Positions 1-64,000 of a stretch of 64,000 nucleotides of DNA are shown here, one piece after another (positions within the stretch are counted from its first letter, which is position 1; each line of letters starts with the position of its first letter). The position numbers and the translations under genes were made by a program. The notes under the pieces were generated by a model, which saw only the letters and a program-made list of their open reading frames with translations, ran no database searches and was not told where the DNA came from. This stretch comes from Syntrophomonadaceae bacterium (lineage in GTDB: Bacteria > Bacillota > PH28-bin88): the NCBI GenBank assembly GCA_018333865.1, contig JAGXSE010000023.1:1-64000 (forward strand), read 5' to 3'.

Positions 1-360
1 GGGCCCCCCTCCACGGGAGGGGAATTACCCCCCCGCCCTTTCGGGCACCCCTCCACGGGAGGGGAATTACCACCCCGCCCTTTCGGGCACCCCTCCACGG
101 GAGGGGAATTACCCCCCCGCCCTTTCGGGCACCCCTCCACGGGAGGGGAATTACCACCCCGCCCTTTCGGGCACCCCTCCACGGGAGGGGAATTACCACC
201 CCGCCCTTTCGGGCACCCCTCCACGGGAGGGGAATTACCACCCCGCCCTTTCGGGCACCCCTCCACGGGAGGGGAATTACCACCCCGCCCTTTCGGGCAC
301 CCCTCCACGGGAGGGGAATTACCACCCCGCCCTTTCGGGCACCCCTCCACGGGAGGGGAA
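1..360. repeat. 42-bp tandem repeat array of paired hairpins
   Basis: About eight and a half direct copies with a period of exactly 42 bp; the same T recurs at 10, 52, 94, 136, 178, 220, 262, 304 and 346. Each unit has two inverted repeats: CCCCTCC-ACG-GGAGGGG (7-bp stem) and GCCC-TTTC-GGGC (4-bp stem), joined by an AATTACC linker. Copies are nearly identical; the visible variation is CCC versus CCA just before the second hairpin, with CCC in units 1 and 3. The array runs into the left edge, so its full length is unknown. There are no unique spacers, so it is not CRISPR. Function unknown. Confidence 0.95.
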
Positions 361-407
361 TTTTGAGGATCCAATTTAGATTTCCTCCAATTCTTCCCTT
401 AGTTACT

Positions 408-599
408 TCAGCTAATCTCATCTGTTACTTTCAGCACAGTAAAGCCTTCAACAGCAGCGTAAAGGAGCTTTCTTTTATCTTCGGAAACTGCCTCTAGCTC
501 TTCCATGACTATTTCAGAATAGATCAGGTTCAATGTTGTATTTATGCGATAGTGCTTCGTAGGCAAATATTCTAAGAGAATTATCCATGGCAAGACCAC
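408..599 (-). pseudogene. PIN-domain-like protein fragment
   Basis: A 63-codon reading frame from a GTG start. Its C-terminal half (SEIVMEELEAVSEDKRKLL) resembles the helix after the first strand of small PIN-domain (VapC-like) RNases, where SEIV-EE precedes a KRKLL helix. The N-terminal part lacks the usual first-strand Asp motif, and the frame stops long before the remaining acidic residues of a full PIN domain of about 130 residues. A frameshifted ATG frame overlaps it. I read this as a decayed fragment rather than a working toxin. No partner antitoxin is visible. The family call rests on motif resemblance only. Confidence 0.4.
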
Positions 600-699
600 C
601 TTCCTTATAAGATATGCTGATTTGGTATTGACAGCAGGATACTCTATGCTTCATTATATTATATTTTCGTACTCTATAATGGTCACTTGCTCACTATGG

Positions 700-3600
700 T
701 CATAGCGGATCCTGTTGCAGGGTTTTGGTGTCAAGTTGGAACAGGTCCCTCAGTTCCTGGTTGGACAGCTCGCTTAAGCTGGTTTCTCCCACGGCAACCG
801 TCAATTCTGCCAGCTCTCTTTTAGCCTGCATCAGGTCATTGATTTTTTCTTCAAATGTGCCCAGGCTGAGCAGCCGGTGCACCATAACTGTCCTGTCCTG
901 TCCGATGCGGTAGGTTCGATCGGTGGCCTGGTCTTCCACTGCCGGGTTCCACCACAGGTCATAGTGGACGACGTTGGTAGCAGCGGTTAAATTCAAACCT
1001 GTCCCCCCGGCCTTCAGGGAAACGATCATGACCGGCAAACCATCTTCCCCCTGGAATTTTTCCACCATTTCATCCCGCTGCTGGCGGGGAACACCCCCGT
1101 GAAAGAAAAGCGGCTCTACCTGCAATTCATCCCTGATGAGTTCTACCAGCAGTTCTCCCATTTCCCGATACTGGGTAAAAAGCAGGGTTTTTTCTCCTGC
1201 GGCCAAAGCCTGTTCCAGCACAGCCAAGGCCTTCATGGCCTTGCCCGAATGTTCCTTAACAGCCTGTCCCTTTTTGGTGTAGTGGACCGGATGATTGCAG
1301 ATCTGTTTGAGGGCTGTCATCAGCTTGAATACTAGCCCCTTGCGGGCGATCCCATCGCTATCCTCGATCTCACGGATCATGTTTTCTACCACTTGCTGGT
1401 ATAGAGCCGCCTGTTCCTTGCTCAAATAACAATACTCCTCTTTGACGATCTTGGGTGGTAGGTCCTTGATGATGGACCTGTCACTCTTTAGCCTGCGCAG
1501 CAAAAAGGGGGCCGTGGCTCTTCGCAGCTGTTCGATTTTCTCCCCGTCCCGGTATTTTTCGATGGGATGGGCAAACCGGCTGGCAAAATCCTGTCGCCGG
1601 CCCAGGTAGCCACTGTTGATAAAATCAAAAATACTCCAGAGTTCCAGCAGCCGGTTTTCCACCGGGGTGCCGCTCATGGCAATATAGCCCATGGCGGTCA
1701 GTGCCTTTACCGACTTGGCTTGGTTGCTCTCCGGATTTTTAATGTTCTGAGCCTCATCAATCACCACCATGCCCCAAGTGGTTTTCTTAAATTTAGCCAC
1801 ATCCCGGCGCAGGATCCCGTAGGAGGTAACGATCAGGTCCATGCCTTTGACAGCCAGTTCGCGGCTGGCACCATGGTAGACAGTGACCGTTAGCGAGGGG
1901 GCAAACTTTTTGCATTCCTTAACCCAGTTGCTGAGCAGAGTCGTCGGACACACCACCAAGGCAGGCTTCTCCAGGCGTCCTTCTTCCTTTAATTTCAAAA
2001 TAAGCGCGATCACCTGGACTGTCTTGCCCAGGCCCATATCGTCGGCCAGGCAGGACCCCAGTCCCCTGATGGTATTATTATAAAGCCAAAGGAATCCCCT
2101 TTGCTGGTAGGGGCGCAAACTGGCCATTAAGCCCGCAGGCAAGGAGATCTCCCTGACTACACTTAGATCATCAATCAATTGCCGGAGTGCTTGATCCGGG
2201 TTAAGGATTACACCTGCCGCCTCGTTAGTGACCGCAGCCTGAAGAGTTTCCATAGCGGAAAGCCGCGGTGCCGGTTGGTGCAGCTTTTGCAGAATGTTGC
2301 TGATATCCTCAGGCTGTACCAGCAGGTATTGGTCCCTGAATTGCACCACCCCTGCCGCAGACTCAGTGAGCTTGCGGAATTCTTCACCGCTCATGGTTAA
2401 GCCGCCTAAAGACACCTGCCAGGAAAACTCCAGCATCTCGTCCAGGTTCAGGTAAGAAACAGTTTTTTCCTTGCTGGTTCTGGTTTTCGCCGCTAAAGCC
2501 AACCGGGGGATAGCGATATGTTGCAAAGCTTTGGGAATGATGGCCCCGATTCCCAGGAGGAAACAGATCTGCTGGCCTTTGGTAAGGAATTCGGCCAGGG
2601 TAGAGGGAGAAAGGGTGGCCAGTTTTTCACCTTTGAAGCTTAACAGTTTTTTCAGGGTAGGGACATGTTCCCCGGCCACGGTCAGCTGATGGGCCACTTC
2701 CTGGCGGACAAATTGAATGGGAAGGGAAAAAAGCTCTGCCTTATCTGCGGCAAAAACTTCTTTTAACCGCACCATTGGAGCCAGAGGGTCTTTTTTGTCT
2801 GTAACCATCACCCTGAGGGTAAACTTTTCGCCGCCTGGCCTGGGCATGCCGATTTCAATGACCGGAGCGATCCCGGCGGGACGCAGGTTAAGCCAACCCA
2901 ACCAGTTGGAAATGGCCTTGGCAGTCTGTTGCTCTTCAAATTTTTCCGCCAGGTAGGATTCGCCGCAGAAAAAGGCCCGAGCTACCTTGTCGCCGGCATG
3001 GGGCTTTAACCCGGCATAACAGCAGACAATATGGGTCAGGATCAATGTCAGGAGCTCTTCAACAGCCGCGCGTACCTCCAGTACCCCTTTTTCCTTCGGA
3101 CAATAAAGAAAACCAGGCGGCATGATGGCGGCAAGGTAATCTATTATTGCCGGCAGTTTTTCAGACCTATCCAGGGGCCGGTAGACAATATAAAAACTTC
3201 CCTGCCCATTAGCCTCTCCCGCCAGGTCTCTTAGAACCGGCACAAAGGAGGCCGAACTAGCCAATGCTCGTGCCACTGCGGTGACAGCGTTCAAAAAATC
3301 GGCCCAGGGGGAGGTATGGTTGGCAGGCAACCCATAGGGCAGGGAGAGAAAGAGATCAAGGACAGTTTTCAGGGGTAGCTGGGAGCCTTTTTTTCTTCTT
3401 AAAGTCAATTTATCTCCCTCTGCCAGTGGGATGGCGAGGGTCTTTTCTTCGCCTGCCTGGAAAAAGGCCGGCAAAAGTTTCTCCTTGCCTGAAGCGAGGG
3501 AAGCGGCAAAAAAGATAAATTGCCTGTCAATTTGCTGCATCGGCTGTTTTTTCAGGAGATTTTTTCTGAGCTGCCCGGCTGCAGGGCAGATCAGGGTAAA

Positions 3601-4488
3601 GGACAGATCTTTAAAGGACAGGCCGTTTTCCCGCAGCTCAAGTTTTTCCACAGAACCGGCGATGTTTCTGTAGGCCTTTAACAATAACTCCTTAAAATTT
3701 CCGGCGGGATAGAACATTGGAAAATCGTTCAACAGGGCGAAAATAGCTTCACTTTCCCTGCTGGCGGCCAGCCCGCTTAGGTCTACAGGCGATTTTCCTG
3801 GCTCCCGCCAGCCCTGTCGCTTGGTATTGCCATTATCTTCTCTGGGTTCCCCAATTAAATGATCCCGGACCGCAGAGTGGGCCTCGCGAAAAGATTTAAA
3901 GCCGGGAGCCCCGGCAGGAACGCCTTCAATAGGCGGGGAGACGGCGCCAGACTGCAGGTTGCCAAAGCCTGCCGCCTGCATGATTGCGGCGGGATCCAGA
4001 TGCCGCAACTTGAACAGGATTAATGGGTCCTTATCAATCTCGTTGGCAATGAGGTAGTAAACTGCCGCCAGATGCTTGCACGGGTTTGCCCAATCGGGAC
4101 AGGAGCAGGTAGCTGTGATGTCGTCCCAAGCCTCGGGAAAAAGGGAGATTTTTTGCTCCCGAAGAAGATGTAGAATGTTTTCTGGCAGCCGACCCATGGC
4201 TAGCTCGGCAGCCAGGGCCGGGTCCCTGGCAATAATGGCCTCGATTACCTTTTTCTCTCTCGAGGAAAACTCATTGAGCTTGATTGTAATTTTGTATGGC
4301 GTGGCGCGGGTGCCCTTGACCCTGGCCAGCAACTTTCCGTTGGTCTCAATCTGAACCTTGCTCACCTTGCCGCCGTTGGCGTAGCTTTTCCCGCGGATGA
4401 GGCGGCTGGTGCTGTAGTCTATTTTTTCCATAGCTTCAACCCAGGCCTTGCCCCACCAGGTTTTGCCAAACAGGTTACCTCTTGGCAT
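700..4488 (-). CDS. SWIM zinc-finger SNF2-family helicase
   Basis: Swi2/Snf2 DNA translocase expected to remodel protein-nucleic acid complexes in the cytoplasm, as RapA-type bacterial SNF2 proteins do. The protein is 1262 residues. A SWIM zinc finger (CSCPDW then CKHLAA) lies near residue 130. A long middle region follows, then the SNF2 ATPase core with Walker A DDMGLGKT near 818 and the DEAQ box near 913. The C-terminal helicase lobe ends in the QATDRTYRIGQDR motif VI near 1190. The longer frame begins at an ATG at 4503. The ATG at 4488 is preferred because GGAGG lies seven bases upstream of it and would otherwise be inside the coding region. A minus-strand TATAAT sits at 4528-4533. The gene is divergent from the Lon-like protease. 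Substrate unknown. Confidence 0.93.
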   Translation of the reverse strand: MPRGNLFGKTWWGKAWVEAMEKIDYSTSRLIRGKSYANGGKVSKVQIETNGKLLARVKGTRATPYKITIKLNEFSSREKKVIEAIIARDPALAAELAMGRLPENILHLLREQKISLFPEAWDDITATCSCPDWANPCKHLAAVYYLIANEIDKDPLILFKLRHLDPAAIMQAAGFGNLQSGAVSPPIEGVPAGAPGFKSFREAHSAVRDHLIGEPREDNGNTKRQGWREPGKSPVDLSGLAASRESEAIFALLNDFPMFYPAGNFKELLLKAYRNIAGSVEKLELRENGLSFKDLSFTLICPAAGQLRKNLLKKQPMQQIDRQFIFFAASLASGKEKLLPAFFQAGEEKTLAIPLAEGDKLTLRRKKGSQLPLKTVLDLFLSLPYGLPANHTSPWADFLNAVTAVARALASSASFVPVLRDLAGEANGQGSFYIVYRPLDRSEKLPAIIDYLAAIMPPGFLYCPKEKGVLEVRAAVEELLTLILTHIVCCYAGLKPHAGDKVARAFFCGESYLAEKFEEQQTAKAISNWLGWLNLRPAGIAPVIEIGMPRPGGEKFTLRVMVTDKKDPLAPMVRLKEVFAADKAELFSLPIQFVRQEVAHQLTVAGEHVPTLKKLLSFKGEKLATLSPSTLAEFLTKGQQICFLLGIGAIIPKALQHIAIPRLALAAKTRTSKEKTVSYLNLDEMLEFSWQVSLGGLTMSGEEFRKLTESAAGVVQFRDQYLLVQPEDISNILQKLHQPAPRLSAMETLQAAVTNEAAGVILNPDQALRQLIDDLSVVREISLPAGLMASLRPYQQRGFLWLYNNTIRGLGSCLADDMGLGKTVQVIALILKLKEEGRLEKPALVVCPTTLLSNWVKECKKFAPSLTVTVYHGASRELAVKGMDLIVTSYGILRRDVAKFKKTTWGMVVIDEAQNIKNPESNQAKSVKALTAMGYIAMSGTPVENRLLELWSIFDFINSGYLGRRQDFASRFAHPIEKYRDGEKIEQLRRATAPFLLRRLKSDRSIIKDLPPKIVKEEYCYLSKEQAALYQQVVENMIREIEDSDGIARKGLVFKLMTALKQICNHPVHYTKKGQAVKEHSGKAMKALAVLEQALAAGEKTLLFTQYREMGELLVELIRDELQVEPLFFHGGVPRQQRDEMVEKFQGEDGLPVMIVSLKAGGTGLNLTAATNVVHYDLWWNPAVEDQATDRTYRIGQDRTVMVHRLLSLGTFEEKINDLMQAKRELAELTVAVGETSLSELSNQELRDLFQLDTKTLQQDPL

Positions 4489-4750
4489 CTTTGCGCCTCC
4501 CATGTGCTAACCATGATAGTCATGCTAATTATACAAATATTTGTCGTGGGTTAAAAGGGTATTTCTAACTTTACTGCACCGAGCTTTATATATTACAGGC
4601 GCTGCAGTTGATTCACTCCTCCAAGAATGTAGCGGTTCTTGCTTTTTTTTTTGCAGAAAAAACAGATTCTTCTTTGCAAAAAGCAGGAAATGACCGATAG
4701 CGGAGGAAATTATTAAGGTAAATTTAATGGTGAAAGGGCGAAGATGTTTG

Positions 4751-7156
4751 ATGCACAGAAAGCTGCAAGCGGAAGAACTGAAGTTTTTTTGCGACCCCTT
4801 AAGCTTTGAATTCGAAACCACGGAAACAGTGGCTCCTCTGGAAGGCATAGTTGGACAGGAGAGGGCCGTTCGGTCCATGGAGTTCGGGCTGTCCATCAAG
4901 CACCGCGGCTATAATATTTTCATGACCGGGCTGACCGGCACCGGAAAAATCTCTTATGCCCAGTCTTTAATCAGCAGGATTGCCGCAAAAGAGGAGGTTC
5001 CTGACGATTGGTGTTATGTCAATAACTTTGAAAGTCCGGGCCATCCCGTGGCCTTGCGTTTGCCGCCCGGTCAGGGATACAGCTTTAAAAAAGATATGGA
5101 AGAACTGGTGGAGTCGCTGAAGCTGGAAATACCGAAAGCCTTTGCTGCCGATGATTACGAGCGGCAAAAGTCCGCTTTGTTTAAAGAGCTCCAGGAGGCA
5201 AGAGGGGAGCTCTTGGAGGAGTTGACCCGCACTGCAGGCGAACAGGGCTTTGTTTTGCGCCGGACCAGCACAGGCTTTGTCAGTATACCGCTGATTGACG
5301 GCAAGGAAATTTCCCCCGAGGAATATGAGAAATTGCCGTCAGAAGTACGTGAGGAGATGGAAAACAAATCGGCGGAAATCCAGTTCAAAGCGCTGCAGGT
5401 GATGCGCCGGATCCAGAGCGCCGAACGCGCTATAAAGATAAAAGTTAAGGAACTGGAAAAAAGGATCGGCCTGTTTGCTGTCGGTTTCCAGATTGAGGAG
5501 CTGAAAGAGCGCTATGGGGAACCGGTTGCCGGTTATCTGAACGCGGTGCAAAAAGATATTCTGGAAAACCTGGATGAATTCCGCGGCGGTGAAGAGGAAG
5601 AAGCAGTCCCCTTCCCATGGATGCGCCGGAAAGGGGAGCCGGGGGTTAAATACCGGGTTAATCTGGCTGTGGACAATAAGGATACGCAGGGTGCGCCTGT
5701 GCTTGTGGAGACAAATCCGACCTATTACAACCTGGTCGGACGGGTGGAGTATGAGAACAGGCTGGGGATGGTCACCACCGATTACGGCATGATTAAAGCG
5801 GGATCACTCTTGAAAGCCAACGGCGGCTACCTGATCCTGCAGGCACGGGAGGTGCTGACCAACCCTGGTGCTTGGGAGGGCCTCAAGCGAGTTCTGAAAA
5901 CCCGGGAAGCGTGCCTGGAAAACCTGGGAGAGCAGTTCAGCCTCTTGGCCATGTCTACATTGCGGCCGCAAGCCATCCCGGTTAATGTAAAGGTTGTCCT
6001 GATCGGCAACCCGTACCTGTACCAAATTCTGTACTACATGGACGAGGATTTTCGCAAGCTGTTCAAGATCAAGGCTGATTTTGATACAGAAATGAACCTG
6101 GACCGCCAGAATATGACCAGTATGGCCAGCTTTATTTCCACCCATTGCCAGCAGGAGAACTTGCGCCATTTCGACCGGACCGCTGTGGCGCGGATTGTGG
6201 AGTACAGCTCGCGGCTGGCGGACCACCAGCGGAAACTGAGCACCCGCTTTAACGAACTGGTGGAAATTATTTATGAGGCGGATGCCTGGGCAGAGCTGGA
6301 TGGTGCAGGCGTGGTCAGCGGCCCGCATGTTAAGCGGGCCATTGCTGAAAAAATCAGCCGCTCGGATAAATACGAGCAAAAACTGCAGGAACTGCTGGCG
6401 GAAGGCAAAATATTACTGGACCTGGAAGGGGAAAAAATCGGTCAAGTCAATGGGCTGTCGGTACAAAACAGCGGAGATTACGCTTTTGCCCGCCCCTCCC
6501 GGATTACCGCAGTGACATACCTTGGCCGCCGAGGGATTGTCAATATCGAGCGCGAAATAAGGTTAAGCGGTCAGATTCATGATAAGGGAGTGTTGACACT
6601 GGGAGGTTACCTGGCACACAAATTTGCCAAGGAAAGGCCGCTCTCGTTGTCTGCCAGCATAACTTTTGAACAGCTTTACGGCGGAGTGGAGGGCGACAGC
6701 GCTTCCAGCACCGAGCTGTACGCCCTGTTGTCCAGCCTGGCGGATTTGCCGGTCAGGCAGGACCTGGCTGTTACCGGCTCTGTCAACCAGTGGGGTGAAA
6801 TCCAGCCTGTCGGAGGTGTAACCCTTAAAATCGAAGGCTTTTTCAAATCTTGCCGCCTGAAAGGGCTTACTGGCAGGCAGGGAGTGATTATCCCTGTTCA
6901 AAATATCAGCAATTTAAACCTTGCCGATGAGGTCGTGGAAGCAGTTAGTGCCGGGCAGTTTCATGTCTACCCTGTGGCCAGCGTGGAAGAAGGGATGGAG
7001 ATCTTAACCGGTGTCCCGGCCGGCCGGGCGGAAGACGGTAATTACCCGCCGGACAGTGTTTTCGGGCGGGTAGCCCGAAAATTGGAATTTTATCACCTGA
7101 GACTGACAAAAGGTGATAACAATGAGGGGGAGAAAGACTCTCCCGAAACAAAATAG
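4751..7156 (+). CDS. Lon-family ATP-dependent protease (AAA-less-insert type)
   Basis: ATP-dependent serine protease of the LonB-like family, also seen as ATP-binding S16 peptidase in Firmicutes, about 801 residues. The N-terminal region carries a Walker A-like GTGKIS, where Ile replaces the usual Thr/Ser after Lys. The C-terminal third is a Lon protease domain with the catalytic Ser in EGDSASSTE (Ser650) and the Lys in GGVTLKIEG (Lys693). Their 43-residue spacing equals that of E. coli Lon. The family normally starts with a short M-x-K-L-x-x-EEL segment, so the ATG at 4751 with upstream AAAGGG is preferred over the ATG at 4727, although a GGAGG near 4702 could serve the latter. It stands alone between a divergent helicase and a new promoter. 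Substrates unknown. Confidence 0.92.
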   Translation: MHRKLQAEELKFFCDPLSFEFETTETVAPLEGIVGQERAVRSMEFGLSIKHRGYNIFMTGLTGTGKISYAQSLISRIAAKEEVPDDWCYVNNFESPGHPVALRLPPGQGYSFKKDMEELVESLKLEIPKAFAADDYERQKSALFKELQEARGELLEELTRTAGEQGFVLRRTSTGFVSIPLIDGKEISPEEYEKLPSEVREEMENKSAEIQFKALQVMRRIQSAERAIKIKVKELEKRIGLFAVGFQIEELKERYGEPVAGYLNAVQKDILENLDEFRGGEEEEAVPFPWMRRKGEPGVKYRVNLAVDNKDTQGAPVLVETNPTYYNLVGRVEYENRLGMVTTDYGMIKAGSLLKANGGYLILQAREVLTNPGAWEGLKRVLKTREACLENLGEQFSLLAMSTLRPQAIPVNVKVVLIGNPYLYQILYYMDEDFRKLFKIKADFDTEMNLDRQNMTSMASFISTHCQQENLRHFDRTAVARIVEYSSRLADHQRKLSTRFNELVEIIYEADAWAELDGAGVVSGPHVKRAIAEKISRSDKYEQKLQELLAEGKILLDLEGEKIGQVNGLSVQNSGDYAFARPSRITAVTYLGRRGIVNIEREIRLSGQIHDKGVLTLGGYLAHKFAKERPLSLSASITFEQLYGGVEGDSASSTELYALLSSLADLPVRQDLAVTGSVNQWGEIQPVGGVTLKIEGFFKSCRLKGLTGRQGVIIPVQNISNLNLADEVVEAVSAGQFHVYPVASVEEGMEILTGVPAGRAEDGNYPPDSVFGRVARKLEFYHLRLTKGDNNEGEKDSPETK

Positions 7157-7257
7157 CATAGCGGAGTGCAAGAAAAAATTACCAGTATGCAAATGCGGAG
7201 GTTTGGCAAACCCGAAGATTTGACTAATCAACAGGACTATTTATTAGATTGTGAAAG

Positions 7258-7286
7258 TTGACGCAAGAACAAGCTGTTGCTATAAT
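7258..7286 (+). promoter_or_regulatory. sigma-A promoter of the exported flavoprotein gene
   Basis: TTGACG (7258-7263), a 17-bp spacer, then a perfect TATAAT (7281-7286). Transcription should begin near 7293, leaving about 230 nt of untranslated leader before the gene at 7527. Confidence 0.8.
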
Positions 7287-7292
7287 ATTCTT

Positions 7293-7526
7293 GGCCTATG
7301 TTATTATTGGTAATGCCAATCAATTCTTCATGCAAAAAGCCGGCCACTGCGATAACGTTGCTTAGCTTATCACCATTTGTTTCAGGTAAGAGGAGCAGGA
7401 AGCAAGCCGGCAGCGAAGGGAAGGTGAGAGAATACCGCCATCTTATGCCAGTACGTGCTGGCAGATAATGTTTTTACTCACCTCGAAAAAACCAGTTTGA
7501 TTTATTCATGAGAGGAGTTGGCCTGC
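7293..7526 (+). promoter_or_regulatory. Long structured 5' leader, class unknown
   Basis: The leader contains several nested pairings. AGCCGGC at about 7339 can pair with the GCCGGC near 7417. GATAA and TTATC flank a loop inside this. GGTGAG (near 7421-7427) can pair with CTCACC (near 7479), enclosing the hairpin TGCCAG-tacgtg-CTGGCA. The segment ends in the AGAGGAG ribosome site at 7511-7517. I could not match it to FMN, cobalamin, molybdenum cofactor or c-di-GMP riboswitch consensus sequences. Pairings were found by eye, not by folding. Confidence 0.4.
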
Positions 7527-9596
7527 TTGAAAAAGAAAACCATGCGATTGGTGTTGTGTTTAGTCTTGTTGGTGGCGATGCTCGCAACCGGTATGCCGGC
7601 GATGGCAAGCCCCAGAGCAGCAGCAAGCGAAACCCTGATTATTGACGGCAAAACAGCTTCGGTGCCAGTAACAGTAGTTGGCAGAGCCAGTTTAGTGCAA
7701 GTGCGGGCACTGGCGGAAACCTTTGGGACAGTGCCCCAGTGGGACAATAAAGAGAAGATCGCCTCCTTTACCGCAGCTGGCAAGAACATTCAGGTCTTCG
7801 CCGGCCAGGGGCGAGTAGCGGTGGACGGCAAAGAAATAAAGGCGGCCACCAGAATATTGAGAGGTCGGGTGTTTGTTGAACTAGCGCCTATAAAAGAAGT
7901 GCTTGGCATTGGGAAGGCAACCAGGACGATAGCAAGCGGCACCTTTACCGGTGAAGCAAGAGGCTATGGCGGCATGCTGCGGGTAGAGATAAAAACCGCC
8001 GACAACAAAATTACGGCAGTAAGAGTAGTAGAGCAGCGTGAAACCGCCGGCATTGCAGACCCTGCCCTGACCAGGATCCCGCAGAGCATTGTCAGGCAGC
8101 AGAGTTTAGCAATTGATGCCGTCACCGGCGCTACCCTGACCAGCAGGGCCATCCTGGATGCGGCAGCCCAGGCTGTCACCAAGGCTAAAGGCAATGTCAG
8201 CGAGTGGCTAAGGCCAGTCGCGGCTGCGCCGGTGGCACCAGGTCAGCCGGCGGCTGTCAGAAAACAGACAGACGTGGTTGTAATCGGCGGCGGCGGGGCC
8301 GGTTTGGCGGCGGCAGTATCGGCGGCCGAGGCTGGAGCCAAGGTCATCCTCATCGAAAAAATGCCTATGCTGGGCGGCAATACTCTGAGAGCAACCGGCG
8401 GGATGCAAGCGGCCGGAACCAGATTCCAGACAGCTGCAGGCATTAATGATACCCCGGATATCCACTACGCAGACACAATGCGAGGTGGCGGAAATATAAA
8501 TAATCCCAGGTTAGTGCGGATAATGGTTGATAACGCGAATAATGCAATGGAGTGGCTTACATCATTAGGTGTCAGTCTTTCGCGAGTGTCAGTTTCGGGC
8601 GGATCAACCAACCTTCGCGGACATGGGCCAGCTGGCGGGTTTGCTGCCGGACCACCAATTGTACAGGCTTTAGAGAAGGAAGCCAGGAATAGGGGTATTA
8701 ATATCCTTCTCGATACTCGCGCTACGGAGATTATAGTCGATAGTTCCGGGCGTGCTGTTGGGGTTAGAGCTGCCAGCAAGGAGCTGGGTGATCTAACAAT
8801 TACGGCCCGGGCCGTGGTGCTAGCTGCCGGCGGATTTGGCGCCAATCTGGAAATGGTGGCTCAGTATAATCCCGCACTGCGGGGATTTGATACAAATAAT
8901 CATCCCGGGGCTACCGGTGATGGTATCAAATTAGCAACAGCAATTGGTGCGGCTACTATTCATATGGAACATATTCAGACCCATCCCACAGTAGTGCCTA
9001 AGACAGGCGTTCTGATTACAGAGAGAGTTCGGGGAGCTGGAGCCATACTGGTTAATCGCAGCGGTGTGCGATTCGTTGATGAGCTGCAGACTCGCGATGC
9101 AGTATCTAGGGCAATTCTGGAGCAAGAGGGAGATACGGCATTTCTGATTTTTGATCGCGGCTTGCGGGCTGAAGTGGGGGTTATTGAAGACTATGTCCGT
9201 CAAGGATTGGTGAGGGAAGGAAATACCCTGGAAGAGGTTGCAGCCAAAATAGGGTTGCCCGCCGGAAGGCTTACCACTACAATGCAAAGGTATAACGAAC
9301 TTGTAACAGCTGGAAGCGATGCAGATTTTGGAAAGCGGCACTTGTTGCGCCGGCTAGAAGTTGGTCCATTTTTTGCAATTGAAGTCGCTCCTGCAATTCA
9401 CCACACCATGGGCGGGGTAGTGATTAATGAGCAGACCCAGGTCATCGACCGGAACGGTAGGGTTATCCCAGGGCTTTTTGCAGCAGGGGAAGTGACCGGC
9501 GGGATCCACGGCAATAACAGACTAGGCGGCAATGCTGTGACAGATATCACTGTGTTTGGCAGAATCGCCGGCAAAAGCGCCGCCGATAGCAGATGA
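7527..9596 (+). CDS. Exported FMN/FAD flavoprotein reductase with stalk domain
   Basis: Predicted extracytoplasmic flavoprotein of the flavocytochrome c / fumarate-urocanate reductase family, 689 residues. Order: a Lys-rich signal peptide ending near ASPRA; a copper-amine-oxidase-N-like domain (about 35-125, with the DGK and VPVR/FVEL-type repeats typical of surface anchoring); an FMN-binding domain (about 135-215) with the flavinylation motif DAVTGAT where ApbE attaches FMN to Thr; then an FAD domain from GGGGAGLAAA near 251 to the HGNNRLGGNAVTD motif near the end. QTHPT and ERVRG near the active site match the family. No haem-binding CxxCH is present, so electrons must come through FMN. The TTG at 7527 has AGAGGAG nine bases upstream; the TTG at 7518 abuts that site. 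The electron acceptor is not predictable. Confidence 0.9.
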   Translation: MKKKTMRLVLCLVLLVAMLATGMPAMASPRAAASETLIIDGKTASVPVTVVGRASLVQVRALAETFGTVPQWDNKEKIASFTAAGKNIQVFAGQGRVAVDGKEIKAATRILRGRVFVELAPIKEVLGIGKATRTIASGTFTGEARGYGGMLRVEIKTADNKITAVRVVEQRETAGIADPALTRIPQSIVRQQSLAIDAVTGATLTSRAILDAAAQAVTKAKGNVSEWLRPVAAAPVAPGQPAAVRKQTDVVVIGGGGAGLAAAVSAAEAGAKVILIEKMPMLGGNTLRATGGMQAAGTRFQTAAGINDTPDIHYADTMRGGGNINNPRLVRIMVDNANNAMEWLTSLGVSLSRVSVSGGSTNLRGHGPAGGFAAGPPIVQALEKEARNRGINILLDTRATEIIVDSSGRAVGVRAASKELGDLTITARAVVLAAGGFGANLEMVAQYNPALRGFDTNNHPGATGDGIKLATAIGAATIHMEHIQTHPTVVPKTGVLITERVRGAGAILVNRSGVRFVDELQTRDAVSRAILEQEGDTAFLIFDRGLRAEVGVIEDYVRQGLVREGNTLEEVAAKIGLPAGRLTTTMQRYNELVTAGSDADFGKRHLLRRLEVGPFFAIEVAPAIHHTMGGVVINEQTQVIDRNGRVIPGLFAAGEVTGGIHGNNRLGGNAVTDITVFGRIAGKSAADSR

Positions 9597-9629
9597 TAAA
9601 CTAGGCAAGGCAAATTTCCCGGTACCGGA

Positions 9630-9666
9630 GACTCAAACCGCGCCTAATTGCGGTTTGAGTCTTTAT
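9630..9666 (+). terminator. Rho-independent terminator
   Basis: GACTCAAACCGC (9630-9641) pairs perfectly with GCGGTTTGAGTC (9650-9661) around an 8-nt loop, followed by TTTATT. It ends the flavoprotein transcript. Confidence 0.9.
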
Positions 9667-9687
9667 TCCTGTCTGTGCTAGCTTATG

Positions 9688-9954
9688 CTATTTATCGCCA
9701 TAATGCCCACGGCACTGGGCGATTTCTACAACCCCGCCGTCTTTGATTTGATAAACGATACGGTTGATGTCGTCTATTCGCCGCGACCACCAGCCGCTTA
9801 AATCGTCCTTAAGCGGCTCCGGTTTTCCTATCCCGTCATATCCGTTGCGATCGATATCCTGGATGAGTTGGTTTATCCGCCTGAGCGTCTTTTTGTCCTG
9901 CTCCTGCCAGTACAGGTAGTCCTGCCAAGCAGCTTCAGTAAATTTTATTTTCAT
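9688..9954 (-). CDS. yoeB: YoeB/Txe-family mRNA interferase toxin
   Basis: An 88-residue RelE-superfamily toxin that in the YoeB family cleaves mRNA at the ribosomal A site. Visible family features are the GKPEPLK segment with the general-base Glu, WWSRRID and NRIVY containing the phosphate-binding Arg, and the C-terminal CRGHYGDK with the conserved His-Tyr pair. Length is standard (84-90). The start overlaps the stop of the upstream antitoxin by four bases (ATGA), giving translational coupling. All family hallmark residues are present, so the toxin looks functional. Confidence 0.93.
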   Translation of the reverse strand: MKIKFTEAAWQDYLYWQEQDKKTLRRINQLIQDIDRNGYDGIGKPEPLKDDLSGWWSRRIDDINRIVYQIKDGGVVEIAQCRGHYGDK

Positions 9955-10220
9955 TTTTCCATAGCCAGCAGTTCATCCATGGTTTTAACGACAAACTTGC
10001 CTTCCTCAGCTTGCTGTATGGATTTCTGCAGTGCTCTCATGTTAGAAGCGCTGTAAAAAAGGTCTGGTTTCGTTGTAATCTCAAACGGTATACTGCCCTG
10101 ACGCACGGCCTGGCGGATAAAGATAATGCAAGCAGTAGTCATGTTTAGTCCTAATTCGTTAAACAGTGCGTCAGCACGGGATTTTAAGTCGTCATCAATT
10201 CGGAAGTTAATTTGCGCCAT
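9951..10220 (-). CDS. RelB/DinJ-type antitoxin
   Basis: An 89-residue antitoxin. The N-terminal ribbon-helix-helix half starts with MAQINFRIDDDLKSRADAL and continues with NMTTACIIFIRQAV, as in DinJ/RelB. The C-terminal half (AEEGKFVVKTMDELLA) is the toxin-wrapping tail. A longer upstream frame runs through repeat DNA and is rejected; the ATG at 10218-10220 has a GGAG ribosome site. It should neutralise the YoeB-type toxin and repress its own promoter through the palindrome at 10247-10262. Confidence 0.9.
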   Translation of the reverse strand: MAQINFRIDDDLKSRADALFNELGLNMTTACIIFIRQAVRQGSIPFEITTKPDLFYSASNMRALQKSIQQAEEGKFVVKTMDELLAMEK

Positions 10221-10242
10221 TTGTATCGCTCCTTTCATTTCT

Positions 10243-10271
10243 ATGATATAGTATATACTATACAACGTCAA
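10243..10271 (-). promoter_or_regulatory. TA promoter with overlapping palindromic operator
   Basis: On the minus strand TTGACG (10266-10271), 17-bp spacer, TATCAT (10243-10248). A perfect 16-bp palindrome, TATAGTATATACTATA (10247-10262), lies between and over the -10 box, as expected for autorepression by the antitoxin. Confidence 0.7.
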
Positions 10272-10341
10272 GACATGTAGATGCCTAGGGAGATGCCTAG
10301 GAGACCGGGTTGCTGTCAACACCGGTTTAACGTCTCGGGGA

Positions 10342-10474
10342 GTGTCGAGGGGAAGTGTCGAGGGGACGAGTGTCGAGGGGACGCGAGTGTCGAGGGGACG
10401 GGGTTGTTGACACGCGGGATGCACATATTAGTGTCGAGGGGACGGGGTTGTTGACACGCGGGATGCACATATTG
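10342..10474 (+). repeat. REP-like repeat cluster (GTGTCGAGGGGACG units)
   Basis: The unit GTGTCGAGGGGACG recurs about five times in 130 bp. The last two copies are extended to a 43-bp direct repeat (10388-10430 and 10431-10473) containing GGGGACGGGGTTGTTGACAC, followed by CGCGGGATGCACATATT. The core GGGGACGGGGTT-TTGACAC matches the repeats flanking the tyrosine transposase at 40956-41738. Together with 10263-10341 this fills the gap between the antitoxin and the next gene. Confidence 0.85.
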
Positions 10475-10527
10475 ACACCCAAACCTGGCAATGGTAATAT
10501 GTAGCAAACTCTAGAGGAGGGACAGTC

Positions 10528-11688
10528 ATGCAATTGCTTACCACTCCCTATTCTTTGGGTGAAGTCCGGATGCCTAACCGGTTGGTGTTTCCGCCAATCA
10601 GCACCGGTTATGGAACATCAGCAGGGAAAATCACACCGGAGCTGATTGGGTACTATGCCCGCATTGCAGAAGGTGGCGTTGGAACAATTATTATTGAGGC
10701 TACGGCGGTCAGTCCAGTGGGCAAGCTGCATCCCCTTTCCCTGGGGATCTGGGAAGACGGGTTTGTGGATGATCTGGCTTTCCTGACAGAGGCCATAAAA
10801 TCAAAAGGAGCCTCAGCCTTCATCCAATTAAACCATGCCGGGCCCCGGGCGGGATCGAAGATTAACGGGCAGCAGCCCATTTCTGTATCCGAGCTGCCCT
10901 TGAATAAGCAGGATCTTCCCCGCAAGATGACAACGGGGGATATCAGGCAGATGATCGATCAATTTGTGCAGGCTGCCAAGCGGGCCCGGCGGGCCGGACT
11001 GGACGGAATCGAGTTGCATGGCGCCCATTTTTATCTTTTAAGCTGTTTTCTTTCTCCCTTTACCAACAACCGGGACGATGAATACGGCGGTGATACCACT
11101 AGCCGCACCAAGGTCTTGCGGGAAATTATCGCCGGTATCCGTCAGGAAATCGGGGATGATTTTACGGTGATTTGCCGGATCAATGGGGAAGAAATGCCGG
11201 AAAACGGCATTCACCTGCCGGAGGCCAAGGAGATTGCGCGCCAGTTGGCGGGGGCGGGGGCTGCCGCCCTGCACGTGTCCGCTTGCTACTTGACCATGCC
11301 GGGAGCGGAAAAGTTCATGACAGTCCCGGCTACCTCCATTCCGGGGCCGGAAGACCCGTCCGGGGCCTTTATACCCTTGGCCAAGGGTGTAAAGGAAGCT
11401 GCTAACCTCCCGGTAATTGCGGTGGGCAAAATTACTGACGGGAAGATGGCCGAAGGGATTCTTGCGGAAGGCGCAGCAGACCTGGTGGCTATTGGCCGGC
11501 CACTGGTGGCGGATCCGGATTTCCCAAAAAAAATCATCGCCGGGGAGAACCCGGCAGCCTGCCTGTACTGCCGGAATTGCATTTTTGCCCTGGGGTCCGG
11601 CAAGCCGATGACCTGCAAGGTAAACCATGACTTGCCTGGCAGCAACAGCAGTCAGTACTCAGCACCCAGTACCCAGAAGTCAGAATAG
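10528..11688 (+). CDS. NADH:flavin oxidoreductase (Old Yellow Enzyme family), Fe-S type
   Basis: A 386-residue FMN-containing TIM-barrel oxidoreductase. The barrel is marked by MPNRLVFPPIS, the active-site GIELHGAHFYLLSCFLSPF followed by NNRDDEYGG, and GRPLVADPDFPKK. The C-terminus carries CLYCRNC and a fourth Cys eleven residues on, the cluster pattern of the 2,4-dienoyl-CoA reductase / trimethylamine dehydrogenase subgroup. The NAD(P)-binding C-terminal half of that subgroup is absent, so an external electron donor is likely. The ATG at 10528 follows GGAGG with good spacing. The gene is 67 nt ahead of a thioesterase, possibly one operon. Substrate cannot be assigned. Confidence 0.9.
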   Translation: MQLLTTPYSLGEVRMPNRLVFPPISTGYGTSAGKITPELIGYYARIAEGGVGTIIIEATAVSPVGKLHPLSLGIWEDGFVDDLAFLTEAIKSKGASAFIQLNHAGPRAGSKINGQQPISVSELPLNKQDLPRKMTTGDIRQMIDQFVQAAKRARRAGLDGIELHGAHFYLLSCFLSPFTNNRDDEYGGDTTSRTKVLREIIAGIRQEIGDDFTVICRINGEEMPENGIHLPEAKEIARQLAGAGAAALHVSACYLTMPGAEKFMTVPATSIPGPEDPSGAFIPLAKGVKEAANLPVIAVGKITDGKMAEGILAEGAADLVAIGRPLVADPDFPKKIIAGENPAACLYCRNCIFALGSGKPMTCKVNHDLPGSNSSQYSAPSTQKSE

Positions 11689-11755
11689 AAGGTTACAGGG
11701 ACTTATCTGCCGCATTCATCTCGAACGCGGAATGTCCCCCCTTGGAGGTGTAACG

Positions 11756-12166
11756 ATGGAGGATTTGAAAAGAGAGTTTGAGAAAAGCCCCTACTGGCGG
11801 CTGCTGGGTTTAAGAATTGTCCGGATGGAGCCTGGTTTTGCCCGGATGGTGATGCCGGTAACCCCTGAGTTGTTGCAGCTTTACGGGCAGGTTCACGGGG
11901 GCGCGATCGCTTCCCTGGTTGATTCTGCCGTGGCGGCCGCCATGGGGACAAGCATGTCTCCTGGCGAGCGGGCGACCACAGTGGAAATGAAAATTAATTA
12001 CCTGGCCCCGGTAATGGAGGGGCAGGTCTATGCTGAAAGCAAGATCGTCAAGAAAGGCCGGACTTTGACGGTGGGCACCACCGAGGTCACCGACGGGAAC
12101 GGCCGGTTGCTGGCAATCGCCAGCGTAACCTATATGCTGCTGAAAGAGAAGGGCGAGGAAAAGTAG
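11756..12166 (+). CDS. PaaI-like hotdog-fold acyl-CoA thioesterase
   Basis: A 136-residue single hotdog domain with the family motif GQVHGGAIASLVDSA (helix start and active-site Asp region), METKINYL-type strand (VEMKINYLAP) and GRTLTVGTTEV. This matches the PaaI / YbgC-like 4HBT thioesterases that hydrolyse acyl-CoA esters in the cytoplasm. The frame is open further upstream, but the ATG at 11756 has GGAGGTG six bases before it. It follows a dienoyl-CoA-reductase-like flavoenzyme, which suggests acyl-CoA metabolism. The acyl substrate is unknown. Confidence 0.9.
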   Translation: MEDLKREFEKSPYWRLLGLRIVRMEPGFARMVMPVTPELLQLYGQVHGGAIASLVDSAVAAAMGTSMSPGERATTVEMKINYLAPVMEGQVYAESKIVKKGRTLTVGTTEVTDGNGRLLAIASVTYMLLKEKGEEK

Positions 12167-12239
12167 GCATAGGCTGCTTTAGCCCTGTAATCATAAGGCA
12201 GCAGGCGGGGGCTGAGTGCTGAGCTCATTGGAAATGTTG

Positions 12240-12270
12240 CTAGCAAGTCAAGAACCGTCCCCGACTTGCT
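12240..12270 (-). repeat. REP-like remnant hairpin
   Basis: CAAGTC at 12245 and GACTTG at about 12264 enclose AAGAACCGTCCCC, a reverse-oriented fragment of the GGGGACGG-GTTCTTGAC repeat. It overlaps the last codons of the downstream nitrilase. Confidence 0.55.
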
Positions 12271-13327
12271 CTCCGTATATTCCTGGCAGGTAGTGTTGAT
12301 ATAACGCCAGGTTCAGGTCGCCCCACAATCGGCTTAAGGTGCGGATTTCCCGCAGGGCTTCCAGGTCCAGATCCGCCACCACAACCTCCTCCTTATCGTG
12401 GCTCTGTGCTTCCGCGAGCATTCCGTCCCCTTTTGGCGTAAGTTCCATCGGGGCGCAGATGCAGGATCTGCCGGCCAGGTTCAGCCCGAAGAAATCATGG
12501 GCGACGAGGGTGCTTTTAATCCCGTAAACCAGGCTTTCCTGTACCCGCGGCCAGATGCCCCGCAAAGCCTTCCAGTGGCTGTACACCACATCGGCCGAGG
12601 GAAGCATCACAACCTCCGCACCCATTAATGACAAGAGCCGGAATGTTTCAAAATAGGTGGCATCCATACAGACAGGCATGGCCAGCCTGCCCAGGGGGGA
12701 GGAGTATACCAGAAGCTTACTCCCCGGTGCCAGGCCCCATTCGGATTCCAGGGGCAAGAGGTGCAGCTTTTCCTGAACACCCACCAGCTGGCCGTCAGGG
12801 CCGAACAGGTAAGCGGTGTTGGTGACCCGGCCCTGGTCGTTGGCTGCCACTATACTGCCAGCCATGATAAAAATTTCAAACCGTCTGGCCAGCTCAGCAA
12901 AGGTGGTAAAATATACCGAGCGGGACACCGGGGTAAGATAAGCGAAGATATCCGCTACCTTGACATCCGGCCCAAGTTGATGGAGGGCGCCGGTCAGGGT
13001 GGCACCGGCCGGAAGATCCTTAAGCCCAGGTAACAGGCCCAAAAGGTGAGTGGCATTGTCTTCCGGGAAGACTACCAGCTGGGCGCCCTGGTCTGTCGCT
13101 GCCCTAACATGGTGATACATCTGCTCCACATAGGCCAGGGGGTCCTGCACCAGGCGAAGTTCCGCCTGGACTGCGGCTGCCCGCACCCGGCTGGTATTAA
13201 TTGTCCGAAGGGTTCCCGCTGGCCTGATCCCTTTCCCGTCCAGGTACTGCCGGATCAGGGCCGGCCGGGTTTTCCAGCACAGGTATTGCAGGAATGCCTT
13301 TTCTTTCAGCTTGTTCCAGTAGCTCAC
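12248..13327 (-). CDS. Carbon-nitrogen hydrolase (nitrilase superfamily), intact triad
   Basis: A 359-residue cytoplasmic nitrilase-superfamily amidase. The full triad is visible: Glu89 in VVFPED, Lys187 in VQEKLHL and Cys220 in MPVCMDATYFE. A 45-residue N-terminal extension precedes the domain. The start is a GTG overlapping the TGA of the upstream gene (GTGA), so translation is coupled. The same operon encodes a degenerate paralogue and a glycosidase-like protein. Substrate unknown; the superfamily includes amidases, carbamoylases and biotinidase-like enzymes. The last codons lie in a REP-like remnant, which may have altered the original C-terminus. Confidence 0.9.
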   Translation of the reverse strand: MSYWNKLKEKAFLQYLCWKTRPALIRQYLDGKGIRPAGTLRTINTSRVRAAAVQAELRLVQDPLAYVEQMYHHVRAATDQGAQLVVFPEDNATHLLGLLPGLKDLPAGATLTGALHQLGPDVKVADIFAYLTPVSRSVYFTTFAELARRFEIFIMAGSIVAANDQGRVTNTAYLFGPDGQLVGVQEKLHLLPLESEWGLAPGSKLLVYSSPLGRLAMPVCMDATYFETFRLLSLMGAEVVMLPSADVVYSHWKALRGIWPRVQESLVYGIKSTLVAHDFFGLNLAGRSCICAPMELTPKGDGMLAEAQSHDKEEVVVADLDLEALREIRTLSRLWGDLNLALYQHYLPGIYGEQVGDGS

Positions 13328-14277
13328 CCCTGATCACCCGCCTTCTGCTGGTAAATATGGGGAAAGTGCCGCCGGTACAGCGGCTGGTTGAAGTGCCGGA
13401 AGATTGGATAGTTGTCCGCCACCTGGCGGTGGACGGTGAAGTCTAGTTCGGCTGCCAGTGGTTGGGGTGGTGGTTCACCCCATCGAAAGGGGGAGGCAGC
13501 AGTCCACTCAAGGGGCGGTCCGCCGTCCGCAGGCGGGATGGGGGCGAAAAAGCCTGTCTCGCCGGGTGTGGCTTCACATGGCCCATAAATGGCGCTCCAG
13601 CCGCACCAATCCACTCCTGCCATCGGCCCGCCGGGCCAGTTTTCCAGGGCGAACACCTGGTTTTGCTGTACCTCCTGCCACATACCGGCCAGGGCCAGGT
13701 GGAAGCCGGCCGGCGCCGGGACCAAGGCCGGCGCCAGCAAGACCCGGGCTCCTTGCAGGGTGAGTATCCGGCTTACCTCCGGGTACCATTCGTCGGTGCC
13801 CACCACCAGCCCCAGGGGTCCGATCTCCGTTGACCACACCACCAGATCTGATCCCCGCGCCCATCCCCACTCCCGCTCCATGCGGGAGTGGTGGGTTTGG
13901 GCCTGCTCCCCCAGCAGGGTGCCATCGGGCTGGTAAATAGGAGCGATATGCAATAACCGGTCACCCCGCCTCACCCAGGTGGTGCCGGCGGCCAGAAACA
14001 ATTTGAACCTTTTCGCCATCTGACCATGCAGGTCGTGGTGCCGGTTCATGGTATCGGGGTCGCCGGCAAGTGCCTGTACCGCCGATGAAAAATCGGCAGC
14101 GCCTACGGTCCCCTTCATAGCAAGCCCGGTACCGCCCGGCAGCAGGGCCAGACGGACCCCCCGGTCCGCCAGAACAGCCAGACCACTGGCAAGCCAAAAC
14201 CGGTAATCGTCAGCCGTCTTGATGGTACTCAAATCTAACCCCAGGCATCCTGCCATTACCTTGCCAACAGTATCCAT
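13324..14277 (-). CDS. Catalytically dead nitrilase-fold paralogue
   Basis: A 317-residue protein that aligns by eye along its length with the next gene downstream. GEQAQTHHSRMEREWGWARGS matches GVQEKLHLLPLESEWGLAPGS once compared in short blocks, and GTDEWYPE matches VCMDATYFE. All three catalytic positions are changed: Glu to Gly48, Lys to Gln127 and Cys to Gly160. The reading frame is clean and full length, so this looks like a conserved pseudoenzyme rather than a decaying gene. It abuts the upstream glycosidase-like gene (TAA followed directly by ATG) and overlaps the intact nitrilase by four bases. It may form a heteromer with, or regulate, the active paralogue; that is inference. Confidence 0.82.
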   Translation of the reverse strand: MDTVGKVMAGCLGLDLSTIKTADDYRFWLASGLAVLADRGVRLALLPGGTGLAMKGTVGAADFSSAVQALAGDPDTMNRHHDLHGQMAKRFKLFLAAGTTWVRRGDRLLHIAPIYQPDGTLLGEQAQTHHSRMEREWGWARGSDLVVWSTEIGPLGLVVGTDEWYPEVSRILTLQGARVLLAPALVPAPAGFHLALAGMWQEVQQNQVFALENWPGGPMAGVDWCGWSAIYGPCEATPGETGFFAPIPPADGGPPLEWTAASPFRWGEPPPQPLAAELDFTVHRQVADNYPIFRHFNQPLYRRHFPHIYQQKAGDQG

Positions 14278-16173
14278 TTACTTCACCTCACTGCTCCGCT
14301 CAAAACCGTTAGCTGGTTCTGCCGGCCGGCCCCACCGCCGGTAAATGGCGGAGGCCAGAAAACCGGCACAGGTGGCGAAGGCCAGCCCGGTCCGGGCGAC
14401 TCCGGTGGCTGGGTCCAGGGTCTCACAGGCCAGGCCGTTATCCATCGGGGCTTTTTGAATAAGTTCCCGGGACGGTGCATCCATTCCGGCCAGGAGGGCA
14501 GCGGAGAGGCCCAGTACCCAGGGTCCCGGCGCATGGGTGCAACCAGGTCCAGCAAAGTGCCCTTGGGGGCCGTGATAAGGGTTGGCTGGTGAATGGATAA
14601 AGCGCAGGGTATTTTGAAAAACAGGGTCGTCTTGTGGGCAAAAGCCGTAGTGGGCCAGGAGCATCAGGCTGCCCGGCGGTGAGTCGTATAATTCATGCCG
14701 CCCTTGCCCATCAACTGCCCAGGCAAACATTTGGCCAAAAGGGCCTTCCACGATGCCGTGCAGGAGAATCGCCTCTTTCAGGGCTTGGGCCTCCCGGGCC
14801 AGATTCCGCCCCGGCCAGAGTTGGTAGGAAAGGTTTAGCCGGTGGAGGATGGTCAAGGCCCGCCAGGCCAGCACCTGGTCATAGATTAAAAAGGGATAGG
14901 TGACCGGGTCATCGGCAGGGTCCAGAAAGGTGTCGTAAAGTCCGGCGGCCGGATGGCGGTGTTGGTCCAGCTCCTCCAGGATCAGGCGGAGGCCCCGGGG
15001 GATTTCCGGCTCGCTCAATACTTCCGGGTCGCCACCTGCCGTCAGGTAGCCGTCCAGGGCCAGCACGAAGGCTGCCAGCTGATCCAGTTCAAAACCCGGG
15101 TACAACAGGCTGCCGTTAATATACTGGGCATGCTGGCCCGGATTTTTCAGGTGCCGGCGGTAGCCTGCCAGGAGCACTTGCCGGGCCCGCTCCCGGCCGG
15201 TTAACAGCAGGGCGGGGAAGCTCCACAGGAAAGTATCCCGCGGCCAGAAGGCGCCGCTGACATAGTACCTTGGGCTGCGAGAGGTAACAGGGGCGCACTC
15301 TTCCGTATCAATGGTGTTGCCCACGGCGAAGAAGTGGTTGAAGAGGAGGTTTTTATGCAAAACCCGGTCCAAGCCAGGGTCGCCGGTTGTAAACCTCCTT
15401 TCGTTCAGCCACTGTTCGGTGGTCGAACGCAGGCGGGGGTAGCCCAGCCGTCGCAGGTGGACCAGGGTGGTGGCAGCTCCGTCTCCCTCGGCATTGGCTG
15501 CCGCTAGCAGGGTGAGCTCCCTGGTATCACCGGGTGGAATGACAAAATCCTGCCGGAGGGAGAACCGGCTGGCCACCCCCAAGGGAGAGTTGGCCTGGTG
15601 GGTAATAGAAACATGGGGATCTTCGCTGCCAAAGGCCAGGGCAGCGGCGGCCAACCCCGGGCGGCATTCCAACACCAGGCTTTTGGTCCAATTGCTATAG
15701 CTTATGGTGTTGCCTGCTGTTACCCGGGATGTGAAGACGGTCTGACGAGTTTCCGCCCAGGCCCCTTTCCACCCTATAGTGACCGGGAGGGAACGGGAAC
15801 CGGTATTGGTGACGGCCAGGTGGTAACAGAACCCCTTCTGGCCCGGAGGGGCAAAAACTTCCCCGGTTAGCCGGAGCTGTTCATGACTGAAGCTGAAGGT
15901 AGGGACCCAGTCCCCTCGGCACTCCCACACCAGGTTGCCTTGCAGGTCCACTGGGTTATCTGCTGCCAACAAAAAGGGCTGCAACAGGGGTTGTTCCGCT
16001 GAACCATAAAACTCCAGCAGACCAAGGGCCTGCATGCTGAGCACATTGGCACATTCCACCGCCCCGGTAGCGGGGTCGATGAGGGGCAGGCTGACATACT
16101 CATTGCCTGTCAGGTGATAGGGGCGGTAGTTGTCCACCGCAGGCGGCACCGTGAGGAATTTATTTTCGTTCAT
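14278..16173 (-). CDS. Six-hairpin glycosidase-like protein
   Basis: A 631-residue protein with an N-terminal beta-rich half (to about residue 250) and a C-terminal half rich in alpha-hairpins, the layout of (alpha/alpha)6-barrel glycosidases. The core segment GAFWPRDTFLWSFPALL resembles the WPRD/WLRD motif of GH125/GH15-like families, and several Trp- and Asp-rich loops follow (YDQVLAW, QMFAWAVDGQGRHELYDSPPG). No signal peptide is evident, so it should act in the cytoplasm. GGAGG precedes the ATG at 16173. It is the first gene of an operon with two nitrilase-fold proteins. A sugar substrate linked to an amide bond, such as a glycosyl-amide, is a possibility but not shown. Confidence 0.65.
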   Translation of the reverse strand: MNENKFLTVPPAVDNYRPYHLTGNEYVSLPLIDPATGAVECANVLSMQALGLLEFYGSAEQPLLQPFLLAADNPVDLQGNLVWECRGDWVPTFSFSHEQLRLTGEVFAPPGQKGFCYHLAVTNTGSRSLPVTIGWKGAWAETRQTVFTSRVTAGNTISYSNWTKSLVLECRPGLAAAALAFGSEDPHVSITHQANSPLGVASRFSLRQDFVIPPGDTRELTLLAAANAEGDGAATTLVHLRRLGYPRLRSTTEQWLNERRFTTGDPGLDRVLHKNLLFNHFFAVGNTIDTEECAPVTSRSPRYYVSGAFWPRDTFLWSFPALLLTGRERARQVLLAGYRRHLKNPGQHAQYINGSLLYPGFELDQLAAFVLALDGYLTAGGDPEVLSEPEIPRGLRLILEELDQHRHPAAGLYDTFLDPADDPVTYPFLIYDQVLAWRALTILHRLNLSYQLWPGRNLAREAQALKEAILLHGIVEGPFGQMFAWAVDGQGRHELYDSPPGSLMLLAHYGFCPQDDPVFQNTLRFIHSPANPYHGPQGHFAGPGCTHAPGPWVLGLSAALLAGMDAPSRELIQKAPMDNGLACETLDPATGVARTGLAFATCAGFLASAIYRRWGRPAEPANGFERSSEVK

Positions 16174-16223
16174 ATCAGAGCCTCCTTGACATCTAGTCTC
16201 AGCAACCGGGCGTGATCACGGTT

Positions 16224-18431
16224 TTAGTTGATTGGTTTGTACTGCCATCTTTTTAGCCTCAAGGCATTGGAAACCACCGATACGGAGCTTAAGGCCATCG
16301 CCGCCCCGGCAAGCACCGGGTTTAAGTAGCCCAGGGCTGCGATCGGAATGCCTAAAGTATTGTAAATGAAAGCCCAGAAGAGGTTTTGCTTAATATTCCG
16401 CATGGTGGCCTTGCTCAGTTTGATGCTGGCCGGGATACCGCTTAAATCGCCGCGCATCAGGGTGATATCCGCCGCTTCCATGGCTACATCCGTGCCGGTG
16501 CCGATAGCTATCCCCACATCGGCAGTGGCCAGGGCTGGCGCGTCGTTAATCCCGTCTCCCACCATGCCTACCTTTTTTCCCTGGCTTTTAAGTTTTTGTA
16601 TCTCTTTAGCCTTATCCTCCGGCAAGACCTCTGCCAGGACATTGGTAATCCCCACCTCTCTGGCGATGGCCATGGCCGTGCGCTGGTTGTCGCCGGTAAT
16701 CATCACCACGGCAATACCCATTTTCTGCAGTTCCCTGATGGCCGCCAGGGAATTTTCTTTTACCGTATCGGCCACGGCGACAATTCCCGCTGCAACACCA
16801 TCCACGGCTAGCAGCATCGCGGTCTTGCCCTGGGATTCCAGTTCAGCCATTATTTCCTCTGCTTTGGCAATGGCTACGTTTCTTTCCCGCATCAGTTTCC
16901 TGGTTCCCAGCAAGATATTTTTTCCCTGCACCTTTGCTTCCACACCGTGTCCAGGAATAGCGGAGAAGCTTTCCGGGTCGGGCAAATCTCCCAGGTTCTC
17001 TTTTCCTCGTTTTGCGATTGCTTCCCCCAGGGGGTGTTCGGAGCCCTTTTCCGCAATGGCGGCCAAGCGGAGCACCTCATTTTCTTCAACACCAGCAAGG
17101 CTCAATACATCAGTGACTTCGGGCTGGCCTTTGGTGATGGTGCCGGTTTTGTCCAGCACGATGGTATCCAGTTTATGGGCGTTTTCCAGGTGCTCGCCCC
17201 CTTTAATCAGGATCCCGTGTTCGGCTCCCTTGCCTGTTCCTACCATGATGGAAGTGGGAGTGGCCAGGCCCAGGGCGCAGGGGCAGGCGATCACCAAAAC
17301 GGCGGTAAAGTTGATCAAGGCTCTGGTGAAGTTGCCGGGGTCGCCCAAGAAGTACCAGGAAGCAAACGTAACCATGGCTATGCCGATTACGGCAGGAACA
17401 AAATAAGCTGAGATCAGGTCCGCCAGCCGCTGAATCGGGGCCTTGGAGCCCTGGGCCTCCTCCACTACCTTAATGATCTGGGCCAGGGCCGTGTCTTTGC
17501 CTACCCTGGTGGCCTCAAACTTAAAGCTGCCATGCTTGTTAATGGTGGCGCCAATTACTCGATCGCCTGGCTTTTTATCTACCGGAATGCTTTCCCCGGT
17601 AAGCATGGATTCGTCAATGGCGGAAAACCCTTCTTTGATCACGCCGTCGACCGGGATTTTTTCCCCAGGGCGGACAACAATCAGGTCGCCGACAACCACA
17701 TCCTGGATCGGCAGGTCAAATTCCTTGCCTTCCCGGATCACCAAGGCTGTTTTGGCTTGCAGGCCCATCAGCTTTTTAATTGCTTCCGAAGTCCTGCCTT
17801 TGGCGAGGGACTCCAGGAGCTTGCCCAGGATAATCAGGGTGATAATCAAAGCTGATACTTCATAATAAACATGCTTCTGGCCAATCTGGTGGCCCCAGAA
17901 AGTGACGATGAGACTAAAGATGTAGGCAGCTGAAGTACCCATGGCTACCAGCACCGCCATGTTGGCGCTGCGGTTTTTCAAAGCAAAATAGGCTTCCTTG
18001 TAAAACTGGCTGCCAGCTATTAATTGGATGGGGGTGGCCAGGGCCATTTGAAAGTAGTGGTTATAGAATAGAGGCGGGACCAATCCCCCGCCCAGCATCT
18101 TGTCCACCATAAACAAGAATAAAGGCAAAGAGAGGATGCCGGAAAAAATGAAATAAGCCTTTTGCCGCCCAATTTCCTTTTCTCTGGCGGCCTTCTCTTT
18201 GTCAATATCCAAGCTGTCATCAACGACTTGAGCCTTAAACCCAAGCTTTTCGATTGTTTCCTTCAAGTCCCGGACTTCAATTTTCCCGGCAAGGTAGACA
18301 ACAGAGGCCTTTTCCGTGGCCAGGTTAACACTGGCTTTGGTTACACCCGGCATTTCGTGCAACTTTTTTTCAATTTTTGCGGCGCAAGCGGCGCAGTTCA
18401 TGCCCTGAATTTTTAAAGTTATCCTCTGCAT
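16224..18431 (-). CDS. copA: Copper-translocating P1B-type ATPase
   Basis: A 735-residue integral membrane Cu(+) exporter. One N-terminal heavy-metal-associated domain with GMNCAAC, TM segments from about 90, the transmembrane CPCALG metal site near 384, DKTGTIT phosphorylation site near 427, the HP motif GSEHPLGEA and the hinge [10 protein letters not shown] near 625. The CPC plus C-terminal membrane pattern (YNxxxIPIAA, then [15 protein letters not shown]) indicates the Cu(+) subgroup. The second of two close ATGs (18431) is preferred because GAGGGAG lies six bases upstream of it. No CopZ or CsoR neighbour is present. It reads away from the iron-regulated block. Confidence 0.95.
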
Positions 18432-18550
18432 TCCCATCTCCCTCTCAATCCTAAATGAATTTAGTTGCAGTTACCTTTGTTTGTAATCCTTATTATATCC
18501 TTTTAGCTATAAAGAGAGTGAAATTTTTTTGCACTATAAGCACAAATAGC

Positions 18551-18600
18551 TTGACAATGAAGAAGATAGCATATTAAAATGTAAATGATAATCATTATCA
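18551..18600 (+). promoter_or_regulatory. Fur-box promoter 1
   Basis: TTGACA (18551-18556), 18-bp spacer, TAAAAT (18575-18580), five bases, then TGATAATCATTATCA (18586-18600), an exact 7-1-7 Fur box. Iron-loaded Fur should block it at the start site. It precedes the chemoreceptor gene by about 380 nt. Confidence 0.8.
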
Positions 18601-18660
18601 TTACAGTTGAACTAGGCTGTTCAATTTGTTAACAAAATGCACATGCATCCAATTATTAAA

Positions 18661-18675
18661 CGAGAATAATTATCA
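18661..18675 (+). promoter_or_regulatory. Second Fur-like box
   Basis: CGAGAATAATTATCA matches the 15-bp Fur consensus TGATAATNATTATCA at all but two positions. It lies 61 bp after the end of the first box. The remaining leader to 18978 is AT-rich and holds only a weak hairpin (TTGAAC-taggct-GTTCAA, about 18607-18624) and a possible TATAAT at 18851-18856. Confidence 0.5.
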
Positions 18676-18978
18676 CTCATTGGGGGCAAGTTCTGAGGAT
18701 TTTATAAGGGTCTTTGCAGTGAAATCATTAATTTAACTCTCCTGTGCAATCGTGCCTTCAGGCCGCACTTTAACCAAAACTTTAATGAAATTTTAATCAA
18801 AATTTAGGATTTTAGCTTTATTTTTTGGTTCTGGCATAACATTGCTTCTGTATAATAACCCTCAAATATCTTGCTGGCTAACTTTTAAAAAGCTGCTCAG
18901 GCAGTCAGCCGGGATCTGAAAGTGATAGAGTGGAGAAGCCGGTGAAGTTTGCTTAAAATAATAAAAATGGAGGGTTTG

Positions 18979-20694
18979 ATGTTGATAAAATGGTTTTCTA
19001 ACTTAAAAATCTTCAATAAGGTCTTAGTTTTAACCGTTTTCCTGCTTATAATTATGTTCGGCATGGGGGTACGATCCATTATCTTCATGGACAAGTCGCA
19101 TCAAGAAATGGTGCAAATGCACCAGGAATATATGGTTCCGCTTAATCTGCTGGCCACAAGGCTGTCTCAGACCACCGCAAACGATCTTGATCTGGCTATA
19201 TATCTTTCTGTTGAAGACCCTGCGCGAATGCAGGATATAGAGAGTCGTATCCGCGGTCGGATGGATATAGCTAACAGGGCGTTAAATGCCTATAGAGAAA
19301 CCCATTTATCTGAAATAGAGCTTCAGTTGCTGGCAGAGCACGATGCTGCTGCGAGCACGTTTCGGGAAATACGGAATCAGATATTTCAGCTAGGCAAGGA
19401 GAACAAGCTGGAGGAGGCCCGTGCTCTCTACGCAAAAGCTTACCCCTATCGGGACAAGGTTGTTGAGGCTACTATCGAATTAATAAACTTAAAAGGGATT
19501 CTTGCCGAGGAAGCCATAGGAGAAAAGCGAACTGCCCACAACCAATCTCTAAGGGAATTCATTATTATCCTTGTCATTGCAAGTATTTTCGCCTTCGGCC
19601 TGGCCTTTTTCCTGGCCCGGACGATGAGCCGCCCCTTAAAGACCCTGGAAGGAGCCGCCGGGCAAGTAGCCGAAGGTGATTTAAGGGTTGAATGGGTCAT
19701 TCGGAGCAGGGATGAAATTGGCTCCCTTTCGGCATCTTTAACTAAGATGATTCAGAATCTGCGTCTGGTGGTACAGCAGGTCAATAAAACATCCTTCAAT
19801 GTGGCCGCTTCCGCGGAAGAGCTTACCGCCAGCACAGAACAAAGCGCCGCGGTCTCTGCCCAGCTTGCCCGTGCCGCCCAGGAAGTAGCCAGTGGGGCGG
19901 AACAGCAAAACAACAAGGTTCAGACCGTCATGGCAGCTATCCAGCGGGCTTCTGCCGCTACAGAGCAAATAGCAGCTACAGCCCAGGCGGTAACCATCTT
20001 TGCACAGGATACTAATCAGCAAGCACATCAAGGCAACAGGGCTATGGCCAAAGCAATGGCTGAAATGGAACGGATCAGCATTTCTGGCAAAGAAATGGCG
20101 GGAAGCATTAAGGAGCTTGGCAATCGTTCCAAGGATATCGGCCAAATTATTGATGTAATCAGCGGGATTTCCGACCAGACAAATTTATTGGCTTTAAACG
20201 CCGCCATCGAGGCCGCCAGGGCTGGAGACCATGGGCGTGGATTTGCGGTAGTAGCGGAAGAAGTGCGCAAGCTTGCTGAGCAATCCAGCAAAGCGGCTAA
20301 GGAGATTGTGATGCTGATCCGGCAGATCCAAGGAGAAACAGATAGGGTAATGCAGGCGATAGACGGCAACTTGCAGTTAGTAGAAAATGGCAATATTATT
20401 ATCGGCGATGGGGCAACGGCTTTTCAGCAAATCGAACAAGCTGTGGCAAGTGTTGCCAAACAACTGACAGGTGTGTACCACTCAACAGAGGGGTTGACAA
20501 AAGGAAACGAGGAGATACTGAAGGCTATCAACGAAATTAAAGAGGTAACTCAAAATGCAAGTGTGGCTAGCCAGGAGATGGCTGCAAGCACCCAAGAGCA
20601 AGCAGCATCTATTGAAGAGCTTGCGGCCTCGGCAGAGGAGCTGGCCAGACTAGGACATGAGCTGCAAAAAGTGGTTGCGACCTTTAAGCTGTAA
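18979..20694 (+). CDS. Methyl-accepting chemotaxis protein
   Basis: A 571-residue transmembrane chemoreceptor. TM1 is near residues 10-32, a four-helix-bundle-type periplasmic sensor follows, TM2 near 192-214, HAMP to about 265, then the cytoplasmic signalling domain with the conserved hairpin tip ([20 protein letters not shown], near 410) that binds CheA/CheW. The frame opens at a TTG at 18949; the ATG at 18979 has GGAGG five bases upstream and is preferred. Two Fur boxes lie upstream, so it may be made under iron limitation. The ligand is unknown. No che genes are in the window. Confidence 0.93.
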
Positions 20695-20786
20695 AAACCC
20701 CTCTCTTGCGAGGGCATGATCAGACAGGTTTAGCTTAATGTACTTGTCCAAAGAAGGCAGGTTTTTGCACTGCAACCATTAATAGC

Positions 20787-20835
20787 TTGACAATTTAAAT
20801 GGGCCACTATAAAATGAAACTGATAATCATTATCA
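20787..20835 (+). promoter_or_regulatory. Fur-box promoter 2
   Basis: TTGACA (20787-20792), 17-bp spacer, TAAAAT (20810-20815), five bases, then TGATAATCATTATCA (20821-20835). The elements and their order are the same as in promoter 1 and the flanks also match (AATAGCTTGACAAT in both), so one probably arose by duplication of the other. It drives the DUF2325 / HD-GYP / GGDEF operon. Confidence 0.85.
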
Positions 20836-20935
20836 TAAAAAGGTGATTTTGGTTATATTACTTAATTGATTGGGAACATAATCGGAATAATAAAATGAGA
20901 ATGTTTTTCAAAAACATCTGTAAGGAGTGACAAAC

Positions 20936-21229
20936 ATGACCGTTTTACTGGTTGGGGCGGACAGGCTTGGCAATATGCCAAAACAGCTGGAAGATTACGG
21001 CGCCAGTGAAATTATCCATTGGTCGGGACGCAAGGAAAGATGCAGAAACAGGGACATTCCGCAGCATGTCGATATGGTTCTTATCGTGCACGACTATGTC
21101 AATCATGCGCTGATGGACAATGTTAAGGGACAGGCCAAGCGCCGCCAGCTGCCCATTATCTTTGCCAAAAGAGGAGTAGCTGAATTAAAGCAGGCGCTTA
21201 GGAACGGAACGGGAAGGGATAGACTATGA
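20936..21229 (+). CDS. DUF2325 domain protein
   Basis: A 97-residue protein of the DUF2325 family: an N-terminal strand VLLVGADRLGN, the IIHWSGRK segment, VLIVHDYVNHALM and a closing PIIFAKRGV strand, a Rossmann-like small fold of unknown function. The ATG at 20936 has AAGGAG eight bases upstream; a GTG at 20927 lies inside the ribosome site. It is the first gene after Fur-box promoter 2, so iron control is likely. Its TGA stop is in frame with the reading frame that runs on into the HD-GYP gene, with no other stop between them. Confidence 0.8.
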   Translation: MTVLLVGADRLGNMPKQLEDYGASEIIHWSGRKERCRNRDIPQHVDMVLIVHDYVNHALMDNVKGQAKRRQLPIIFAKRGVAELKQALRNGTGRDRL

Positions 21230-21349
21230 AACATCTTTGCGACTGCAGGTGCAAAAGCCGTGCTGCCTCAGATCTGCAACAAGTTAACTGCAATTGCCGC
21301 TGCAAATCAATTGGTGGACTGTGTCAACAGGGCGAAGGAGAAATTACAG

Positions 21350-22066
21350 ATGCTGCAAAAAATTGTCAGGGTATTTCACCTCGGCACAAAAAAGCCGGGC
21401 GCCGGCTTAGCCGTGCACTGTGACGCGATTGAATCAAATCGTCAGGAATTCTTTCACGACATCATTGAGTGCCTTATTGCTGCGCTGGAAGCTAAGGATT
21501 CTTACACCTGCGGCCATTCCTCCAGGGTAGCGGATATATCCTTGGATTTAGCCATCGCGTTAGATCTAAAGGGCGCGGACCTTGAAAACGTACATATTGC
21601 CGCACATCTGCACGATATAGGGAAAATGGGGGTTTCAGAAAACATTTTAAACAAACCGGGAAAGCTTCTTTTTCATGAATGGGCGCAAATACAGGCTCAC
21701 CCGGCTATCGGCTATAATGTCCTGCGCAAATCAAGACTGCTTCATAAAATTGCTACAATCGTTCTCTACCACCATGAAAGATGGGATGGGACAGGTTATC
21801 CGGAAGGTGTGCAGGGAAACCAAATTCCTTTGGGTTCCAGGATCATTGCCGTGGCTGATGCCGTTGATGCCATGACGACGTACAGGCCATATAGAGAGCC
21901 CCTGTCTTGGAGGGATTGTCTGCAAGAGTTGCAGATAAACAAAGAAAAGCAATTTGACCCGCTAGTGGTGGAAGCTGCTTTAGAACTCTGGCAAAAATGG
22001 GCAGGCAGCCGGCATTATCAAGAAACCCCATGTGTAATGGAAGAGACGATAAAATCATGTTCCTGA
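21350..22066 (+). CDS. HD-GYP domain c-di-GMP phosphodiesterase
   Basis: A 238-residue protein consisting almost entirely of an HD-GYP domain. Metal-binding and signature residues are present: CGHSSRVA, AHLHDIGKMGV, QAHPAIG, YHHERWDGTGYPEG and ADAVDAMTT. HD-GYP enzymes hydrolyse c-di-GMP. A GTG start at 21260 is possible, but the ATG at 21350 has AAGGAG nine bases upstream. The 120 nt between the DUF2325 stop and this ATG stay open in the same frame. The gene is 33 nt before a diguanylate cyclase, so opposing c-di-GMP enzymes are co-expressed. Confidence 0.92.
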   Translation: MLQKIVRVFHLGTKKPGAGLAVHCDAIESNRQEFFHDIIECLIAALEAKDSYTCGHSSRVADISLDLAIALDLKGADLENVHIAAHLHDIGKMGVSENILNKPGKLLFHEWAQIQAHPAIGYNVLRKSRLLHKIATIVLYHHERWDGTGYPEGVQGNQIPLGSRIIAVADAVDAMTTYRPYREPLSWRDCLQELQINKEKQFDPLVVEAALELWQKWAGSRHYQETPCVMEETIKSCS

Positions 22067-22099
22067 AACGGGAAACAGAATCCATGTGAGGCGATGGGC

Positions 22100-23455
22100 A
22101 TGAGCGAAAACTTCAGAAAAGAGAAGAACAATATCTTTCTCAACTGCCTTGGTTCCAGAAAATTCTGGGGTATTCCCCTGTTAGTATGGGCGGTATTGGT
22201 TTTTGCTTCTTTGCTCTGGAATCTTTACTCTCTCAGGCAGAACACGCTTAATACCTTTAAGTACGAGGCTAAGACACTGGCTGGGGTAGCACTGTCAACC
22301 ATCATGTGGACCTCGCAACATGAGCGGGTATATGTCCCGCTTACTGAATGGATTCCGATGGAACCATTCTTCTCAGAGTTGCCTGAAAGAGAAGTTGTTA
22401 CAACCGACGGCTTAAGGCTTACGCAGGTATCCCATGCCTTAATCAGCCGCCAGGTAGCAGAACAGGCCTTGCTGCATGGATGGGAACAGAAATCTATCCG
22501 CATGACCAGCCTGCAGCCGTTAAATCCAGTCAATGCACCTGATGATTGGGAAAAAGACGCATTAAAGAGCTTTGAAAATGAACAAACAGAAAAATTTACC
22601 CTCAGTGGTGATGAATCTGGTCTTTCGCTAAAATATATGATGTCCCTCAGGGCAAAAGCGGAATGCCTGGATTGCCATGTTGACCACAGGGAAGGGGATC
22701 TCCTGGGTGGCCTGTCCGTAAGTGAACAGGCGACATCGCGCCTAGCCATGATTAAACCTCAGATTATCAGCATAATTGCTACTCACGCAGGTATTTTTGT
22801 GATTGTTGCTGCAGTGATCCTCTTTCTTTTGTCCTATATCAGGCGGCAGTGGCTTAATCTTGATCAGCTAAATGGCGAACAAAAAAAGATGCTGATCAAG
22901 CTTGCCGAAAGCGAGGCCAAGCTAAAAGAAATGGCCATTACAGACGAACTTACCGGACTAAAAAATCGGCGGGGGTTTTTACTCTTTGCCGCACAACAGA
23001 TAAAGGAAGCTAACCGCAATAAGGGAAGGATCTGGTTTATTTTCATTGATGTCGATGGCATGAAAGCAGTCAACGATATATACGGGCACAGCGAGGGGGA
23101 CAAAGCTTTAACAGCAACTGCAAACATCATCAAAAACACCTTCCGGGAGTCAGATGTTAGCGCGCGTATAGGTGGGGATGAATTTGTGGTCATGATCACA
23201 GGCACAACTGAGATTAATGGATGCGCTATTATTGAGCGTTTGCAGAAAAACGTGGATTTCTACAATAATGCTGCAAAATACCCCTATAGATTATCTTTAA
23301 GTGCAGGCATCGTTGATTACGATCCTGGCGAAAATCCCTGCAGCATTGAAGCCCTGCTAAAAAAAGCAGACGAATTAATGTACGAGAACAAACGGAGCAA
23401 AACCCATTGCCGCAACAACTGCAGCAAGGGTATATCCGCCATAGAACCAGCTTGA
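22100..23455 (+). CDS. Membrane haem-c sensor diguanylate cyclase
   Basis: A 451-residue inner-membrane protein. TM1 is near 22-42; an extracytoplasmic Tll0287-like (DUF3365) sensor domain follows with one c-type haem site, CLDCH (Cys189-His193); TM2 is near 215-238; a C-terminal GGDEF domain carries an intact GGDEF motif near 358 and should make c-di-GMP. The domain pairing implies that redox state or a gas ligand at the haem controls cyclase activity. Of two close ATGs the one at 22100 has GAGG eight bases upstream. It is the third gene of the Fur-box operon, opposite in activity to the HD-GYP protein. No I-site RxxD was verified. Confidence 0.9.
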   Translation: MSENFRKEKNNIFLNCLGSRKFWGIPLLVWAVLVFASLLWNLYSLRQNTLNTFKYEAKTLAGVALSTIMWTSQHERVYVPLTEWIPMEPFFSELPEREVVTTDGLRLTQVSHALISRQVAEQALLHGWEQKSIRMTSLQPLNPVNAPDDWEKDALKSFENEQTEKFTLSGDESGLSLKYMMSLRAKAECLDCHVDHREGDLLGGLSVSEQATSRLAMIKPQIISIIATHAGIFVIVAAVILFLLSYIRRQWLNLDQLNGEQKKMLIKLAESEAKLKEMAITDELTGLKNRRGFLLFAAQQIKEANRNKGRIWFIFIDVDGMKAVNDIYGHSEGDKALTATANIIKNTFRESDVSARIGGDEFVVMITGTTEINGCAIIERLQKNVDFYNNAAKYPYRLSLSAGIVDYDPGENPCSIEALLKKADELMYENKRSKTHCRNNCSKGISAIEPA

Positions 23456-23741
23456 GCTTTTCTGTCCGAAGTAGCGGATAAGAATTAATAAAATGACCAC
23501 AGTTCGCTTTGGTAATCAGCTTAATAATATAAATAGACATCCATGCCGCATATGACAGCGCCAGCAGAGGAAAGATAAATAGTAGTTATGTATTTTTTTT
23601 CTTAAAGGTCTAATTTGCTGGAAGGAAAATTGCGTTGGAGAACGAAATACTACATCAAGTAGAAAAAAAGGCTTTGCCTGGCCTTAGGGGGAGAGGCATC
23701 GCAAGGCTAGCTATCTAAAGTCTAGAATGGAGGTTAAAAAC

Positions 23742-24491
23742 TTGAAAAAAAGAATAATTGTTTTGTCCCTGTTAATAGCGGTTTTGGCGATGACGTTACT
23801 AGCTGGCTGCCAAAATGAGGCCAGAGTTTACAATAACGGGGAATTCACCGCCTTTTCTGACGCCACCGACCGGGGTTACATGGAAGTTACCCTCACTATC
23901 AATAACGACAAGATAACGGCAGCTAAGGTGCGTGGTTTTGACAGTCTGGGGTTGGAAAAACCTGATACTTACCGCCATCAGCCTTTCCTAACTGCTAAAG
24001 AAGAGCTTCCCAAACGCTTTGTAGCAAAAAATAGCTGGGACGTAGACCTGGTTACCGGTGCCACCACCTCTTCTAACCAATCGCGCATGGCTGCTTTGCG
24101 GGCCTTGCAAAAGGCACGCGTTACCCCAACTACAGCGGCGAAATTTTTTGACGGCACCTACATGGCAATTTCTGATCGCACTGAACGTGGTTGGGGGATA
24201 GTTTGGGTTACCATCGGTAACGACAAAATCACTAATGTCGTCATTCATGAGACAGCAGCGGTGAGAGATGCGGCTGGCGCAGTAGTGCCAGGGCAATTTG
24301 AGCGCAAAAACATCGATTCAGCGAATCCTGCTTTTTACGGTTTTCCTCCCTACCATGAGGCCAGGGTGGAACTGCCGAAACGCTTTGTAGCTGCTAACAG
24401 CGCTAAGATCGACGCTTTTACCGGCGCGACCGCCACTTCTAACAACGCCATGGCAGCTGTGGCACGCGCGTTGGAGATGGCCCGCCGTTAG
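23742..24491 (+). CDS. Lipoprotein with two FMN-binding domains
   Basis: A 249-residue surface lipoprotein. A signal peptide ends in the lipobox LLAGC. Two FMN-binding domains follow, each closing with a flavinylation motif: DLVTGATTSS (about residues 103-112) and DAFTGATATS (about 225-234). ApbE-type transferases attach FMN to the Thr of such motifs, giving an extracytoplasmic electron carrier. The TTG at 23742 has GGAGG eight bases upstream; the ATG at 23727 overlaps that site. Its leader (23456-23741) contains a hairpin near 23671-23707 (GCTTTGC with GCAAGGC). The same motif occurs in the exported reductase at 7527-9596, a plausible partner. Confidence 0.9.
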   Translation: MKKRIIVLSLLIAVLAMTLLAGCQNEARVYNNGEFTAFSDATDRGYMEVTLTINNDKITAAKVRGFDSLGLEKPDTYRHQPFLTAKEELPKRFVAKNSWDVDLVTGATTSSNQSRMAALRALQKARVTPTTAAKFFDGTYMAISDRTERGWGIVWVTIGNDKITNVVIHETAAVRDAAGAVVPGQFERKNIDSANPAFYGFPPYHEARVELPKRFVAANSAKIDAFTGATATSNNAMAAVARALEMARR

Positions 24492-24522
24492 AGCAAGAAA
24501 GCTTTATCCCCCAGAATTTCGG

Positions 24523-24552
24523 GCAGGTTTAATCCTGCTCTTTTTCTTTTTT
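24523..24552 (+). terminator. Rho-independent terminator
   Basis: GCAGG (24523-24527) and CCTGC (24534-24538) around a 6-nt loop, followed by TCTTTTTCTTTTTT. It ends the FMN lipoprotein transcript. Confidence 0.85.
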
Positions 24553-24621
24553 ACTTTACAATCATCCTAAAATTGTCATAACTACCAGGCCCTATCTTTG
24601 CCCTGCGAATCTGCTGCCAAT

Positions 24622-25332
24622 CTACCTCAGTTTATTCTTTAGGGCCAGTATGGCCAAGGCGGCGACGGTGATAACCATGCTTGCATACTGGGCTGGGGAG
24701 AGGCCACCGGCGTCATAGCGGAAGAACTCGATTATGAACCGGTAAACCGAATAGGAGCCAGCCATCAGGAGCAGGATTTCGCCCGGAAAACGCTTGTTTT
24801 TTCCCCGCTCCCAGAGCAGAATAAAGATAGCGAAACTGGCCAGGGCAGAATAGATCTGGACGGGATGCCTTAAACTGCCCTCGACCAGTACCGCCCAGGG
24901 AACATTGGTGACGTTGCCATAGATGTCGCAGCCGATGCGGCCGATGGCATATCCTAACATTAGGCCGGGGGCAAAAGCATCGCCCAGCTCAAGAAAAGAA
25001 ATCCTCTGGCGGCGGGCATAAATGAGGGCTGTGATAACGCCACCCAGTACCGCGCCGTGGAAAGAGAGCCCTCCCTGGTGGAGGGAAAAAACTGACAGCG
25101 GGCTGGCACTGTAATCATTCCAGTTCAGTGCCACATAAAGCAGGCGGGCACCGGCCAAGCCGCCGGCCAGCAAGTATATTATCAGGTCAAGGGCCTTGTT
25201 TTGGTCCAGGCCGTTTCTTCGTGCCCCTTTAAGTGCGACGAAGGCGCCGGCCAGGAAACCCAGGGACACCATTATTCCAAAAAGATAGATGTTCAGTCCG
25301 CCCAGAGAAAAGAGCAGTTGTGGTGCCGACAT
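24622..25332 (-). CDS. lgt: Prolipoprotein diacylglyceryl transferase family protein
   Basis: A 236-residue polytopic membrane enzyme that transfers diacylglycerol from phosphatidylglycerol to the lipobox Cys of prolipoproteins. The Lgt pattern is visible: GGLSFHGAVLGG near 90 and the signature GYAIGRIGCDIYGN near 130, followed by HPVQIYSAL. Family members usually have a Glu-containing NGE after GRIG; here the sequence is CDIYGN, which may mark a divergent paralogue. It overlaps the stop of the small upstream membrane protein (TGATG), so the two are coupled. It lies next to a lipoprotein gene. Confidence 0.85.
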   Translation of the reverse strand: MSAPQLLFSLGGLNIYLFGIMVSLGFLAGAFVALKGARRNGLDQNKALDLIIYLLAGGLAGARLLYVALNWNDYSASPLSVFSLHQGGLSFHGAVLGGVITALIYARRQRISFLELGDAFAPGLMLGYAIGRIGCDIYGNVTNVPWAVLVEGSLRHPVQIYSALASFAIFILLWERGKNKRFPGEILLLMAGSYSVYRFIIEFFRYDAGGLSPAQYASMVITVAALAILALKNKLR

Positions 25333-25445
25333 CAGTTATCACCTTTCCGTTTTTCACAGTGTTCTTTGCTGTGCATGCCGCGCATGAAGAAGATATGGAG
25401 CAGCGGGCAGAGCAGTATCACCAGGTACGGGAGAAAGTATTCCAT
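25332..25445 (-). CDS. Small DUF2933-like membrane protein
   Basis: A 37-residue protein: one hydrophobic helix (YFLPYLVILLCPLLHIFF) with the Cys-Pro-Leu-x-His pattern and MRGMHS after it, as in the DUF2933 family. Two ATGs lie six bases apart; TAGGAGG abuts the first, so the second (25445) is the likely start. It overlaps lgt by one base. Function unknown; the Cys, His and Met residues could bind a metal. Confidence 0.7.
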   Translation of the reverse strand: MEYFLPYLVILLCPLLHIFFMRGMHSKEHCEKRKGDN

Positions 25446-25665
25446 CCACATCCTCCTACGATACGTAGTAGTTTTAAAACCATTATAAAGCACTAATTGC
25501 AGTAATACAAGTGAGCTCTTTAAGCAATTCTTCTCAATTGTCAAGGGCTTGACCTGATACAGCAATTACCCTGTGCTTTGAAACTCTAAATACATAAAAA
25601 GGAAGGATTCATTGTTTCGGTTGTAGAATGATTGTTTAAAAGCAAAAATAAAGCAGGAGACTATA

Positions 25666-25986
25666 ATGGGAGAATGGAAATACGTGTTGCCGTCAGGACA
25701 ACTGCCTGACAGCAAGGTTGTCGCGGTAAGAATCAACGGACAGAGTATTATGCTGGCCAGGGTAGAAGGAAGGGTATTCGCTCTGCGCAATGAATGTCCG
25801 CACCTGGGCTGCCGGCTGCATCGCGGCCGCCTGAATGGCTATTTGCTCCAATGCCCATGCCACGACTGGCAATTTGACCTCCGCTCCGGGGAGTTCACCC
25901 TAGCGCCGGAAATAAAAATCCCTGCCTTTTTGGTCAAGGAGGAAAACGGGGAAATATTGCTGAAAACGGGAGGAGAACTACCATGA
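25666..25986 (+). CDS. Rieske [2Fe-2S] ferredoxin-like protein
   Basis: A 106-residue soluble Rieske protein. Cluster ligands: ECPHLGC (Cys-x-His) and QCPCHDW (Cys-x-x-His). There is no membrane anchor and no oxygenase domain, so it resembles small electron-carrier Rieske ferredoxins such as NirD or BphF. AGGAG precedes the ATG. It overlaps the next gene by four bases, so it forms an operon with a glutaredoxin-like protein and an FTR catalytic subunit. It could deliver electrons to the latter; this is inferred from context. The 214 nt upstream hold no clear consensus promoter. Confidence 0.92.
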   Translation: MGEWKYVLPSGQLPDSKVVAVRINGQSIMLARVEGRVFALRNECPHLGCRLHRGRLNGYLLQCPCHDWQFDLRSGEFTLAPEIKIPAFLVKEENGEILLKTGGELP

Positions 25987-26225
25987 AAGCATTCTTGTAT
26001 GCTTTAAGCACCTGTTTCCATTGTCAGCGCACAAAAAAATGGCTGAATGAACACCAGATCGCTTACGATTATGTTGATGTAGACCTTGCCGAAGAAGAAG
26101 AAAAAAAACGCTTAATCCAGGAAGTCCAAACGATGACCGGCTCGACGCAATTTCCGGTGTTAAAAGTCGGCAAACAGCACACGGTCGGCTTTAACGAGGA
26201 ACGCATCCGGAAGTTGTTGGGGTAG
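25983..26225 (+). CDS. Glutaredoxin-like protein
   Basis: An 80-residue thioredoxin-fold protein with redox motif CFHC at residues 11-14, the FPVLKVG cis-Pro segment and GFNEERI near the end, matching NrdH/glutaredoxin-like proteins of anaerobes. It starts at an ATGA overlap with the Rieske gene and ends 7 nt before the FTR gene. Likely an electron carrier or thiol reductase partner within this operon. Confidence 0.92.
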   Translation: MKAFLYALSTCFHCQRTKKWLNEHQIAYDYVDVDLAEEEEKKRLIQEVQTMTGSTQFPVLKVGKQHTVGFNEERIRKLLG

Positions 26226-26232
26226 GCTACAC

Positions 26233-26586
26233 ATGCAAAAAACCAACCGTAAAGAGTTTATCCGCACCTGGTTTGCCGCCGTGGTGGATAAACTTGGTTA
26301 CAAGTTTACACCTGATGTTGAAATGGCTGAGTTCCTCCTGGAACAGATTGTGCTACTGGAACAGAGGTTCGGCAGCCCCTACTGCCCCTGTCAGGCCCTG
26401 ACCGGGAACAGGGCAGACGACATGAAAATCGTCTGTCCGTGCATCCCCTATCACCGCAGGCATTTCGACTATATGAAGCAATGCTGGTGCGGGCTTTATG
26501 TTCATAAAGACATTGTTGACCCGTCTATGTTGCGCCAGATTCCGGCTGCAGAAGTGCCTGCAGTTAAATTAAAAAGCCAAGCCTAA
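26233..26586 (+). CDS. Ferredoxin:thioredoxin reductase catalytic subunit
   Basis: A 117-residue FTR beta subunit. All Cys motifs are visible: CPCQ, CPCIPYH and CWCGLYV, which hold the [4Fe-4S] cluster and the active disulfide. The enzyme passes single electrons from ferredoxin to a dithiol carrier. Stand-alone catalytic subunits without the variable subunit are common in anaerobes. Here the probable thiol partner is encoded immediately upstream, so the operon looks like a dedicated Rieske/ferredoxin-to-dithiol route. Confidence 0.92.
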   Translation: MQKTNRKEFIRTWFAAVVDKLGYKFTPDVEMAEFLLEQIVLLEQRFGSPYCPCQALTGNRADDMKIVCPCIPYHRRHFDYMKQCWCGLYVHKDIVDPSMLRQIPAAEVPAVKLKSQA

Positions 26587-26596
26587 AAGACTTGGC
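26566..26596 (-). terminator. Terminator of the MTH865-like gene
   Basis: GCCAAG / CTTGGC (26576-26581 and 26591-26596) with a 9-nt loop. On the minus strand the stem is followed by TTTTTAATTT. It overlaps the end of the convergent FTR gene. Confidence 0.7.
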
Positions 26597-26619
26597 GCAT
26601 GAAATGCATTTACTAGGAA

Positions 26620-26862
26620 TTACTTTAAACCAGCCCTGGAGACAATGGTTTCTGCTACTTCTTCCGCACTTGCGAAGGGAAAATCAGCTGCACTCAACAA
26701 TTTGCCGGCTTCTCCGGCAGTAACTTCAAGACCTCCTGCCCGGCAAGTCGTATTAGCCCCCTCGGGAAAGGCAGCCAGTAAAGATTCCGGAGTGGCGATG
26801 GGAAAAGCAGCTCCTTGCAAGGCTCCGATAATCTGGCTTTTGATGGTCTCTCGTATGCTCAT
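26620..26862 (-). CDS. MTH865-like family protein
   Basis: An 80-residue helical protein matching the MTH865 family: [41 protein letters not shown] and [15 protein letters not shown]. The family is widespread in methanogens and anaerobic bacteria and has no assigned function. The ATG at 26862 is preferred; GGAGG stands seven bases upstream of it, within the longer frame that begins at 26880. Confidence 0.85.
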
Positions 26863-26959
26863 ATGGACACCTCCTTTCACTTTGATTTATCAAACGCTGG
26901 CTCAATAATAAAGGATATTATAGGTTCATGAATTTGCCGTGACTGAACAGCACGACGTT

Positions 26960-26988
26960 TTGACATTATGATGGCGTGACGTTATAAT
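26960..26988 (+). promoter_or_regulatory. sigma-A promoter of the 27-kb TA locus
   Basis: Perfect TTGACA (26960-26965), 17-bp spacer and perfect TATAAT (26983-26988). GACGTT occurs on both sides of the -35 to -10 region (CACGACGTTT and GTGACGTTAT), a possible antitoxin-binding direct repeat. Confidence 0.85.
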
Positions 26989-27008
26989 GGCTTATGGAGG
27001 TGTTTTTC

Positions 27009-27242
27009 ATGAGTGAGACAACGAAACGTTCAACTATTTACTTTAAACCTGAGCTTCATCGGGCGCTTCGGATCAAGGCTGCGGACACACAGCGAAGCGT
27101 GTCCGATATTGTGAATGATGCAGTCCAAATGGCCCTGCGTGAGGATGCTGAGGATCTCTTCGCCTTTGAAGAACGTGCTAAGGAGCCTGCGCTGACCTAC
27201 GAAGAACTGCTCAAGGACCTGAAGGCCCATGGGAAAATATAG
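27009..27242 (+). CDS. Ribbon-helix-helix antitoxin
   Basis: A 77-residue antitoxin. The strand RSTIYFKPELHRALRIKA and the VSDIVNDAVQMAL helix form a ribbon-helix-helix DNA-binding half; the acidic C-terminus (LTYEELLKDLKAHG) should bind the toxin. The ATG at 27009 has GGAGG seven bases upstream; an earlier ATG at 26994 overlaps this site. It overlaps the toxin gene by 14 nt. Confidence 0.88.
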   Translation: MSETTKRSTIYFKPELHRALRIKAADTQRSVSDIVNDAVQMALREDAEDLFAFEERAKEPALTYEELLKDLKAHGKI

Positions 27243-27492
27243 GCTGGTTTTCAAGAAATCCGTAGCCAAGGATTTTCGTGCTATTCCAAAGAGAGATGTT
27301 TCTCGCATTCTCAAGTGCATCGAGGCTTTATCCGATGATCCGCGCAGCCCGGGATGTGAGAAGCTGTCGGGCGAGGAGAGATATCGAGTTCGGCAGGGGG
27401 TATATCGCATAATCTATGAAATAGAGGACGATAAAATCGTTGTCGTAGTGGTGAAGATCGGTCACAGGGGGGAAGTATACAGCAGCTACTAA
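27229..27492 (+). CDS. RelE/ParE-family toxin
   Basis: An 87-residue RelE-fold toxin: KYRLVFKKSVAKDFRAIPK at the start, SGEERYRVRQGVYRIIYEI in the middle and KIGHRGEVYSSY at the end, matching RelE-type mRNA interferases with their basic Arg residues and C-terminal Tyr. Full length. Coupled to its antitoxin by overlap. Confidence 0.9.
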   Translation: MGKYRLVFKKSVAKDFRAIPKRDVSRILKCIEALSDDPRSPGCEKLSGEERYRVRQGVYRIIYEIEDDKIVVVVVKIGHRGEVYSSY

Positions 27493-27520
27493 CACCCCCA
27501 GAAGGTGTAAGGTGCAGGGT

Positions 27521-27718
27521 TCAACTGGGTCTTGGCTTCAGAGGGGGATTGCTACCCCCACTGAAGCTTAGAGCCAGTTAATACAGTGCGTAGCCGCTCT
27601 TATCCCGCCGCCTTAATTGGGGACATTCCTGTCCCCAAAGACTGGCCCGAGCTTCAGCAGGTGTGTCCCCTTTCCTTAGTAGCGGGGGCATTAGAGCGGG
27701 TAGCTATCTATGATAAAT
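27521..27718 (+). repeat. Structured dispersed repeat, copy 1
   Basis: This element also occurs at 38949-39083 (inverted) and 59074-59357. The 5' part forms nested stems: AACTGG with CCAGTT, GCTTCAG with CTGAAGC, and GGGGG with CCCCC. The next part pairs GCCGCTCTTA with TTAGAGCGGGT across a variable insert, ending in GTAGCTATCTATGATAAA. In this copy the insert holds the hairpin GGGGACA-ttcc-TGTCCCC. It begins 28 nt after a toxin stop codon. Open frames inside it are not genes. Confidence 0.85.
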
Positions 27719-28084
27719 CCTGGCACCGCCTCTTGTACACTTTCCGTTCCAGAAAAGGATGTGTTTACTTCCAAAGGCTTATATTTGCATCTAGTTGAGA
27801 AATAATAGTGCTACGCGGGCCTGTATGCATCTGAGGCCTCCTGCTGCCACCCTGCCAGCCTTGCCCAGTCAAAGGACATATTCCACAAGATAACTCTCTC
27901 CAGAAAATCTTCTTCCTAATTTAATTTATCCAAAAAAAGTTTTGGATACAGCTTAAATGCTGTATACTTTTTTAAATCTGAATCGTTTAATCATTAGAAG
28001 AAACTGCAAAACAGTTTATGGATGTGAACAAGCACATTCCGGAAAATAAAGCGCAGATGCAAAACGTTTTGTAAGGAGGCAAAG
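27719..28084 (+). promoter_or_regulatory. Non-coding stretch with operator-like palindrome
   Basis: I see no gene in these 366 nt. ATACAGC-ttaaat-GCTGTAT (27946-27965) is a perfect inverted repeat overlapping a possible -10 (TATACT, 27963-27968), about 120 nt before the ECF sigma gene. It may bind a regulator or mark the autoregulated promoter. Confidence 0.45.
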
Positions 28085-28591
28085 ATGCGTAATGAGCTGT
28101 TAGAACAATTATTTAAAAATAAAGCCAGTATTATTTACAGATATCTGCTTAAAATCGGCTGCAGCCACCATGATGCTGAAGATATTGTTCAGGACGCAAT
28201 TTTTAAAGCCCTCATTTACTTGGAGGCGATTGAGGAAGATAAAGTGGGCGCCTGGCTTTTTAAGGTTGCATTAAATCGCTATTATGACTTGTGCCGGAAA
28301 AATAAAAGACATCCACTGGATTCCTTTGATAGCGAGAATATCCTGCACCATCTCCCCGTCTATCATCCAGAAGATCAGGTCTTAGAAAATGAGCAAAAGC
28401 AACAAATAACCAGAGTGTTAAAGGAGTTAAGCGGAATATCCCAAAACTTGCTGATTTTAAAGTATGTGGTCGGCCTCTCTTACCGGGAGGCGGCAGAAAT
28501 ACTGGATATCAATGAACAGAAGGCAAAAACTTATATTTACAGGGCCAAACAAAAATTCAGGCACCATTGGAGGGAGTTTAATGATGAATAA
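28085..28591 (+). CDS. ECF-type RNA polymerase sigma factor
   Basis: A 168-residue extracytoplasmic-function sigma factor. Region 2 (RYLLKIGCSHHDAEDIVQDA, then IFKALIYL) melts the -10 DNA; region 4 (GLSYREAAEILDI, then KTYIYRAKQKF) reads the -35. There is no other domain. GTAAGGAGG precedes the ATG. The stop overlaps the following anti-sigma gene by 11 nt, so the two should be made together. The anti-sigma gene is frameshifted, which could leave this factor unchecked. Confidence 0.93.
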   Translation: MRNELLEQLFKNKASIIYRYLLKIGCSHHDAEDIVQDAIFKALIYLEAIEEDKVGAWLFKVALNRYYDLCRKNKRHPLDSFDSENILHHLPVYHPEDQVLENEQKQQITRVLKELSGISQNLLILKYVVGLSYREAAEILDINEQKAKTYIYRAKQKFRHHWREFNDE

Positions 28592-29616
28592 TGCGGAAAA
28601 ACGGGCCGAGAGCTTTGATTTTAATAAAACTAGCAAGGTCTTGCAAAAGGCCAAGCTATTCACCTTTATTCGAACGGTGACGATTAGCTTTGTTGTCTTT
28701 GTCTTGCTAAGTGGGGCGCTGGTTGTGCTGAACTCTATAATGTTAGGGCGCATCGCCACAAAGGAGCTTATAAGTGAACATCTGTTTGATACTGTGGCCA
28801 GGCCGAATATATACCAGGGCCAGTATCAAGTTACCCACGGGTTCCTTGCTGGCGAAATTGCGTATGTTACTTACAGGATTGTTGGCACAAGGCCGGTTTA
28901 TAACGGGTCTTATCGAATTGATTTTAGCCTGATCCCGCTAACATTCGGCATTTATGGCACCGGTAGAGGCCAGTTGAACCGGATTGAAGTTGCAGGCGGA
29001 TACCATTACTTTAACAGAGCCGGTCAAAGAGAGATGATCTTTTTCCATCCTGCCATCCAGTATCAAACTTACCCAAACGACCTGGACTCGTTGGAGGCAA
29101 TCGGTCCAGATAAATACCTGGAAATGGCGCTTTCATTTGACCGGGATTACAGTTTTAAAGAAGTGCAGGCAATGCTCCCTGGGGAAGTAAAAATAGCTTG
29201 GTACTGGGTAGATACCTACAATCAAGACAATTTGGCTGGAATGAAAGGTCGATATTTGGCAAGAATAGGTCCTGACGGGCAGCCAACAGGTGAAAAAGAA
29301 TTTTTTTCCGCCAGAATATATGCATGCTAATCGCATCTATGGGATGAGGGGCTTATCTTCCGAGGGCGAAATAATCGACGATCCCCGCCCTAATTTTGTG
29401 GAAGCCATTAAAACAGGCATGAAGAGAGAAGGCCGTTACCAGTCGCAATTTCAAAGGCTCTTTTCAGCATTGAGCAACGACAAGGGAGAAATAGCAGTTG
29501 CTGACCTGAGGATTATTGGGGTTGTTGTTACGGGTGATACCGCATCTTTGAGCCAGTTGCAGGGAAAAGATTATCTTAAGGCTGCCAGTTTGGGCATTGT
29601 GGCTGATAAGTTCTAG
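28581..29616 (+). pseudogene. Anti-sigma factor gene split by a frameshift
   Basis: The first part (28581-29330) has a cytoplasmic N-terminal segment, one TM helix (TVTISFVVFVLLSGALVVL) and the start of an extracellular domain typical of Firmicute anti-sigma proteins with sigma-regulator N- and C-terminal domains. The frame ends soon after GEKEFFSARIYAC. The expected continuation (NRIYGMRGLSSEGEI, EAIKTGMKREGRYQSQF, RIIGVVVTGDTASL) is in the +1 frame at about 29296-29616. The shift coincides with a run of seven T at 29301-29307; six T would restore a single protein of about 345 residues. It could be a true mutation, slippage-tolerated, or a sequencing error. Confidence 0.85.
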
Positions 29617-29622
29617 AACGTC

Positions 29623-29654
29623 AAGGCTAGCGTCAGGGGACGGGGTTCTTGAAA
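29623..29654 (+). repeat. REP-like repeat, single copy
   Basis: GTCAGGGGACGGGGTTCTTGAAA carries the GGGGACGGGGTTCTTGA core shared with the transposase-flanking repeats at 40828-40955. Confidence 0.75.
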
Positions 29655-29680
29655 TCCCAATGACCCAAATCATGCCCCTG

Positions 29681-29717
29681 GCCCCTGGATCTGCACTGTG
29701 GATCCAGGGGCTTTTTT
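29681..29717 (+). terminator. Rho-independent terminator
   Basis: GCCCCTGGATC (29681-29691) pairs perfectly with GATCCAGGGGC (29701-29711), then TTTTTT. It closes the sigma / anti-sigma operon. Confidence 0.9.
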
Positions 29718-29803
29718 ATTTCCCCGAAAATCTCGCGTGATATTAATTGTACAGGACCGTTTATTTTTTCAGGAAGAAGTTTTAAAGAAAGGTAAGGTGT
29801 TGT

Positions 29804-29915
29804 ATGAAAGGCCCAAACAACTGGTTTGACTTTGCGGCTGACGATATTAAATCCGGGGAAATACTGCTGAGAGAAGGAATGTATAACATGGCCTGTTTTC
29901 ATGCTCAACAGGGCA
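29804..29915 (+). pseudogene. HEPN-domain protein, N-terminal fragment
   Basis: The first 37 codons (NWFDFAADDIKSGEILLREG, then YNMACFHAQQG) match the start of HEPN-domain proteins, in which a W-x-x-x-A-x-x-D helix and CFHAQQAAEK helix are conserved. The homology ends at QQG, exactly where flavin-reductase sequence begins in another frame. The MNT nucleotidyltransferase partner is absent. GGTAAGG precedes the ATG. Confidence 0.75.
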
Positions 29916-30279
29916 TTCTTTTGGCATTATTGCCTCCACAGGAGATTTCGTCATCAATATCCCTTCGGCAAATTTGGCTAAAGCGGTAGACCTGTGCGGA
30001 ACAGTGTCAGGCAGGGATGTTAATAAGTTTCTTGAATGCGGACTTACGCCTGTACCGGCTTCTGCCGTAAAAGCGCCCTTAATAAAAGAGTGCCCAGTAA
30101 ATATTGAATGCGCCGTTAAAGAAATTTTGCCTCTTGGCACCCACCATGCCTTTATCGCTGAGGTGGCTGCCGTAAATATTGATACGGCAGTACTAGATGA
30201 TAAAGGCCGGATTGATATTGAACGATTACAGCCTTACGCCTACTGCTTGCATGAATGCGGCAGGTTTCTTCCCTATTAG
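29913..30279 (+). pseudogene. Flavin reductase-like protein, C-terminal fragment
   Basis: In the second frame the sequence TGDFVINIPSANLAKAVDLC, then GTVSGRDVNKF, PVPASAVKAPLI and GTHHAFIAEV matches the C-terminal two thirds of FMN-binding split-barrel flavin reductases. The N-terminal third, including the first flavin-contacting strands, is missing and replaced by a HEPN fragment. A TTG at 29974 would allow a 101-residue product, but it would lack part of the flavin site. Confidence 0.8.
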
Positions 30280-30347
30280 GAGTCCATGGGTTTTCGCAAA
30301 AAAACAAAGGCAAATAGAGAAAAGGTAATAAATACATTAACGTTGCG

Positions 30348-31076
30348 CTATTGGCTTCTTGGATAGCGAAAATGGTGAATCAAGGGAGAGGGCCAGGTAA
30401 GCAAACGGTCTTCCTCGGTCGCCCAAGGGCCACCGTTATGGATGAGCAGAGGAACTCCATCCTTTCTCCGTTTATCTGATACAATTCCAATATGCCACAA
30501 GGGGGCGCCATACACCACAATGTCTCCTCCTTGCCACTGGGCCAGGTTCTCTGCGTTCCCCGGGATGATCTCAGTGGTCAAGACCTGGGCATGCCGTTTA
30601 AAAAAGGGCACCAGGTTTTGCACCCGGCGGAAATCGATATTGGGTTCCGGTCTGCCCCCTACCCGGGGATAAGCCCGGAGGTTATTCTTGATATCTTGAT
30701 CAACCATATCCTTCAAATCATAGCCGGCCCCTCGAAAGGCGCGCCAAATTACATCTGTGCAGACTCCTTCATCATCGGGGGGATAGCCCCCGCGGAAATA
30801 CCCGTCCCTGTAAACGGTTTTGTTAAGAACTTCTTGGCGGGCAAAAAGGACCAGGTCTTCCAAATCATCAAGGCCGTTGCCGTTTTTGTCTGAACCAGTT
30901 AAAATCCTGGGGACCACAAGCGGTTTTTTCCAGGGTAAGAGTCCGGCTACCGGCTCTTTTATCTCCAGATCAACCTGACTCTCGACTGCACCTCCGGAAA
31001 CCCTGTAAATGCTTTGGACTGCTAGCGTCAATAATATAATCAATAGCAAAAAGGTAATCGCAATTTTTCTCGACAC
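30348..31076 (-). CDS. DUF1287 exported NlpC/P60-like protein
   Basis: A 242-residue protein with an N-terminal hydrophobic helix (AITFLLLIILLTLAV) for export or anchoring. An EF-hand-like loop DKNGNGLDD (about residue 65) may bind calcium. The DUF1287 domain follows with the catalytic-type Cys in GVCTDVIWRAF, GGDIVVYG and the His in PLWHIGIVSD, the Cys-His pattern of NlpC/P60-like cysteine peptidases or amidases acting on the cell wall. The GTG at 31076 is preferred, with GGGAG eight bases upstream, over the ATG at 31103. Confidence 0.85.
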   Translation of the reverse strand: MSRKIAITFLLLIILLTLAVQSIYRVSGGAVESQVDLEIKEPVAGLLPWKKPLVVPRILTGSDKNGNGLDDLEDLVLFARQEVLNKTVYRDGYFRGGYPPDDEGVCTDVIWRAFRGAGYDLKDMVDQDIKNNLRAYPRVGGRPEPNIDFRRVQNLVPFFKRHAQVLTTEIIPGNAENLAQWQGGDIVVYGAPLWHIGIVSDKRRKDGVPLLIHNGGPWATEEDRLLTWPSPLIHHFRYPRSQ

Positions 31077-31187
31077 ATCATCAACTCCCTGGATGTATGG
31101 CATGCTTTACAAACATGCTTCCATTCAATTATAAATTATCCTATAAAGATTCTGCTTTGACAACTCTAGCATGTCAAATCCAGTGAG

Positions 31188-31316
31188 ATGGGCGCTCGAT
31201 TTGAATGGCAAAAAGAAGAATTAGAAAGGCGAAAAAACAACTTGGTATCTCTGCCAGCCTCTGGGCTTGGTTGGGAAGAGATAAAACGCAGGGTTCGAAA
31301 TCACTATGGCCGTTAA
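31188..31316 (+). CDS. Small addiction-module antitoxin
   Basis: A 42-residue protein. FEWQKEELERRKNNL followed by PASGLGWEEIKRRVR resembles the C-terminal region of the short putative addiction-module component family that precedes ParE-type toxins (the LSWEEVKxRIR motif). Its TAA overlaps the toxin start. No strong ribosome site was seen, so the true start is uncertain. Confidence 0.6.
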   Translation: MGARFEWQKEELERRKNNLVSLPASGLGWEEIKRRVRNHYGR

Positions 31317-31578
31317 CCTAATTATTGCACCTGAAGTTGAGCAAGACATTGCCGACGCTTATGCGTGGTATGAGAAACAAAGGTCAGAACTCGGAGAAGA
31401 ATTTCTCAGTTGTGTCGATGCTCTTGTTCAAGCAATTGTGCGGATGCCAAATGTTTATGCAATTGTTTTTAACAAATATCGGAGAGGTCTGGTCAGGCAA
31501 TTTTGGGAACACCATACCGAATTATGGGATACAGGTCAGTACTCACTTTTTTTTTCGGAGGCCTTTGGATCCGGGTGA
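31306..31578 (+). pseudogene. ParE/RelE-type toxin, 3' end lost
   Basis: The first 63 residues match ParE-type toxins: NLIIAPEVEQDIADAYAWYE, RSELGEEFLSCVDALV and FNKYRRGLVRQF. After RQF the expected strands (PYAIFYxV and a closing HxxRDP) are missing and the frame ends in unrelated sequence with a nine-T run near 31557. No alternative frame restores the domain, so the 3' end was replaced by recombination. Likely inactive. Confidence 0.8.
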
Positions 31579-31704
31579 AGCGGGCGAAATCTAATCCTAA
31601 TGTCGTTTTAAAACGTGATGTTTTTAGACCTAAAAGGGAGTACTCGTCTGCCAGATAATTTAGTATGGTGTACCCCTAATTCCCCATGACTTGCCACGAC
31701 TTGC

Positions 31705-31748
31705 CAAAAAAAGAGGCCTTACCAAAACTAGTGTTTGGTAAGGCCTCT
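31705..31748 (-). terminator. Rho-independent terminator
   Basis: AGAGGCCTTACCAAA (31712-31726) pairs with TTTGGTAAGGCCTCT (31734-31748), a 15-bp perfect stem with a 7-nt loop. On the minus strand it is followed by seven T. It ends the 31752-32114 gene. Confidence 0.93.
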
Positions 31749-31751
31749 AAC

Positions 31752-32114
31752 CTAATATCTCGTATAGGGTGCTTTTTCCATTTTAAGTATCTTTCCATTG
31801 TTCGCATTAATAACAACTGTTCTTCCATAATAAGCCATATTAATCTCATCATCCACATAGTATACGTTAATTTTATATGCTTTTATCATTTGACTTTTAT
31901 ACCAAAAGGGAGTGGGTTTAACATTATCACTAACTTGTCTAAGCTCCCATTGATTCCTGCTAGGTAAATCTTTAGGTGGCTTAGCGGCGTTAATAGCAAT
32001 TTTACGAGCTTGTGAGGGTAGTATGGATGAATTAAACAAAGGTTTTGTAATATACACTAACGGAAAAAGCACAACAAAAAATACAATTATCAAAATAAAA
32101 TAACGTTTTTTCAA
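31752..32114 (-). CDS. Hypothetical exported protein
   Basis: A 120-residue protein with an N-terminal hydrophobic helix (YFILIIVFFVVLFPLVYI), probably a membrane anchor or signal. The rest is a small extracellular domain with the ending TVVINANNGKILKMEKAP, which resembles the last strand of PepSY-like or DUF5590-like domains. The TTG start has GGAGG seven bases upstream. A strong terminator follows. No function can be assigned. Confidence 0.75.
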   Translation of the reverse strand: MKKRYFILIIVFFVVLFPLVYITKPLFNSSILPSQARKIAINAAKPPKDLPSRNQWELRQVSDNVKPTPFWYKSQMIKAYKINVYYVDDEINMAYYGRTVVINANNGKILKMEKAPYTRY

Positions 32115-32560
32115 AAGCTACCCTCCTTGCAAGCCTTTTCTTAGCTTTCACAATTAATATACTCACTTACTTGGGCATGACCAGAATAGATTGTGTAAGA
32201 ACCAGCGTAATTATTACTTAATTTTTTTTGCTTGCAAGCATAGGAGAAGATGTTCTAGTTTTAAACCATTTGTCCTTTTGGTAATTACTTCATGGGTGAG
32301 AAGGGGACAGGGGGTGTGCCACGAGGCGCACTTTAAGATAGAGTGTGTGAACTATACAGGAGATGGGGGTAGGCCCCCCGAAGCCGGCTTGCAGGAGCAG
32401 GCTTCAAACCACCTTAAGCTGACCTGGTAAAGAGCCTTGGTAGTGAGCGTTAAGGAAAAGGCAGGCAGGATTAAACCTGTCAGGTAAGAGATAGGGAGAC
32501 GAGCGCAAGCGATCCGCCGTTTAAAGCGAGCGGCAGGAGGCAAAATGACTAATTTGGCCA
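32115..32560. other. Intergenic stretch without recognised gene
   Basis: I see no convincing gene in these 446 nt. A 79-codon frame (32191-32430) has no ribosome site or family resemblance. The segment is less AT-rich towards 32560 and contains the GGCAGGCAGGATTAAACCTG hairpin-like stretch near 32460. Confidence 0.5.
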
Positions 32561-32902
32561 TCAGTCTGCCTCCAAATCAAAGACACCTTCATAGCTCTCA
32601 CTTGATGTTTGGCCCTGAGCTGCAAGACGGGCCTCTTCAAGCAAGCGCTGTACAGCGGGACGGATTTGGCGGCGGCTTTCTTTAAACTTATCAAGTAGTT
32701 CTTGTCCTGACAGACCTTGGGCTATTAAATCGGCCAGGATTTGTTCGTCAAATTCTCCGTCGCCTTCCCGAACAGGACGGATGACGATAGCATTGTTTTG
32801 GATATAGCATTCCACTTCCTTATCAATGCCAACGCTGTTATAAAAATAAATCGGTATGGTTATCTGGCGTTTCTGAGATACCGATATGCGTTTTTTTATC
32901 AT
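32561..32902 (-). CDS. AbrB/SpoVT-type DNA-binding protein
   Basis: A 113-residue protein whose N-terminus (KKRISVSQKRQITIPIYFYN, then VECYIQNNAIVIRPV) is a swapped-hairpin AbrB DNA-binding domain, as in MazE-like antitoxins and transition-state regulators. The C-terminal part is acidic and helical. GGAG precedes the ATG at 32902. No partner toxin is visible; the 3' side is intergenic. It may be an orphan antitoxin or a regulator. Confidence 0.8.
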   Translation of the reverse strand: MIKKRISVSQKRQITIPIYFYNSVGIDKEVECYIQNNAIVIRPVREGDGEFDEQILADLIAQGLSGQELLDKFKESRRQIRPAVQRLLEEARLAAQGQTSSESYEGVFDLEAD

Positions 32903-32949
32903 TGGATTTTCTCCTTTGGTTTTAACTTGGGACATTAGTATCCCTTGCG

Positions 32950-33170
32950 CACTAATTTCTTTATAGTGCTGCAAAGCATCGAGAAACTTCTGGTTATCTT
33001 CCCCGTCTTCAAAGATGTTTTACCGGTTGATTCCTCTTGAAAAAATGTGATGAATTCCGCTATTGCTCTTTTCCCTGGCCTGTCTTGGTACAGGCAACAC
33101 CTCTTTGCTGCATTAATACAGAACTGATAATGTATCAAGAACCCCGTCCCCTTGGCGTCCCCTTACTGCA
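32950..33170 (-). pseudogene. Remnant of a REP-associated tyrosine transposase plus its repeat
   Basis: About 200 bp closely match the 5' end of the transposase gene at 41590-41800, including GCATCGAGAAACTTCTGG, TCTTCAAAGATGTTTT and CCCTGGCCTGTCTTGGTACA blocks, then CAGAACTGATAATGT-TCAAGAACCCCGTCCCC. The rest of the gene, including the His-x-His motif, is gone. The GTCCCC repeat here is duplicated in part (CTTGGCGTCCCCTT). Confidence 0.85.
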
Positions 33171-33204
33171 CACCAAATTTTATCTTAATTTAACAATAAT
33201 TGTA

Positions 33205-33236
33205 TTGACATGCCGGGGGGGGGGGGCTGATAGAAT
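33205..33236 (+). promoter_or_regulatory. Promoter with a 12-G tract in its spacer
   Basis: TTGACA (33205-33210), then TGCC, twelve G (33215-33226), CTGA and TAGAAT (33231-33236). The spacer is now 20 bp; nine G would make it the optimal 17. The G run makes slipped-strand length change likely. The secreted PHP protein starts 95 nt downstream. Confidence 0.6.
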
Positions 33237-33330
33237 AAGTCATGGCAACTATTCCCAAAAAAGGCAAGTAAGGAGGTAGCCTTGTGTCTGTGATAGTTGC
33301 TTGAATAAATATTGCAGGAGAGTGGTTTTC

Positions 33331-35187
33331 ATGTTGGCAGGAAAAGCACAAAACTTGGTGAATCGAGTTGCAAAACGACTGGTGTTTACGGTGCTATCTT
33401 GTTTGCTGCTGGTGTTTTCACTGACAGGGTTTACTTTCTCCTCACCGGTTAACGAGCAGCCGGAAATCATGATCTTGGGACCGCATGTACAGACTTACGA
33501 CCTTGATGCTGTTCAATGGGAATTTCCCCTCACGGCAACCGGGTTTGGTCCGGGGCTTGGGACGGCCCGCCTCGTGGAGTTTAGTATTGACGGGTACGAC
33601 CTGCTTCAGCTTGTCCCAGAGGCGCAAAGAACCTTGACAGTCCATCGTCTGGACAAAGAGATTAACCGTAATGAGTTTAGAAAGTGGGATGACTATCGCA
33701 GACGGGCGGCGATACTGAGAATTAGAAATGATAAACAGCTGGCTTTTTCTGAATCCGAAGAACGTGAGTACAGAGAACTCCACGAACGCGTGATGAGAGT
33801 CGGCAAACGGCTACAAGATAACAGGCCTAGTGAATTCGTTCCTGCTAGTTTGCTTCTGAACGTAGCTGATCTGCCTTTTCAAGTCACTGCAGATAGTCAT
33901 TTTAAAGTAAGGCTTGCAGCAAAATTTGGACAAGGTCAAGCTGTTTGGGAAGGAGAAGTTCTTGTTGTAGACGTGGAACCGCTAGCCACCAATCCGGTTT
34001 GGACGCCAGCTGAGTTGCATATCCATAGTACTTTTGCCGCAGATGGGCATTCCACCCCTGCAGAGCTTGCGGCTAAGCTTTCTAACAGAGGTTACCACAT
34101 TGGCTATGTAACCGATGAACCGTCGAGTGCTACTCCCACAACTATGAGTGGAAGTGGTATTCGTGGACAGTCTACGCCGCTTGCTACCTGGGAACAGTAC
34201 CGCACTGCTGTTCGTAATGCTTCAAATGTTCAAATAGCGATGTTTCCAGGGGCGGAAATTGCTGCTTCGGCCGAGCAACCTCCTGTTACCGGCGAACATA
34301 ATGGCCATGCCTTAGCCTATGGCATCCGAAACCTGACTGATTTAAGATATAGGTGGTTTCTGCCGAATAATTTACTGCGTAACATTAATATCAATAATAG
34401 TAACCCTGATCCTCCAACCGTCACAAACCCTAATCCCCCAGGTCCATCGTCGGCTGCCATAGCACATCCTTTTTGCAGTCTATATCCATGGCGTGTCTGG
34501 GGAGCAAGTCTAACTGAACGCTATAATGGCTATGAAGTTATGTCAAACGCTGCAGCGCAAACAAACTTTGCCCCTAATAGCCGACACATGAATACGTGGC
34601 GAAGCGAACTGGTTGCTCGCTTTTCCAACGCTTTTGCGGGGAATGGTTTTCCTTCTGTACGTACCGGAAGTGACTACGGTAATACTCTTCTAGGAATTCC
34701 TGTTGGGTCGATGGGATTTTTTACGTTTATAGCACTACCTTTTCCTCTGCCAAGCGATATGAGGAATCTGCTCCAAGGGGATGTTGACCGCGCTTTGCTC
34801 GCTGGGCGAACCATAGCCAGCCGTCTGGGTGGAGTGGCCTCGTTCAGGCTGAGAAATGCGCAAGGCGGATGGCAGGGAATCGGCTCTTGGTTTGCCATGC
34901 CGCCCTTCGCTACGGTGAGCGGCGAGATACAGTTGCGGGCTGCCTTATCCGGCAATTACCAGGTAAGAATCGTTGAAAACAGCAGTGGACGCACGGAGTT
35001 AGCAGACATAAGACACAACTCAACGCACCACCTAAATGCTGGTCAAACCGTGATAATTCCTGTCAGTTTCCGCTTCGATGGCGGACAAAGGAGCTACCAC
35101 GTAATTGTTGAGCATACTGTTCTTAGTGATGGAATTTTAGTTACAATGGACACGATTTACACCAGCCCAATTTTTATTAGGCAGTAG
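33331..35187 (+). CDS. Secreted PHP-domain metal-dependent hydrolase
   Basis: A 618-residue exported protein. A signal peptide (LVFTVLSCLLLVFSLTG) is followed by a region of about 190 residues, then a PHP domain beginning ELHIHSTFAADGHS, with PGAEIAA, GEHNGHALAYG and AIAHPFC supplying the His/Glu metal ligands of polymerase-and-histidinol-phosphatase hydrolases. A C-terminal beta-rich domain of about 120 residues follows. PHP enzymes cleave phosphoesters; an exported one may act on nucleotides, polyphosphate or wall polymers. The frame opens at a TTG at 33301; the ATG at 33331 with AGGAG ten bases upstream is preferred. Expression may vary with the upstream poly-G run. Confidence 0.85.
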   Translation: MLAGKAQNLVNRVAKRLVFTVLSCLLLVFSLTGFTFSSPVNEQPEIMILGPHVQTYDLDAVQWEFPLTATGFGPGLGTARLVEFSIDGYDLLQLVPEAQRTLTVHRLDKEINRNEFRKWDDYRRRAAILRIRNDKQLAFSESEEREYRELHERVMRVGKRLQDNRPSEFVPASLLLNVADLPFQVTADSHFKVRLAAKFGQGQAVWEGEVLVVDVEPLATNPVWTPAELHIHSTFAADGHSTPAELAAKLSNRGYHIGYVTDEPSSATPTTMSGSGIRGQSTPLATWEQYRTAVRNASNVQIAMFPGAEIAASAEQPPVTGEHNGHALAYGIRNLTDLRYRWFLPNNLLRNININNSNPDPPTVTNPNPPGPSSAAIAHPFCSLYPWRVWGASLTERYNGYEVMSNAAAQTNFAPNSRHMNTWRSELVARFSNAFAGNGFPSVRTGSDYGNTLLGIPVGSMGFFTFIALPFPLPSDMRNLLQGDVDRALLAGRTIASRLGGVASFRLRNAQGGWQGIGSWFAMPPFATVSGEIQLRAALSGNYQVRIVENSSGRTELADIRHNSTHHLNAGQTVIIPVSFRFDGGQRSYHVIVEHTVLSDGILVTMDTIYTSPIFIRQ

Positions 35188-35199
35188 CATAATTTGCTT

Positions 35200-35229
35200 A
35201 CCTGCCCTCGACCGATGTCGGGGGCAGGT
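35200..35229 (+). terminator. Hairpin after the PHP gene
   Basis: CCTGCCC and GGGGGCAGG with TCGA/TCGG extensions form a strong stem-loop just after the stop codon. There is no T-run, so it may only stabilise the mRNA end or partly terminate. Confidence 0.5.
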
Positions 35230-35243
35230 AAGGGAGGGAGTCT

Positions 35244-35609
35244 ATGAAAGAGTTTAAGATACGAAAAGTAATAGTTTTTTTGGCCTGGGGTATTTCTTTG
35301 ATGTTATTGCTATGGTGGTATCCTTTGAGAAATGAGATTATGGCTTTTTGGTTAGTTGTTTTTTCAATGTCTATTTCTACCACTCTTCCTTTGGTATTAT
35401 TAAAAAACTTTCATTTAGCCTTGCCGGGGATACTCGTCCTGCCTTTTTTTTGTTTAAATGTTATGATAGCAGCAATGAACGGGAAAGTGAACGGGAAGTT
35501 AGCCGAACAAATCGTGTTCGGCTATTTATTCTTTCTTTTCATTACTGTTTGTGGAACTTTACTGGCCTGGTTGTATAAAGATGAAAAAAAGAAAGCGACT
35601 GCTAAATAA
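35244..35609 (+). CDS. Hypothetical four-helix membrane protein
   Basis: A 121-residue protein with about four TM helices (VIVFLAWGISLMLLLWWYP, FWLVVFSMSISTTLPLVLL, ILVLPFFCLNVMIAAM, VFGYLFFLFITVCGTLLAWL) and a Lys-rich cytoplasmic tail. GGGAGGGAG precedes the ATG. No family recognised. It is followed by another membrane protein and a VanZ-like protein, probably one transcript. Confidence 0.75.
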   Translation: MKEFKIRKVIVFLAWGISLMLLLWWYPLRNEIMAFWLVVFSMSISTTLPLVLLKNFHLALPGILVLPFFCLNVMIAAMNGKVNGKLAEQIVFGYLFFLFITVCGTLLAWLYKDEKKKATAK

Positions 35610-35698
35610 CGCAAAGATAGAAAAACCGTTGTGGCCCTAAAAATTAAACCGGGGAAAAGCTGGGGAAGAGTAAACCAATGATAAGGAGGTTTATTGTA

Positions 35699-36391
35699 AT
35701 GCACAGATTAAAGCGGGTAGAAGCTCTGTTAAATTCAGGTACGCATGAAACTTCCCCTGTCCCGATCGCTTCGATTTCCTTTTTTTTAAACCTGTCTTGG
35801 TTGGGGTACAATATTTTGCTTGCTTTGCAGGGATACCACCAAACAACTGGGATGAGTATTTGGTGGTCGCTAACTTTTCTAGCTACCATAATTATTAACA
35901 GTTCTTTACTAATAAAATCCCTGGATGCCTTTGTTTTTGCTGTAACCGTTATTATCATTATGTTATGGCCTATATCATTTCTTTTTCTTCAAGCATGGAT
36001 TTGGATGAATGGTTTCCTTTCGGCCATTATTTCTCCTATCATAGCTCTGGTAATCTCGCTGTCACTGATATATTTTTGTTTGTGGTTTCAAGCCAGCAAA
36101 AGCAGAATTTGGGCCCGCCGAGTGCTATTAACAGTGCAGGGAGCACTGTTGGCGTTAAGCCTGCTTCTCATGTTTAATCGCGGAGATTTGGCCGCCACCC
36201 CCGGCGGGATGGCACTTGCAGTTGCAGTTGTTACTTTGCTTGTTGTGCCGGTTTTGATTGCCGTAGCTTTTTCGTTTACACGAAAGCAAGATGGGCAGCT
36301 AATAGGAAAAATCTACTGGGCGGCTTTCATAATCCAGATAATAACAGCAATTGCAGCAGTTTATTATTACGCGGTTATTCCCACTGTGTAG
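35699..36391 (+). CDS. Hypothetical multi-pass membrane protein
   Basis: A 230-residue protein with roughly six TM helices, beginning with a short charged N-terminus (HRLKRVEALLNSG). Hydrophobic blocks include TVIIIMLWPISFLFLQAWIW and IISPIIALVISLSLIYF. The ATG at 35699 has GGAGG nine bases upstream. No conserved motif known to me. Lies between two other membrane protein genes. Confidence 0.75.
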   Translation: MHRLKRVEALLNSGTHETSPVPIASISFFLNLSWLGYNILLALQGYHQTTGMSIWWSLTFLATIIINSSLLIKSLDAFVFAVTVIIIMLWPISFLFLQAWIWMNGFLSAIISPIIALVISLSLIYFCLWFQASKSRIWARRVLLTVQGALLALSLLLMFNRGDLAATPGGMALAVAVVTLLVVPVLIAVAFSFTRKQDGQLIGKIYWAAFIIQIITAIAAVYYYAVIPTV

Positions 36392-36473
36392 CACCTGGGC
36401 CGTAAGAGTAGTAAGAGTAGAAGTAGGGGTCAGGTCTAAATTCTTAACATGTTGGAGGGTGCTGACCTGCGGC

Positions 36474-37025
36474 ATGATAGATCAAAATATCCTTATCTTT
36501 GTATGGCTACTACTGGTGGCGGCAGTAGCAAATAACCTGATCCGCCGAAATGCAAGTTTTGTCCGCACGTTTTATATGTTTATGCTTACGACCTATGTAT
36601 GTGCTCTGGTGGCCGTGACTTTATTTCCGATTCCATTCCAAGCGGAACTGCTAGATGTGAGGAGGACCAAGCAAGTACTTTTTAATAATTATTACCCGTT
36701 TAGGACTATTAGTGAGGTATTAGCCCATGGGGACGCCAGGGTGCTGCTGCTTCAGTTAGGAGGGAATTTATTGCTCCTAATGCCATTAACTCTTCTCCTG
36801 CCCATCCTATTTAAGCGATTTCGTTCATTTAAGTCAACTATTATAGTCGCTACAGCTGTTTCATTAATCATTGAGTTTCTGCAATTAGCTATATCTGCTG
36901 TTATTGGATTCACGTATAGAAACGCCGATGTCGATGATATTTTAATTAACGTATTCGGCGCAATGATTGGGTATGGAGTTTATACAGTTATCGCTAAAAT
37001 TATATTCAGGAGGGGATCACAATGA
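36474..37025 (+). CDS. VanZ-like family membrane protein
   Basis: A protein of about 183 residues with five TM helices and the VanZ signatures LFPIPF, GGNLLLLMPL, SLIIEFLQLAI and NADVDDILINVFGAMIGYG. VanZ proteins are linked with low-level glycopeptide resistance and membrane physiology; the biochemistry is not settled. The start is uncertain: the ATG at 36474 is 15 nt from GGAGG, whereas a GTG at 36459 abuts it. Upstream DNA carries GGGGTCAGGTCTAAATTCTT, a repeat also seen near 41881. The stop overlaps the next gene (ATGA). Confidence 0.82.
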   Translation: MIDQNILIFVWLLLVAAVANNLIRRNASFVRTFYMFMLTTYVCALVAVTLFPIPFQAELLDVRRTKQVLFNNYYPFRTISEVLAHGDARVLLLQLGGNLLLLMPLTLLLPILFKRFRSFKSTIIVATAVSLIIEFLQLAISAVIGFTYRNADVDDILINVFGAMIGYGVYTVIAKIIFRRGSQ

Positions 37026-37312
37026 ACATCGAAATGGACGCCATGGTCAGCGCAACTGCCATTTCCAAATCCTTCGGCAAGTATTTGGCGGAATCCAAAA
37101 ACAGCCCGGTTTTTATTCTAAAGAACAACGAGATCGAAAGTGTTTTGCTTGACATAAACACATACAAAAAACTAGTGGATGCCTATGAACTGATGCAGGA
37201 TACAATAATGGCAAGAGAAATCATTAACCAACCAACCGTCAATCCTGACGATCAGGATGTATTTGACATAATCCGGGAGGCGGGGGCTAAGTCCGATGCG
37301 GGTAAAGCCTAA
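37022..37312 (+). CDS. Phd/YefM-type antitoxin
   Basis: A 96-residue antitoxin: AMVSATAISKSFGKYLAES and SPVFILKNNEIESVLLDINTY are the Phd/YefM dimer fold that binds DNA, and the C-terminal tail (NPDDQDVFDIIREA) should bind the toxin. GGAGG precedes the ATG. Its toxin gene, starting at 37296, is truncated, so the antitoxin is orphaned here. The 3' end is duplicated near 42043-42120. Confidence 0.87.
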   Translation: MNIEMDAMVSATAISKSFGKYLAESKNSPVFILKNNEIESVLLDINTYKKLVDAYELMQDTIMAREIINQPTVNPDDQDVFDIIREAGAKSDAGKA

Positions 37313-37439
37313 AAACACCAACCGTTTCCGGTATGAGTTTCAGTTGTTGGAACATCGGGATAGGGAACGGGTTTTAGAGGCGTTAAAAACTCTTGCGGAA
37401 ACACCCGTTTCCTCCAACGCTATTTGCCTTGAACTGTGA
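37296..37439 (+). pseudogene. RelE-superfamily toxin fragment, copy A
   Basis: Forty-seven codons (RVKPKNTNRFRYEFQLLEHR, then ETPVSSNAICLEL). Copy B reads on through LEKNYYRLRTGDIRIIYLL, which is the RelE/ParE core, so this copy was cut short at LEL. It overlaps the Phd antitoxin by 17 nt as a real toxin would. Confidence 0.75.
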
Positions 37440-37513
37440 CCCCAAACTGGCAGAATAAGTCTGCTGTAAGACAAGAATAATAATAGCAGAATAAGTCAGA
37501 GGAGATAAGGATT

Positions 37514-37719
37514 ATGAAACTAAGTGCAAGAAACCAGTTCCCCGGAAAGGTTATCGAGACAAGGAAGGCACTGTCAATGCTATTGTCAAGGTAGATGTCG
37601 GAAACGGCATGGTAATCACTTCCATGATCACATTGGATGCCCTGAAAGATCTGGGCATAAAAGTTGGTGATGAGGTAACGGCTGTTGTCAAATCCTCTTC
37701 TGTGATGCTGATGGTTTGA
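37514..37719 (+). pseudogene. Molybdopterin-binding (Mop) protein, frameshifted copy A
   Basis: Near-identical to the intact gene at 42340-42546, but one T is missing (CGAGACAAGG instead of CGAGATCAAGG), which breaks the frame after the VIE residues. The remaining sequence is intact in the other frame. Confidence 0.9.
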
Positions 37720-37748
37720 TATTTTGAAAATTTTTGCCCGGCATTGAG

Positions 37749-38552
37749 CTATGTCCGCTTCATACTATCTACAAAAAATCTTGCTACTTCTGGCGGCGGG
37801 AGAAATTCCCACTTTCCTTTTGCACCAAGGCTTAATGCCCCAAGCTCAAAATGCAGCATGGCAATTCCGCAGTCCAACCTTTTGGAAATATTGGTTATGT
37901 TAGGAGCTCTATCCGTAAGAAATAATACTGAGGCTTCTTCCAATTGGAATCTCCAAGGCTGGCGGTTAACTGCAGATGGAGCCAGCCTGGCAGCTTCCAG
38001 CCCGGCTTTGGCCCACTCCGGCCTTGGTGCAAGGGGGTTAATAATAAGCCTGTCCAAGGGTTTCCTATTGTAGGAGGAAACAAAACCTGACATAATCTTT
38101 TCCTCATTGGTTTTATCTGCATCGACATAGCCTACAGGCGTAACTGCCAGCACTTGTTCGTTGTTTTGGCATGATACATGCCTGGCAGCAGTTTTTGCCC
38201 TAAAGAAGCCGCCTACCCAGCAGGTGGCTAAGCCCAAAACTGTGGCCTCCAGGATAAGGGCTTCGCCAAAATAACCAACCTTTTCTTGCACAAAGGGATC
38301 TCCCATATCACCGATAAAAGCAATGTAAGCAGAGGCCCCTTTTATCTTGCCATAAGAGCCGATAACTCCTGTAAAAACTTCTTCGGCGTTTCGATGTACA
38401 AGTGCTGCTCTGACACCGGCAAAAGGCCGAAAACCTGAACAAGCGTTTTCTAAACGCTGAAAAACTTCTGCGGGAATCCCCTTATCAATAAACTGCCGGC
38501 GTGATTTTCGCCTGAAAATTGCCTTGTACCAGTCGATGGCCTGGATTTCCAT
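37749..38552 (-). CDS. Nitroreductase-family protein (TM1586-like)
   Basis: A 267-residue FMN-dependent nitroreductase-fold protein. The N-terminal part has the FMN-binding RRKSRRQF motif and LEATVLGLATCWVGGFF; the C-terminal half has LEAARLAPSAVNRQPWRF and DCGIAMLHFELGALSLG, the double-half layout of TM1586-type nitroreductases. Cytoplasmic, substrate unknown. It lies convergent to the mop pseudogene inside the duplicated block; the equivalent gene in copy B has lost its middle. The ATG at 38552 has a weak ribosome site. Confidence 0.87.
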   Translation of the reverse strand: MEIQAIDWYKAIFRRKSRRQFIDKGIPAEVFQRLENACSGFRPFAGVRAALVHRNAEEVFTGVIGSYGKIKGASAYIAFIGDMGDPFVQEKVGYFGEALILEATVLGLATCWVGGFFRAKTAARHVSCQNNEQVLAVTPVGYVDADKTNEEKIMSGFVSSYNRKPLDRLIINPLAPRPEWAKAGLEAARLAPSAVNRQPWRFQLEEASVLFLTDRAPNITNISKRLDCGIAMLHFELGALSLGAKGKWEFLPPPEVARFFVDSMKRT

Positions 38553-38592
38553 GTAATAATCATCCCCTCAATATTCAAATAAAGAACGGGTT

Positions 38593-38892
38593 TTGAGCAT
38601 GATGTTTGGCTTTCATCCAGTGAACCGCAATGAGGCCAACCTTCTGTTCGGGGTAGTCAACCAGCTCTACCAGCAAACACCTATCATTCTCACATCAAAC
38701 AAAGGCCTTATCGAATGGGGAGAGTTTATGGGTGACCCTGTTATTACAGCCGTATTGTTGGACCGGCTGATGCACAAATGTGAAATATTTGATCTGGATG
38801 GCGACAGCTACAGGTTAAAACACCGAAAAAGAATCCTGAAAAACCAGACAAATAATTTCCAGTTAAAAGCGTGGCCAACTGCTGCAATTTAA
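38593..38892 (+). pseudogene. IS21-family IstB ATPase fragment
   Basis: The C-terminal end of an IstB-like transposition helper: LFGVVNQLYQQTPIILTSNK, EWGEFMGDPVITAVLLDRL and IFDLDGDSYRLK are the sensor-1 TSNK and final strands of IstB. The Walker A and B motifs are absent and no IstA or terminal repeats are visible. It is joined directly to the end of duplicated copy A. Confidence 0.88.
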
Positions 38893-38948
38893 ATGGCCGA
38901 AATTGCAGCATTTTTATTGACCGCTCACAAAAGGTCAAGCAGCGCCAT

Positions 38949-39083
38949 TTTTATCATAGATAGCTACCCGCTCTAATGCCCCGCTTCTTCGAAGCGGCGC
39001 CTAAGAGCGGCTACGCACTGTATTAACTGGCTCTAAGCTTCAGTGGGGGATGCAATCCCCCGCTGAAGCAAGACCCAGTTGAA
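38949..39083 (-). repeat. Structured dispersed repeat, copy 2
   Basis: On the minus strand the element has the same nested AACTGG/CCAGTT, GCTTCAG/CTGAAGC and GGGGG/CCCCC stems, then GTAGCCGCTCTTA and TTAGAGCGGGTAGCTATC. The insert is the short GGCGCC-GCTTCGAAGAAGCGG hairpin rather than the long inserts of the other copies. It follows the stop of the cblS-like gene. Confidence 0.85.
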
Positions 39084-39123
39084 TAACTGACGGATCGGTG
39101 TCCGATGCCGGTACTATTTCTCT

Positions 39124-39885
39124 TCATGAGGGCCGCATTAAAACACCAAGATTGTGTACCGGGATCGTTATTCCGGACAGCACCTGTTTTAGGGCAAACG
39201 GTTGAACAGCGGCAATTAAACAAGTTGCAGGGCCGGCAGATTTAGTTAAATCCAAGGTCTCGGTTTTGTGCCAGTTAATAGTAAGCCCGGCAGTCTCGGC
39301 AAGCTGTCCGGCTTCATAGGCGATACCCTTAGAGCCAATGGGCAGCAATTCATTTACACCGGGGACAGCCAGTAAAGTCTTTAGTATTTTTAAATCCATA
39401 GTCATGGGGTCATCTAAGGTCACCTCATGACCAACCTTCGGCAGTCCCACACAGATAAGCAGGTCCCCTGCCAGGGCATTTCCTAAGCGCAGTTCACCCG
39501 GCCCTGCAAGACCAATAACTGTCAGCCCCATGGCAGTTTGATGGGTAGGAATATTTTCTTCGGTGCTGCCGGTAACAACCTGTTCCGGATTCAGGCCAGC
39601 AGCCATTGCCTCGTCAAACACACCCCTCAGGATAGCTGCTCCTGTAGGATGCATTTCGACACTCAGAGTGTCAACAATAGAGACCGGTCTGGCTCCTGCC
39701 GCCATCACCTCCATTAAGGCCACCCGCGTAATTAGCCTGCCTACCAAGTAGCCTGGAACCTGGATCACATCCCCTTTTTTGGGGCCGATGGCACCCGATG
39801 AATCACAGGCAATAACAAGGCAATTCCCTAATCCTAATTCGATTAACACAAGGTCCCTTATCCGCCGGATAGCCAGATTAGCCAT
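39124..39885 (-). CDS. cblS: AIR-synthase-like protein, probable alpha-ribazole kinase
   Basis: A 253-residue PurM/HypE/ThiL-superfamily ATP-binding protein: RDLVLIELGLGNCLVIACDSS at the start (in blocks IELGLG and ACDSSGAIG), GRLITRVALMEVMAAGA and VSIVDTLSVEMHPTG. It is shorter than ThiL or PurM. It overlaps the upstream ECF-transporter S component by 8 nt, and the pair sits under a cobalamin riboswitch. In Listeria and Geobacillus an AIR-synthase-related CblS kinase and CblT transporter salvage alpha-ribazole for the lower ligand of B12. The assignment here rests on fold and context. Confidence 0.75.
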   Translation of the reverse strand: MANLAIRRIRDLVLIELGLGNCLVIACDSSGAIGPKKGDVIQVPGYLVGRLITRVALMEVMAAGARPVSIVDTLSVEMHPTGAAILRGVFDEAMAAGLNPEQVVTGSTEENIPTHQTAMGLTVIGLAGPGELRLGNALAGDLLICVGLPKVGHEVTLDDPMTMDLKILKTLLAVPGVNELLPIGSKGIAYEAGQLAETAGLTINWHKTETLDLTKSAGPATCLIAAVQPFALKQVLSGITIPVHNLGVLMRPS

Positions 39886-40423
39886 TCCTGCTTTGTTCCT
39901 TCCTTGGCGCAGAAAAGCTCAACATAAAAACAGACCTGTAGACAAGCCCCGCCAGACCAACATTGATAGCCGAACCAATCAACAATGGTAAAACCATAGC
40001 CATAAAGAAGCCAATACCGAAAAGGGGAACCATGGATAAGGGGGCCAAGATCCCATTTAACAGGGTGGCGACGATAAAAGCCACAGGCAGATTAATCCTT
40101 TTGGCCAAGAATCCAAATAAAGCCGCAAAAATACTCATTTGCACAGCAATCAACCCATGAATGGGCAAGGTCAGCGGAAAACCGGCAGTTGCCGCGCTGA
40201 CCAAATGGCCTAAAGCAGCAATAACGCCACCAGGAAGGGCTCCAAACGCCAAAGCGCTGAAGTAACCAGCGGCAGAATCCAAGGCCACCGTCCCGGTGGG
40301 GCTTGGCAGTTTCAGAAAGGCACCGATTACGCTTAAGGCAACAAAGATCCCAATCCGGGCAATCAAGACTGTTTTGGTTGTTTTTTCCATGGCAAGAAAA
40401 GACGTACGGGTAGATGTACTCAT
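39878..40423 (-). CDS. cblT: ECF transporter S component, probable alpha-ribazole uptake
   Basis: A 181-residue membrane protein with about six helices (IARIGIFVALSVIGAFLKL, YFSALAFGALPGGVIAALGH, and later hydrophobic blocks), the size and pattern of ECF-type substrate-binding (S) components that use a shared EcfAAT module. The B12 riboswitch and coupling to a kinase-like gene support the CblT role. The start at 40423 has GGGGGG upstream; a second Met at codon 12 is possible. EcfA and EcfT genes are not in the window. Confidence 0.78.
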   Translation of the reverse strand: MSTSTRTSFLAMEKTTKTVLIARIGIFVALSVIGAFLKLPSPTGTVALDSAAGYFSALAFGALPGGVIAALGHLVSAATAGFPLTLPIHGLIAVQMSIFAALFGFLAKRINLPVAFIVATLLNGILAPLSMVPLFGIGFFMAMVLPLLIGSAINVGLAGLVYRSVFMLSFSAPRKEQSRNG

Positions 40424-40460
40424 CAGATTACCCCCCAAATTTCTTTTGTAATATGCCTGG

Positions 40461-40496
40461 GAAAATAAGAATCCCCAGCCCAACAGGCTGAGGATT
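40461..40496 (-). terminator. Riboswitch expression-platform terminator
   Basis: On the minus strand AATCCTCAGCC pairs with GGCTGGGGATT (40486-40496 and 40470-40480), followed by CTTATTTTCC. It lies between the cobalamin riboswitch and cblT, as expected for B12-dependent attenuation. Confidence 0.8.
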
Positions 40497-40544
40497 TTAC
40501 CATCATCCTCCATATCGCCTCCTTCCCTCGAAGGTAGACAAACT

Positions 40545-40735
40545 CCGCTGCAGGCAGGTCTCCTGGCTACCGGATCAGCCTACTTCCCAGCCTTCCCGGA
40601 AATCTAAGCTCCAGTGGCCATTGGGTTTCGTTACCGGATACAGTGGCGGGACCGCGCCTTCGGCCGTTATCTTTCCCGGCCTGGGACTTCCCTATTCTCC
40701 CCCATCTGAGGGGGCACCTGCAGGGCTTGAATACA
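40545..40735 (-). promoter_or_regulatory. Cobalamin (AdoCbl) riboswitch
   Basis: On the minus strand the conserved elements appear in order: GCACCTGCAG region and CCCCCTC/GGGGGAG stem, GGGAAGTCC, CGGTCCCGCCACTGTATCCGG (core GCCACTGT), GGGAAGGCTGGGAAGTAGG and the B12 box AGCCAGGAGACCTGCC (plus positions 40553-40568). It controls the cblT-cblS-like operon. Confidence 0.95.
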
Positions 40736-40827
40736 ATTTTTAACTTTGTCATGTTTTTTTCTATGTAGAAACAAAAAATCCTGCCTAGTGTAAAAAAAGA
40801 CAACAATTAATTTTTTTAAGCATCAGG

Positions 40828-40955
40828 GGTGACAAGGGGACGGGGGTGACAAGGGGACGGGGTTCTTGGCACATTTTCCGCCAGTCATATTTATGCCCGG
40901 CAAACAAGGGGTGACAAGGGGACGGGGTTCTTGACACATTTTCCGCTAGTCATAT
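40828..40955 (+). repeat. REP-like repeats beside the transposase (3' side)
   Basis: Two direct copies of GGGTGACAAGGGGACGGGG-TTCTTG-CACATTTTCCGC (40828-40903 and about 40908-40980), the second running into the 3' end of the transposase gene. A further short GACAAGGGGACGGG unit precedes. The opposite orientation of the core lies on the gene's other side at 41764-41846. Confidence 0.9.
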
Positions 40956-41738
40956 TTATGCCCGGCAAACAATGCCCCGGTTAATCCCTGTTAGTCTGGC
41001 GATCTGCTTGATTGAAAGGTTGTATTCATCCTTGAGCTTTTTAAGATAAATATTTCTTTGCGTTTTCTCCATCTTTTGTAATTCATGCCCGCTTTTGATC
41101 TTACAAAGGGCCTGAATGATTTTCCCGGCTTCCTGGTCGGAGATAAAAAATCTTTCATCCATATCCAGGCAGGCATCTATTGTTTCTTTATTATGGTGTT
41201 CTTTAAAATAATGTACAGCCTTGATTTTGTCTTCATCATAAACCTTAAGGGCAAAACTCGTATCCAACAGCTTGAGCTTATTTTTATTCTCATCAATGTA
41301 CGATCCGTAGCTGCTCCAATTGTAATGTTCAAGCTCTTTTACCAGTCCTGCCTTGCAAGGATTCTGGTGGATGTACCTGAGGACGGTTAAAAAATACGCA
41401 TCATCTTCAATCGGCTCGCTTTTAAACCGGTCCTGAAACAGGTTGCCAATCCGTTCATATTTTTTATTGTACCAGTAGACATAACTGCCGCATATCCTGC
41501 GCATGAACTGTGCCAATGGCTCAACGCCGACTTGCAGTAACAGGTGAACGTGGTTACCCATTAAACAGTATGCATATAGACTATAGGCACTTATTTCTTT
41601 AAAGCGCTGTAAAGCATCGAGAAACTTCTGGCTATCTTCCCCATCTTCAAAGATGTTTTGCCGGTTGATGCCTCTTAAAAAAATGTGATAAGTTCCGCTA
41701 TTGCTTTTTTCCCTGGCCTGTCTTGGTACAAACAACAC
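40956..41738 (-). CDS. REP-associated tyrosine transposase (Y1, HUH family)
   Basis: A 260-residue IS200-like Y1 transposase of the RAYT type. SGTYHIFLRGINRQNIFED, the HUH motif in GNHVHLLLQ, then YVYWYNKKYERIGNLFQDRF with the candidate catalytic Tyr, and RYIHQNPCKAGLV are standard. A C-terminal helix-turn-helix-like end (SIKQIARLTGINRGIVCR) follows. The start is a GTG at 41738 with no strong ribosome site. The gene is bracketed by inverted copies of a GGGGACGGGGTTCTTGACAC repeat, which is dispersed elsewhere in the window. It appears intact. Confidence 0.93.
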   Translation of the reverse strand: MLFVPRQAREKSNSGTYHIFLRGINRQNIFEDGEDSQKFLDALQRFKEISAYSLYAYCLMGNHVHLLLQVGVEPLAQFMRRICGSYVYWYNKKYERIGNLFQDRFKSEPIEDDAYFLTVLRYIHQNPCKAGLVKELEHYNWSSYGSYIDENKNKLKLLDTSFALKVYDEDKIKAVHYFKEHHNKETIDACLDMDERFFISDQEAGKIIQALCKIKSGHELQKMEKTQRNIYLKKLKDEYNLSIKQIARLTGINRGIVCRA

Positions 41739-41763
41739 CGCTTTGCTACATTAATAAATACAG

Positions 41764-41846
41764 AACTGATAATGTGTCAAGAACCCCGTCCCCTCGTCTT
41801 ACGAGAACTGATAATGTGTCAAGAACCCCGTCCCCTCGTCTTACGA
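41764..41846 (-). repeat. REP-like repeats beside the transposase (5' side)
   Basis: Two tandem 41-42-bp copies of GAACTGATAATGTGTCAAGAACCCCGTCCCCTCGTCTTACG (broken here for length: GAACTGATAATGTGTCAAG then AACCCCGTCCCC then TCGTCTTACG). The core is the reverse complement of the repeat on the gene's other flank. Confidence 0.9.
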
Positions 41847-42042
41847 TGTAAGGTAAATGTATGAGGCAGACGAAAATGTAATGGTCAGGTCTATATTTTT
41901 AACATTATTGCTCTTATCATTAAATTGGGGCTGTCGCACCAACAGCACCATAAAAAGAACAAAGGGCGGCGACTGGCAGATGCCAGAAGCCGTCTTTTGG
42001 TATAATATAGTTAAGGAAATACACTTTACAGCCAGATAACCC
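41847..42042. other. Repeat-derived junction between RAYT repeats and copy B
   Basis: It holds GGTCAGGTCTATATTTTTAAC (also seen near 36429 as GGTCAGGTCTAAATTCTTAAC) and a nested hairpin GGC-GA-CTGGCA-GA-TGCCAG-AA-GCC (about 41968-41992) followed by GTCTTTT. A TGGTATAAT extended -10 lies at 41999-42006. No gene seen. Confidence 0.5.
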
Positions 42043-42103
42043 ACCGTCAATCCTGATAACCAGGATGTATTTAACATAATCCGGGAGGCGGGGGCTAAGT
42101 CCG

Positions 42104-42295
42104 ATGCGGGTAAAGCCTAAAAACACCAACCGTTTCCGGCATGAGTTTCAGTTGTTGGAACAGCGGGATAGGGAACGGGTTTTTGAGGCGCTAAAAACTT
42201 TTGCGGAAACACCCGTTCCCTCCAACGCTATTTGCCTTGAGAAAAATTACTACCGACTCAGAACCGGGGATATCAGGATAATATACCTGTTGTAA
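42104..42295 (+). pseudogene. RelE-superfamily toxin fragment, copy B
   Basis: Sixty-three codons: RVKPKNTNRFRHEFQLLEQR, ETPVPSNAICLEKNYY and RLRTGDIRIIYLL. The last strand matches the RelE/ParE core, but the closing HRREVY-type tail is missing. Its antitoxin is reduced to the last 25 codons, so a functional toxin would be unopposed; truncation makes activity unlikely. Confidence 0.7.
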
Positions 42296-42339
42296 GACAA
42301 GAATAATAATAGCAGAATAAGTCAGAGGAGATAAGGATT

Positions 42340-42546
42340 ATGAAACTAAGTGCAAGAAACCAGTTCCCCGGAAAGGTTATCGAGATCAAGGAAGGCACTG
42401 TCAATGCTATTGTCAAGGTAGATGCCGGAAACGGCATGGTAATCACTTCCATGATTACATTGGATGCCCTGAAAGATCTGGGCATAAAAGTTGGTGATGA
42501 GGTAACGGCTGTTGTCAAATCCTCTTCTGTGATGCTGATGGTTTGA
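42340..42546 (+). CDS. Molybdopterin-binding protein (Mop, TOBE domain)
   Basis: A 68-residue single TOBE/Mop domain: KLSARNQFPGKVIEIKEG, NAIVKVDAGNGMVITSMIT and LGIKVGDEVTAVVKSSSVML. Such molbindins bind molybdate or tungstate in the cytoplasm as an oligomer. GAGGAG precedes the ATG. This is the intact copy of a duplicated gene; the copy at 37514 has a one-base deletion. No mod transporter is nearby. Confidence 0.92.
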   Translation: MKLSARNQFPGKVIEIKEGTVNAIVKVDAGNGMVITSMITLDALKDLGIKVGDEVTAVVKSSSVMLMV

Positions 42547-42575
42547 TATTTTGAAAATTTTTGCCCGGCAGTGAG

Positions 42576-42736
42576 CTATGTCCGCTTCATACTATCTACA
42601 AAAAATCTTGCTACTTCTGGCGGCGGGAGAAATTCCCACTTTCCTTTTACACCAAGGCTTAATGCCCCAAGCTCAAAATGCAGCATGGCAATTCCGCTAA
42701 AATTGCCTTGTACCAGTCGATGGTCTGGATTTCCAT
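42576..42736 (-). pseudogene. Nitroreductase remnant with internal deletion
   Basis: The two ends of the gene that is intact at 37749-38552. The last 40 codons or so (42576-42696) are joined directly to the first dozen codons (up to the ATG at 42734-42736). Confidence 0.88.
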
Positions 42737-42996
42737 GTAATAATCATCCCCCCATTCGAACAAAGAACGGTTTTAGCATGATATTTGCAATTTCCTCGGA
42801 TTTCCTTAATTGGCTTGGTCATCTGCAATTTCTGCCGCCACCAGTATCTTCACTAGCAAAAGAGGCATTTTTCAAAATTATTGCCACCTTAACAAGTCAT
42901 TTGTTTTGCAGGATTTTGTTATATAGAGTCGAATTACCAATCTACAGGAAATTTTTTGGGAGCCAGGCCGGGGCAGGGCTGGCCCTGTCCAAGAAG

Positions 42997-44937
42997 ATGG
43001 GCGCGGCAGACGGCGTCCCTGCAGCCGAAATCTTCCGGGGGCGTGAGCCGGTGAAAAATGACAGGACCGACTTTCTGACCGAAGCAGAAATATACTTGTT
43101 TAACAGCGGGGAATTGTACCACAGCTATTTAAAGTTCGGGGCGCATCGAATTGAGCTGCAGGGTGAGGAGGGGGTTCATTTTGCCCTCTGGGCTCCCAAC
43201 GCAGCCGGGGTGGCGGTAGTGGGCGATTTTAACGGTTGGCGCGGCGAGGCCCATGCTATGGAAAAAAGAGGGAAAAGCGGGGTCTGGTCGCTGTTTGTGC
43301 CTGGCTTGCAGGAGGGAGAGCTATACAAGTACGAGATCCATACCGGTGCAGGACAGGCCCTCTTGAAAGCAGATCCCTTCGCCTTCTATGCCGAAAAGCG
43401 GCCCAACACCGCATCCCGCATCCATTCCTTGACAGGCTATCAATGGCAGGACCACCGCTGGCAGGCCGGCAAAAAAAATCCTCCCCAAGAGCAGCCGCTT
43501 TTAATCTACGAGGTTCATCTTGGCTCCTGGCGACGCAAAAAAGACGGCAGTTTTTTGACTTACCGGGAACTGGCCGGCGTCCTGCCGGAGTATGTAAAGG
43601 GCATGGGGTTTACCCATCTTGAGCTCTTGCCTGTGATGGAACACCCCTATGACGGCTCCTGGGGTTATCAAATTACGGGTTATTTTGCTCCAACCAGCAG
43701 GTACGGGACGCCCCAGGACCTGATGTACTTCATCGACAGCTGCCACCAGGCCGGCATTGGCGTGATTCTGGACTGGGTTCCAGGCCATTTTTGCAAAGAC
43801 GCCCACGGCCTGCGCTCTTTTGACGGCACCAGCCTGTACGAGGGCGATGACCACGAGCAATGGGGGACATGCAAGTTTAACTTTGCCAGAAGGGAAGTAT
43901 GGAGTTTTCTCATCTCGAATGCGGTCTTCTGGTTGGACAAGTTTCATGTTGACGGCCTCAGGATCGACGGTGTTTCCAGCATGCTGTATCTTGATTACGA
44001 AAAAGAGCCGGGGAACCGGCGGTTAAATTCGTGCGGAGGCGGAGAAAACCTGGAGGCAGTGGCATTTATGCAAAAACTGAATGCCACCATCTTCAATTAT
44101 TATCCCCGGGCCTTGATGATCGCCGAGGAAGCTACGGAATGGCCCCTGGTGAGCTGGCCGGTAGAGCTGCAGGGGCTGGGCTGCAATTTCAAATGGAATA
44201 TGGGCTGGATGAACGACACCTTGAAATACGTAGAGCTGGACTTTCCAGAGCGCTCTGCCCACCATCGGCTGTTGACCTTTTCCCTTTTCTACGCCTTCGC
44301 CGAGAATTTTGTCTTGCCCCTGTCCCATGATGAGGTGGTGCACGGCAAAAAATCCCTGATCAACCGCATGCCCGGTGATTACTGGCAAAAATTCGCCGGC
44401 CTGCGCCTTCTATACTGCTATTTTCTGTGTCATCCGGGCAAAAAACTTTTGTTCATGGGAGGTGAATTTGCCCAGTTTATTGAATGGCGATATGACGCGG
44501 AACTGGACTGGTTTTTGCTGGATTTCGAAATGCACAGGCAATACCAGAGCTTTGTCCAAACCGCTGGCCGGCTGTACCGGCAGGAAAAAAGTTTTTGGCA
44601 AAAAGAGCGGGGCTGGGAAGGTTTTACATGGGTCGATGCGGATAACGCTGCGCAGAGCATCCTGGTCTTCTTACGCCGGGCGCAGGAAAAAAGAGATTTT
44701 CTCTTGGTTGTGTTGAATTTCCGGCCCGAAACCTACCGGGAATTCCGGGTAGGGGTCCCCGGCCCGGGTAAATATCAAGAGATCTTGAACACCGACAGCC
44801 AGGCTTTCGGCGGTTCGGGGCAGGTTAATGCCGGAATAATTAAGGCCGAAAAAATACCTTGGCACCAGCGGGAATATTCCCTGAAAATAACTGTTCCTCC
44901 ACTGGGAGGAGTCATCTTCAAGCCGGTGCGGGCTTGA
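42997..44937 (+). CDS. glgB: 1,4-alpha-glucan branching enzyme
   Basis: A GH13 branching enzyme that makes the alpha-1,6 branches of glycogen. CBM48 domain (ALWAPNAAGVAVVGDFNGW) near the start, then the TIM barrel with DGLRIDGVSSM (nucleophile Asp near 322), IAEEATEWP (acid/base Glu near 376) and LSHDEVVHGKKSL (near 443), and a C-terminal beta domain. The open frame extends to 42571, but the upstream part is antisense nitroreductase remnant and has no homology. Neither the ATG at 42997 nor the GTG at 43051 has a strong ribosome site, so the start is uncertain. First gene of the glycogen operon. Confidence 0.93.
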   Translation: MGAADGVPAAEIFRGREPVKNDRTDFLTEAEIYLFNSGELYHSYLKFGAHRIELQGEEGVHFALWAPNAAGVAVVGDFNGWRGEAHAMEKRGKSGVWSLFVPGLQEGELYKYEIHTGAGQALLKADPFAFYAEKRPNTASRIHSLTGYQWQDHRWQAGKKNPPQEQPLLIYEVHLGSWRRKKDGSFLTYRELAGVLPEYVKGMGFTHLELLPVMEHPYDGSWGYQITGYFAPTSRYGTPQDLMYFIDSCHQAGIGVILDWVPGHFCKDAHGLRSFDGTSLYEGDDHEQWGTCKFNFARREVWSFLISNAVFWLDKFHVDGLRIDGVSSMLYLDYEKEPGNRRLNSCGGGENLEAVAFMQKLNATIFNYYPRALMIAEEATEWPLVSWPVELQGLGCNFKWNMGWMNDTLKYVELDFPERSAHHRLLTFSLFYAFAENFVLPLSHDEVVHGKKSLINRMPGDYWQKFAGLRLLYCYFLCHPGKKLLFMGGEFAQFIEWRYDAELDWFLLDFEMHRQYQSFVQTAGRLYRQEKSFWQKERGWEGFTWVDADNAAQSILVFLRRAQEKRDFLLVVLNFRPETYREFRVGVPGPGKYQEILNTDSQAFGGSGQVNAGIIKAEKIPWHQREYSLKITVPPLGGVIFKPVRA

Positions 44938-44987
44938 GCCAGGTCTTTCTTGAGATTCAATCTGGCATTTTAGGGGGAGGTGGCTTA

Positions 44988-47423
44988 GTGTTCAAGGATA
45001 AGGACAGCTTTAAAGAGGCCTATTTGGAGAAATTTGCCGTGTCCGAGGGTAAAACCTTTGACGAAGGGACAACCGGGGATTATTATCATGCCTTGGTTCT
45101 ATTATTAAAGGAAAAAATCAGCCTATATTGGGCAGAGACCAATAAGGCCTATGCCCGGGAGGGGAAAAAACAGGTCTATTATTTTTCCATGGAGTTTATG
45201 ATCGGTAAACTCTTGGCCAATTACTTGACAAGCCTGGGGATCAAGGAGCTGGTCCAGGAGGGACTGGCCGAATTGGGACTAAACCTGGAGGACCTGGTGG
45301 CTCAGGAGCACGACGCCGGGCTGGGCAACGGGGGTTTAGGGCGGCTGGCTGCTTGCTTTTTAGATTCCATGGCTTTTCGCAGGGTGCCGGGTCATGGCAA
45401 CGGCATCAGGTACAAGTATGGTCTGTTTCAGCAGAAAATTATCAACGGCTATCAGGCCGAAGTCCCGGACAACTGGCTGAAAAACGGCTATCCCTGGGAA
45501 ATCCGCAAACCGGATAAGGCTGTTGTGGTCAAGTTTAAAGGGAATGTACGGGTGCAGCAAATTGACGGAAAACTTAGTTTTATCCACGAAAACTATGAGC
45601 CGGTGCTGGCGGTGCCCTATGACATTCCCGTGGTCAGTTATCAAAGTTTAAAAAACGTCAACAACCTGCGGCTTTGGAGTGCCGAACCCATCCTGGAGGA
45701 ATTTGACCTCCATTCCTTTAACCGGGGTGATTATACCGAGGCCATCAGCTATAAATCGGAAGTGGAGGCGATTTCCTACATCCTTTATCCCGATGACAGC
45801 AGCCAGGCCGGCAGGGAGCTGAGACTGAAGCAGGAGTATTTCTTTGTGGCCGCCGGGCTGAAAGCCATTGTCCGGCGCTACAAAAAGAACAACCATCCTT
45901 TGCGGGAGTTTGCCAGCAGGGTGGCAGTACATATTAACGATACCCATCCGGCCCTTTGCATTCCGGAGCTGATGCGCATCCTGATGGACGAAGAAGGGAT
46001 GGGTTGGGACGAGGCCTGGGACATCACCGTCAATACCGTGTCCTATACCAACCACACCATCATGCCGGAGGCAATGGAAAAATGGCCGGTAACCCTGATG
46101 CAATACCTCCTGCCCCGGATTTATATGATTGTGGAAGAGATCGACCGCAGGTTCCGGGAAGTAACAGGCCATAAATACCTGGGCCGGAATGACCTGATCA
46201 ACAAAATGGCGATTATTCGCGATGGCCTTGTATGCATGGCCAATCTGGCCGTGGTCGGCAGCTATTCGGTGAACGGGGTTTCCAGTCTGCACACCGAGAT
46301 CATCAAAAATAATGTCCTGAAAGAGTTCTTTGGGATTTTTCCCCAGAGATTCAACAATAAGACCAACGGGGTCAGCCACCGCCGCTTTTTGCTGGAGGCA
46401 AACCCCGGCCTGGCCCGGCTGATCACCAAGGCGATCGGGCCGAAATGGATCGAGGAGCCGGAAAAGCTGGCAGAGCTCCTTGATTACAAGGAAGATGCTA
46501 ATTTATTGGAAGAATTGGCCCGGGTCAAATACGCTAACAAATGCCGCCTAGCAGAGCAGATCAGAGAAAAACAGGGTACAGTGGTAGATCCCGCCTCTAT
46601 TTTTGATGTCCAGGTCAAGCGTATCCATGCCTACAAAAGACAGCTACTCAATGTGTTAAAGATTATGGACCTTTACAACCGCTTGAAAGAAAACCCTGAT
46701 TTCCCTCTCCATCCCCACACCTATATTTTTGGCGGCAAGGCAGCGCCTGGCTACTTCTATGCCAAAACCGTCATCAAGCTGATCAATACCCTTGCCCAAA
46801 AAATTAACCAGGACCAGGAGGTAAACAGCAAGATCAAGGTGGTTTTTCTGGAAAACTTCAATGTCTCCTTGGCAGAAATGATTTATCCCGCAGCCGAGGT
46901 CAGTGAGCAGATATCTACTGCCAGCAAGGAGGCTTCCGGCACTGGGAATATGAAGTTTATGATGAACGGCGCCATTACCGTCGGGACCCTGGATGGGGCC
47001 AACATCGAGATCTGGGAGACTGTGGGAGACGAAAATTTTGTTGTCTTCGGGCAGACCGCGGACAAGGTCATTAAGTGTTACCAGGACGGGGGCTACCGGT
47101 CGTGGGAGGAATGCCATGGCAATCCCAGGTTGAAAAAGGCAGTCGACCAGTTGGTGGGCGGTTTTTTTGGCGAGGCTGCCGGCGAATTCTGGGTGATCTA
47201 CGATTCCCTGTTAAAGCATAACGACGAGTTTTTTGTCCTGAAAGATTTTTATTCCTATACCGATGCCTGCAACGAGATCAATAATCTCTATCTTGACCGG
47301 CCTAAATGGAACAAGATGTCGCTGGAAAATATCGCTAAATCGGGATATTTTTCCAGCGACAGGACGATCCAGGAATACGCCAGGGAGATCTGGTTTAAAA
47401 AAGGAGGCAGGCCCAATGCCTAA
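44988..47423 (+). CDS. glgP: Glycogen phosphorylase
   Basis: An 811-residue GT35 phosphorylase releasing glucose-1-phosphate from glycogen. Conserved blocks: [46 protein letters not shown] and the pyridoxal-phosphate site [15 protein letters not shown] (Lys near 655). The GTG at 44988 has GGGGGAGG seven bases upstream and is preferred over in-frame upstream starts inside glgB. It overlaps glgC by 8 nt. Making synthesis and breakdown enzymes from one transcript implies control at enzyme level. Confidence 0.95.
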
Positions 47424-48621
47424 AAAAGAATGCCTGGCTATGCTGTTGGCTGGTGGGCAGGGGAGCCGGTTGGGTAGCCTTACCCGCAGAATTGCCAAGC
47501 CAGCCCTTTCTTTTGGCGGCAAGTACAGAATAATCGATTTTAGTCTGAGCAATTGTGCCAATTCCAACATCGATACGGTAGGAGTATTGACCCAGTATAA
47601 GCCTTTTTCCCTTAATTCGTACATCGGGGTAGGCTCTGCCTGGGATCTGGACAGTTCCCTTGGGGGTGTCCATATCCTGCCCCCCTATGTCCGGGAAGAG
47701 GGTGGCAGTTGGTATAAGGGAACCGCCAACGCTATTTACCAGAATATGGAGTTTATTGGCATTTATCACCCTGAATATGTGATTGTTCTATCAGGCGACC
47801 ATATTTATAAAATGAACTATTCCTTGATGCTTAAATTTCACAAGGAAAAAAAAGCGGAGGCGACTATTGCGGTAATTCAGGTCCCCTGGGAGGAGGCTTC
47901 CCGGTTTGGGGTCATGCAGACAGACGAAACCGGCCGCATCCTGGAGTTTGCGGAAAAACCCAGCCTCCCACGCAGCAATCTGGCTTCCATGGGGGTTTAT
48001 ATCTTCAACTGGCCGGTTTTACGACAAGCCCTGACGGAAGACGAATTAAACCCCGGGTCCAGCAATGATTTTGGCAAGGATGTCATCCCCATGCTTTTAA
48101 AGCAGGGAAAAAGGCTTTACGCTTATCTTTTCCAGGGCTACTGGAAGGATGTGGGGACGATTGATAGTTATTACCAGGCCAATATGGAGCTGCTGGAAGA
48201 GAACCCCCCGTTTAAAATCTTTGATGCGGATTTCAGAATCTATTCCAACGAAGATGTCTTCCCGCCCCATTATGTAGGGCCAAAGGCTAAAATCAATAAC
48301 AGCCTGGTCAGTAACGGCAGCACCATCCTGGGTAACGTTGTCAACTCAGTGCTCTCTCCCGGGGTTTTTATAGGGGAAGGGGCAAGAATCGAGAATTCGA
48401 TTTTACTCTCCAATGTTGTAATCCAAAAGAATGCCTGGGTTCGCAGGACGATTGTGGGGGAAAACGCGGAGATCAAAGAAAACTGTATAGTTGGTATTAA
48501 TACCGGCGGGGATTTCCAGCAGGCCGGCATCACGGTCATCGAGGACAACAGCGTGCTGCCTGCCGGCTCCCTGGTTAAGGCGGGAGAACAAGATCCCAGG
48601 AAGTTTTATGTCACTGGCTGA
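47416..48621 (+). CDS. glgC: Glucose-1-phosphate adenylyltransferase
   Basis: A 401-residue ADP-glucose pyrophosphorylase, the committed step of glycogen synthesis. N-terminal nucleotidyltransferase motifs [30 protein letters not shown] and [10 protein letters not shown], followed by the substrate-binding FAEKP and a C-terminal left-handed beta-helix (hexapeptide repeats). AAGGAGG precedes the ATG, which lies inside the end of glgP. With GlgD it probably forms the heteromeric enzyme known from Bacillus-type bacteria. Confidence 0.96.
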
Positions 48622-48658
48622 AGCAGGCTTTTGCATCAGGCTATGAGGAGGAGAGAAA

Positions 48659-49795
48659 ATGAGCAGGGCAATAGGACTTATCTGCTGCAATTACCTTTCC
48701 GGCAGCCTGCAGGAGGTCGCCAAAGACAGACCTGTGGGGGCAGTGCCATTCGGCGGGAGATACCGGCTCCTGGATTTTGTTCTGTCCAGCATGGTCAATT
48801 CCGGTATTCGGACTGTGGGACTTATCACACCTCCTAATTATCGGCCCTTGGTGGATCACCTGGGGGCCGGCAAGGAATGGTTTTTAGACCGCAAAGCAGG
48901 GGGCCTTTTTTTGCTGCCTGGTGCTAATCAGGGGCTAAACGACAAAGATATCAAGTTCAGCCTGCCGGATCTGCGGGCAAATCTTGAATTTCTGGAAAAG
49001 GATTTTGCGGAACAAGTAATCATGAGCGGCTGCAACCAGGTGTTTAACATAAATTTTCGCAAGGCCCTTGAATTCCAAAATAATATCGCGGCTGACGCTG
49101 TCTTGTTATATCAAGCAATCCCAGATCGGCCGGCAAACCCGGGAGAACACATTTTGGACGCTGCCAGGGATGGCCGGGTAAAAAAAATCCTTACAGCTGG
49201 GTCTGCAGTTGCGGAAGAGCAGCCAAAGCGGCCCAAAAAACGGGGCAAACTTTTCCTGGACATCTTATTACTGCGCCGGAAACTGCTGATGGAAATAATA
49301 TCCAAAAGCAACGTAAAAACTGCTGATTTGCTGGGTGTAATAGGGGAAAATCTTAACTCCTTAAAGGTTTATGCCTATCCCCATGCCGGGTATTGGGCCA
49401 GAATCGAATCAGTTGCCGGCTATTTTCGCCACAACCTGGAACTGCTTGACCCCAAAATCAGAACGGAATTGTTTATGGGCAAAGACAGGATCATGACCAA
49501 AATTAAAGATAATCCTCCTGCCAGGTACGGGTTTGCAGCACAGGTGAAAGATAGCCTGGTTGCCAGCGGCTGTTATATTGAAGGCAGAGTAGAAAAAAGC
49601 GTTATCTTCCGGGAAGTGCAAATTAAAATGGGTGCGCAAATCAAAAACGCTGTGGTTATGCAAAGATGTACGATCGGAAAAGATGTGGTCCTCGAGAATG
49701 TGATCCTGGACAAGTTCGTCCGGATTAAAGACCAAACAGTATTAAAGGGGACGGAAAATTGCCCCGTAGTCTTAAGCAAGGGCTCTGTGGTCTGA
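48659..49795 (+). CDS. glgD: ADP-glucose pyrophosphorylase regulatory subunit
   Basis: A 378-residue GlgC paralogue: PVGAVPFGGRYRLLDFVLSS and a C-terminal hexapeptide helix (FREVQIKMGAQIKNAVVMQR). The nucleotide-binding loop GGxGxRL of GlgC is replaced by CCNYLSGSL, as in GlgD subunits that raise GlgC activity without catalysing the reaction. AGGAGGAG precedes the ATG. Confidence 0.94.
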   Translation: MSRAIGLICCNYLSGSLQEVAKDRPVGAVPFGGRYRLLDFVLSSMVNSGIRTVGLITPPNYRPLVDHLGAGKEWFLDRKAGGLFLLPGANQGLNDKDIKFSLPDLRANLEFLEKDFAEQVIMSGCNQVFNINFRKALEFQNNIAADAVLLYQAIPDRPANPGEHILDAARDGRVKKILTAGSAVAEEQPKRPKKRGKLFLDILLLRRKLLMEIISKSNVKTADLLGVIGENLNSLKVYAYPHAGYWARIESVAGYFRHNLELLDPKIRTELFMGKDRIMTKIKDNPPARYGFAAQVKDSLVASGCYIEGRVEKSVIFREVQIKMGAQIKNAVVMQRCTIGKDVVLENVILDKFVRIKDQTVLKGTENCPVVLSKGSVV

Positions 49796-49808
49796 CGGGA
49801 GGAAAAGA

Positions 49809-51260
49809 ATGCAAGTTCTGTTTGCAGCTGCCGAGGCGTCTCCACTGGTTAAAACCGGCGGACTGGGAGATGTGGCGTATGCTTTGCCGGCAGCCTTAAA
49901 AAAACTGGGTGTTGAGATCAGGATCATTGTCCCTAAATACAGTGCCATTCCGGAAAATATCCGCCGGGAAGCCAAACCCCTGGCCCGTTTTTATGTGCCC
50001 CTGGCCTGGCGCAACCAGTACTGCGGGCTGGAGGAACTGGATTGGGACGGCTTGAAATACTATTTGCTGGATAACGAGTATTATTTCAAACGTGACCATC
50101 TCTATGGCTACTACGATGAAGCCGAGCGCTTTGCCTTTTTTTGCCTGGCAGCCAGGGCCAGTTTAGCCCATCTCGGCGGGTTCAAGCCAGACATCCTGCA
50201 CTGCAACGACTGGCACACAGCCCTGATGCCCCTCTTGCTTAAGGTGGCACACTTGGGAGCCGGTTATGCAAATAGTATAAACACTGTTTTAACAATCCAT
50301 AACCTGAAGTACCAGGGCATCTTCCCCAGGGAGGTGCTGGGGGACATTATCGGCCTGGGAGATGAATACTTCACACCTGATAAAATGGAGTTTCACGGGG
50401 CAGTCAATTACCTGAAGACAGGCCTGGTCTATGCGGATTGCCTGACAACTGTCAGCCCGACCTATGCCCAGGAAATCCAGACCCCTTTCTTGGGGGAAGG
50501 GCTGGACGGGATTTTGCGGGCAAAAAAAGATCGCTTGCAGGGGATCTTAAACGGTATTGACTACAGCAAATATAACCCGGAGACAGATCCCCATGTCTTT
50601 TTTCCTTACCGTGGCTCCCTCTACAAGAAGGAAGAAAACAAGCTTCAGCTGCAGTCGCTCTTGGGCCTGCCTGTGGCCAGGGGAGTGCCGCTTTTGGGGA
50701 TAGTTTCCCGCCTGGTGGAACAGAAGGGCTGGGATTTACTGGCCCCTGTCCTCAATGAAATCCTGGCCCTTGATCTGCAAATAGCAGTGCTGGGGACAGG
50801 AGAAAAAAAATATGAAGAGATGTTTAATTATTTTGCGGCAAGCTACCCGCAAAAGCTGGCTGCCAGATTCACCTTCAATGAGGAGCTGGCCCACCAGATC
50901 TATGCCGGGGCCGACCTGTTCCTGATGCCTTCCCGTTTCGAACCCTGTGGCCTATCCCAGATGATCGCCATGCGCTATGGGACTGTGCCTTTAGTGAGGG
51001 AAACCGGCGGCTTGAAGGATACGGTCATTCCATATAATCAGTATACCGGGGAAGGAAACGGCTTTAGCTTTGCCAACTACAATGCCCACGAACTCCTGTT
51101 CACAGTCCAAAGGGCGGTGAAGATTTACCGGGAAGAAAAGGCTGCCTGGAAGGGACTGGTGCAAAACGCCCTGCAGGCTGACTTCAGTCAGGAAAAATCG
51201 GCCCAAAAATATCTTGCGGTGTACCAGCAACTAGGAAGAACGAGGGTAGCCAATGATTGA
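49809..51260 (+). CDS. glgA: Glycogen synthase (ADP-glucose)
   Basis: A 483-residue GT5 glycogen synthase that extends alpha-1,4-glucan. ADP-glucose-binding KTGGLGDV (residues 15-22), CNDWHTALMPL, TIHNLKYQG, and the C-terminal MPSRFEPCGLSQMIAMRYG and RETGGLKDTV motifs. Full length. Its end overlaps the following amylase-type gene by 8 nt. Confidence 0.96.
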   Translation: MQVLFAAAEASPLVKTGGLGDVAYALPAALKKLGVEIRIIVPKYSAIPENIRREAKPLARFYVPLAWRNQYCGLEELDWDGLKYYLLDNEYYFKRDHLYGYYDEAERFAFFCLAARASLAHLGGFKPDILHCNDWHTALMPLLLKVAHLGAGYANSINTVLTIHNLKYQGIFPREVLGDIIGLGDEYFTPDKMEFHGAVNYLKTGLVYADCLTTVSPTYAQEIQTPFLGEGLDGILRAKKDRLQGILNGIDYSKYNPETDPHVFFPYRGSLYKKEENKLQLQSLLGLPVARGVPLLGIVSRLVEQKGWDLLAPVLNEILALDLQIAVLGTGEKKYEEMFNYFAASYPQKLAARFTFNEELAHQIYAGADLFLMPSRFEPCGLSQMIAMRYGTVPLVRETGGLKDTVIPYNQYTGEGNGFSFANYNAHELLFTVQRAVKIYREEKAAWKGLVQNALQADFSQEKSAQKYLAVYQQLGRTRVAND

Positions 51261-54200
51261 TCTAGCAGTAGAACATAACTCCCACAGCCTGTTTTACCGC
51301 AATCCCTTTGGCGCCGTTACCTGCGGCCAGAAGGTTATCTTCAGGCTAAAAACCCGGGCACCCCACCCGGTCAAAGAATGTTTTTTGCGGGTATGGGAAA
51401 AAGGGGAAGAGGAGCGGCTCTTGCCCATGGTGATCAGGCCGGAAACCGGAGACACGGACCCGCTGGAGCAGGTTTTTACAGTCGAATATCCTGCGCCGGA
51501 CGATCCCGGCCTGGTCTGGTATTGCTTTATCATCAAGACGGAGCGCCAGACCTGGTTTTACGGGAATAATAAGGAGTTGTCAGGAGGAGAGGGCGAGCTA
51601 AAAACCAGCCTGCCACCGTCCTACCAGCTTACTGTCTACCGGACTGCCGGCAAGGCTTTGGCGTGGTATCAACAGGGGGTGATGTACCAGATTTTTGTGG
51701 ACCGTTTTGCTAACGGCAATGAACAAGGCCTGGTCTGCCATCCTAAACCCAAAAGCCTGATCCATGGTGACTGGAATGACACCCCATTTTATCTCAAGGA
51801 TGCAAAAGGCCGGGTCACCCGCTGGACATTTTTTGGGGGTAACCTGGCAGGTGTCATGCAAAAACTGCCCTATTTAAGAGAGCTTGGCATCAGCGCTATC
51901 TATTTCAATCCTGTCTTCGCATCCGCCAGCAACCATAAATACGATACCGGGGACTATTTAAAGATTGATCCCATGTATGGGGATGAGGAGATCTTCGCCT
52001 GCCTGATCCGGGAAGCTGGCAAGTACGGCATTGCCGTCATTCTCGACGGCGTGTTCAGTCATACCGGGAGCGACAGCATTTATTTCAACAAAAAGGGCAG
52101 CTACCCCAGCCTGGGGGCTTTCCAGTCCCCGGACTCTCCTTATTTTAACTGGTACCGGTTTTCAGGCTCCCGGGAAAAATATGACTGCTGGTGGGGAGTG
52201 GAGGACCTGCCCAATGTCAACGAGAACGAGCCGTCCTACCGGGATTTTATCTTAACAGGGGAAAACAGCGTTGTAAAGTACTGGATGAGAAAAGGGATTA
52301 AGGGCTGGCGGCTGGACGTTGCCGATGAACTTCCAGATGAATTTATCAAGACTCTGCGCCAGACAATGGCGGAAACCGATCCCGATGCGGTCCTGATCGG
52401 GGAGGTCTGGGAAGACGCTTCCAACAAGATCAGCTACGGCAAGCTGCGGGAGTATTTGTGGGGGGAGGAACTGGACGGGACGACGAACTACCCTTTCCGC
52501 AGCATCTTCCTGGACTATCTTTTGGGCAAATCCGACGCTTTCACGGCGCACCGCCGGATAATGAGCCTGTACGAAAACTATCCCCGGGAGCACTTTTATC
52601 GAGCGATGAACCTTTTGGGTTCCCATGACACCATCAGAATTATGACTTTGCTGGGAGAGGCTCCGCCGGCGGAAAGCTTGTCAGAAATAGAACGGGAAAA
52701 TTTCCGTTTGCCCCGGGAGGCCAGGGAGCTGGCCGTAAAAAGGCTGCGGCTTTTTTCACTGGTGCAGATGGCCTTTCCGGGGGTCCCCTGCATTTATTAC
52801 GGGGACGAGGCAGGGGCGGAAGGTTATGCCGACCCTTACAACCGGGGGACCTACCCCTGGGGCAGGGAAGACCGGGAACTTTTGGATTGGTACCGGAAAA
52901 TTGTTAAGATCCGCCGGGAGTACCAGGTGCTGCAGACAGGGGAATTCGCGTCTCTTCCTGGGGATCAGGATGTTTACGGCTTCAGGCGTGCCGATAAAAA
53001 CGAAGAAATTATCCTGGTTATTAACCCCAGTCTTTGCCTGGAAAAAGAGATTCTGATCCGGTTTGCCCTTCCGGAAGAAGGTTTAAGGGTAGAAGCGGCA
53101 GGAAAGTCAGGAGAAAAGGCCTGGGTGGCGCTGGAATTACTGAGTGGGGAACAGATCCCAAACGCAGCCGGCGGGTTTCTGGCAAGGCTTAAGCCCTTGG
53201 AGGGCAAACTGTTTTACTGCCGGGAAAGAGACGTTTCCCTGGTTCCCAGGCTTGAACGCTCTTGCGGGGTCCTTTTGCATCTAACTTCCCTTCCTTCCAG
53301 GTGGGGCATCGGAGATCTGGGGGAAACGGCTTTCCGGTTTGCCGGTTTCCTGGCGGAGGCAGGGCAAAGTCTCTGGCAGATCTTGCCCTTAAATCCTGTT
53401 GGCCCGGGCTTTTCCCCCTTTCAGAGCGACTCCGCCTTTGCGGGGAACCCGCTTTTAATCAGCATCGATTGTTTGATCAAGGAAGGATTGCTGGCTGCAA
53501 AGGAGGCGGAAAGGGAACTGGAAAGCATGGCCCCTTTTTTTGCGGACACCCAGGTAAATTTCCCCGCTGTATTCGAGTTAAAAGAAAAACTGTTGCGCCG
53601 GGCTTTCGAGTTTTTTCAAGTTAAAATTGACCAGGCCCGATGGGAGACACCGGCAGAAAACCGGCAGGGTTACCTGTCGTGGCCAAACTATAGCCGGTTT
53701 CTAGCAGAAAACAATTGCTGGCTGGAAGACTATTGCCTTTATCAAGCATTGAAAAAATATCACGGCGGCTTGCCCTGGCAGGAGTGGGAAAAAAATGCCG
53801 CCTGCAGGGACAGGGAAACTCTTGCGAAATTCCGCAAAGCCTTGGCCGGAGAAATTGCCTACCAGCAGTTTTTGCAGTATATCTTTTTTACCCAATGGGC
53901 AAATTTGCGAAGTTATGCCCGTGCTCAAGGCATCAGCTTCATTGGCGATCTGCCCATTTACGTGGCGGCAGACAGCTGTGATACCTGGGTACACCGCGAG
54001 CTGTTCGAGCTGGATGAGGCGGGTTGGCCCCTGAAAGTTGGCGGAGTTCCCCCTGACTACTTCAGCCAGGACGGCCAGTTGTGGGGGAACCCCCTCTATA
54101 ACTGGAATAAAATGGCCAGCGAAAAATTCTCCTGGTGGACGGAGCGCATCCGGCAGGCCTTGCAGCTGACAGACTATCTTCGGCTCGATCATTTCCGGGG

Positions 54201-54780
54201 TTTTGAGGCCTACTGGGAGATCCCGGAATCCGCCAGTACGGCTGCCCAGGGCAGGTGGATCAAGGGCCCGGGGAAAGAATTTTTTGCGGCAATGGCCAGG
54301 GAGCTGGGCAGCCTGCCCTTGATTGCCGAAGACCTGGGCATGATCACCCCGGAGGTAAAGGTTTTGAAAGAGATCTTTGGGTTTCCCGGGATGAAGGTCT
54401 TGCAGTTTTTAACCGCAGAAAGCCTTGATCAAAAGCGGCAATCTGAGCAGGAGGTCTACTATACCGGGACCCACGATAACGATACCCTTTGGGGCTGGTA
54501 TCAGAAGAACATTATCGCCGGTTTGCGGCCGCAATACCTTGATCCCCAAACAGTCTGCCGGGATTTTATCACAACTGTTTACAACAGCAAATCAGCCTGG
54601 GTGATCATTCCCCTGCAGGACATCCTGGGTTTGGACAGCAGAGCCAGGATGAACACCCCGGGAACTGCGGCCGGAAACTGGGGCTTTAGAATGCCAGAAG
54701 GATCATTGACCGCGGAGATAGTTTCTTTCCTTAAGGAAGCTTCCCTGCAATCCGGCAGGGCTGCCGTGACTTCCACCTGA
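51253..54780 (+). CDS. GH13 alpha-amylase / GH77 4-alpha-glucanotransferase fusion
   Basis: A 1175-residue two-enzyme protein without a signal peptide. Residues 1-120 are a neopullulanase-type N-domain; 135-650 form a GH13 barrel with GWRLDVADE (nucleophile Asp near 353), LIGEVWED (Glu near 384) and LLGSHDTIRI (near 459). From about 665 a complete GH77 amylomaltase follows: LLHLTSLPSRWGIGDLG, GPGFSPFQSDSAFAGNP, YLRLDHFRG (nucleophile near 978), LIAEDLGMITPEV and TGTHDNDTLWGWY. It would hydrolyse and rearrange malto-oligosaccharides released from glycogen, supplying chains GlgP can use. All catalytic residues of both modules are present. Confidence 0.94.
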   Translation: MIDLAVEHNSHSLFYRNPFGAVTCGQKVIFRLKTRAPHPVKECFLRVWEKGEEERLLPMVIRPETGDTDPLEQVFTVEYPAPDDPGLVWYCFIIKTERQTWFYGNNKELSGGEGELKTSLPPSYQLTVYRTAGKALAWYQQGVMYQIFVDRFANGNEQGLVCHPKPKSLIHGDWNDTPFYLKDAKGRVTRWTFFGGNLAGVMQKLPYLRELGISAIYFNPVFASASNHKYDTGDYLKIDPMYGDEEIFACLIREAGKYGIAVILDGVFSHTGSDSIYFNKKGSYPSLGAFQSPDSPYFNWYRFSGSREKYDCWWGVEDLPNVNENEPSYRDFILTGENSVVKYWMRKGIKGWRLDVADELPDEFIKTLRQTMAETDPDAVLIGEVWEDASNKISYGKLREYLWGEELDGTTNYPFRSIFLDYLLGKSDAFTAHRRIMSLYENYPREHFYRAMNLLGSHDTIRIMTLLGEAPPAESLSEIERENFRLPREARELAVKRLRLFSLVQMAFPGVPCIYYGDEAGAEGYADPYNRGTYPWGREDRELLDWYRKIVKIRREYQVLQTGEFASLPGDQDVYGFRRADKNEEIILVINPSLCLEKEILIRFALPEEGLRVEAAGKSGEKAWVALELLSGEQIPNAAGGFLARLKPLEGKLFYCRERDVSLVPRLERSCGVLLHLTSLPSRWGIGDLGETAFRFAGFLAEAGQSLWQILPLNPVGPGFSPFQSDSAFAGNPLLISIDCLIKEGLLAAKEAERELESMAPFFADTQVNFPAVFELKEKLLRRAFEFFQVKIDQARWETPAENRQGYLSWPNYSRFLAENNCWLEDYCLYQALKKYHGGLPWQEWEKNAACRDRETLAKFRKALAGEIAYQQFLQYIFFTQWANLRSYARAQGISFIGDLPIYVAADSCDTWVHRELFELDEAGWPLKVGGVPPDYFSQDGQLWGNPLYNWNKMASEKFSWWTERIRQALQLTDYLRLDHFRGFEAYWEIPESASTAAQGRWIKGPGKEFFAAMARELGSLPLIAEDLGMITPEVKVLKEIFGFPGMKVLQFLTAESLDQKRQSEQEVYYTGTHDNDTLWGWYQKNIIAGLRPQYLDPQTVCRDFITTVYNSKSAWVIIPLQDILGLDSRARMNTPGTAAGNWGFRMPEGSLTAEIVSFLKEASLQSGRAAVTST

Positions 54781-54861
54781 TGGGGGGATTAAAGTTTAAC
54801 CCGGCGAAGCATTATAACGAGGCGATTGTTTAAATCAATAATCCAAGGAAGGAGTGGACGG

Positions 54862-56550
54862 ATGAACATCCTGATTGGCGGCGCGGCCGGAGACGGGATG
54901 GAAACCATTGCCCACCTGCTGGGCAAGACCTTTGCCCGTGAAGGCTACGGTGTACTGACTACCAAAGACTATATGTCGCGGGTCCGCGGCGGCCACAATT
55001 TTTCTTTGTTGCGGGTGGGGACAAAAACCCCCTGGGCTGCCGCTGCCACCGTGGACATCCTGGTGGCTTTAAACGAAGAAACCTATCTCTTGCATCGGGA
55101 AAGACTACTGCCAAACAGCCGGATAGTCTACGACCCGGAATTGTTTGGCATACCGTCTGCAGATGAGCGAGGCTTGCCAATCAGCCTCAGGGCATTGGCT
55201 CAGGCCTCTGGCAACAAAATTATGGCCAATACGGTAGCCACCGGAGCGGTATTATCAATACTCGGGATGGAACTGACAGAAGCAAACCGCTTGCTGGCAG
55301 AGACCTTTGCCCCGGACAAGGCCCGGCAAAATACGGCTGCCCTGCAAGCCGGATATGATGCGGCAGCTAAGCTGTGCGGTAATTGCTTCGCTCTGCCACC
55401 CAAAGAACAGAGCGGAAAAGGCATTTTCCTTGACGGCAACCAGGCCCTGGGACTGGCTGCTTTGGGCAGCGGCTGCCGTTTTCTGGCTGCTTACCCGATG
55501 ACCCCCGCTACCGGCGTTTTCTCATACCTGGCCGGCAAACAGGCGGAGTTTGGCCTGGTTGTGGAGCAGGCCGAAGATGAAATCGCTGCTGTTAACATGG
55601 CCTTAGGGGCTTCCTTTGCCGGGGCCAGGGCCATGACCTGCACCTCCGGCGGCGGCTTCGCCCTGATGGCGGAAGGGCTGTCTCTGGCCGGGATGACGGA
55701 AACCCCACTTGTCATCATCGTAGCCATGCGTCCCGGGCCGGCTACCGGCCTGCCTACCCGCAGCGAGCAGGGGGATTTAAATTTTGTCTTGCACGCCGGC
55801 CACGGGGAGTTTCCAAGAGCGGTGCTCTGTGCCACCCATCTGGAAGACGCTTTTTACCGGCTGAATAAAGCCTTCGATCTGGCTGAAAAATACCAGCTAC
55901 CTGTCATTTTCCTCTCTGACCAATACTTTGCCGATACAGCCCGGACTATTCCCCCGTACGATTTTGCCAGGCTCTGCTATGATCGCTACCTGGTCAGTGC
56001 TGAAGATTTAGTCCGCCCCTACCGGCGATACCGCCTGACAGATAGTGGGATCTCTCCGCGGGCTTTTCCCGGCCAGTTCCCGGAGGAAATGGTGCTGGCC
56101 GACAGTGACGAGCACGATGAAGACGGCCATATTATTGAAGATGCTGTTACCCGGACCCTGATGGTAAAAAAACGGCTGCAGCGTATGGAGGCATTGGCTG
56201 CCGAGATGGACGAGCCGGAACTTTACGGCCATCCGGAGCCGGAAATCCTCTTGCTTGGCTGGGGTTCCACCTGCGGGATCCTGCGGGAAGCGATTGATGC
56301 CCTGCAATCAAAGCACCACAAAGCTGCGTTGCTGCACTTCAGCGACCTCTGGCCGCTACCCAAAGTTTTGCTAACGAAATTTCTGCCTCGGGCCAAAATC
56401 AGCTTTTGCGTGGAAAACAATGCTACCGGCCAGTTTGCCGGACTGCTGCGCCGGGAAACAGGCCTGACGGTTGATCACAAGGTTCTCCAGTATGACGGCC
56501 GCCCTTTTGACAAAGACGCGATAGTCCGGGAGGTGCTAAAATATGTGTAA
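54862..56550 (+). CDS. 2-oxoacid:acceptor oxidoreductase, fused gamma-alpha subunit
   Basis: A 562-residue subunit. The N-terminal gamma domain (NILIGGAAGDGMETIAHLLG, then MSRVRGGHNFSLLRV) is fused to the pyrimidine-binding alpha domain (GNQALGLAALGSGCRFLAAY, PMTPATGV, VVEQAEDEIAAVNMALGAS). This is the 2-oxoglutarate/2-oxoacid:ferredoxin oxidoreductase layout (KorA-type). The enzyme oxidatively decarboxylates a 2-oxoacid to acyl-CoA and reduces ferredoxin. The ATG at 54862 has GGAAGGAG upstream. It overlaps the beta gene by 8 nt. No separate ferredoxin-like delta subunit is present. Exact 2-oxoacid unassigned. Confidence 0.93.
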   Translation: MNILIGGAAGDGMETIAHLLGKTFAREGYGVLTTKDYMSRVRGGHNFSLLRVGTKTPWAAAATVDILVALNEETYLLHRERLLPNSRIVYDPELFGIPSADERGLPISLRALAQASGNKIMANTVATGAVLSILGMELTEANRLLAETFAPDKARQNTAALQAGYDAAAKLCGNCFALPPKEQSGKGIFLDGNQALGLAALGSGCRFLAAYPMTPATGVFSYLAGKQAEFGLVVEQAEDEIAAVNMALGASFAGARAMTCTSGGGFALMAEGLSLAGMTETPLVIIVAMRPGPATGLPTRSEQGDLNFVLHAGHGEFPRAVLCATHLEDAFYRLNKAFDLAEKYQLPVIFLSDQYFADTARTIPPYDFARLCYDRYLVSAEDLVRPYRRYRLTDSGISPRAFPGQFPEEMVLADSDEHDEDGHIIEDAVTRTLMVKKRLQRMEALAAEMDEPELYGHPEPEILLLGWGSTCGILREAIDALQSKHHKAALLHFSDLWPLPKVLLTKFLPRAKISFCVENNATGQFAGLLRRETGLTVDHKVLQYDGRPFDKDAIVREVLKYV

Positions 56551-57391
56551 AGCAACAGATTACTTGAAAGGAGAAACAGCCTGGTGTCCCGGCTGCGGAA
56601 ACTTTGCTATCCGCCAGGCCCTGGCTGAAGCCCTGGCAGAGCTGTGCCTGCCACCCCACCAAGTTTTGCTGTGCTCCGGTATTGGCCAGGCTGCCAAGAT
56701 GCCGCACTATCTCCGGGTTAACGGCTTTAATGGTCTGCATGGGCGAGCCCTGCCCCCAGCCACTGGGGCCTTAGCCACCAATCCCAATCTGACCGTCATC
56801 GTTGCCTCTGGAGACGGCGATACTTACGGTGAGGGCGGCAACCATTTTATTCATACTATCCGGCGCAACCCAAATCTGGCCCATTTCGTCCATAATAATC
56901 AGGTTTATGGCTTGACCAAAGGGCAGGCCAGCCCGACCAGCGAACTGGGGATGAAGACAGGGGTGCAGACCGGCGGAGTCATGACACCACCCTTAAATCC
57001 TCTGGCCTTGGCCCTGGTGATGGGAGCAGGCTTTGTAGCCCGCTGTTTTTCCGGCGAAAGAAAACATCTTAAAGAAATAATGAAGGCGGCGATTGTTTTT
57101 CCCGGCTATGCCCTGATCGACATTCTGCAGCCCTGTATTACCTTTAATAAATTAAACACTTACTCCTGGTATAAAGAGCGGGTTTACCTGGTAGAAGGGC
57201 ATGACGCCAGGGATTGGCAGGCGGCCATGTCTTTAGCCCGCCAGTGGGGCGAACGGATTCCCCTGGGTATTTTTTATAGTGTCCCGGGCGCAACTTTTGA
57301 GTCCAAACTACCGGCTTTAAAAGGCGGGCCATTGGCCCTGCACCCCTTTAACCCGGCTGCCTGCGCTCATGCCCAGGACGAATTCCGCTGA
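56543..57391 (+). CDS. 2-oxoacid:acceptor oxidoreductase, beta subunit
   Basis: A 282-residue thiamine-pyrophosphate subunit. CPGCGNFAIRQALAEAL, GIGQAAKMPHYL and VIVASGDGDTYGEGGNHFIH form the TPP/Mg site, and the Cys residues near the start coordinate the cluster proximal to TPP. It pairs with the preceding gamma-alpha subunit. The operon ends at a terminator downstream. Confidence 0.94.
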   Translation: MCKATDYLKGETAWCPGCGNFAIRQALAEALAELCLPPHQVLLCSGIGQAAKMPHYLRVNGFNGLHGRALPPATGALATNPNLTVIVASGDGDTYGEGGNHFIHTIRRNPNLAHFVHNNQVYGLTKGQASPTSELGMKTGVQTGGVMTPPLNPLALALVMGAGFVARCFSGERKHLKEIMKAAIVFPGYALIDILQPCITFNKLNTYSWYKERVYLVEGHDARDWQAAMSLARQWGERIPLGIFYSVPGATFESKLPALKGGPLALHPFNPAACAHAQDEFR

Positions 57392-57484
57392 TACAACTTG
57401 ATCACAGCCAGACAGCCATACCGCCTATGGCGGCACCATCAGGGCATAAAAAAGAACTTGCCTTGTCCCGATTGACTAATAAGA

Positions 57485-57523
57485 AAGGCTCCCGCCGGTC
57501 TGTCTTCTGGCGGGGGCCTTTTT
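57485..57523 (+). terminator. Rho-independent terminator
   Basis: GGCTCCCGCC (57487-57496) pairs with GGCGGGGGCC (57509-57518) with a 12-nt loop, then TTTTT. It closes the transcript that runs from glgB through the oxidoreductase genes. Confidence 0.88.
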
Positions 57524-57538
57524 GGTTATTATTGTTCC

Positions 57539-57568
57539 TTGACCAGACCGTTCACTTCATCGAATAAT
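57539..57568 (+). promoter_or_regulatory. Possible promoter of the phosphofructokinase gene
   Basis: TTGACC (57539-57544), 18-bp spacer, AATAAT (57563-57568), 83 nt before the ATG. Confidence 0.45.
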
Positions 57569-57651
57569 AGTCTATGTGCATCTATCCCGATGTCTATCGC
57601 ATTGCAAACAATAAAACGGATTGTACTGATAACGGAAGGAGTGAACGAAAC

Positions 57652-58881
57652 ATGAGATTGCATGGAAACGGGATTGTTGCCCAGTCTGGTGGCCCAACCG
57701 CAGTAATTAACAACAGCGTTTACGGGGTCATCCGGGAATGGCAGAAAACAGATGGTTTTGGCACCCTTTTCGGTGGCCTGCATGGGATTAAAGGCATCCT
57801 GCAGGAAGACTTTATCAATCTTTCCGCCCAGCAAAGCTCAGTTATCGAAGGGCTTAGATATACACCCGGTGCGGCATTGGGGTCCTGCCGCCATAAGCTG
57901 AAAGAAGAGGAATATGCCACACTGCTGCAAATCTTTAAGAAACGAAACATCAGGTTCTTTTTCTATGTCGGCGGCAATGATTCAATGGATACAGCCAACA
58001 AGGTGCACCGCCTGGCGATGAAAGAAAACTTTGACTTGAAGGTAATCGGCGTGCCCAAAACCATAGACAACGATCTGCCCTTTACCGATCACTGCCCCGG
58101 ATATGGCAGTGCTGCTAAATACGTTGCCACTACAGTGATGGAGACCGGGATCGACTTGAAAGACCTGTTGTCCAGCAACAAGGTTACCATTTTGGAAGCC
58201 ATGGGCCGCAACACCGGCTGGCTGGCAGCTGCAGCCGCCCTGGCCAAGCGGGATGAAGATGATGTGCCGCACCTGATCTATCTGCCAGAAAAGCCCTTTA
58301 AGAGAGAGAGGTTCCTGGCTGATGTAGAACACTGCTACCGGAAAATCGGCCATGTTTATGTGGTTGTTTCTGAAGGAGTGACGGACGAGAATGGCTGCTA
58401 CCTTTCTGCTGACAGCTGCCGGGATGCCTTTGGCCATGCAAAGCTGGGCGGTATCGCTGATGCCTTGAAGACCATGGTCGAGCAGGAATTAAGACTGAAA
58501 GTAAGGTCCAATGTCCTTGGCACTACCCAGCGGGCAGCAATGCACTACGCTTCCAGAACTGATGCTGATGAGGCCTGCCTGGTTGGACGCGAAGCAGTAA
58601 GACTGGCGGCCCAGGAAATGTCTGGCCTGATGGTTACTCTGGTAAGGGAGGACAAAAGGGACTATCTTACAACCCCCGGCTGTGTCGAGTTAAGGAGGGT
58701 GGCTAATACGGAGAAGAAGTTTCCCCTGGACTGGATCACCGAGGCCGGCAACTTTGTGACCAGCCGCTTTCTTGATTACGCCCGGCCATTGATTGCGGGG
58801 GAAATCCAGGTTCCCACTAAAAACGGTTTGCCGGACTATGTCCGCCTGCGCCTGGGGGAAGTCAAAACAAAAGTTTCCTGA
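57652..58881 (+). CDS. Pyrophosphate-dependent 6-phosphofructokinase
   Basis: A 409-residue phosphofructokinase of the long PPi-type clade. GIVAQSGGPTAVINNS near the start, YVGGNDSMDTANK (where Asp after GGN replaces the Gly of ATP enzymes and blocks ATP binding), PKTIDNDLPFTDHCPGYGSA and MGRNTGWLAAAAAL. PPi specificity is inferred from this Asp and from the PKTIDND motif. It commits fructose-6-phosphate to glycolysis reversibly and so suits a glycogen-using anaerobe. GGAAGGAG precedes the ATG at 57652. Confidence 0.92.
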   Translation: MRLHGNGIVAQSGGPTAVINNSVYGVIREWQKTDGFGTLFGGLHGIKGILQEDFINLSAQQSSVIEGLRYTPGAALGSCRHKLKEEEYATLLQIFKKRNIRFFFYVGGNDSMDTANKVHRLAMKENFDLKVIGVPKTIDNDLPFTDHCPGYGSAAKYVATTVMETGIDLKDLLSSNKVTILEAMGRNTGWLAAAAALAKRDEDDVPHLIYLPEKPFKRERFLADVEHCYRKIGHVYVVVSEGVTDENGCYLSADSCRDAFGHAKLGGIADALKTMVEQELRLKVRSNVLGTTQRAAMHYASRTDADEACLVGREAVRLAAQEMSGLMVTLVREDKRDYLTTPGCVELRRVANTEKKFPLDWITEAGNFVTSRFLDYARPLIAGEIQVPTKNGLPDYVRLRLGEVKTKVS

Positions 58882-58906
58882 GCTTAAAAGAGAAGTCTTC
58901 CCAAAG

Positions 58907-58941
58907 AAGGGACCATTTGCCTTGCAGATGGCCCTTTTTTT
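58907..58941 (+). terminator. Rho-independent terminator
   Basis: AGGGACCATTTGC and GCAGATGGCCCT with a CTT loop form the stem, followed by a run of T. It ends the phosphofructokinase transcript. Confidence 0.85.
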
Positions 58942-59073
58942 GCGGCACTTTTGTTTTGTATTTCAATCGCAGAATTCAAGAGTCCCTGCTGCAATGCTTT
59001 GACACGAAGTTTCGGGTGTTCTATATTCCATTGCTCAAAGCCTCATTTCCCGTTATAATGGAAATAGCAGTAA

Positions 59074-59357
59074 TTCAACTGGGTCTTGGCTTCAGAGGGG
59101 GATTGTTACCCCCACTGAAGCTTAGAGCCAGTTAATATAGCAGCGTAACCGCTCTTATCCCACCGCCTTAATTGGGGACATTCCTGTCCCATTCAAGAGG
59201 CAAGAAGCAAGAGGCAGGTAACAGGATGGATAAGCGGCTTTTAGTCTTTACGCATCTGGCTCTTGCCTCCTGCTTCCTGCGTCCTGATTACTGGCAGGTG
59301 TGTCCCCTTTCCTTAGAAGCGGGGGTATTAGAGCGGGTAGCTGTCTATGATAAATCC
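59074..59357 (+). repeat. Structured dispersed repeat, copy 3
   Basis: The longest of three copies. The 5' stem set and the 3' TTAGAGCGGGTAGCTGTCTATGATAAA-type end (in blocks TTAGAGCGGGTAGCT and ATGATAAA) match the copies at 27521 and 38949. The insert carries GGGGACATTCCTGTCCC and a nested second inverted repeat (AGAAGCAAGAGGCAGG near 59210 with CTTGCCTCCTGCTTCCTG near 59262). It fills most of the gap 58942-59397. Confidence 0.85.
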
Positions 59358-59397
59358 GGATTGTCCGGTTGCCGGGTAGGTAACCGGGATTGGCCTA

Positions 59398-61944
59398 TTG
59401 AAAATTGGCGGTATTGAGGTAGGTAGTTTGGCAGGAGCGATTAGATGGCAAAGAAAACCTAGCCAAAGCGAGAAAAGAGTGGCCCTGGGAGTGCCGCAGA
59501 GCCTCCCGGCGGTGCTGTTGCTTGGCACTGTTGCGCAAACAGGGCAGATCCTTTTTTTGCGAGAACTCTTGATGGCTTTTCACGGCAATGAATTTTTAAT
59601 CGGACTGATCCTGGCTACCTGGCTGGTCTGGGTGGGTGTGGGCAGTTACTTGGGATTATACCTGGTTCACCGGGTCGGACGTCCTTTATTCCTGTTAGCG
59701 GTAAACGCTGCCGGAGTATTGTTGGTCCTGCCGGCGACCCTCCTGGTCATGCGGAACCTGCGCCGGTTCTTTGACGTTTTTCCAGGAGCCCACCTCTCTT
59801 TGCTGGATATGGCCCTCTCCTGTTTTCTGCTGCTGGCGCCAGTTTGTCTGCTTTTAGGAGCCCAGTTTGTCTTCCTGGCGCGGGTATGGCGAGAAAAGGA
59901 AGGAACAGCTGATACCTCGAGTGCCGGCAAGACTTATGTGGGTGAAGCAGTGGGCGGAGTCTTTGGCGGGATCCTGTTCACTTTCTTGCTTGTCCATTAT
60001 TTAAATTCCTTTCAGATTGCAGTTTTGGCCGGCATCTTGATGCTTTGTGCCATCCTGTTCATGATCCCAAAAGCTGGAACGGGCATTAGTAGAGTGCCGC
60101 CCGGCTGCCGGCGGGTTTTGTCAGGCCTCCTGGCGGCGGCTGTCATCAGCTTTCCATTCCTGGCGGAGCTGGATGCTTTGGCGTATAAAGCAAAGTGGCA
60201 GCATTTCCTGCCGCAGCACCAGCTTGTCGGAACCTACCAGTCCAGGTATGGAACCATTGGAGTGGTGCGGCTGGAGGAACAGTACAGCTTCTACCAGAGC
60301 GGCAATCTGGTCATCAGCATCGCCGGCCCTGAGGCCACTGCTGCAGGACTGGAAGAGCAGGAAGCGGTAGTGTTTGCCCATTTGGCCCTGGTTCAGCATG
60401 AGAACCCGGCAGATGTCCTGCTGATTGGCGGAGGTTTGCGAGGTATCTTGCGGGAGATACTAAAGCATCCGGTGGAGAGGATTGACTACATCGAACTGGA
60501 CGCAGCTCTTATCAAAGCTGCCTGGTCCTATCTTTCCCCGGCGGCAGAAGAGGCCTTTCACGATCCCCGGGTGCGCCTGATCCATACCGACGGCAGGCTT
60601 TTCATAAAAACAGCCGCGCAAGAATATGACATGATCATTATCGATGCCCCGGAACCCGCCACTGCTGCCCTGAATCGTTACTTTACCAAAGAATTTTTTC
60701 GTGAAGCTAAAAGTCTGCTTCGCCCCGGCGGAGTTTTTGTGATCGGAGCGGCCTCCACTCCCGGCCTGAAAGGGGTTGCAGTCGCTAACCGCAACGCAAC
60801 TATCTACCATACTTTGGACGCAGTCTTTGCCCGGGTATTGACGGTTGGCGACCGGTTTATGTATTTTTTTGCTACCGACGATTCCGGCCAGATCTCCGTC
60901 GAGGCGGCAACCCTCGCCGGGCGATACACTGAGCGCAAGATCGAAGCCAAGGGTTTTTCCCCGCAGCATTATTACCTGTTGCTGCAGGAAAACCAGCTGC
61001 GGCGGGTGAACTGGATTGTCCGCAATCACGGGCGCAGTCCTGGCGCGTATTTGGCAGGGCCAAAAAGAGTGCCGCTAAACCCAGGTCCAGTAACTGAACA
61101 GGAAGCCGGGGAACACTTGCTGCCGCCAGTTGATCGAAGCCGGTTCATTAATTCCGACTTTAAACCCACCGGCTATTTTTACACCCTCATGTTTTTAGAT
61201 GAACTGGCCCGGGCCGGCTATAACAATGTATTTCAATGGCTGCTGCAGGTTAAATCTTGGTGGATACTCTTGCTTTTTACCCTGCCACTTTTTGCGGTGT
61301 TAGGATTTAAGCTTCTTGCAGGTTCCAATGGCAATAAACCCATAGCCCGTTTGGCGGTGTTGTTCAGTGTGTTTATGACCGGCTTTTCCACCATGGCCTT
61401 GCAGATTGCCCTCTTGTTTTCCTTTCAGAGCATCTACGGTTTTATTTTTGAGATGATAGGGCTGATCATGGCCATGTTCATGGGCGGGCTGGCCCTGGGC
61501 GCTTACTTAACCAGCCGGTATGTGGCAACTAAAACCCGGATCAATATCCTGGCGGGTACCCAGCTGTTGACGGCTTTGTCGGCATTTTTGGTTGCCGCCG
61601 TACTCCCGGCGGTGGCGGAAGTAAAGTCTCCTGCCGGCATCTTCGCCTTGTTTTCCGTGCTGACCTTTGGCACCGGTCTGATTAACGGGTTTAATTTCCC
61701 ACTGGCAACTGCCTGTTTGTTAACCTTGGACAGACACGCTGAAAAGTCGACTGGCGCTGTGTATGGCGTGGAACTGTTTGGGGCGTGTTTGGGAGCGATC
61801 CTTACCAGCCTGCTGATGGTCCCTATCTTTGGTATTGTCGCCAGCTGCCTGATTGCCGGTGCCGCCAATGGCGCTGCCTTTCTGACACTTTTGCTTGCGA
61901 GGAGGTCTTATCAATGGTGGCAGAAAATTCAACCAGCGGCTTGA
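59398..61944 (+). CDS. Membrane-embedded spermidine synthase-like protein
   Basis: An 848-residue protein. The N-terminal third has about six TM helices; a soluble spermidine-synthase-like Rossmann domain (VLLIGGGLRGILREIL, YIELDAALIKAA, VRLIHTDGRLFIK, YDMIIIDAPEPATAAL) follows from about 340; the C-terminal third has about seven more TM helices. Similar fused proteins are annotated as membrane spermidine synthases, but the aminopropyl-acceptor residues are not certain and another SAM-type reaction is possible. The start is uncertain: a TTG at 59398 with no clear ribosome site is the longest option, and a GTG at 59479 is an alternative. The end overlaps the radical SAM gene by 31 nt. Confidence 0.82.
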   Translation: MKIGGIEVGSLAGAIRWQRKPSQSEKRVALGVPQSLPAVLLLGTVAQTGQILFLRELLMAFHGNEFLIGLILATWLVWVGVGSYLGLYLVHRVGRPLFLLAVNAAGVLLVLPATLLVMRNLRRFFDVFPGAHLSLLDMALSCFLLLAPVCLLLGAQFVFLARVWREKEGTADTSSAGKTYVGEAVGGVFGGILFTFLLVHYLNSFQIAVLAGILMLCAILFMIPKAGTGISRVPPGCRRVLSGLLAAAVISFPFLAELDALAYKAKWQHFLPQHQLVGTYQSRYGTIGVVRLEEQYSFYQSGNLVISIAGPEATAAGLEEQEAVVFAHLALVQHENPADVLLIGGGLRGILREILKHPVERIDYIELDAALIKAAWSYLSPAAEEAFHDPRVRLIHTDGRLFIKTAAQEYDMIIIDAPEPATAALNRYFTKEFFREAKSLLRPGGVFVIGAASTPGLKGVAVANRNATIYHTLDAVFARVLTVGDRFMYFFATDDSGQISVEAATLAGRYTERKIEAKGFSPQHYYLLLQENQLRRVNWIVRNHGRSPGAYLAGPKRVPLNPGPVTEQEAGEHLLPPVDRSRFINSDFKPTGYFYTLMFLDELARAGYNNVFQWLLQVKSWWILLLFTLPLFAVLGFKLLAGSNGNKPIARLAVLFSVFMTGFSTMALQIALLFSFQSIYGFIFEMIGLIMAMFMGGLALGAYLTSRYVATKTRINILAGTQLLTALSAFLVAAVLPAVAEVKSPAGIFALFSVLTFGTGLINGFNFPLATACLLTLDRHAEKSTGAVYGVELFGACLGAILTSLLMVPIFGIVASCLIAGAANGAAFLTLLLARRSYQWWQKIQPAA

Positions 61945-63092
61945 GCCGCCGGGAGCTATTAAAAAAAGCAGGTTTAATCGGAGCCTGCGCTTTTCCTCTG
62001 GCCGGTGTCTTCGGCTGCCGCAGGGAAAAACAAGAAGAAGCCACGCCAGGGTCGACCAAAGCGGCAAGGCAGGGATTTATCAGGCCGCAGCCTTCGCCAT
62101 GGTTCAGCAGTCTTGGCCAGGCCGGGATAAAGTGCGAACTATGCCCCAGGGGGTGCCAGCTGGCGGAGGGCGCAAGAAGCTTTTGCCGGGTGCGGGAAAA
62201 CCGGGGCGGGGTGGGCCATACCCTGGTTTACGGCAACCCAGCCTTAGTGCAGGAGGACCCTGTCGAGCGCATGCCCTTTTACCATATGCTGCCAGGCAGC
62301 TGGGTCCTGTCAATTTCCACAGCGGGGTGTAATCTTGCTTGTAAGTTCTGTGAGGTCTGGGATATGGCCCTGGTGGCACCGGAGGACATCCATGCCTACG
62401 ATATGCCGCCGGAAAATGTGGTAGCTCATGCCAAGGCTTCAGGTGTGAGGGCCATCAGTTATGCTTTCGGTGAGCCGGTAGCTTTTTACGAGTATATGGC
62501 GGAAGTAGCCGTTTTGGCTAAAAAAGCGGGGCTCTTAAATCTGGTCCATACGGCCGGGTATATTCAGCCAAGGCCCCTGGAGGATCTTGCCGGCAGGCTG
62601 GATGCTGTCAATGTAGACCTGAAGGGTTTTGACCCTGCATTTTACCGGGAGATTGTGGGGGGAGAGCTTGAACCGGTGCTCAAAACCCTGAAGATGATCC
62701 GGGAAGCGGGCCTCCACCTGGAGATCACTAACGTTGTTATACCGACTCTGAATGACGACCTGGCGCAGGTGAGCAAAATGTGCCGGTGGATTGTAGCGGA
62801 ACTGGGTGCTGAAGTGCCTGTCCATTTTGCCCGTTTTTACCCCCTGTTTAAGCTTTCCGCCCTGCCGCGAACCCCGGTTTCCACCATGGACCGGATCCGG
62901 GAAACCGCTTTGGAGACAGGCCTTAAATTTGTTTATATCGCTAAAATACCCGGGCATCAAGGTGAGAATACCTTTTGCCCGGGCTGCCAAGAGATCGTAA
63001 TCAAGCGGCTGGGTTTCGTAATTGAAGAGATAAAATTAAATAACGGCGCCTGTGCCTATTGCGGCACAGCCATTCCCGGCAGGTGGATCTAA
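61914..63092 (+). CDS. Radical SAM protein with Tat/lipoprotein-like N-terminus
   Basis: A 392-residue radical SAM protein related to the AmmeMemoRadiSam / pyruvate-formate-lyase-activase-like group. The N-terminus reads SRRELLKKAGLIGACAFPLA followed by GVFGC, a twin-arginine signal with a possible lipobox. A Cys-rich segment CELCPRGCQL with a later SFCRVREN is followed by the [4Fe-4S]/SAM motif CNLACKFC near 145. C-terminal Cys pairs (FCPGC, CAYCG) suggest auxiliary clusters or metal. GAGGAGG precedes the ATG. It is coupled to the membrane protein upstream. A radical SAM enzyme outside the membrane would be unusual; the signal could also be unused. Confidence 0.88.
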   Translation: MVAENSTSGLSRRELLKKAGLIGACAFPLAGVFGCRREKQEEATPGSTKAARQGFIRPQPSPWFSSLGQAGIKCELCPRGCQLAEGARSFCRVRENRGGVGHTLVYGNPALVQEDPVERMPFYHMLPGSWVLSISTAGCNLACKFCEVWDMALVAPEDIHAYDMPPENVVAHAKASGVRAISYAFGEPVAFYEYMAEVAVLAKKAGLLNLVHTAGYIQPRPLEDLAGRLDAVNVDLKGFDPAFYREIVGGELEPVLKTLKMIREAGLHLEITNVVIPTLNDDLAQVSKMCRWIVAELGAEVPVHFARFYPLFKLSALPRTPVSTMDRIRETALETGLKFVYIAKIPGHQGENTFCPGCQEIVIKRLGFVIEEIKLNNGACAYCGTAIPGRWI

Positions 63093-63094
63093 TC

Positions 63095-63979
63095 TCACCG
63101 GATCTGGGCTAGCCGGCGGTGGACATTAAGCTGGGATAGCGATCTTTCGTCCAGGTTTGTTAAGCCGGCTGCTTTCGCCCATTCCATTGCCTCTACGAAT
63201 TCCGCCGAAGTAATTGCCCTGGCGATGGCTTCGAATTCGAAGGCTCTGAATTCCACCCGGTACTGGGACATGATGTTGACATAGGTGTCTTTTGGCAGGG
63301 TTTCAGCTACCCAGCGGACAAATTCCTGGGTCCCCGCTACCCGGTTTGGCATCACCAGGTGGCGGATCATTAGCCCGCGCAGGGCAATGCCCTTGTCATC
63401 GGTAACGACCGTGCCGACCTGGCGGTGCATCTCGACAGTGGAGGATTTTGCTTTTTCCGGATAATCACGAGCGGAGGCCTCATTAAACCGTTCTGCCTCG
63501 GCTCCCTCCATAAACTTCACGTCCGGCAGGTAAATGTCAACTATCCCGTCCAACATTTTGATATTCTCTAAACTTTCATAGCCGCTGGTATTATAGCAAA
63601 GGGGTATCCGCAACCCCTGGAGATAAGCGAGGCGGGTGGCGTTAAGTATATTTGGCATCACGTGGGTGGGTGTCACCAGGTTAATGTTATGGCATCCCTT
63701 TGCTTGCAGTTCCAGCATCAAATCTGCCAGGGTTTCGTCAGTAATTTCGCTGCCCCACCCGTAATGGGCAATGGGGTAGTTCTGGCAGAATACGCAGCGC
63801 AAGTTGCAGTTAGAAAAGAAGATGGTGCCGGAGCCATTAGTCCCAACCAGAGGCAGTTCCTCACCGAAGTGGGGTTGAGCGCTGAAGACTACCGCCTTGT
63901 TTCTGGTGCGGCAAAAGCCTTCCTGCCCCGCGAGGCGGTCTACTCCGCAGCGGCGCGGGCAGAGGGTACATGCTGCCAT
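63095..63979 (-). CDS. Radical SAM protein, PFL-activating-enzyme-like
   Basis: A 294-residue COG1313-type radical SAM protein. It opens with CTLCPRRCGVDRLAGQEGFC, the same Cys-rich block as in the preceding gene, then the SAM-cluster motif CNLRCVFCQNYPIAHYG near residue 57. It lacks the Tat signal. The gene is convergent with the radical SAM gene at 61914, with two bases between the stop codons. Such proteins are annotated as putative glycyl-radical-enzyme activases, but no glycyl radical enzyme is in the window, so the target is unknown. Confidence 0.9.
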   Translation of the reverse strand: MAACTLCPRRCGVDRLAGQEGFCRTRNKAVVFSAQPHFGEELPLVGTNGSGTIFFSNCNLRCVFCQNYPIAHYGWGSEITDETLADLMLELQAKGCHNINLVTPTHVMPNILNATRLAYLQGLRIPLCYNTSGYESLENIKMLDGIVDIYLPDVKFMEGAEAERFNEASARDYPEKAKSSTVEMHRQVGTVVTDDKGIALRGLMIRHLVMPNRVAGTQEFVRWVAETLPKDTYVNIMSQYRVEFRAFEFEAIARAITSAEFVEAMEWAKAAGLTNLDERSLSQLNVHRRLAQIR

Positions 63980-64000
63980 AATCTGGAATGTTTGCTCAAT

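Follow-up and report, generated by a model that had tools for sequence, protein, structure and literature searches.

Pairs of an active enzyme and a pseudoenzyme are known in several families. In the openly licensed papers searched, we found no bacterial nitrilase for which an obligate inactive partner is described, the sorghum heteromers alone being relevant, and we found nothing relevant on GH125 together with a nitrilase. In sorghum, NIT4A and NIT4B (NIT4A/NIT4B2) are heteromeric plant nitrilases (PMC5154151). In the case of CpGH125, Asp220 is the acid and Glu393 is the base, and Asn302 contacts O2 of mannose (PMC9883506). Here we report that the window, the whole stretch of 64,000 nucleotides that was analysed, encodes a conserved and selected enzyme-pseudoenzyme pair of the nitrilase fold, whose members are fused in some genomes, with a linked glycosidase.

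Results

Three genes with intact frames lie in a row on the minus strand of the window. The first, GH (14278..16173), encodes a GH125-like (alpha/alpha)6 glycoside hydrolase of 631 aa with an N-terminal beta domain. It is followed by A (13324..14277), which encodes a nitrilase-fold pseudoenzyme of 317 aa, and by B (12248..13327), which starts with GTG and encodes a nitrilase-superfamily enzyme of 359 aa. The stop of GH and the start of A adjoin with 0 nt between them (14277..14278), and the stop of A overlaps the GTG start of B by 4 nt (13324..13327). Coordinates, strand, frames and the coupled junctions of 0 to 4 nt are all as the preliminary description stated. A gene for an HMA-domain P-type ATPase (assigned by Pfam; 16224..18437, minus strand) lies 50 nt upstream of GH on the same strand. 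Of 85 loci, only 4 contain the P-type ATPase cluster, at a median distance of about 5.7 kb, and it was therefore placed outside the conserved module.

Both A and B exceed the Pfam CN_hydrolase cut-off of 23.2 bits (PF00795; 36.2 bits for A and 79.6 bits for B). Alignment of B to its orthologues places the catalytic triad at Glu89 (13061-13063), Lys187 (12767-12769) and Cys220 (12668-12670), all on the minus strand. In a joint alignment, the corresponding residues of A are Gly48 (14134-14136), Gln127 (13897-13899) and Gly160 (13798-13800), also on the minus strand; these are exactly the pairs that had been aligned by eye.

An initial search among relatives turned up eight genomes, spread across the phylum, that carry A and B in tandem. 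We then used the B alignment to scan contigs of GTDB genomes, which yielded 156 confirmed relatives, and kept the best 80 as B loci. These are mostly from Bacillota MAGs, and a few are from records titled Hakubella, Actinomycetes, Nitrosymbiomonas and Acetobacteraceae. At 5 of the 80 loci, the contig end cuts off the upstream sequence. At all 75 others, A directly precedes B, and no B without A was found among them; a lack of conserved linkage, which had been named beforehand as evidence against a functional unit, was thus not seen for this pair. In 71 loci, A is a separate gene that immediately precedes B on the same strand, and the gap from A to B is 150 nt or less in 70 of these 71 pairs (median -4 nt). 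In the other four loci (L079, L084, L118 and L141), A and B are one ORF, and a further fusion was found outside the set of 80 (L152). The adjacency of A and B is strict even where GH and the transporter described below are absent.

Several other observations were made in this survey. An orphan A without B alongside adjoins a glutamate-synthase-like gene (L165:8328-9131, minus strand; G096). A further nitrilase paralogue with Glu-Lys-Cys, 35% identical to B and from the same genome, is encoded at G000:C33:8257-9255 (L061:8227-9258), and no second nitrilase was found beside it. Carriage by phages was rejected, since only weak general CN-hydrolase matches were obtained. Linkage to CoaE, PolA, MutM, isocitrate dehydrogenase and YbaK is concentrated in Syntrophomonadaceae-like loci and was taken as shared synteny.

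The triad is distributed as the reading of an active enzyme with a dead paralogue had proposed. Among the best 80 of the 156 relatives, Glu-Lys-Cys is kept in B at all 80 loci, while no A with the full triad, the other observation named in advance as contradicting this reading, was found at any of them. The commonest pattern in A is Ala/Gly-Gln-Gly. Gln occupies the Lys site in 95% of A proteins, the Glu site is mostly Ala or Gly, and the Cys site is mostly Gly, with Ser, Ala, Asp, His, Gln or Asn in others. Seven A proteins possess Cys without Glu and Lys (L079, L081, L084, L103, L104, L107 and L110). Because the same loss of the triad is seen in the orthologous A proteins at 75 loci, it is far beyond chance. 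Furthermore, A has conserved residues of its own. At the site of the conserved Glu after RVQ (E264 in B numbering), Gln is found in 99% of A proteins, with an adjoining Asn in 99%; a near-invariant Asp at 222 and a conserved His at 189 (B numbering) are kept, and the motifs Q-x-Q-T-H and W-Q-x-V-Q-Q-N-Q are recognizable. These near-fixed residues show that the pocket of A was remodelled and then held constant, without drift. One B orthologue (L157:7483-8658, minus strand; G127) keeps Glu and Lys and has Gly at the Cys site, and the neighbouring A is also dead.

A is under purifying selection like B and GH. Between the window and UBA2598, dN/dS was 0.21 for A, 0.19 for B and 0.20 for GH, and between the window and PH28_bin88 the values were 0.22, 0.17 and 0.20, respectively. 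Together with the intact orthologues, these values rule out that A is a pseudogene or a sequencing artefact. In a tree of 187 rows, B forms one clade (SH-aLRT 99), and all 78 A rows form one set with two sequences from G027 (SH-aLRT 98). Pairwise identities of A and B correlate with a Pearson coefficient of 0.91 and a Spearman coefficient of 0.76 over 3003 comparisons, values that are inflated by shared ancestry. The mean identity is 37% for A and 47% for B; A evolves faster.

A divergent A'-B' tandem of one family was observed in three genomes (G027, G107 and G195; L059:6275-8187, L166:7443-9366 and L168:6413-8330). Both A' and B' have lost catalytic residues, B' reading P-Q-P, T-K-A or P-K-C. 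The tandem is followed by a protein of similar size (about 444 aa), of which the two copies tested (L166 and L168) gave no Pfam match.

The preliminary description had proposed prediction of the heterodimer. We ran AlphaFold2 on the natural fusion L118 (662 aa), and a confident arrangement of two packed nitrilase folds was predicted, with a pTM of 0.87 from an alignment that is shallow in the B half (5 rows). The pLDDT was 85.4, and the linker and N-terminus are predicted to be disordered. By VIA-align, residues 46-301 of the model (A half) match yeast Nit2 with a Z of 29.8, and residues 347-653 (B half) match Nit2 with a Z of 31.3. The fused model is evidence in favour of a heterodimer of A and B but no proof of one.

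GH scored 68.4 bits against PF06824 (GH125; cut-off 23.4), the match covering only profile positions 205-354 of 414. In the predicted structure (pTM 0.92), the nearest match is GH125 (Z of about 40, with an rmsd of 2.8 over about 360 residues), and over its whole length the model is similar to glucodextranase and other enzymes that carry an N-terminal beta domain. The "six-hairpin" glycosidase of the preliminary description is therefore a GH125-like (alpha/alpha)6 protein according to both PF06824 and the model. The putative acid of GH is D421 (14911-14913, minus strand), which aligns with CpGH125 D220, and the putative base is E584 (14422-14424, minus strand), which aligns with CpGH125 E393; both are invariant in 26 relatives. 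CpGH125 Asn302 falls at a gap against GH, in a loop where the alignment is uncertain. Because GH has no clear counterpart of Asn302, mannose specificity should not be assumed.

The linkage of all three genes, which had been claimed from the window alone, stands in part. Among 299 genomes of the phylum, B is present in 56, GH in 43 and both in 39, which gives an odds ratio of 137 and a Fisher p of 7e-31, figures that are inflated by shared ancestry. GH is truly linked to B: B is present in 39 of the 43 GH genomes, and in 30 of the 39 genomes with both, GH and B are adjacent, a few kb apart at most on one contig and in varying gene order. However, GH lies elsewhere in 9 of the 39 and is absent from 17 of the 56 B genomes. 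Thus, A-B can work without GH. One 1078-aa ORF, directly after A, is a B-GH fusion (L145:5821-9057, minus strand; G256). An MFS_2/MFS_1 transporter is encoded at 37 of 85 loci, and an Amidohydro_2 protein adjoins GH in a few. Some GH loci that have no A-B alongside encode sugar-binding proteins, permeases and LacI or ROK regulators. The linkage pattern and these sugar-related surroundings suggest that GH belongs to sugar catabolism, with A-B as a frequent but inconstant companion.

In the sister genome UBA2598, a transporter gene is located between GH and A, and its end overlaps the start of A. This gene is absent from the window; at 14216-14299 (minus strand) there is a short out-of-frame likeness to it (61% over 28 aa), which possibly arises just from the overlapping A frame. 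The transporter was either lost in the window or gained in UBA2598. No close counterpart of the sister-genus transporter or amidohydrolase was found in the window's genome.

Discussion

We consider it likely that A and B constitute an obligate heteromeric amidase in which A is inactive, and that this enzyme often takes part in the catabolism of an imported glycoside. The heteromeric amidase had been one suggestion of the preliminary description. It is strongly favoured by the invariant adjacency, the natural fusions and the confident fused model, from which we infer the association itself. A and B would be two subunits of a C-N hydrolase of the amidase type. Judging from the triad, B would perform the catalysis by the usual mechanism with a Cys nucleophile, Lys and Glu. 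A, its nitrilase fold permanently inactive, would pair with B, probably via the dimer surface of the family, and may stabilise, position or gate B, a role that would be structural or regulatory. In many hosts, an MFS/GPH-type or ABC transporter would import the glycoside, the GH125-like enzyme would cleave off the sugar by inversion inside the cell, and B-A would act on the substrate or the aglycone by hydrolysing an amide or a similar C-N bond; in some genomes, the amidohydrolase may act too. We infer this intracellular route from gene linkage. A glycosylated amide is one option for the substrate, and a mannosylglyceramide-type compound was considered but not adopted. The more specific proposal, that the constantly paired pseudoenzyme defines a new class of heteromeric amidase which degrades a glycosylated amide together with the GH125-like hydrolase and the importer, is put forward only tentatively, and we would sooner doubt than assert it.

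The role of A might be explained in other ways. A pocket that was remodelled and conserved without erosion, with its Q-x-Q-T-H and W-Q-x-V-Q-Q-N-Q motifs, would suit ligand binding, and A might therefore be an independent sensor or chaperone that regulates the pathway and is translated with B for dosage rather than as a subunit. We regard this as unlikely, because fusion of A to B (4 of 80 loci, and L152) and strict adjacency even without GH or transporter favour a physical complex. The retained Asp 222 and His 189 (B numbering), as well as the Cys of seven A proteins, might instead point to an enzyme of different chemistry that uses other residues of the pocket. However, A has no conserved nucleophile, and Gln stands at the Lys site and also in place of Glu264, so that such an activity seems very improbable. 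Loss of the triad and evolution faster than that of B (37% versus 47% mean identity) could also be expected of a decaying duplicate, a pseudogene in the making that is kept by chance. We give this almost no credence: the orthologue survey refutes it, since A is intact in all 75 loci, has a dN/dS of about 0.2, descends as an ancient single lineage and carries conserved motifs of its own.

GH may be a genomic bystander, with A-B having a general role unconnected with sugars, as its absence from 17 of 56 B genomes and its location elsewhere in 9 of the 39 genomes with both would allow. This is somewhat unlikely in our judgement, given the odds ratio of 137, the 30 adjacent cases with differing gene orders, the B-GH fusion and the recurrent sugar transporter.

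About 75 paired orthologues, the fusions, the A proteins that keep Cys and the doubly degenerate sister pair make the order of catalytic loss testable, and the same natural set makes the job of the pseudosubunit A directly testable. Moreover, the linked glycosidase and transporter offer a way into a so far uncharacterised route of catabolism in poorly cultured Bacillota and some neighbours.

Comparison with known systems shows both likenesses and differences. The sorghum NIT4A/NIT4B enzymes resemble the proposed A-B heteromer in that two nitrilase-superfamily paralogues form one heteromer and act in the turnover of a glycosylated compound (dhurrin). In contrast, they are plant branch-1 nitrilases, whereas A-B is bacterial and A is without the full triad in every orthologue. 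B, unlike NIT4A/NIT4B, resembles the amidase-type and carbamoylase branches (N-carbamoylputrescine amidase, that is, the AguB-like TIGR03381, PH0642 and Nit2) in fold and Glu-Lys-Cys triad. It scored 58.1 bits against the TIGR03381 equivalog, far below the cut-off of 410. B also differs from these enzymes in that CMDATYFET replaces CxDxxFPE, a long stretch is inserted behind the Glu, the N-terminus is extended and a partner is constantly present. GH shares the (alpha/alpha)6 fold and the aligned acid and base residues with the exo-alpha-1,6-mannosidases CpGH125 and SpGH125, at 18-20% identity. However, about 230 additional residues at its N-terminus form a beta domain like that of clan GH-L glucodextranase, which sets it apart from them.

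Follow-up and report, generated by a model that had tools for sequence, protein, structure and literature searches.

We conclude that the conserved unit at this locus, as judged from gene neighborhoods, is a pair of genes encoding a DUF2325 protein and a short HD-GYP phosphodiesterase, usually located in or beside Feo/Fur loci. In the window (the whole stretch of 64,000 nucleotides analyzed, part of contig C23 of a 3.2-Mb genome), the gene after this pair encodes a membrane diguanylate cyclase with a predicted heme-c sensor, which by the same comparison is a rare addition and the least conserved part of the module. The original prediction had taken all three genes as the unit, and we consider that the emphasis is better moved from the heme sensor to the link between DUF2325, HD-GYP, and iron. 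The reading that we favor, and hold to be moderately probable, is that of a Fur-repressed c-di-GMP module for iron starvation, in which a chemoreceptor, DUF2325, the phosphodiesterase, and the cyclase would be induced together, the phosphodiesterase would be limited by metal, and the cyclase would be gated by heme.

The locus is organized on the plus strand as a strong promoter, Fur box, DUF2325, HD-GYP, and membrane GGDEF protein (Table 1). Pfam matches and the position of the CLDCH motif bear out the domain assignments made at the outset (DUF2325, HD-GYP, and a GGDEF protein with an extracytoplasmic CLDCH). The Fur box at the promoter is one of only two perfect copies within the 64 kb, where matches to the Fur-box 13-mer number 9 against 1.34 expected. 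A second, weaker box lies at about the site of the DUF2325 Fur box in relatives, in which TGAGAATGATTTTCA stands 31 to 41 nt before the gene (L053 and L054). The genome encodes four Fur-family proteins, and together with the promoter box these make the predicted Fur control of the operon well founded at the level of sequence. The promoter itself, however, is upstream of position 20936, where the operon had been said to begin. No terminator-like site was found on the plus strand between the DUF2325, HD-GYP, and cyclase genes, and the gene layout makes their cotranscription likely.

Table 1. Features of the operon, its surroundings, and the rest of the window
Feature	Position	Strand	Details
Methyl-accepting chemotaxis protein (MCP) promoter TTGACA-18-TAAAAT with perfect Fur box	hexamers 18551-18580, box 18586-18600	+	Fur promoter
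MCP (4HB sensor, HAMP)	18979-20694	+	PF12729, PF00672, PF00015
Sigma-70-type promoter TTGACA-17 nt-TAAAAT	20787-20815	+	11/12 consensus matches
Perfect Fur box TGATAATCATTATCA	20821-20835	.	15/15; 6 nt behind the -10 hexamer
Weaker second Fur-like box TGAGAATGTTTTTCA	20896-20910	.	12/15
DUF2325 protein, 97 aa	20936-21229	+	starts at ATG 20936; PF10087, 57 bits (cutoff 33.6)
Possible Cys-rich ORF MKHLCDCRCK...CNCRCK, 65 aa	21226-21423	+	doubtful status
Stand-alone HD-GYP phosphodiesterase, 238 aa	21350-22066	+	PF13487, 125 bits
Membrane diguanylate cyclase, TM - sCache_heme (Tll0287-like) - TM - GGDEF, 453 aa	22094-23455	+	PF00990 GGDEF, 125 bits; PF11845 Tll0287-like, 53.3 bits (cutoff 24.1)
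CLDCH heme-c attachment motif	22664-22678	+	residues 191-195, between two hydrophobic segments
Lipoprotein-like gene with two FMN_bind domains	23727-24491		just downstream of the operon
Another FMN_bind flavoprotein	7518-9596
Rieske protein, glutaredoxin, ferredoxin-thioredoxin reductase catalytic chain	25666-26586		in a row
Group II intron RNA match	32365-32485		Rfam RF01999, 115 bits
Cobalamin riboswitch	40536-40736	-	Rfam RF00174, 105 bits

The chemoreceptor gene upstream has a promoter with hexamers identical to those of the operon promoter, the same Fur box, and the same 6-nt offset, the spacers being 18 and 17 nt, respectively. It is therefore probably a member of the same Fur regulon, and a single response to iron starvation probably includes both the receptor and the c-di-GMP enzymes. 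The leader of the receptor gene is nearly 400 nt long. A small open reading frame rich in cysteine codons overlaps the end of DUF2325 (ATGA) and has a plausible ribosome-binding site. It has no Pfam or NCBIfam match, and the segment overlapping HD-GYP has a frame echo in one related genome (G209), where it is interrupted by a stop. We rejected it as an iron-binding component because its Cys-rich part is not conserved, having no relative in any locus compared.

The tie to iron genes extends well beyond the window. A search with its HD-GYP protein returned, as top matches, mostly short proteins of ~200 to 240 amino acids, and in a tree of 68 sequences, 29 short stand-alone HD-GYPs, including that of the window, form a single clade (support, 100/96). 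A gene for FeoA/FeoB, Fur, DUF2325, or flavodoxin (labels checked with Pfam) is next door in 24 of the 29 clade members, ~9 of which come from one family (f14) of an unevenly sampled taxonomy, and in 2 of the 39 sequences outside the clade, which are next-best matches and not a random draw (Fisher p, 2e-11). When Feo and Fur alone are counted, the clade retains 19/29. Its usual gene order, found in several families, is FeoA-FeoA-FeoB-DUF2325-HD-GYP or FeoA-FeoA-FeoB-HD-GYP. The two iron-linked HD-GYPs from outside the clade (at L043 and L034) are both directly behind DUF2325, an apparent case of independent recruitment of unrelated HD-GYPs to this protein. At L034 (7954-10442), DUF2325 is followed by a PAS-GAF-GGDEF-HD-GYP fusion, and at L043 (7713-8765) by a Feo-linked HD-GYP.

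The neighborhood search proposed with the original prediction, for DUF2325 together with HD-GYP, was strongly positive. Among 398 sampled genomes of the phylum, 45 encode a DUF2325 protein resembling that of the window, and in 12 of these it is immediately followed by an HD-GYP gene in the same orientation, whereas ~0.2 to 0.4 would be expected by chance (Poisson p, about 1e-14). The protein has its closest named carriers in Dethiobacter and related assemblies of Bacillota, with 65 to 89% identity between the window protein and its Dethiobacteria-type relatives. Fur boxes of at least 13/15 occur upstream of 19 of 64 DUF2325 genes (0.11 expected from shuffles), and the partners vary, including an FTR1 iron permease cluster (G001), ABC uptake genes, a methyltransferase, and cysteine synthase. 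Given these varied partners and Fur boxes of its own, DUF2325 of the window type appears to be foremost a Fur-regulon protein. In a genome of the same family (L004:7024-8640), DUF2325 is the first gene of an FTR1 iron permease cluster, in which a P19-like lipoprotein and a membrane protein resembling DUF2318 are also encoded by our own reading of the sequence.

It could then be argued that DUF2325 is simply a Fur-regulon protein for iron stress, concerned with metal or heme handling, and that the c-di-GMP genes use its promoter with no functional coupling to it. Such coincidental coregulation would fit the wide variation of DUF2325 neighbors, the occurrence of Fur boxes upstream of DUF2325 genes that have no HD-GYP nearby, and the setting of Cj1384 of Campylobacter jejuni, a DUF2325 protein that is encoded with katA and controlled by PerR (PMC9426514). 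We nevertheless consider it somewhat unlikely, as DUF2325 is immediately upstream of HD-GYP in 12/45 genomes, the HD-GYP of at least two such pairs does not belong to the main clade, and the clade is linked to Feo/Fur even without DUF2325 (L130, L133, L135, and L137-L139). Cj1384 resembles the window protein in its DUF2325 domain and in belonging to a metal/oxidative-stress regulon; it differs in its PerR control, its place beside katA, and its seven cysteines, compared to one in the window protein.

The earlier suggestion that DUF2325 may be a third component of the system holds in part. By neighborhood it is a real partner of HD-GYP, but as mainly a Fur-regulon gene with many partners it does not have to belong to c-di-GMP signaling or act with HD-GYP. 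Its role is probably that of a partner or metal-handling protein, exerted either on the iron side or toward HD-GYP. We rejected the fold as a clue to function: the AlphaFold2 model (pLDDT, 83) is a small alpha/beta fold, a sequence search against the PDB gave no match, and the structural matches were weak (Foldseek best E, 0.007; VIA-align best Z, 7.7) and of mixed kinds, spanning Rossmann, receiver, and BRCT-like folds. The model thus shows a common alpha/beta arrangement and no more.

The phosphodiesterase has no sensor domain. Its most likely start is ATG 21350, which is preceded by a Shine-Dalgarno sequence and matches the start of a relative from UBA993 (L055); alignment with the latter ruled out GTG 21260. 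When aligned to PmGH (4mcw) and V-cGAP3 (5z7c), it has all ligands of the two-metal site (H...HD...H...HH...D), the catalytic lysine, and the GYP motif (within HHERWDGTGYP), and these seven shared ligands, the lysine, and GYP do not vary in any of the 29 clade members. Where PmGH has its third-metal ligand, E185, the window protein has Tyr and 29/29 members have Tyr or Phe, and the mark of the trinuclear PmGH type (Glu/Asp at this position, E/D-T-G) is absent from the window protein and from 29/29. This residue places the enzyme in the Y/F subfamily (PMC4159591), which is thought to be binuclear (PMC4159591); HD-GYPs are reported to be stimulated by Fe and Mn (PMC8177086). Although it shares the ligands, lysine, GYP, and Tyr at the E185 position with Y/F enzymes (PMC4159591, PMC8177086), the window type is unlike them in being a sensor-less stand-alone protein of ~200 to 240 amino acids with a genomic tie to Feo/Fur/DUF2325.

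These properties also bear on whether the clade serves ferrous uptake itself, its target being Feo (or another cyclic dinucleotide) instead of general c-di-GMP outputs and its metal site serving as an iron gauge. The Feo-first gene order in several families, the missing sensor domain, and an Fe/Mn-dependent active site (PMC8177086) would all suit such an accessory. We think it quite unlikely, given that the HD-GYPs of the window, G165, and G209 have a cyclase instead of feoB as their partner, and that the canonical GYP residues point to c-di-GMP chemistry of the ordinary kind. The tie to Feo operons (PMC8749426) is that relatives place the DUF2325-HD-GYP pair after FeoA-FeoA-FeoB, whereas profile searches found neither feoA nor feoB beside the window operon; three FeoB_C matches are elsewhere in the genome, with feoB on other contigs. 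A word search of the Feo survey (PMC8749426) gave no mention of HD-domain or DUF proteins, and our literature search for HD-GYP with feo or the Fur regulon found no matching report. Each protein family is already known; within the literature checked, the link between DUF2325, HD-GYP, and iron is new, and so is that of the clade.

The cyclase appears to be catalytically competent. The ARIGGDEF signature, the RxxD I-site, and the metal-binding Asp and guanine-contacting Asn/Asp (DVDGMK..VND..EGD and RESDVSARIGGDEF) are present in the translation, giving no sign of a dead enzyme; loss of catalytic GGDEF residues, which would have counted against the original prediction, was looked for, and the residues are intact. 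With the catalytic motifs of HD-GYP intact as well, the prediction of opposed c-di-GMP enzymes stands on the motifs of both.

The sensor part resembles sCache_heme (DUF3365/Tll0287, PF11845; PMC12889525) in having an extracytoplasmic Cache-type CXXCH domain fused to a signaling output, and its match to Tll0287 (5b82) is weak and lies around the heme site. A single-sequence structure model of the sensor cyclase gave no usable fold (pLDDT, 46). Covalent heme is feasible for this organism: genes resembling those for CcmE, CcmF, CcmA, CcmB, and CcmC (System I heme-c maturation) are present on C2, and a second CXXCH-bearing sCache_heme protein is encoded in the genome. No recognizable gene for ResB (System II) was found in the genome, an objection that we dismissed because System I, represented by CcmF, CcmC, and CcmE, has no need of ResB. 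The postulated heme-c site is therefore credible, with its attachment motif intact and maturation machinery in the genome. Signaling-type sCache_heme proteins without an axial Cys are reported to bind NO stably and to form no stable O2 complex (preprint, PMC12889525). The window sensor has no Cys beyond CLDCH and in this is like the NO-binding signaling type (PMC12889525); the published work on the family points to NO rather than O2 as the ligand. Unlike the described family (PMC12889525), the window protein is from Bacillota, where the family is reported to be rare, its gene is in a Fur operon, and its nearest intact relative lacks CXXCH.

That relative, in G165, is 53% identical over the sensor part, and it raises the alternative that the cyclase is a redox-type or heme-free Cache receptor and no gas sensor, with CLDCH as a relic. 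We regard this as unlikely, since CXXCH is intact both in the window and in a Thermincola homologue (L159; ECLQCH) and the genome has the ccm operon and the second sCache_heme protein noted above. The motif, kept in Thermincola and lost in G165, suggests that heme is an intact but evolutionarily loose feature here. In the G165 cyclase (L131:98-1396), GGDEF is intact and CXXCH is lost; the motif is reported to be about 99% conserved in the family. Only the window and G165 (L131), among the sampled genomes, have a clade HD-GYP followed by a Tll0287-type cyclase with both intact, and in G165 the two genes are behind flavodoxin and a 14/15 Fur box. In G209 (L127:7323-7754), the cyclase behind HD-GYP is a pseudogene, a GGDEF fragment with a stop, and the HD-GYP retains a 12/15 Fur box. 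Across these loci, HD-GYP, to judge from the boxes and neighbors, stays under iron control while its partners come and go.

For the favored Fur-repressed module, we propose the following mechanism. The core would be DUF2325 and the short stand-alone HD-GYP with a binuclear, iron-type metal site. In this Dethiobacter-related host, the pair lies away from feoAB, with the cyclase after it and the chemoreceptor, under a matching Fur promoter of its own, ahead. When iron is short, Fur would leave its boxes and the receptor, DUF2325, phosphodiesterase, and cyclase would be made together. The activity of the phosphodiesterase would be limited by how fully its Fe/Mn site is loaded, so that this enzyme would also read the metal pool. 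The cyclase would be gated from outside by the ligation or redox state of heme c, for which NO is the type of ligand with the best support. The balance of the two enzymes would set c-di-GMP during iron shortage and, as we propose, motility or attachment. In Vibrio cholerae, Fur directly regulates GGDEF and EAL genes (cdgD and vieSAB; PMC7641913). Those genes are scattered, and the effect is reported to be iron independent (PMC7641913), whereas in the window the phosphodiesterase, cyclase, and DUF2325 are in one predicted operon and the phosphodiesterase clade is linked to iron uptake.

A bolder possibility, which we hold as speculative and on the doubtful side, is that the sensor-less HD-GYPs are a family not described before and, with DUF2325, a standard accessory of Feo/Fur uptake in many Bacillota, with the metal site as an iron gauge reporting to c-di-GMP and heme-c cyclases added as opposing, outward-facing inputs. 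In many families of Bacillota, the comparative data connect iron uptake with a phosphodiesterase of second-messenger signaling, and DUF2325 gains a setting that can be tested, that of iron starvation with HD-GYP as a partner. In the organism studied here, iron supply (through Fur), metal loading (through HD-GYP), and an outer heme signal (through sCache_heme) would meet in one c-di-GMP decision, making the locus a test case for HD-GYP enzymes as iron gauges.

Follow-up and report, generated by a model that had tools for sequence, protein, structure and literature searches.

Radical SAM chemistry is held to be cytoplasmic, because S-adenosylmethionine (SAM) and low-potential reductant are both found there. 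The described system that comes closest to the locus reported here is AmmeMemoRadiSam (TIGR04335, TIGR04336 and TIGR04337), in which the canonical radical SAM enzymes are cytosolic and signal-less. To our knowledge its function is not known, and in the open-licence literature searched just five papers name it, once in each. Other relevant comparisons are the spermidine synthases, including the fused MFS-spermidine synthases (PF01564, NF037959), the radical SAM protein PflA, and the NosR/RnfG-type proteins of flavinylated transmembrane electron transfer, of which FMN_bind and Fer4_5 are domains (PMC8238504). The main text of that paper names neither radical SAM proteins nor spermidine synthase. 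GSU2502, in the Geobacter omcS/omcT cluster, is listed as a spermidine synthase (PMC10599522). A search of the open-licence literature returned no report of an exported or periplasmic radical SAM enzyme, and the pairing of such an enzyme with a SpeE-like protein is apparently not described there.

The window, by which we mean the whole 64,000-nucleotide stretch of DNA that was analysed, contains a candidate pair of this kind on its forward strand. The upstream gene (59428..61944) encodes an 838-residue protein with 14 transmembrane (TM) segments and a SpeE-like domain, as judged from the ORF listing, PF01564 (3.4e-30) and an AlphaFold2 model. The downstream gene (61914..63092) encodes a 392-residue, TIGR04337-type radical SAM protein. 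The first-pass annotation had located both ORFs and their 31-nt overlap (61914-61944) correctly. It had started the membrane gene at TTG 59398, which would give 848 residues; TTG 59428, with the Shine-Dalgarno sequence TGAGGTAGG at 59415-59423, is the more plausible start. The radical SAM gene starts at ATG 61914 and is preceded by a strong Shine-Dalgarno sequence read directly from the DNA, GAGGAGGT (61899..61906, forward strand), which lies within the upstream ORF. Upstream of the pair, a candidate sigma-70-like promoter (TTGACA-17-TATATT, 58999..59027, forward strand) matches 11 of 12 consensus positions, a consensus match only, of a kind found 4 times where 2.8 were expected. An Rfam comparison of the region upstream of the pair gave no riboswitch or other RNA element, and no plasmid-borne copies were found at E 1e-40.

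The membrane protein has the SpeE fold: its SpeE-like domain (approximately residues 265-540; 60220..61047, forward strand) matches 1uir at E 4.9e-12, and the protein passes the Pfam and NF037959 cut-offs. Hydropathy averaged over 42 homologues resolves 14 segments, and the AlphaFold2 model (pLDDT 86, pTM 0.89) places the domain between two groups of seven TM helices. In all 42 homologues the even loops are richer in Lys and Arg (mean 22.2 versus 4.2). Because of this charge bias and the 7+7 layout of the model, we predict that both termini lie on the inner side and the SpeE domain on the outer side; both proteins of the pair would therefore face one compartment.

The first-pass annotation had recognised an S-adenosylmethionine-type domain in this protein. 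E356 (kept in 41/42 homologues) and D388 (40/42) align with what we take to be the ribose- and adenine-binding acidic positions of SpeE. This assignment follows spermidine synthase structures, and a search for literature confirming the pocket residues returned none. The catalytic positions are a different matter. The first position of the D-x-x-D-P motif is Asp in just 5 of the 42 homologues (the window protein has D406 but E409), and the GGGD Asp position is Ala in 21/42 and Leu in 9/42, with Asp absent from the residues listed. The family has its own invariant residues (N416, R417, T420, E422, F423, D401 and P580) and near-invariant motifs (NRxFTxEF and NxDxxP), which, together with the 7+7 TM layout, the outside domain and the missing catalytic aspartates, set it apart from spermidine synthases. 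The domain is thus probably a repurposed adenosyl-binding domain (for SAM, MTA or 5'-deoxyadenosine) that would lack aminopropyltransferase activity. We reject an ordinary membrane spermidine synthase on the loss of the catalytic residues. A more elaborate version of this idea, in which a membrane-bound spermidine synthase makes surface polyamines and the radical SAM protein is an accessory activase, would account for the PF01564 match and the SpeE fold, and membrane-bound SpeE proteins are indeed an annotated class (NF037959). We consider it highly improbable: the protein falls far below every spermidine synthase equivalog cut-off, the catalytic and GGGD aspartates are unconserved in the family, decarboxylated SAM and putrescine would be required outside, and a small SpeE homologue is encoded elsewhere in the genome (G000:C1:152599).

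The radical SAM protein scores 326.8 bits against TIGR04337, above the curated cut-off of 220, and 79 bits against the superfamily profile PF04055. Its AlphaFold2 model (pLDDT 88) has a TIM-barrel fold, and the best solved-structure match is PflA (3cb8, E 3.3e-15). The protein differs from PflA by its export signal, by additional four-cysteine motifs at both ends and by having no glycyl radical enzyme gene nearby. Domain match and alignment place the radical SAM CX3CX2C motif at Cys139, 143 and 146 (62328..62351, forward strand). The N-terminal motif (Cys74, 77, 81 and 91; 62133..62186, forward strand) is invariant in the family, and the C-terminal CPxC...CxxC (Cys355, 358, 380 and 383; 62976..63062, forward strand) could be either a Zn ribbon or an auxiliary cluster. 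CX3CX2C and the N-terminal cysteines are kept throughout the radical SAM proteins aligned, and the window enzyme retains every radical SAM and accessory cysteine. It carries Val where Asn is nearly invariant (CEVW for CQNW).

The same genome encodes a second TIGR04337-like protein on another contig (C28), signal-less and beside a Memo-AMMECR1 fusion. This set is canonical AmmeMemoRadiSam, and the window enzyme is a second copy. Unlike the canonical set, the pair has neither Memo nor AMMECR1 at its flanks in the window, and its partner is the 14-TM SpeE-like protein. The PF01875 profile found no match in whole genomes because the genome's own Memo-AMMECR1 fusion was recognised as LigB (PF02900) instead.

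Is the pairing peculiar to this genome? We scanned one genome per species with the SpeE-like protein alone as the seed and recovered 60 SpeE-like loci, most from metagenome-assembled genomes, in many phyla (Bacillota, Cloacimonadota, WOR-3, Desulfobacterota, Nitrospirota, Ignavibacteriota, Bacteroidota, Elusimicrobiota, Planctomycetota and others). These loci hold 53 long SpeE-like ORFs, 32 of them with at least 2.5 kb of flank on both sides. Of these 32 well-flanked loci, 25 have at least one of three partners nearby (a TIGR04337 protein, a radical SAM protein of the COG1313-like type, or Memo); the other 7 have neither a radical SAM nor a Memo gene close by. Thus, the neighbourhood survey proposed in the first-pass annotation shows that the pairing is real. 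When neighbouring ORFs were clustered, radical SAM and Memo proteins were the recurrent partners, followed by ABC ATPases (7 loci), and a conserved third neighbour such as multihaem cytochromes was seen just in L091 and L129. Of the 399 genomes from the window's phylum, just three encode a SpeE-like protein of nearly full length (the window's genome, G053 and G210), and each of them has the pair. The two proteins have correlated distance matrices over 19 loci (r=0.90, a Mantel value that ignores shared ancestry), which fits co-inheritance and also common vertical descent. The loci fall into a Memo-less class A, to which the window belongs, and a Memo-containing class B, found in Planctomycetota, Elusimicrobiota, Nitrospirota and some Pseudomonadota.

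The radical SAM protein of the window begins with a predicted Tat-type signal and lipobox, MVAENSTSGLSRRELLKKAGLIGACAFPLAGVFGC (61914..62018, forward strand; SRRELLKK...GVFGC). As the first-pass annotation had seen, there is an RR motif (residues 12-13) and a lipobox-like Cys (Cys35), and the PROSITE-style lipobox pattern is satisfied. Past ATG 61914, one further in-frame start, TTG 61941, precedes the first cysteines of the catalytic domain; because even this start retains SRRELLKK, the signal segment is bound to be part of the product. The orthologues start similarly, with SRRQFVK...SGVAGC in G210 and ERRKFLSK...LLLQGC in G053, and all three genomes encode TatC and signal peptidase II. The window protein thus has an RR motif, a hydrophobic core and a lipobox Cys in a genome that encodes the matching machinery.

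Export-type N-termini, called by regular expressions and hydropathy alone, are present in 20 of the 21 TIGR04337 partners at Memo-less loci (10 Tat and 10 Sec/transmembrane), L123 being the lone signal-less one. They are present in 0 of 28 canonical TIGR04337 relatives, control proteins from the window's phylum that nearly all lie beside Memo-AMMECR1 (Fisher p 7e-13, relatedness ignored). In a tree, SpeE-linked and canonical enzymes split with 100/100 support; mapped onto it, the Tat label changes 6 times and the Sec/TM label 7 times, at least 4 changes of each being forced by starred branches. Because the export route switches while an export segment is retained, the pattern argues that outer location is what selection keeps. 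As read from the sequences, the export-type N-termini, the pairing and the topology are not chance, since they recur across phyla and the controls are signal-less. The first-pass annotation had a predicted-exported radical SAM protein tied to a membrane SpeE-like protein, and this association is conserved and widespread. It had also counted orthologues lacking the RR/lipobox segment against the idea, and such orthologues do in part exist: half of the Memo-less ones have Sec/transmembrane segments in place of Tat, so that the predicted location is kept and the Tat route is not, and class-B radical SAM proteins have no signal at all.

Could the N-terminus instead be an uncleaved anchor, with the radical SAM domain facing the cytoplasm, where SAM and low-potential reductant both are, and the Tat-like motif incidental? 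Some orthologues (L073, L078 and L079) do have a plain hydrophobic anchor, and the signal-less class-B enzymes point the same way. We nevertheless regard this as unlikely: Tat-position RR motifs stand in 10 genes (some of them closely related), the window protein and its G210 and G053 orthologues have lipoboxes, and L087, L092 and L102 have cleavable Sec-like peptides; the positive residues come before the hydrophobic stretch, and the SpeE domain of the partner is predicted outside in 42/42.

A second, COG1313-like radical SAM gene (domain match) lies convergent to the pair on the reverse strand (63095..64000) and continues past the window edge. At its full length in the genome (L061, 7096-8187) it encodes 363 residues, and its N-terminus, MGLMRRDFIKNLSLAGGAGMLFLAGAAGFLQGC, is again of the Tat and lipobox type. 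G210 keeps the convergent arrangement, its second radical SAM protein having RK, not RR. At five loci (the window, L074, L084, L091 and L096) the COG1313-like neighbour carries an RR-type signal; 29 homologues elsewhere in the phylum have no RR signal followed by a hydrophobic stretch, and neither does the COG1313-like protein on the opposite strand of the class-B locus L103 have a signal.

In class B the arrangement is reversed: the radical SAM protein is signal-less, and the adjoining Memo-AMMECR1 protein, which passes TIGR04336 and TIGR04335 beside the SpeE-like relative, bears an N-terminal hydrophobic export-type segment (hydropathy at least 1.89 versus at most 1.77 in controls, a narrow gap). 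This sets it apart from canonical AmmeMemoRadiSam, and we predict from it that the exported part can be Memo-AMMECR1 in place of the radical SAM enzyme. Nine class-B SpeE proteins are long and carry the flavinylation motif [ST]GA[ST], and the 8 of them that were scanned all contain FMN_bind and Fer4_5. These are the domains of NosR/RnfG-type systems, here fused to SpeE and linked to Memo-AMMECR1 and radical SAM proteins; they are absent from the window protein and from class A.

The fusions raise another explanation, that neither exported domain is catalytically active and that the pair forms a membrane redox device, with the radical SAM fold as an Fe-S or metal-binding electron carrier and SpeE as the scaffold. 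The loss of the SpeE catalytic residues is compatible with it. So are the Sec-exported versions, which are unlikely to carry an active cluster easily; in fact, they would have to acquire 4Fe-4S outside, something that fits poorly with radical SAM activity of the classical kind. The invariant residues speak otherwise: 25 positions, including all radical SAM cysteines, are shared without exception by canonical and SpeE-linked enzymes, and the adenosyl-pocket positions of SpeE are conserved. We therefore judge a dead redox device improbable.

The best explanation, to which we give a probability of about 0.6, is an extracytoplasmic variant of AmmeMemoRadiSam, in which a Tat-exported lipoprotein radical SAM enzyme would work with a SpeE-like membrane protein at the outer face. 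Comparison of the loci supports the pairing, shared descent, export-type N-termini, topology, intact radical SAM cysteines and SpeE catalytic loss, and at the level of sequence there is good support for the outside location and for the SpeE-like protein as partner; actual translocation, complex formation, SAM handling and an electron route are proposed. The PflA-like protein would fold around its 4Fe-4S cluster while still cytoplasmic, be exported by Tat and become lipid-anchored on the outer side of the membrane. There it would work with the 14-helix protein, which is predicted to carry its SpeE-like domain on that side. The membrane protein would most likely hold or supply a SAM-type cosubstrate, or else be the partner acted on; a SAM-holding or SAM-supplying role is our preferred guess, and a tentative one. 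Electrons would have to cross the membrane to the outer side, as the relatives fused to FMN_bind and Fer4_5 may indicate. The "new membrane modification system" of the first-pass annotation thus fares unevenly: the pair is widespread and apparently undescribed in the open-licence literature, but it belongs to the AmmeMemoRadiSam family as a variant, and the label "modification system" is a guess.

In its boldest form, this would be a radical SAM system that, as the first of its kind, operates extracytoplasmically, with an exported, lipid-anchored enzyme, SAM from a membrane protein presenting an outer SpeE-like adenosyl-binding domain, and electrons delivered via flavin and Fe-S domains; we hold this full picture to be possible though doubtful. 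If true, SAM or an equivalent, together with reducing power, would be used outside the cytoplasm. The pair may also offer a handle on AmmeMemoRadiSam itself, which is widespread and includes homologues of human MEMO1 and AMMECR1.

A second radical SAM gene lies at the window's edge (63095-64000, minus strand), convergent with the first, and its product carries a Tat motif and a lipobox. The gene is complete in L061, the locus of the same genome extended past that edge, where it occupies 7096-8187. Radical SAM genes of this second type are also found immediately 3' of the SpeE gene at the SpeE-like loci L074, L084, L091 and L096.

Upstream of the pair, reading by eye suggests that a 1175-aa ORF (51253-54780) joins an alpha-amylase-type enzyme to a 4-alpha-glucanotransferase, and that two ORFs (54826-57391) resemble a 2-oxoacid:ferredoxin oxidoreductase pair. 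A diphosphate-dependent phosphofructokinase gene, matched to NF010675, comes next (57574-58881). The intergenic DNA 5' of the pair contains an imperfect inverted repeat (59194-59272; arms CAAGAGGCAAGA and TCTTGCCTCCTG).

At L097, L098, L103, L104, L107, L115, L119 and L121, SpeE-like proteins are fused to FMN_bind and Fer4_5 electron-transfer domains, and these fusions are adjoined by a Memo-AMMECR1 protein with a hydrophobic N-terminal segment. The Bacteroidales locus L083 (4454-10496) holds three SpeE-linked radical SAM genes, one with a Tat and two with transmembrane N-termini; three C-terminal cysteines are missing from L083_8118, an ORF at this locus. In G053, a relative from the same phylum, an orphan TIGR04337-like protein (locus L062, 9412-10482) has no signal and no adjoining Memo, and the tree places it inside the SpeE-linked group.
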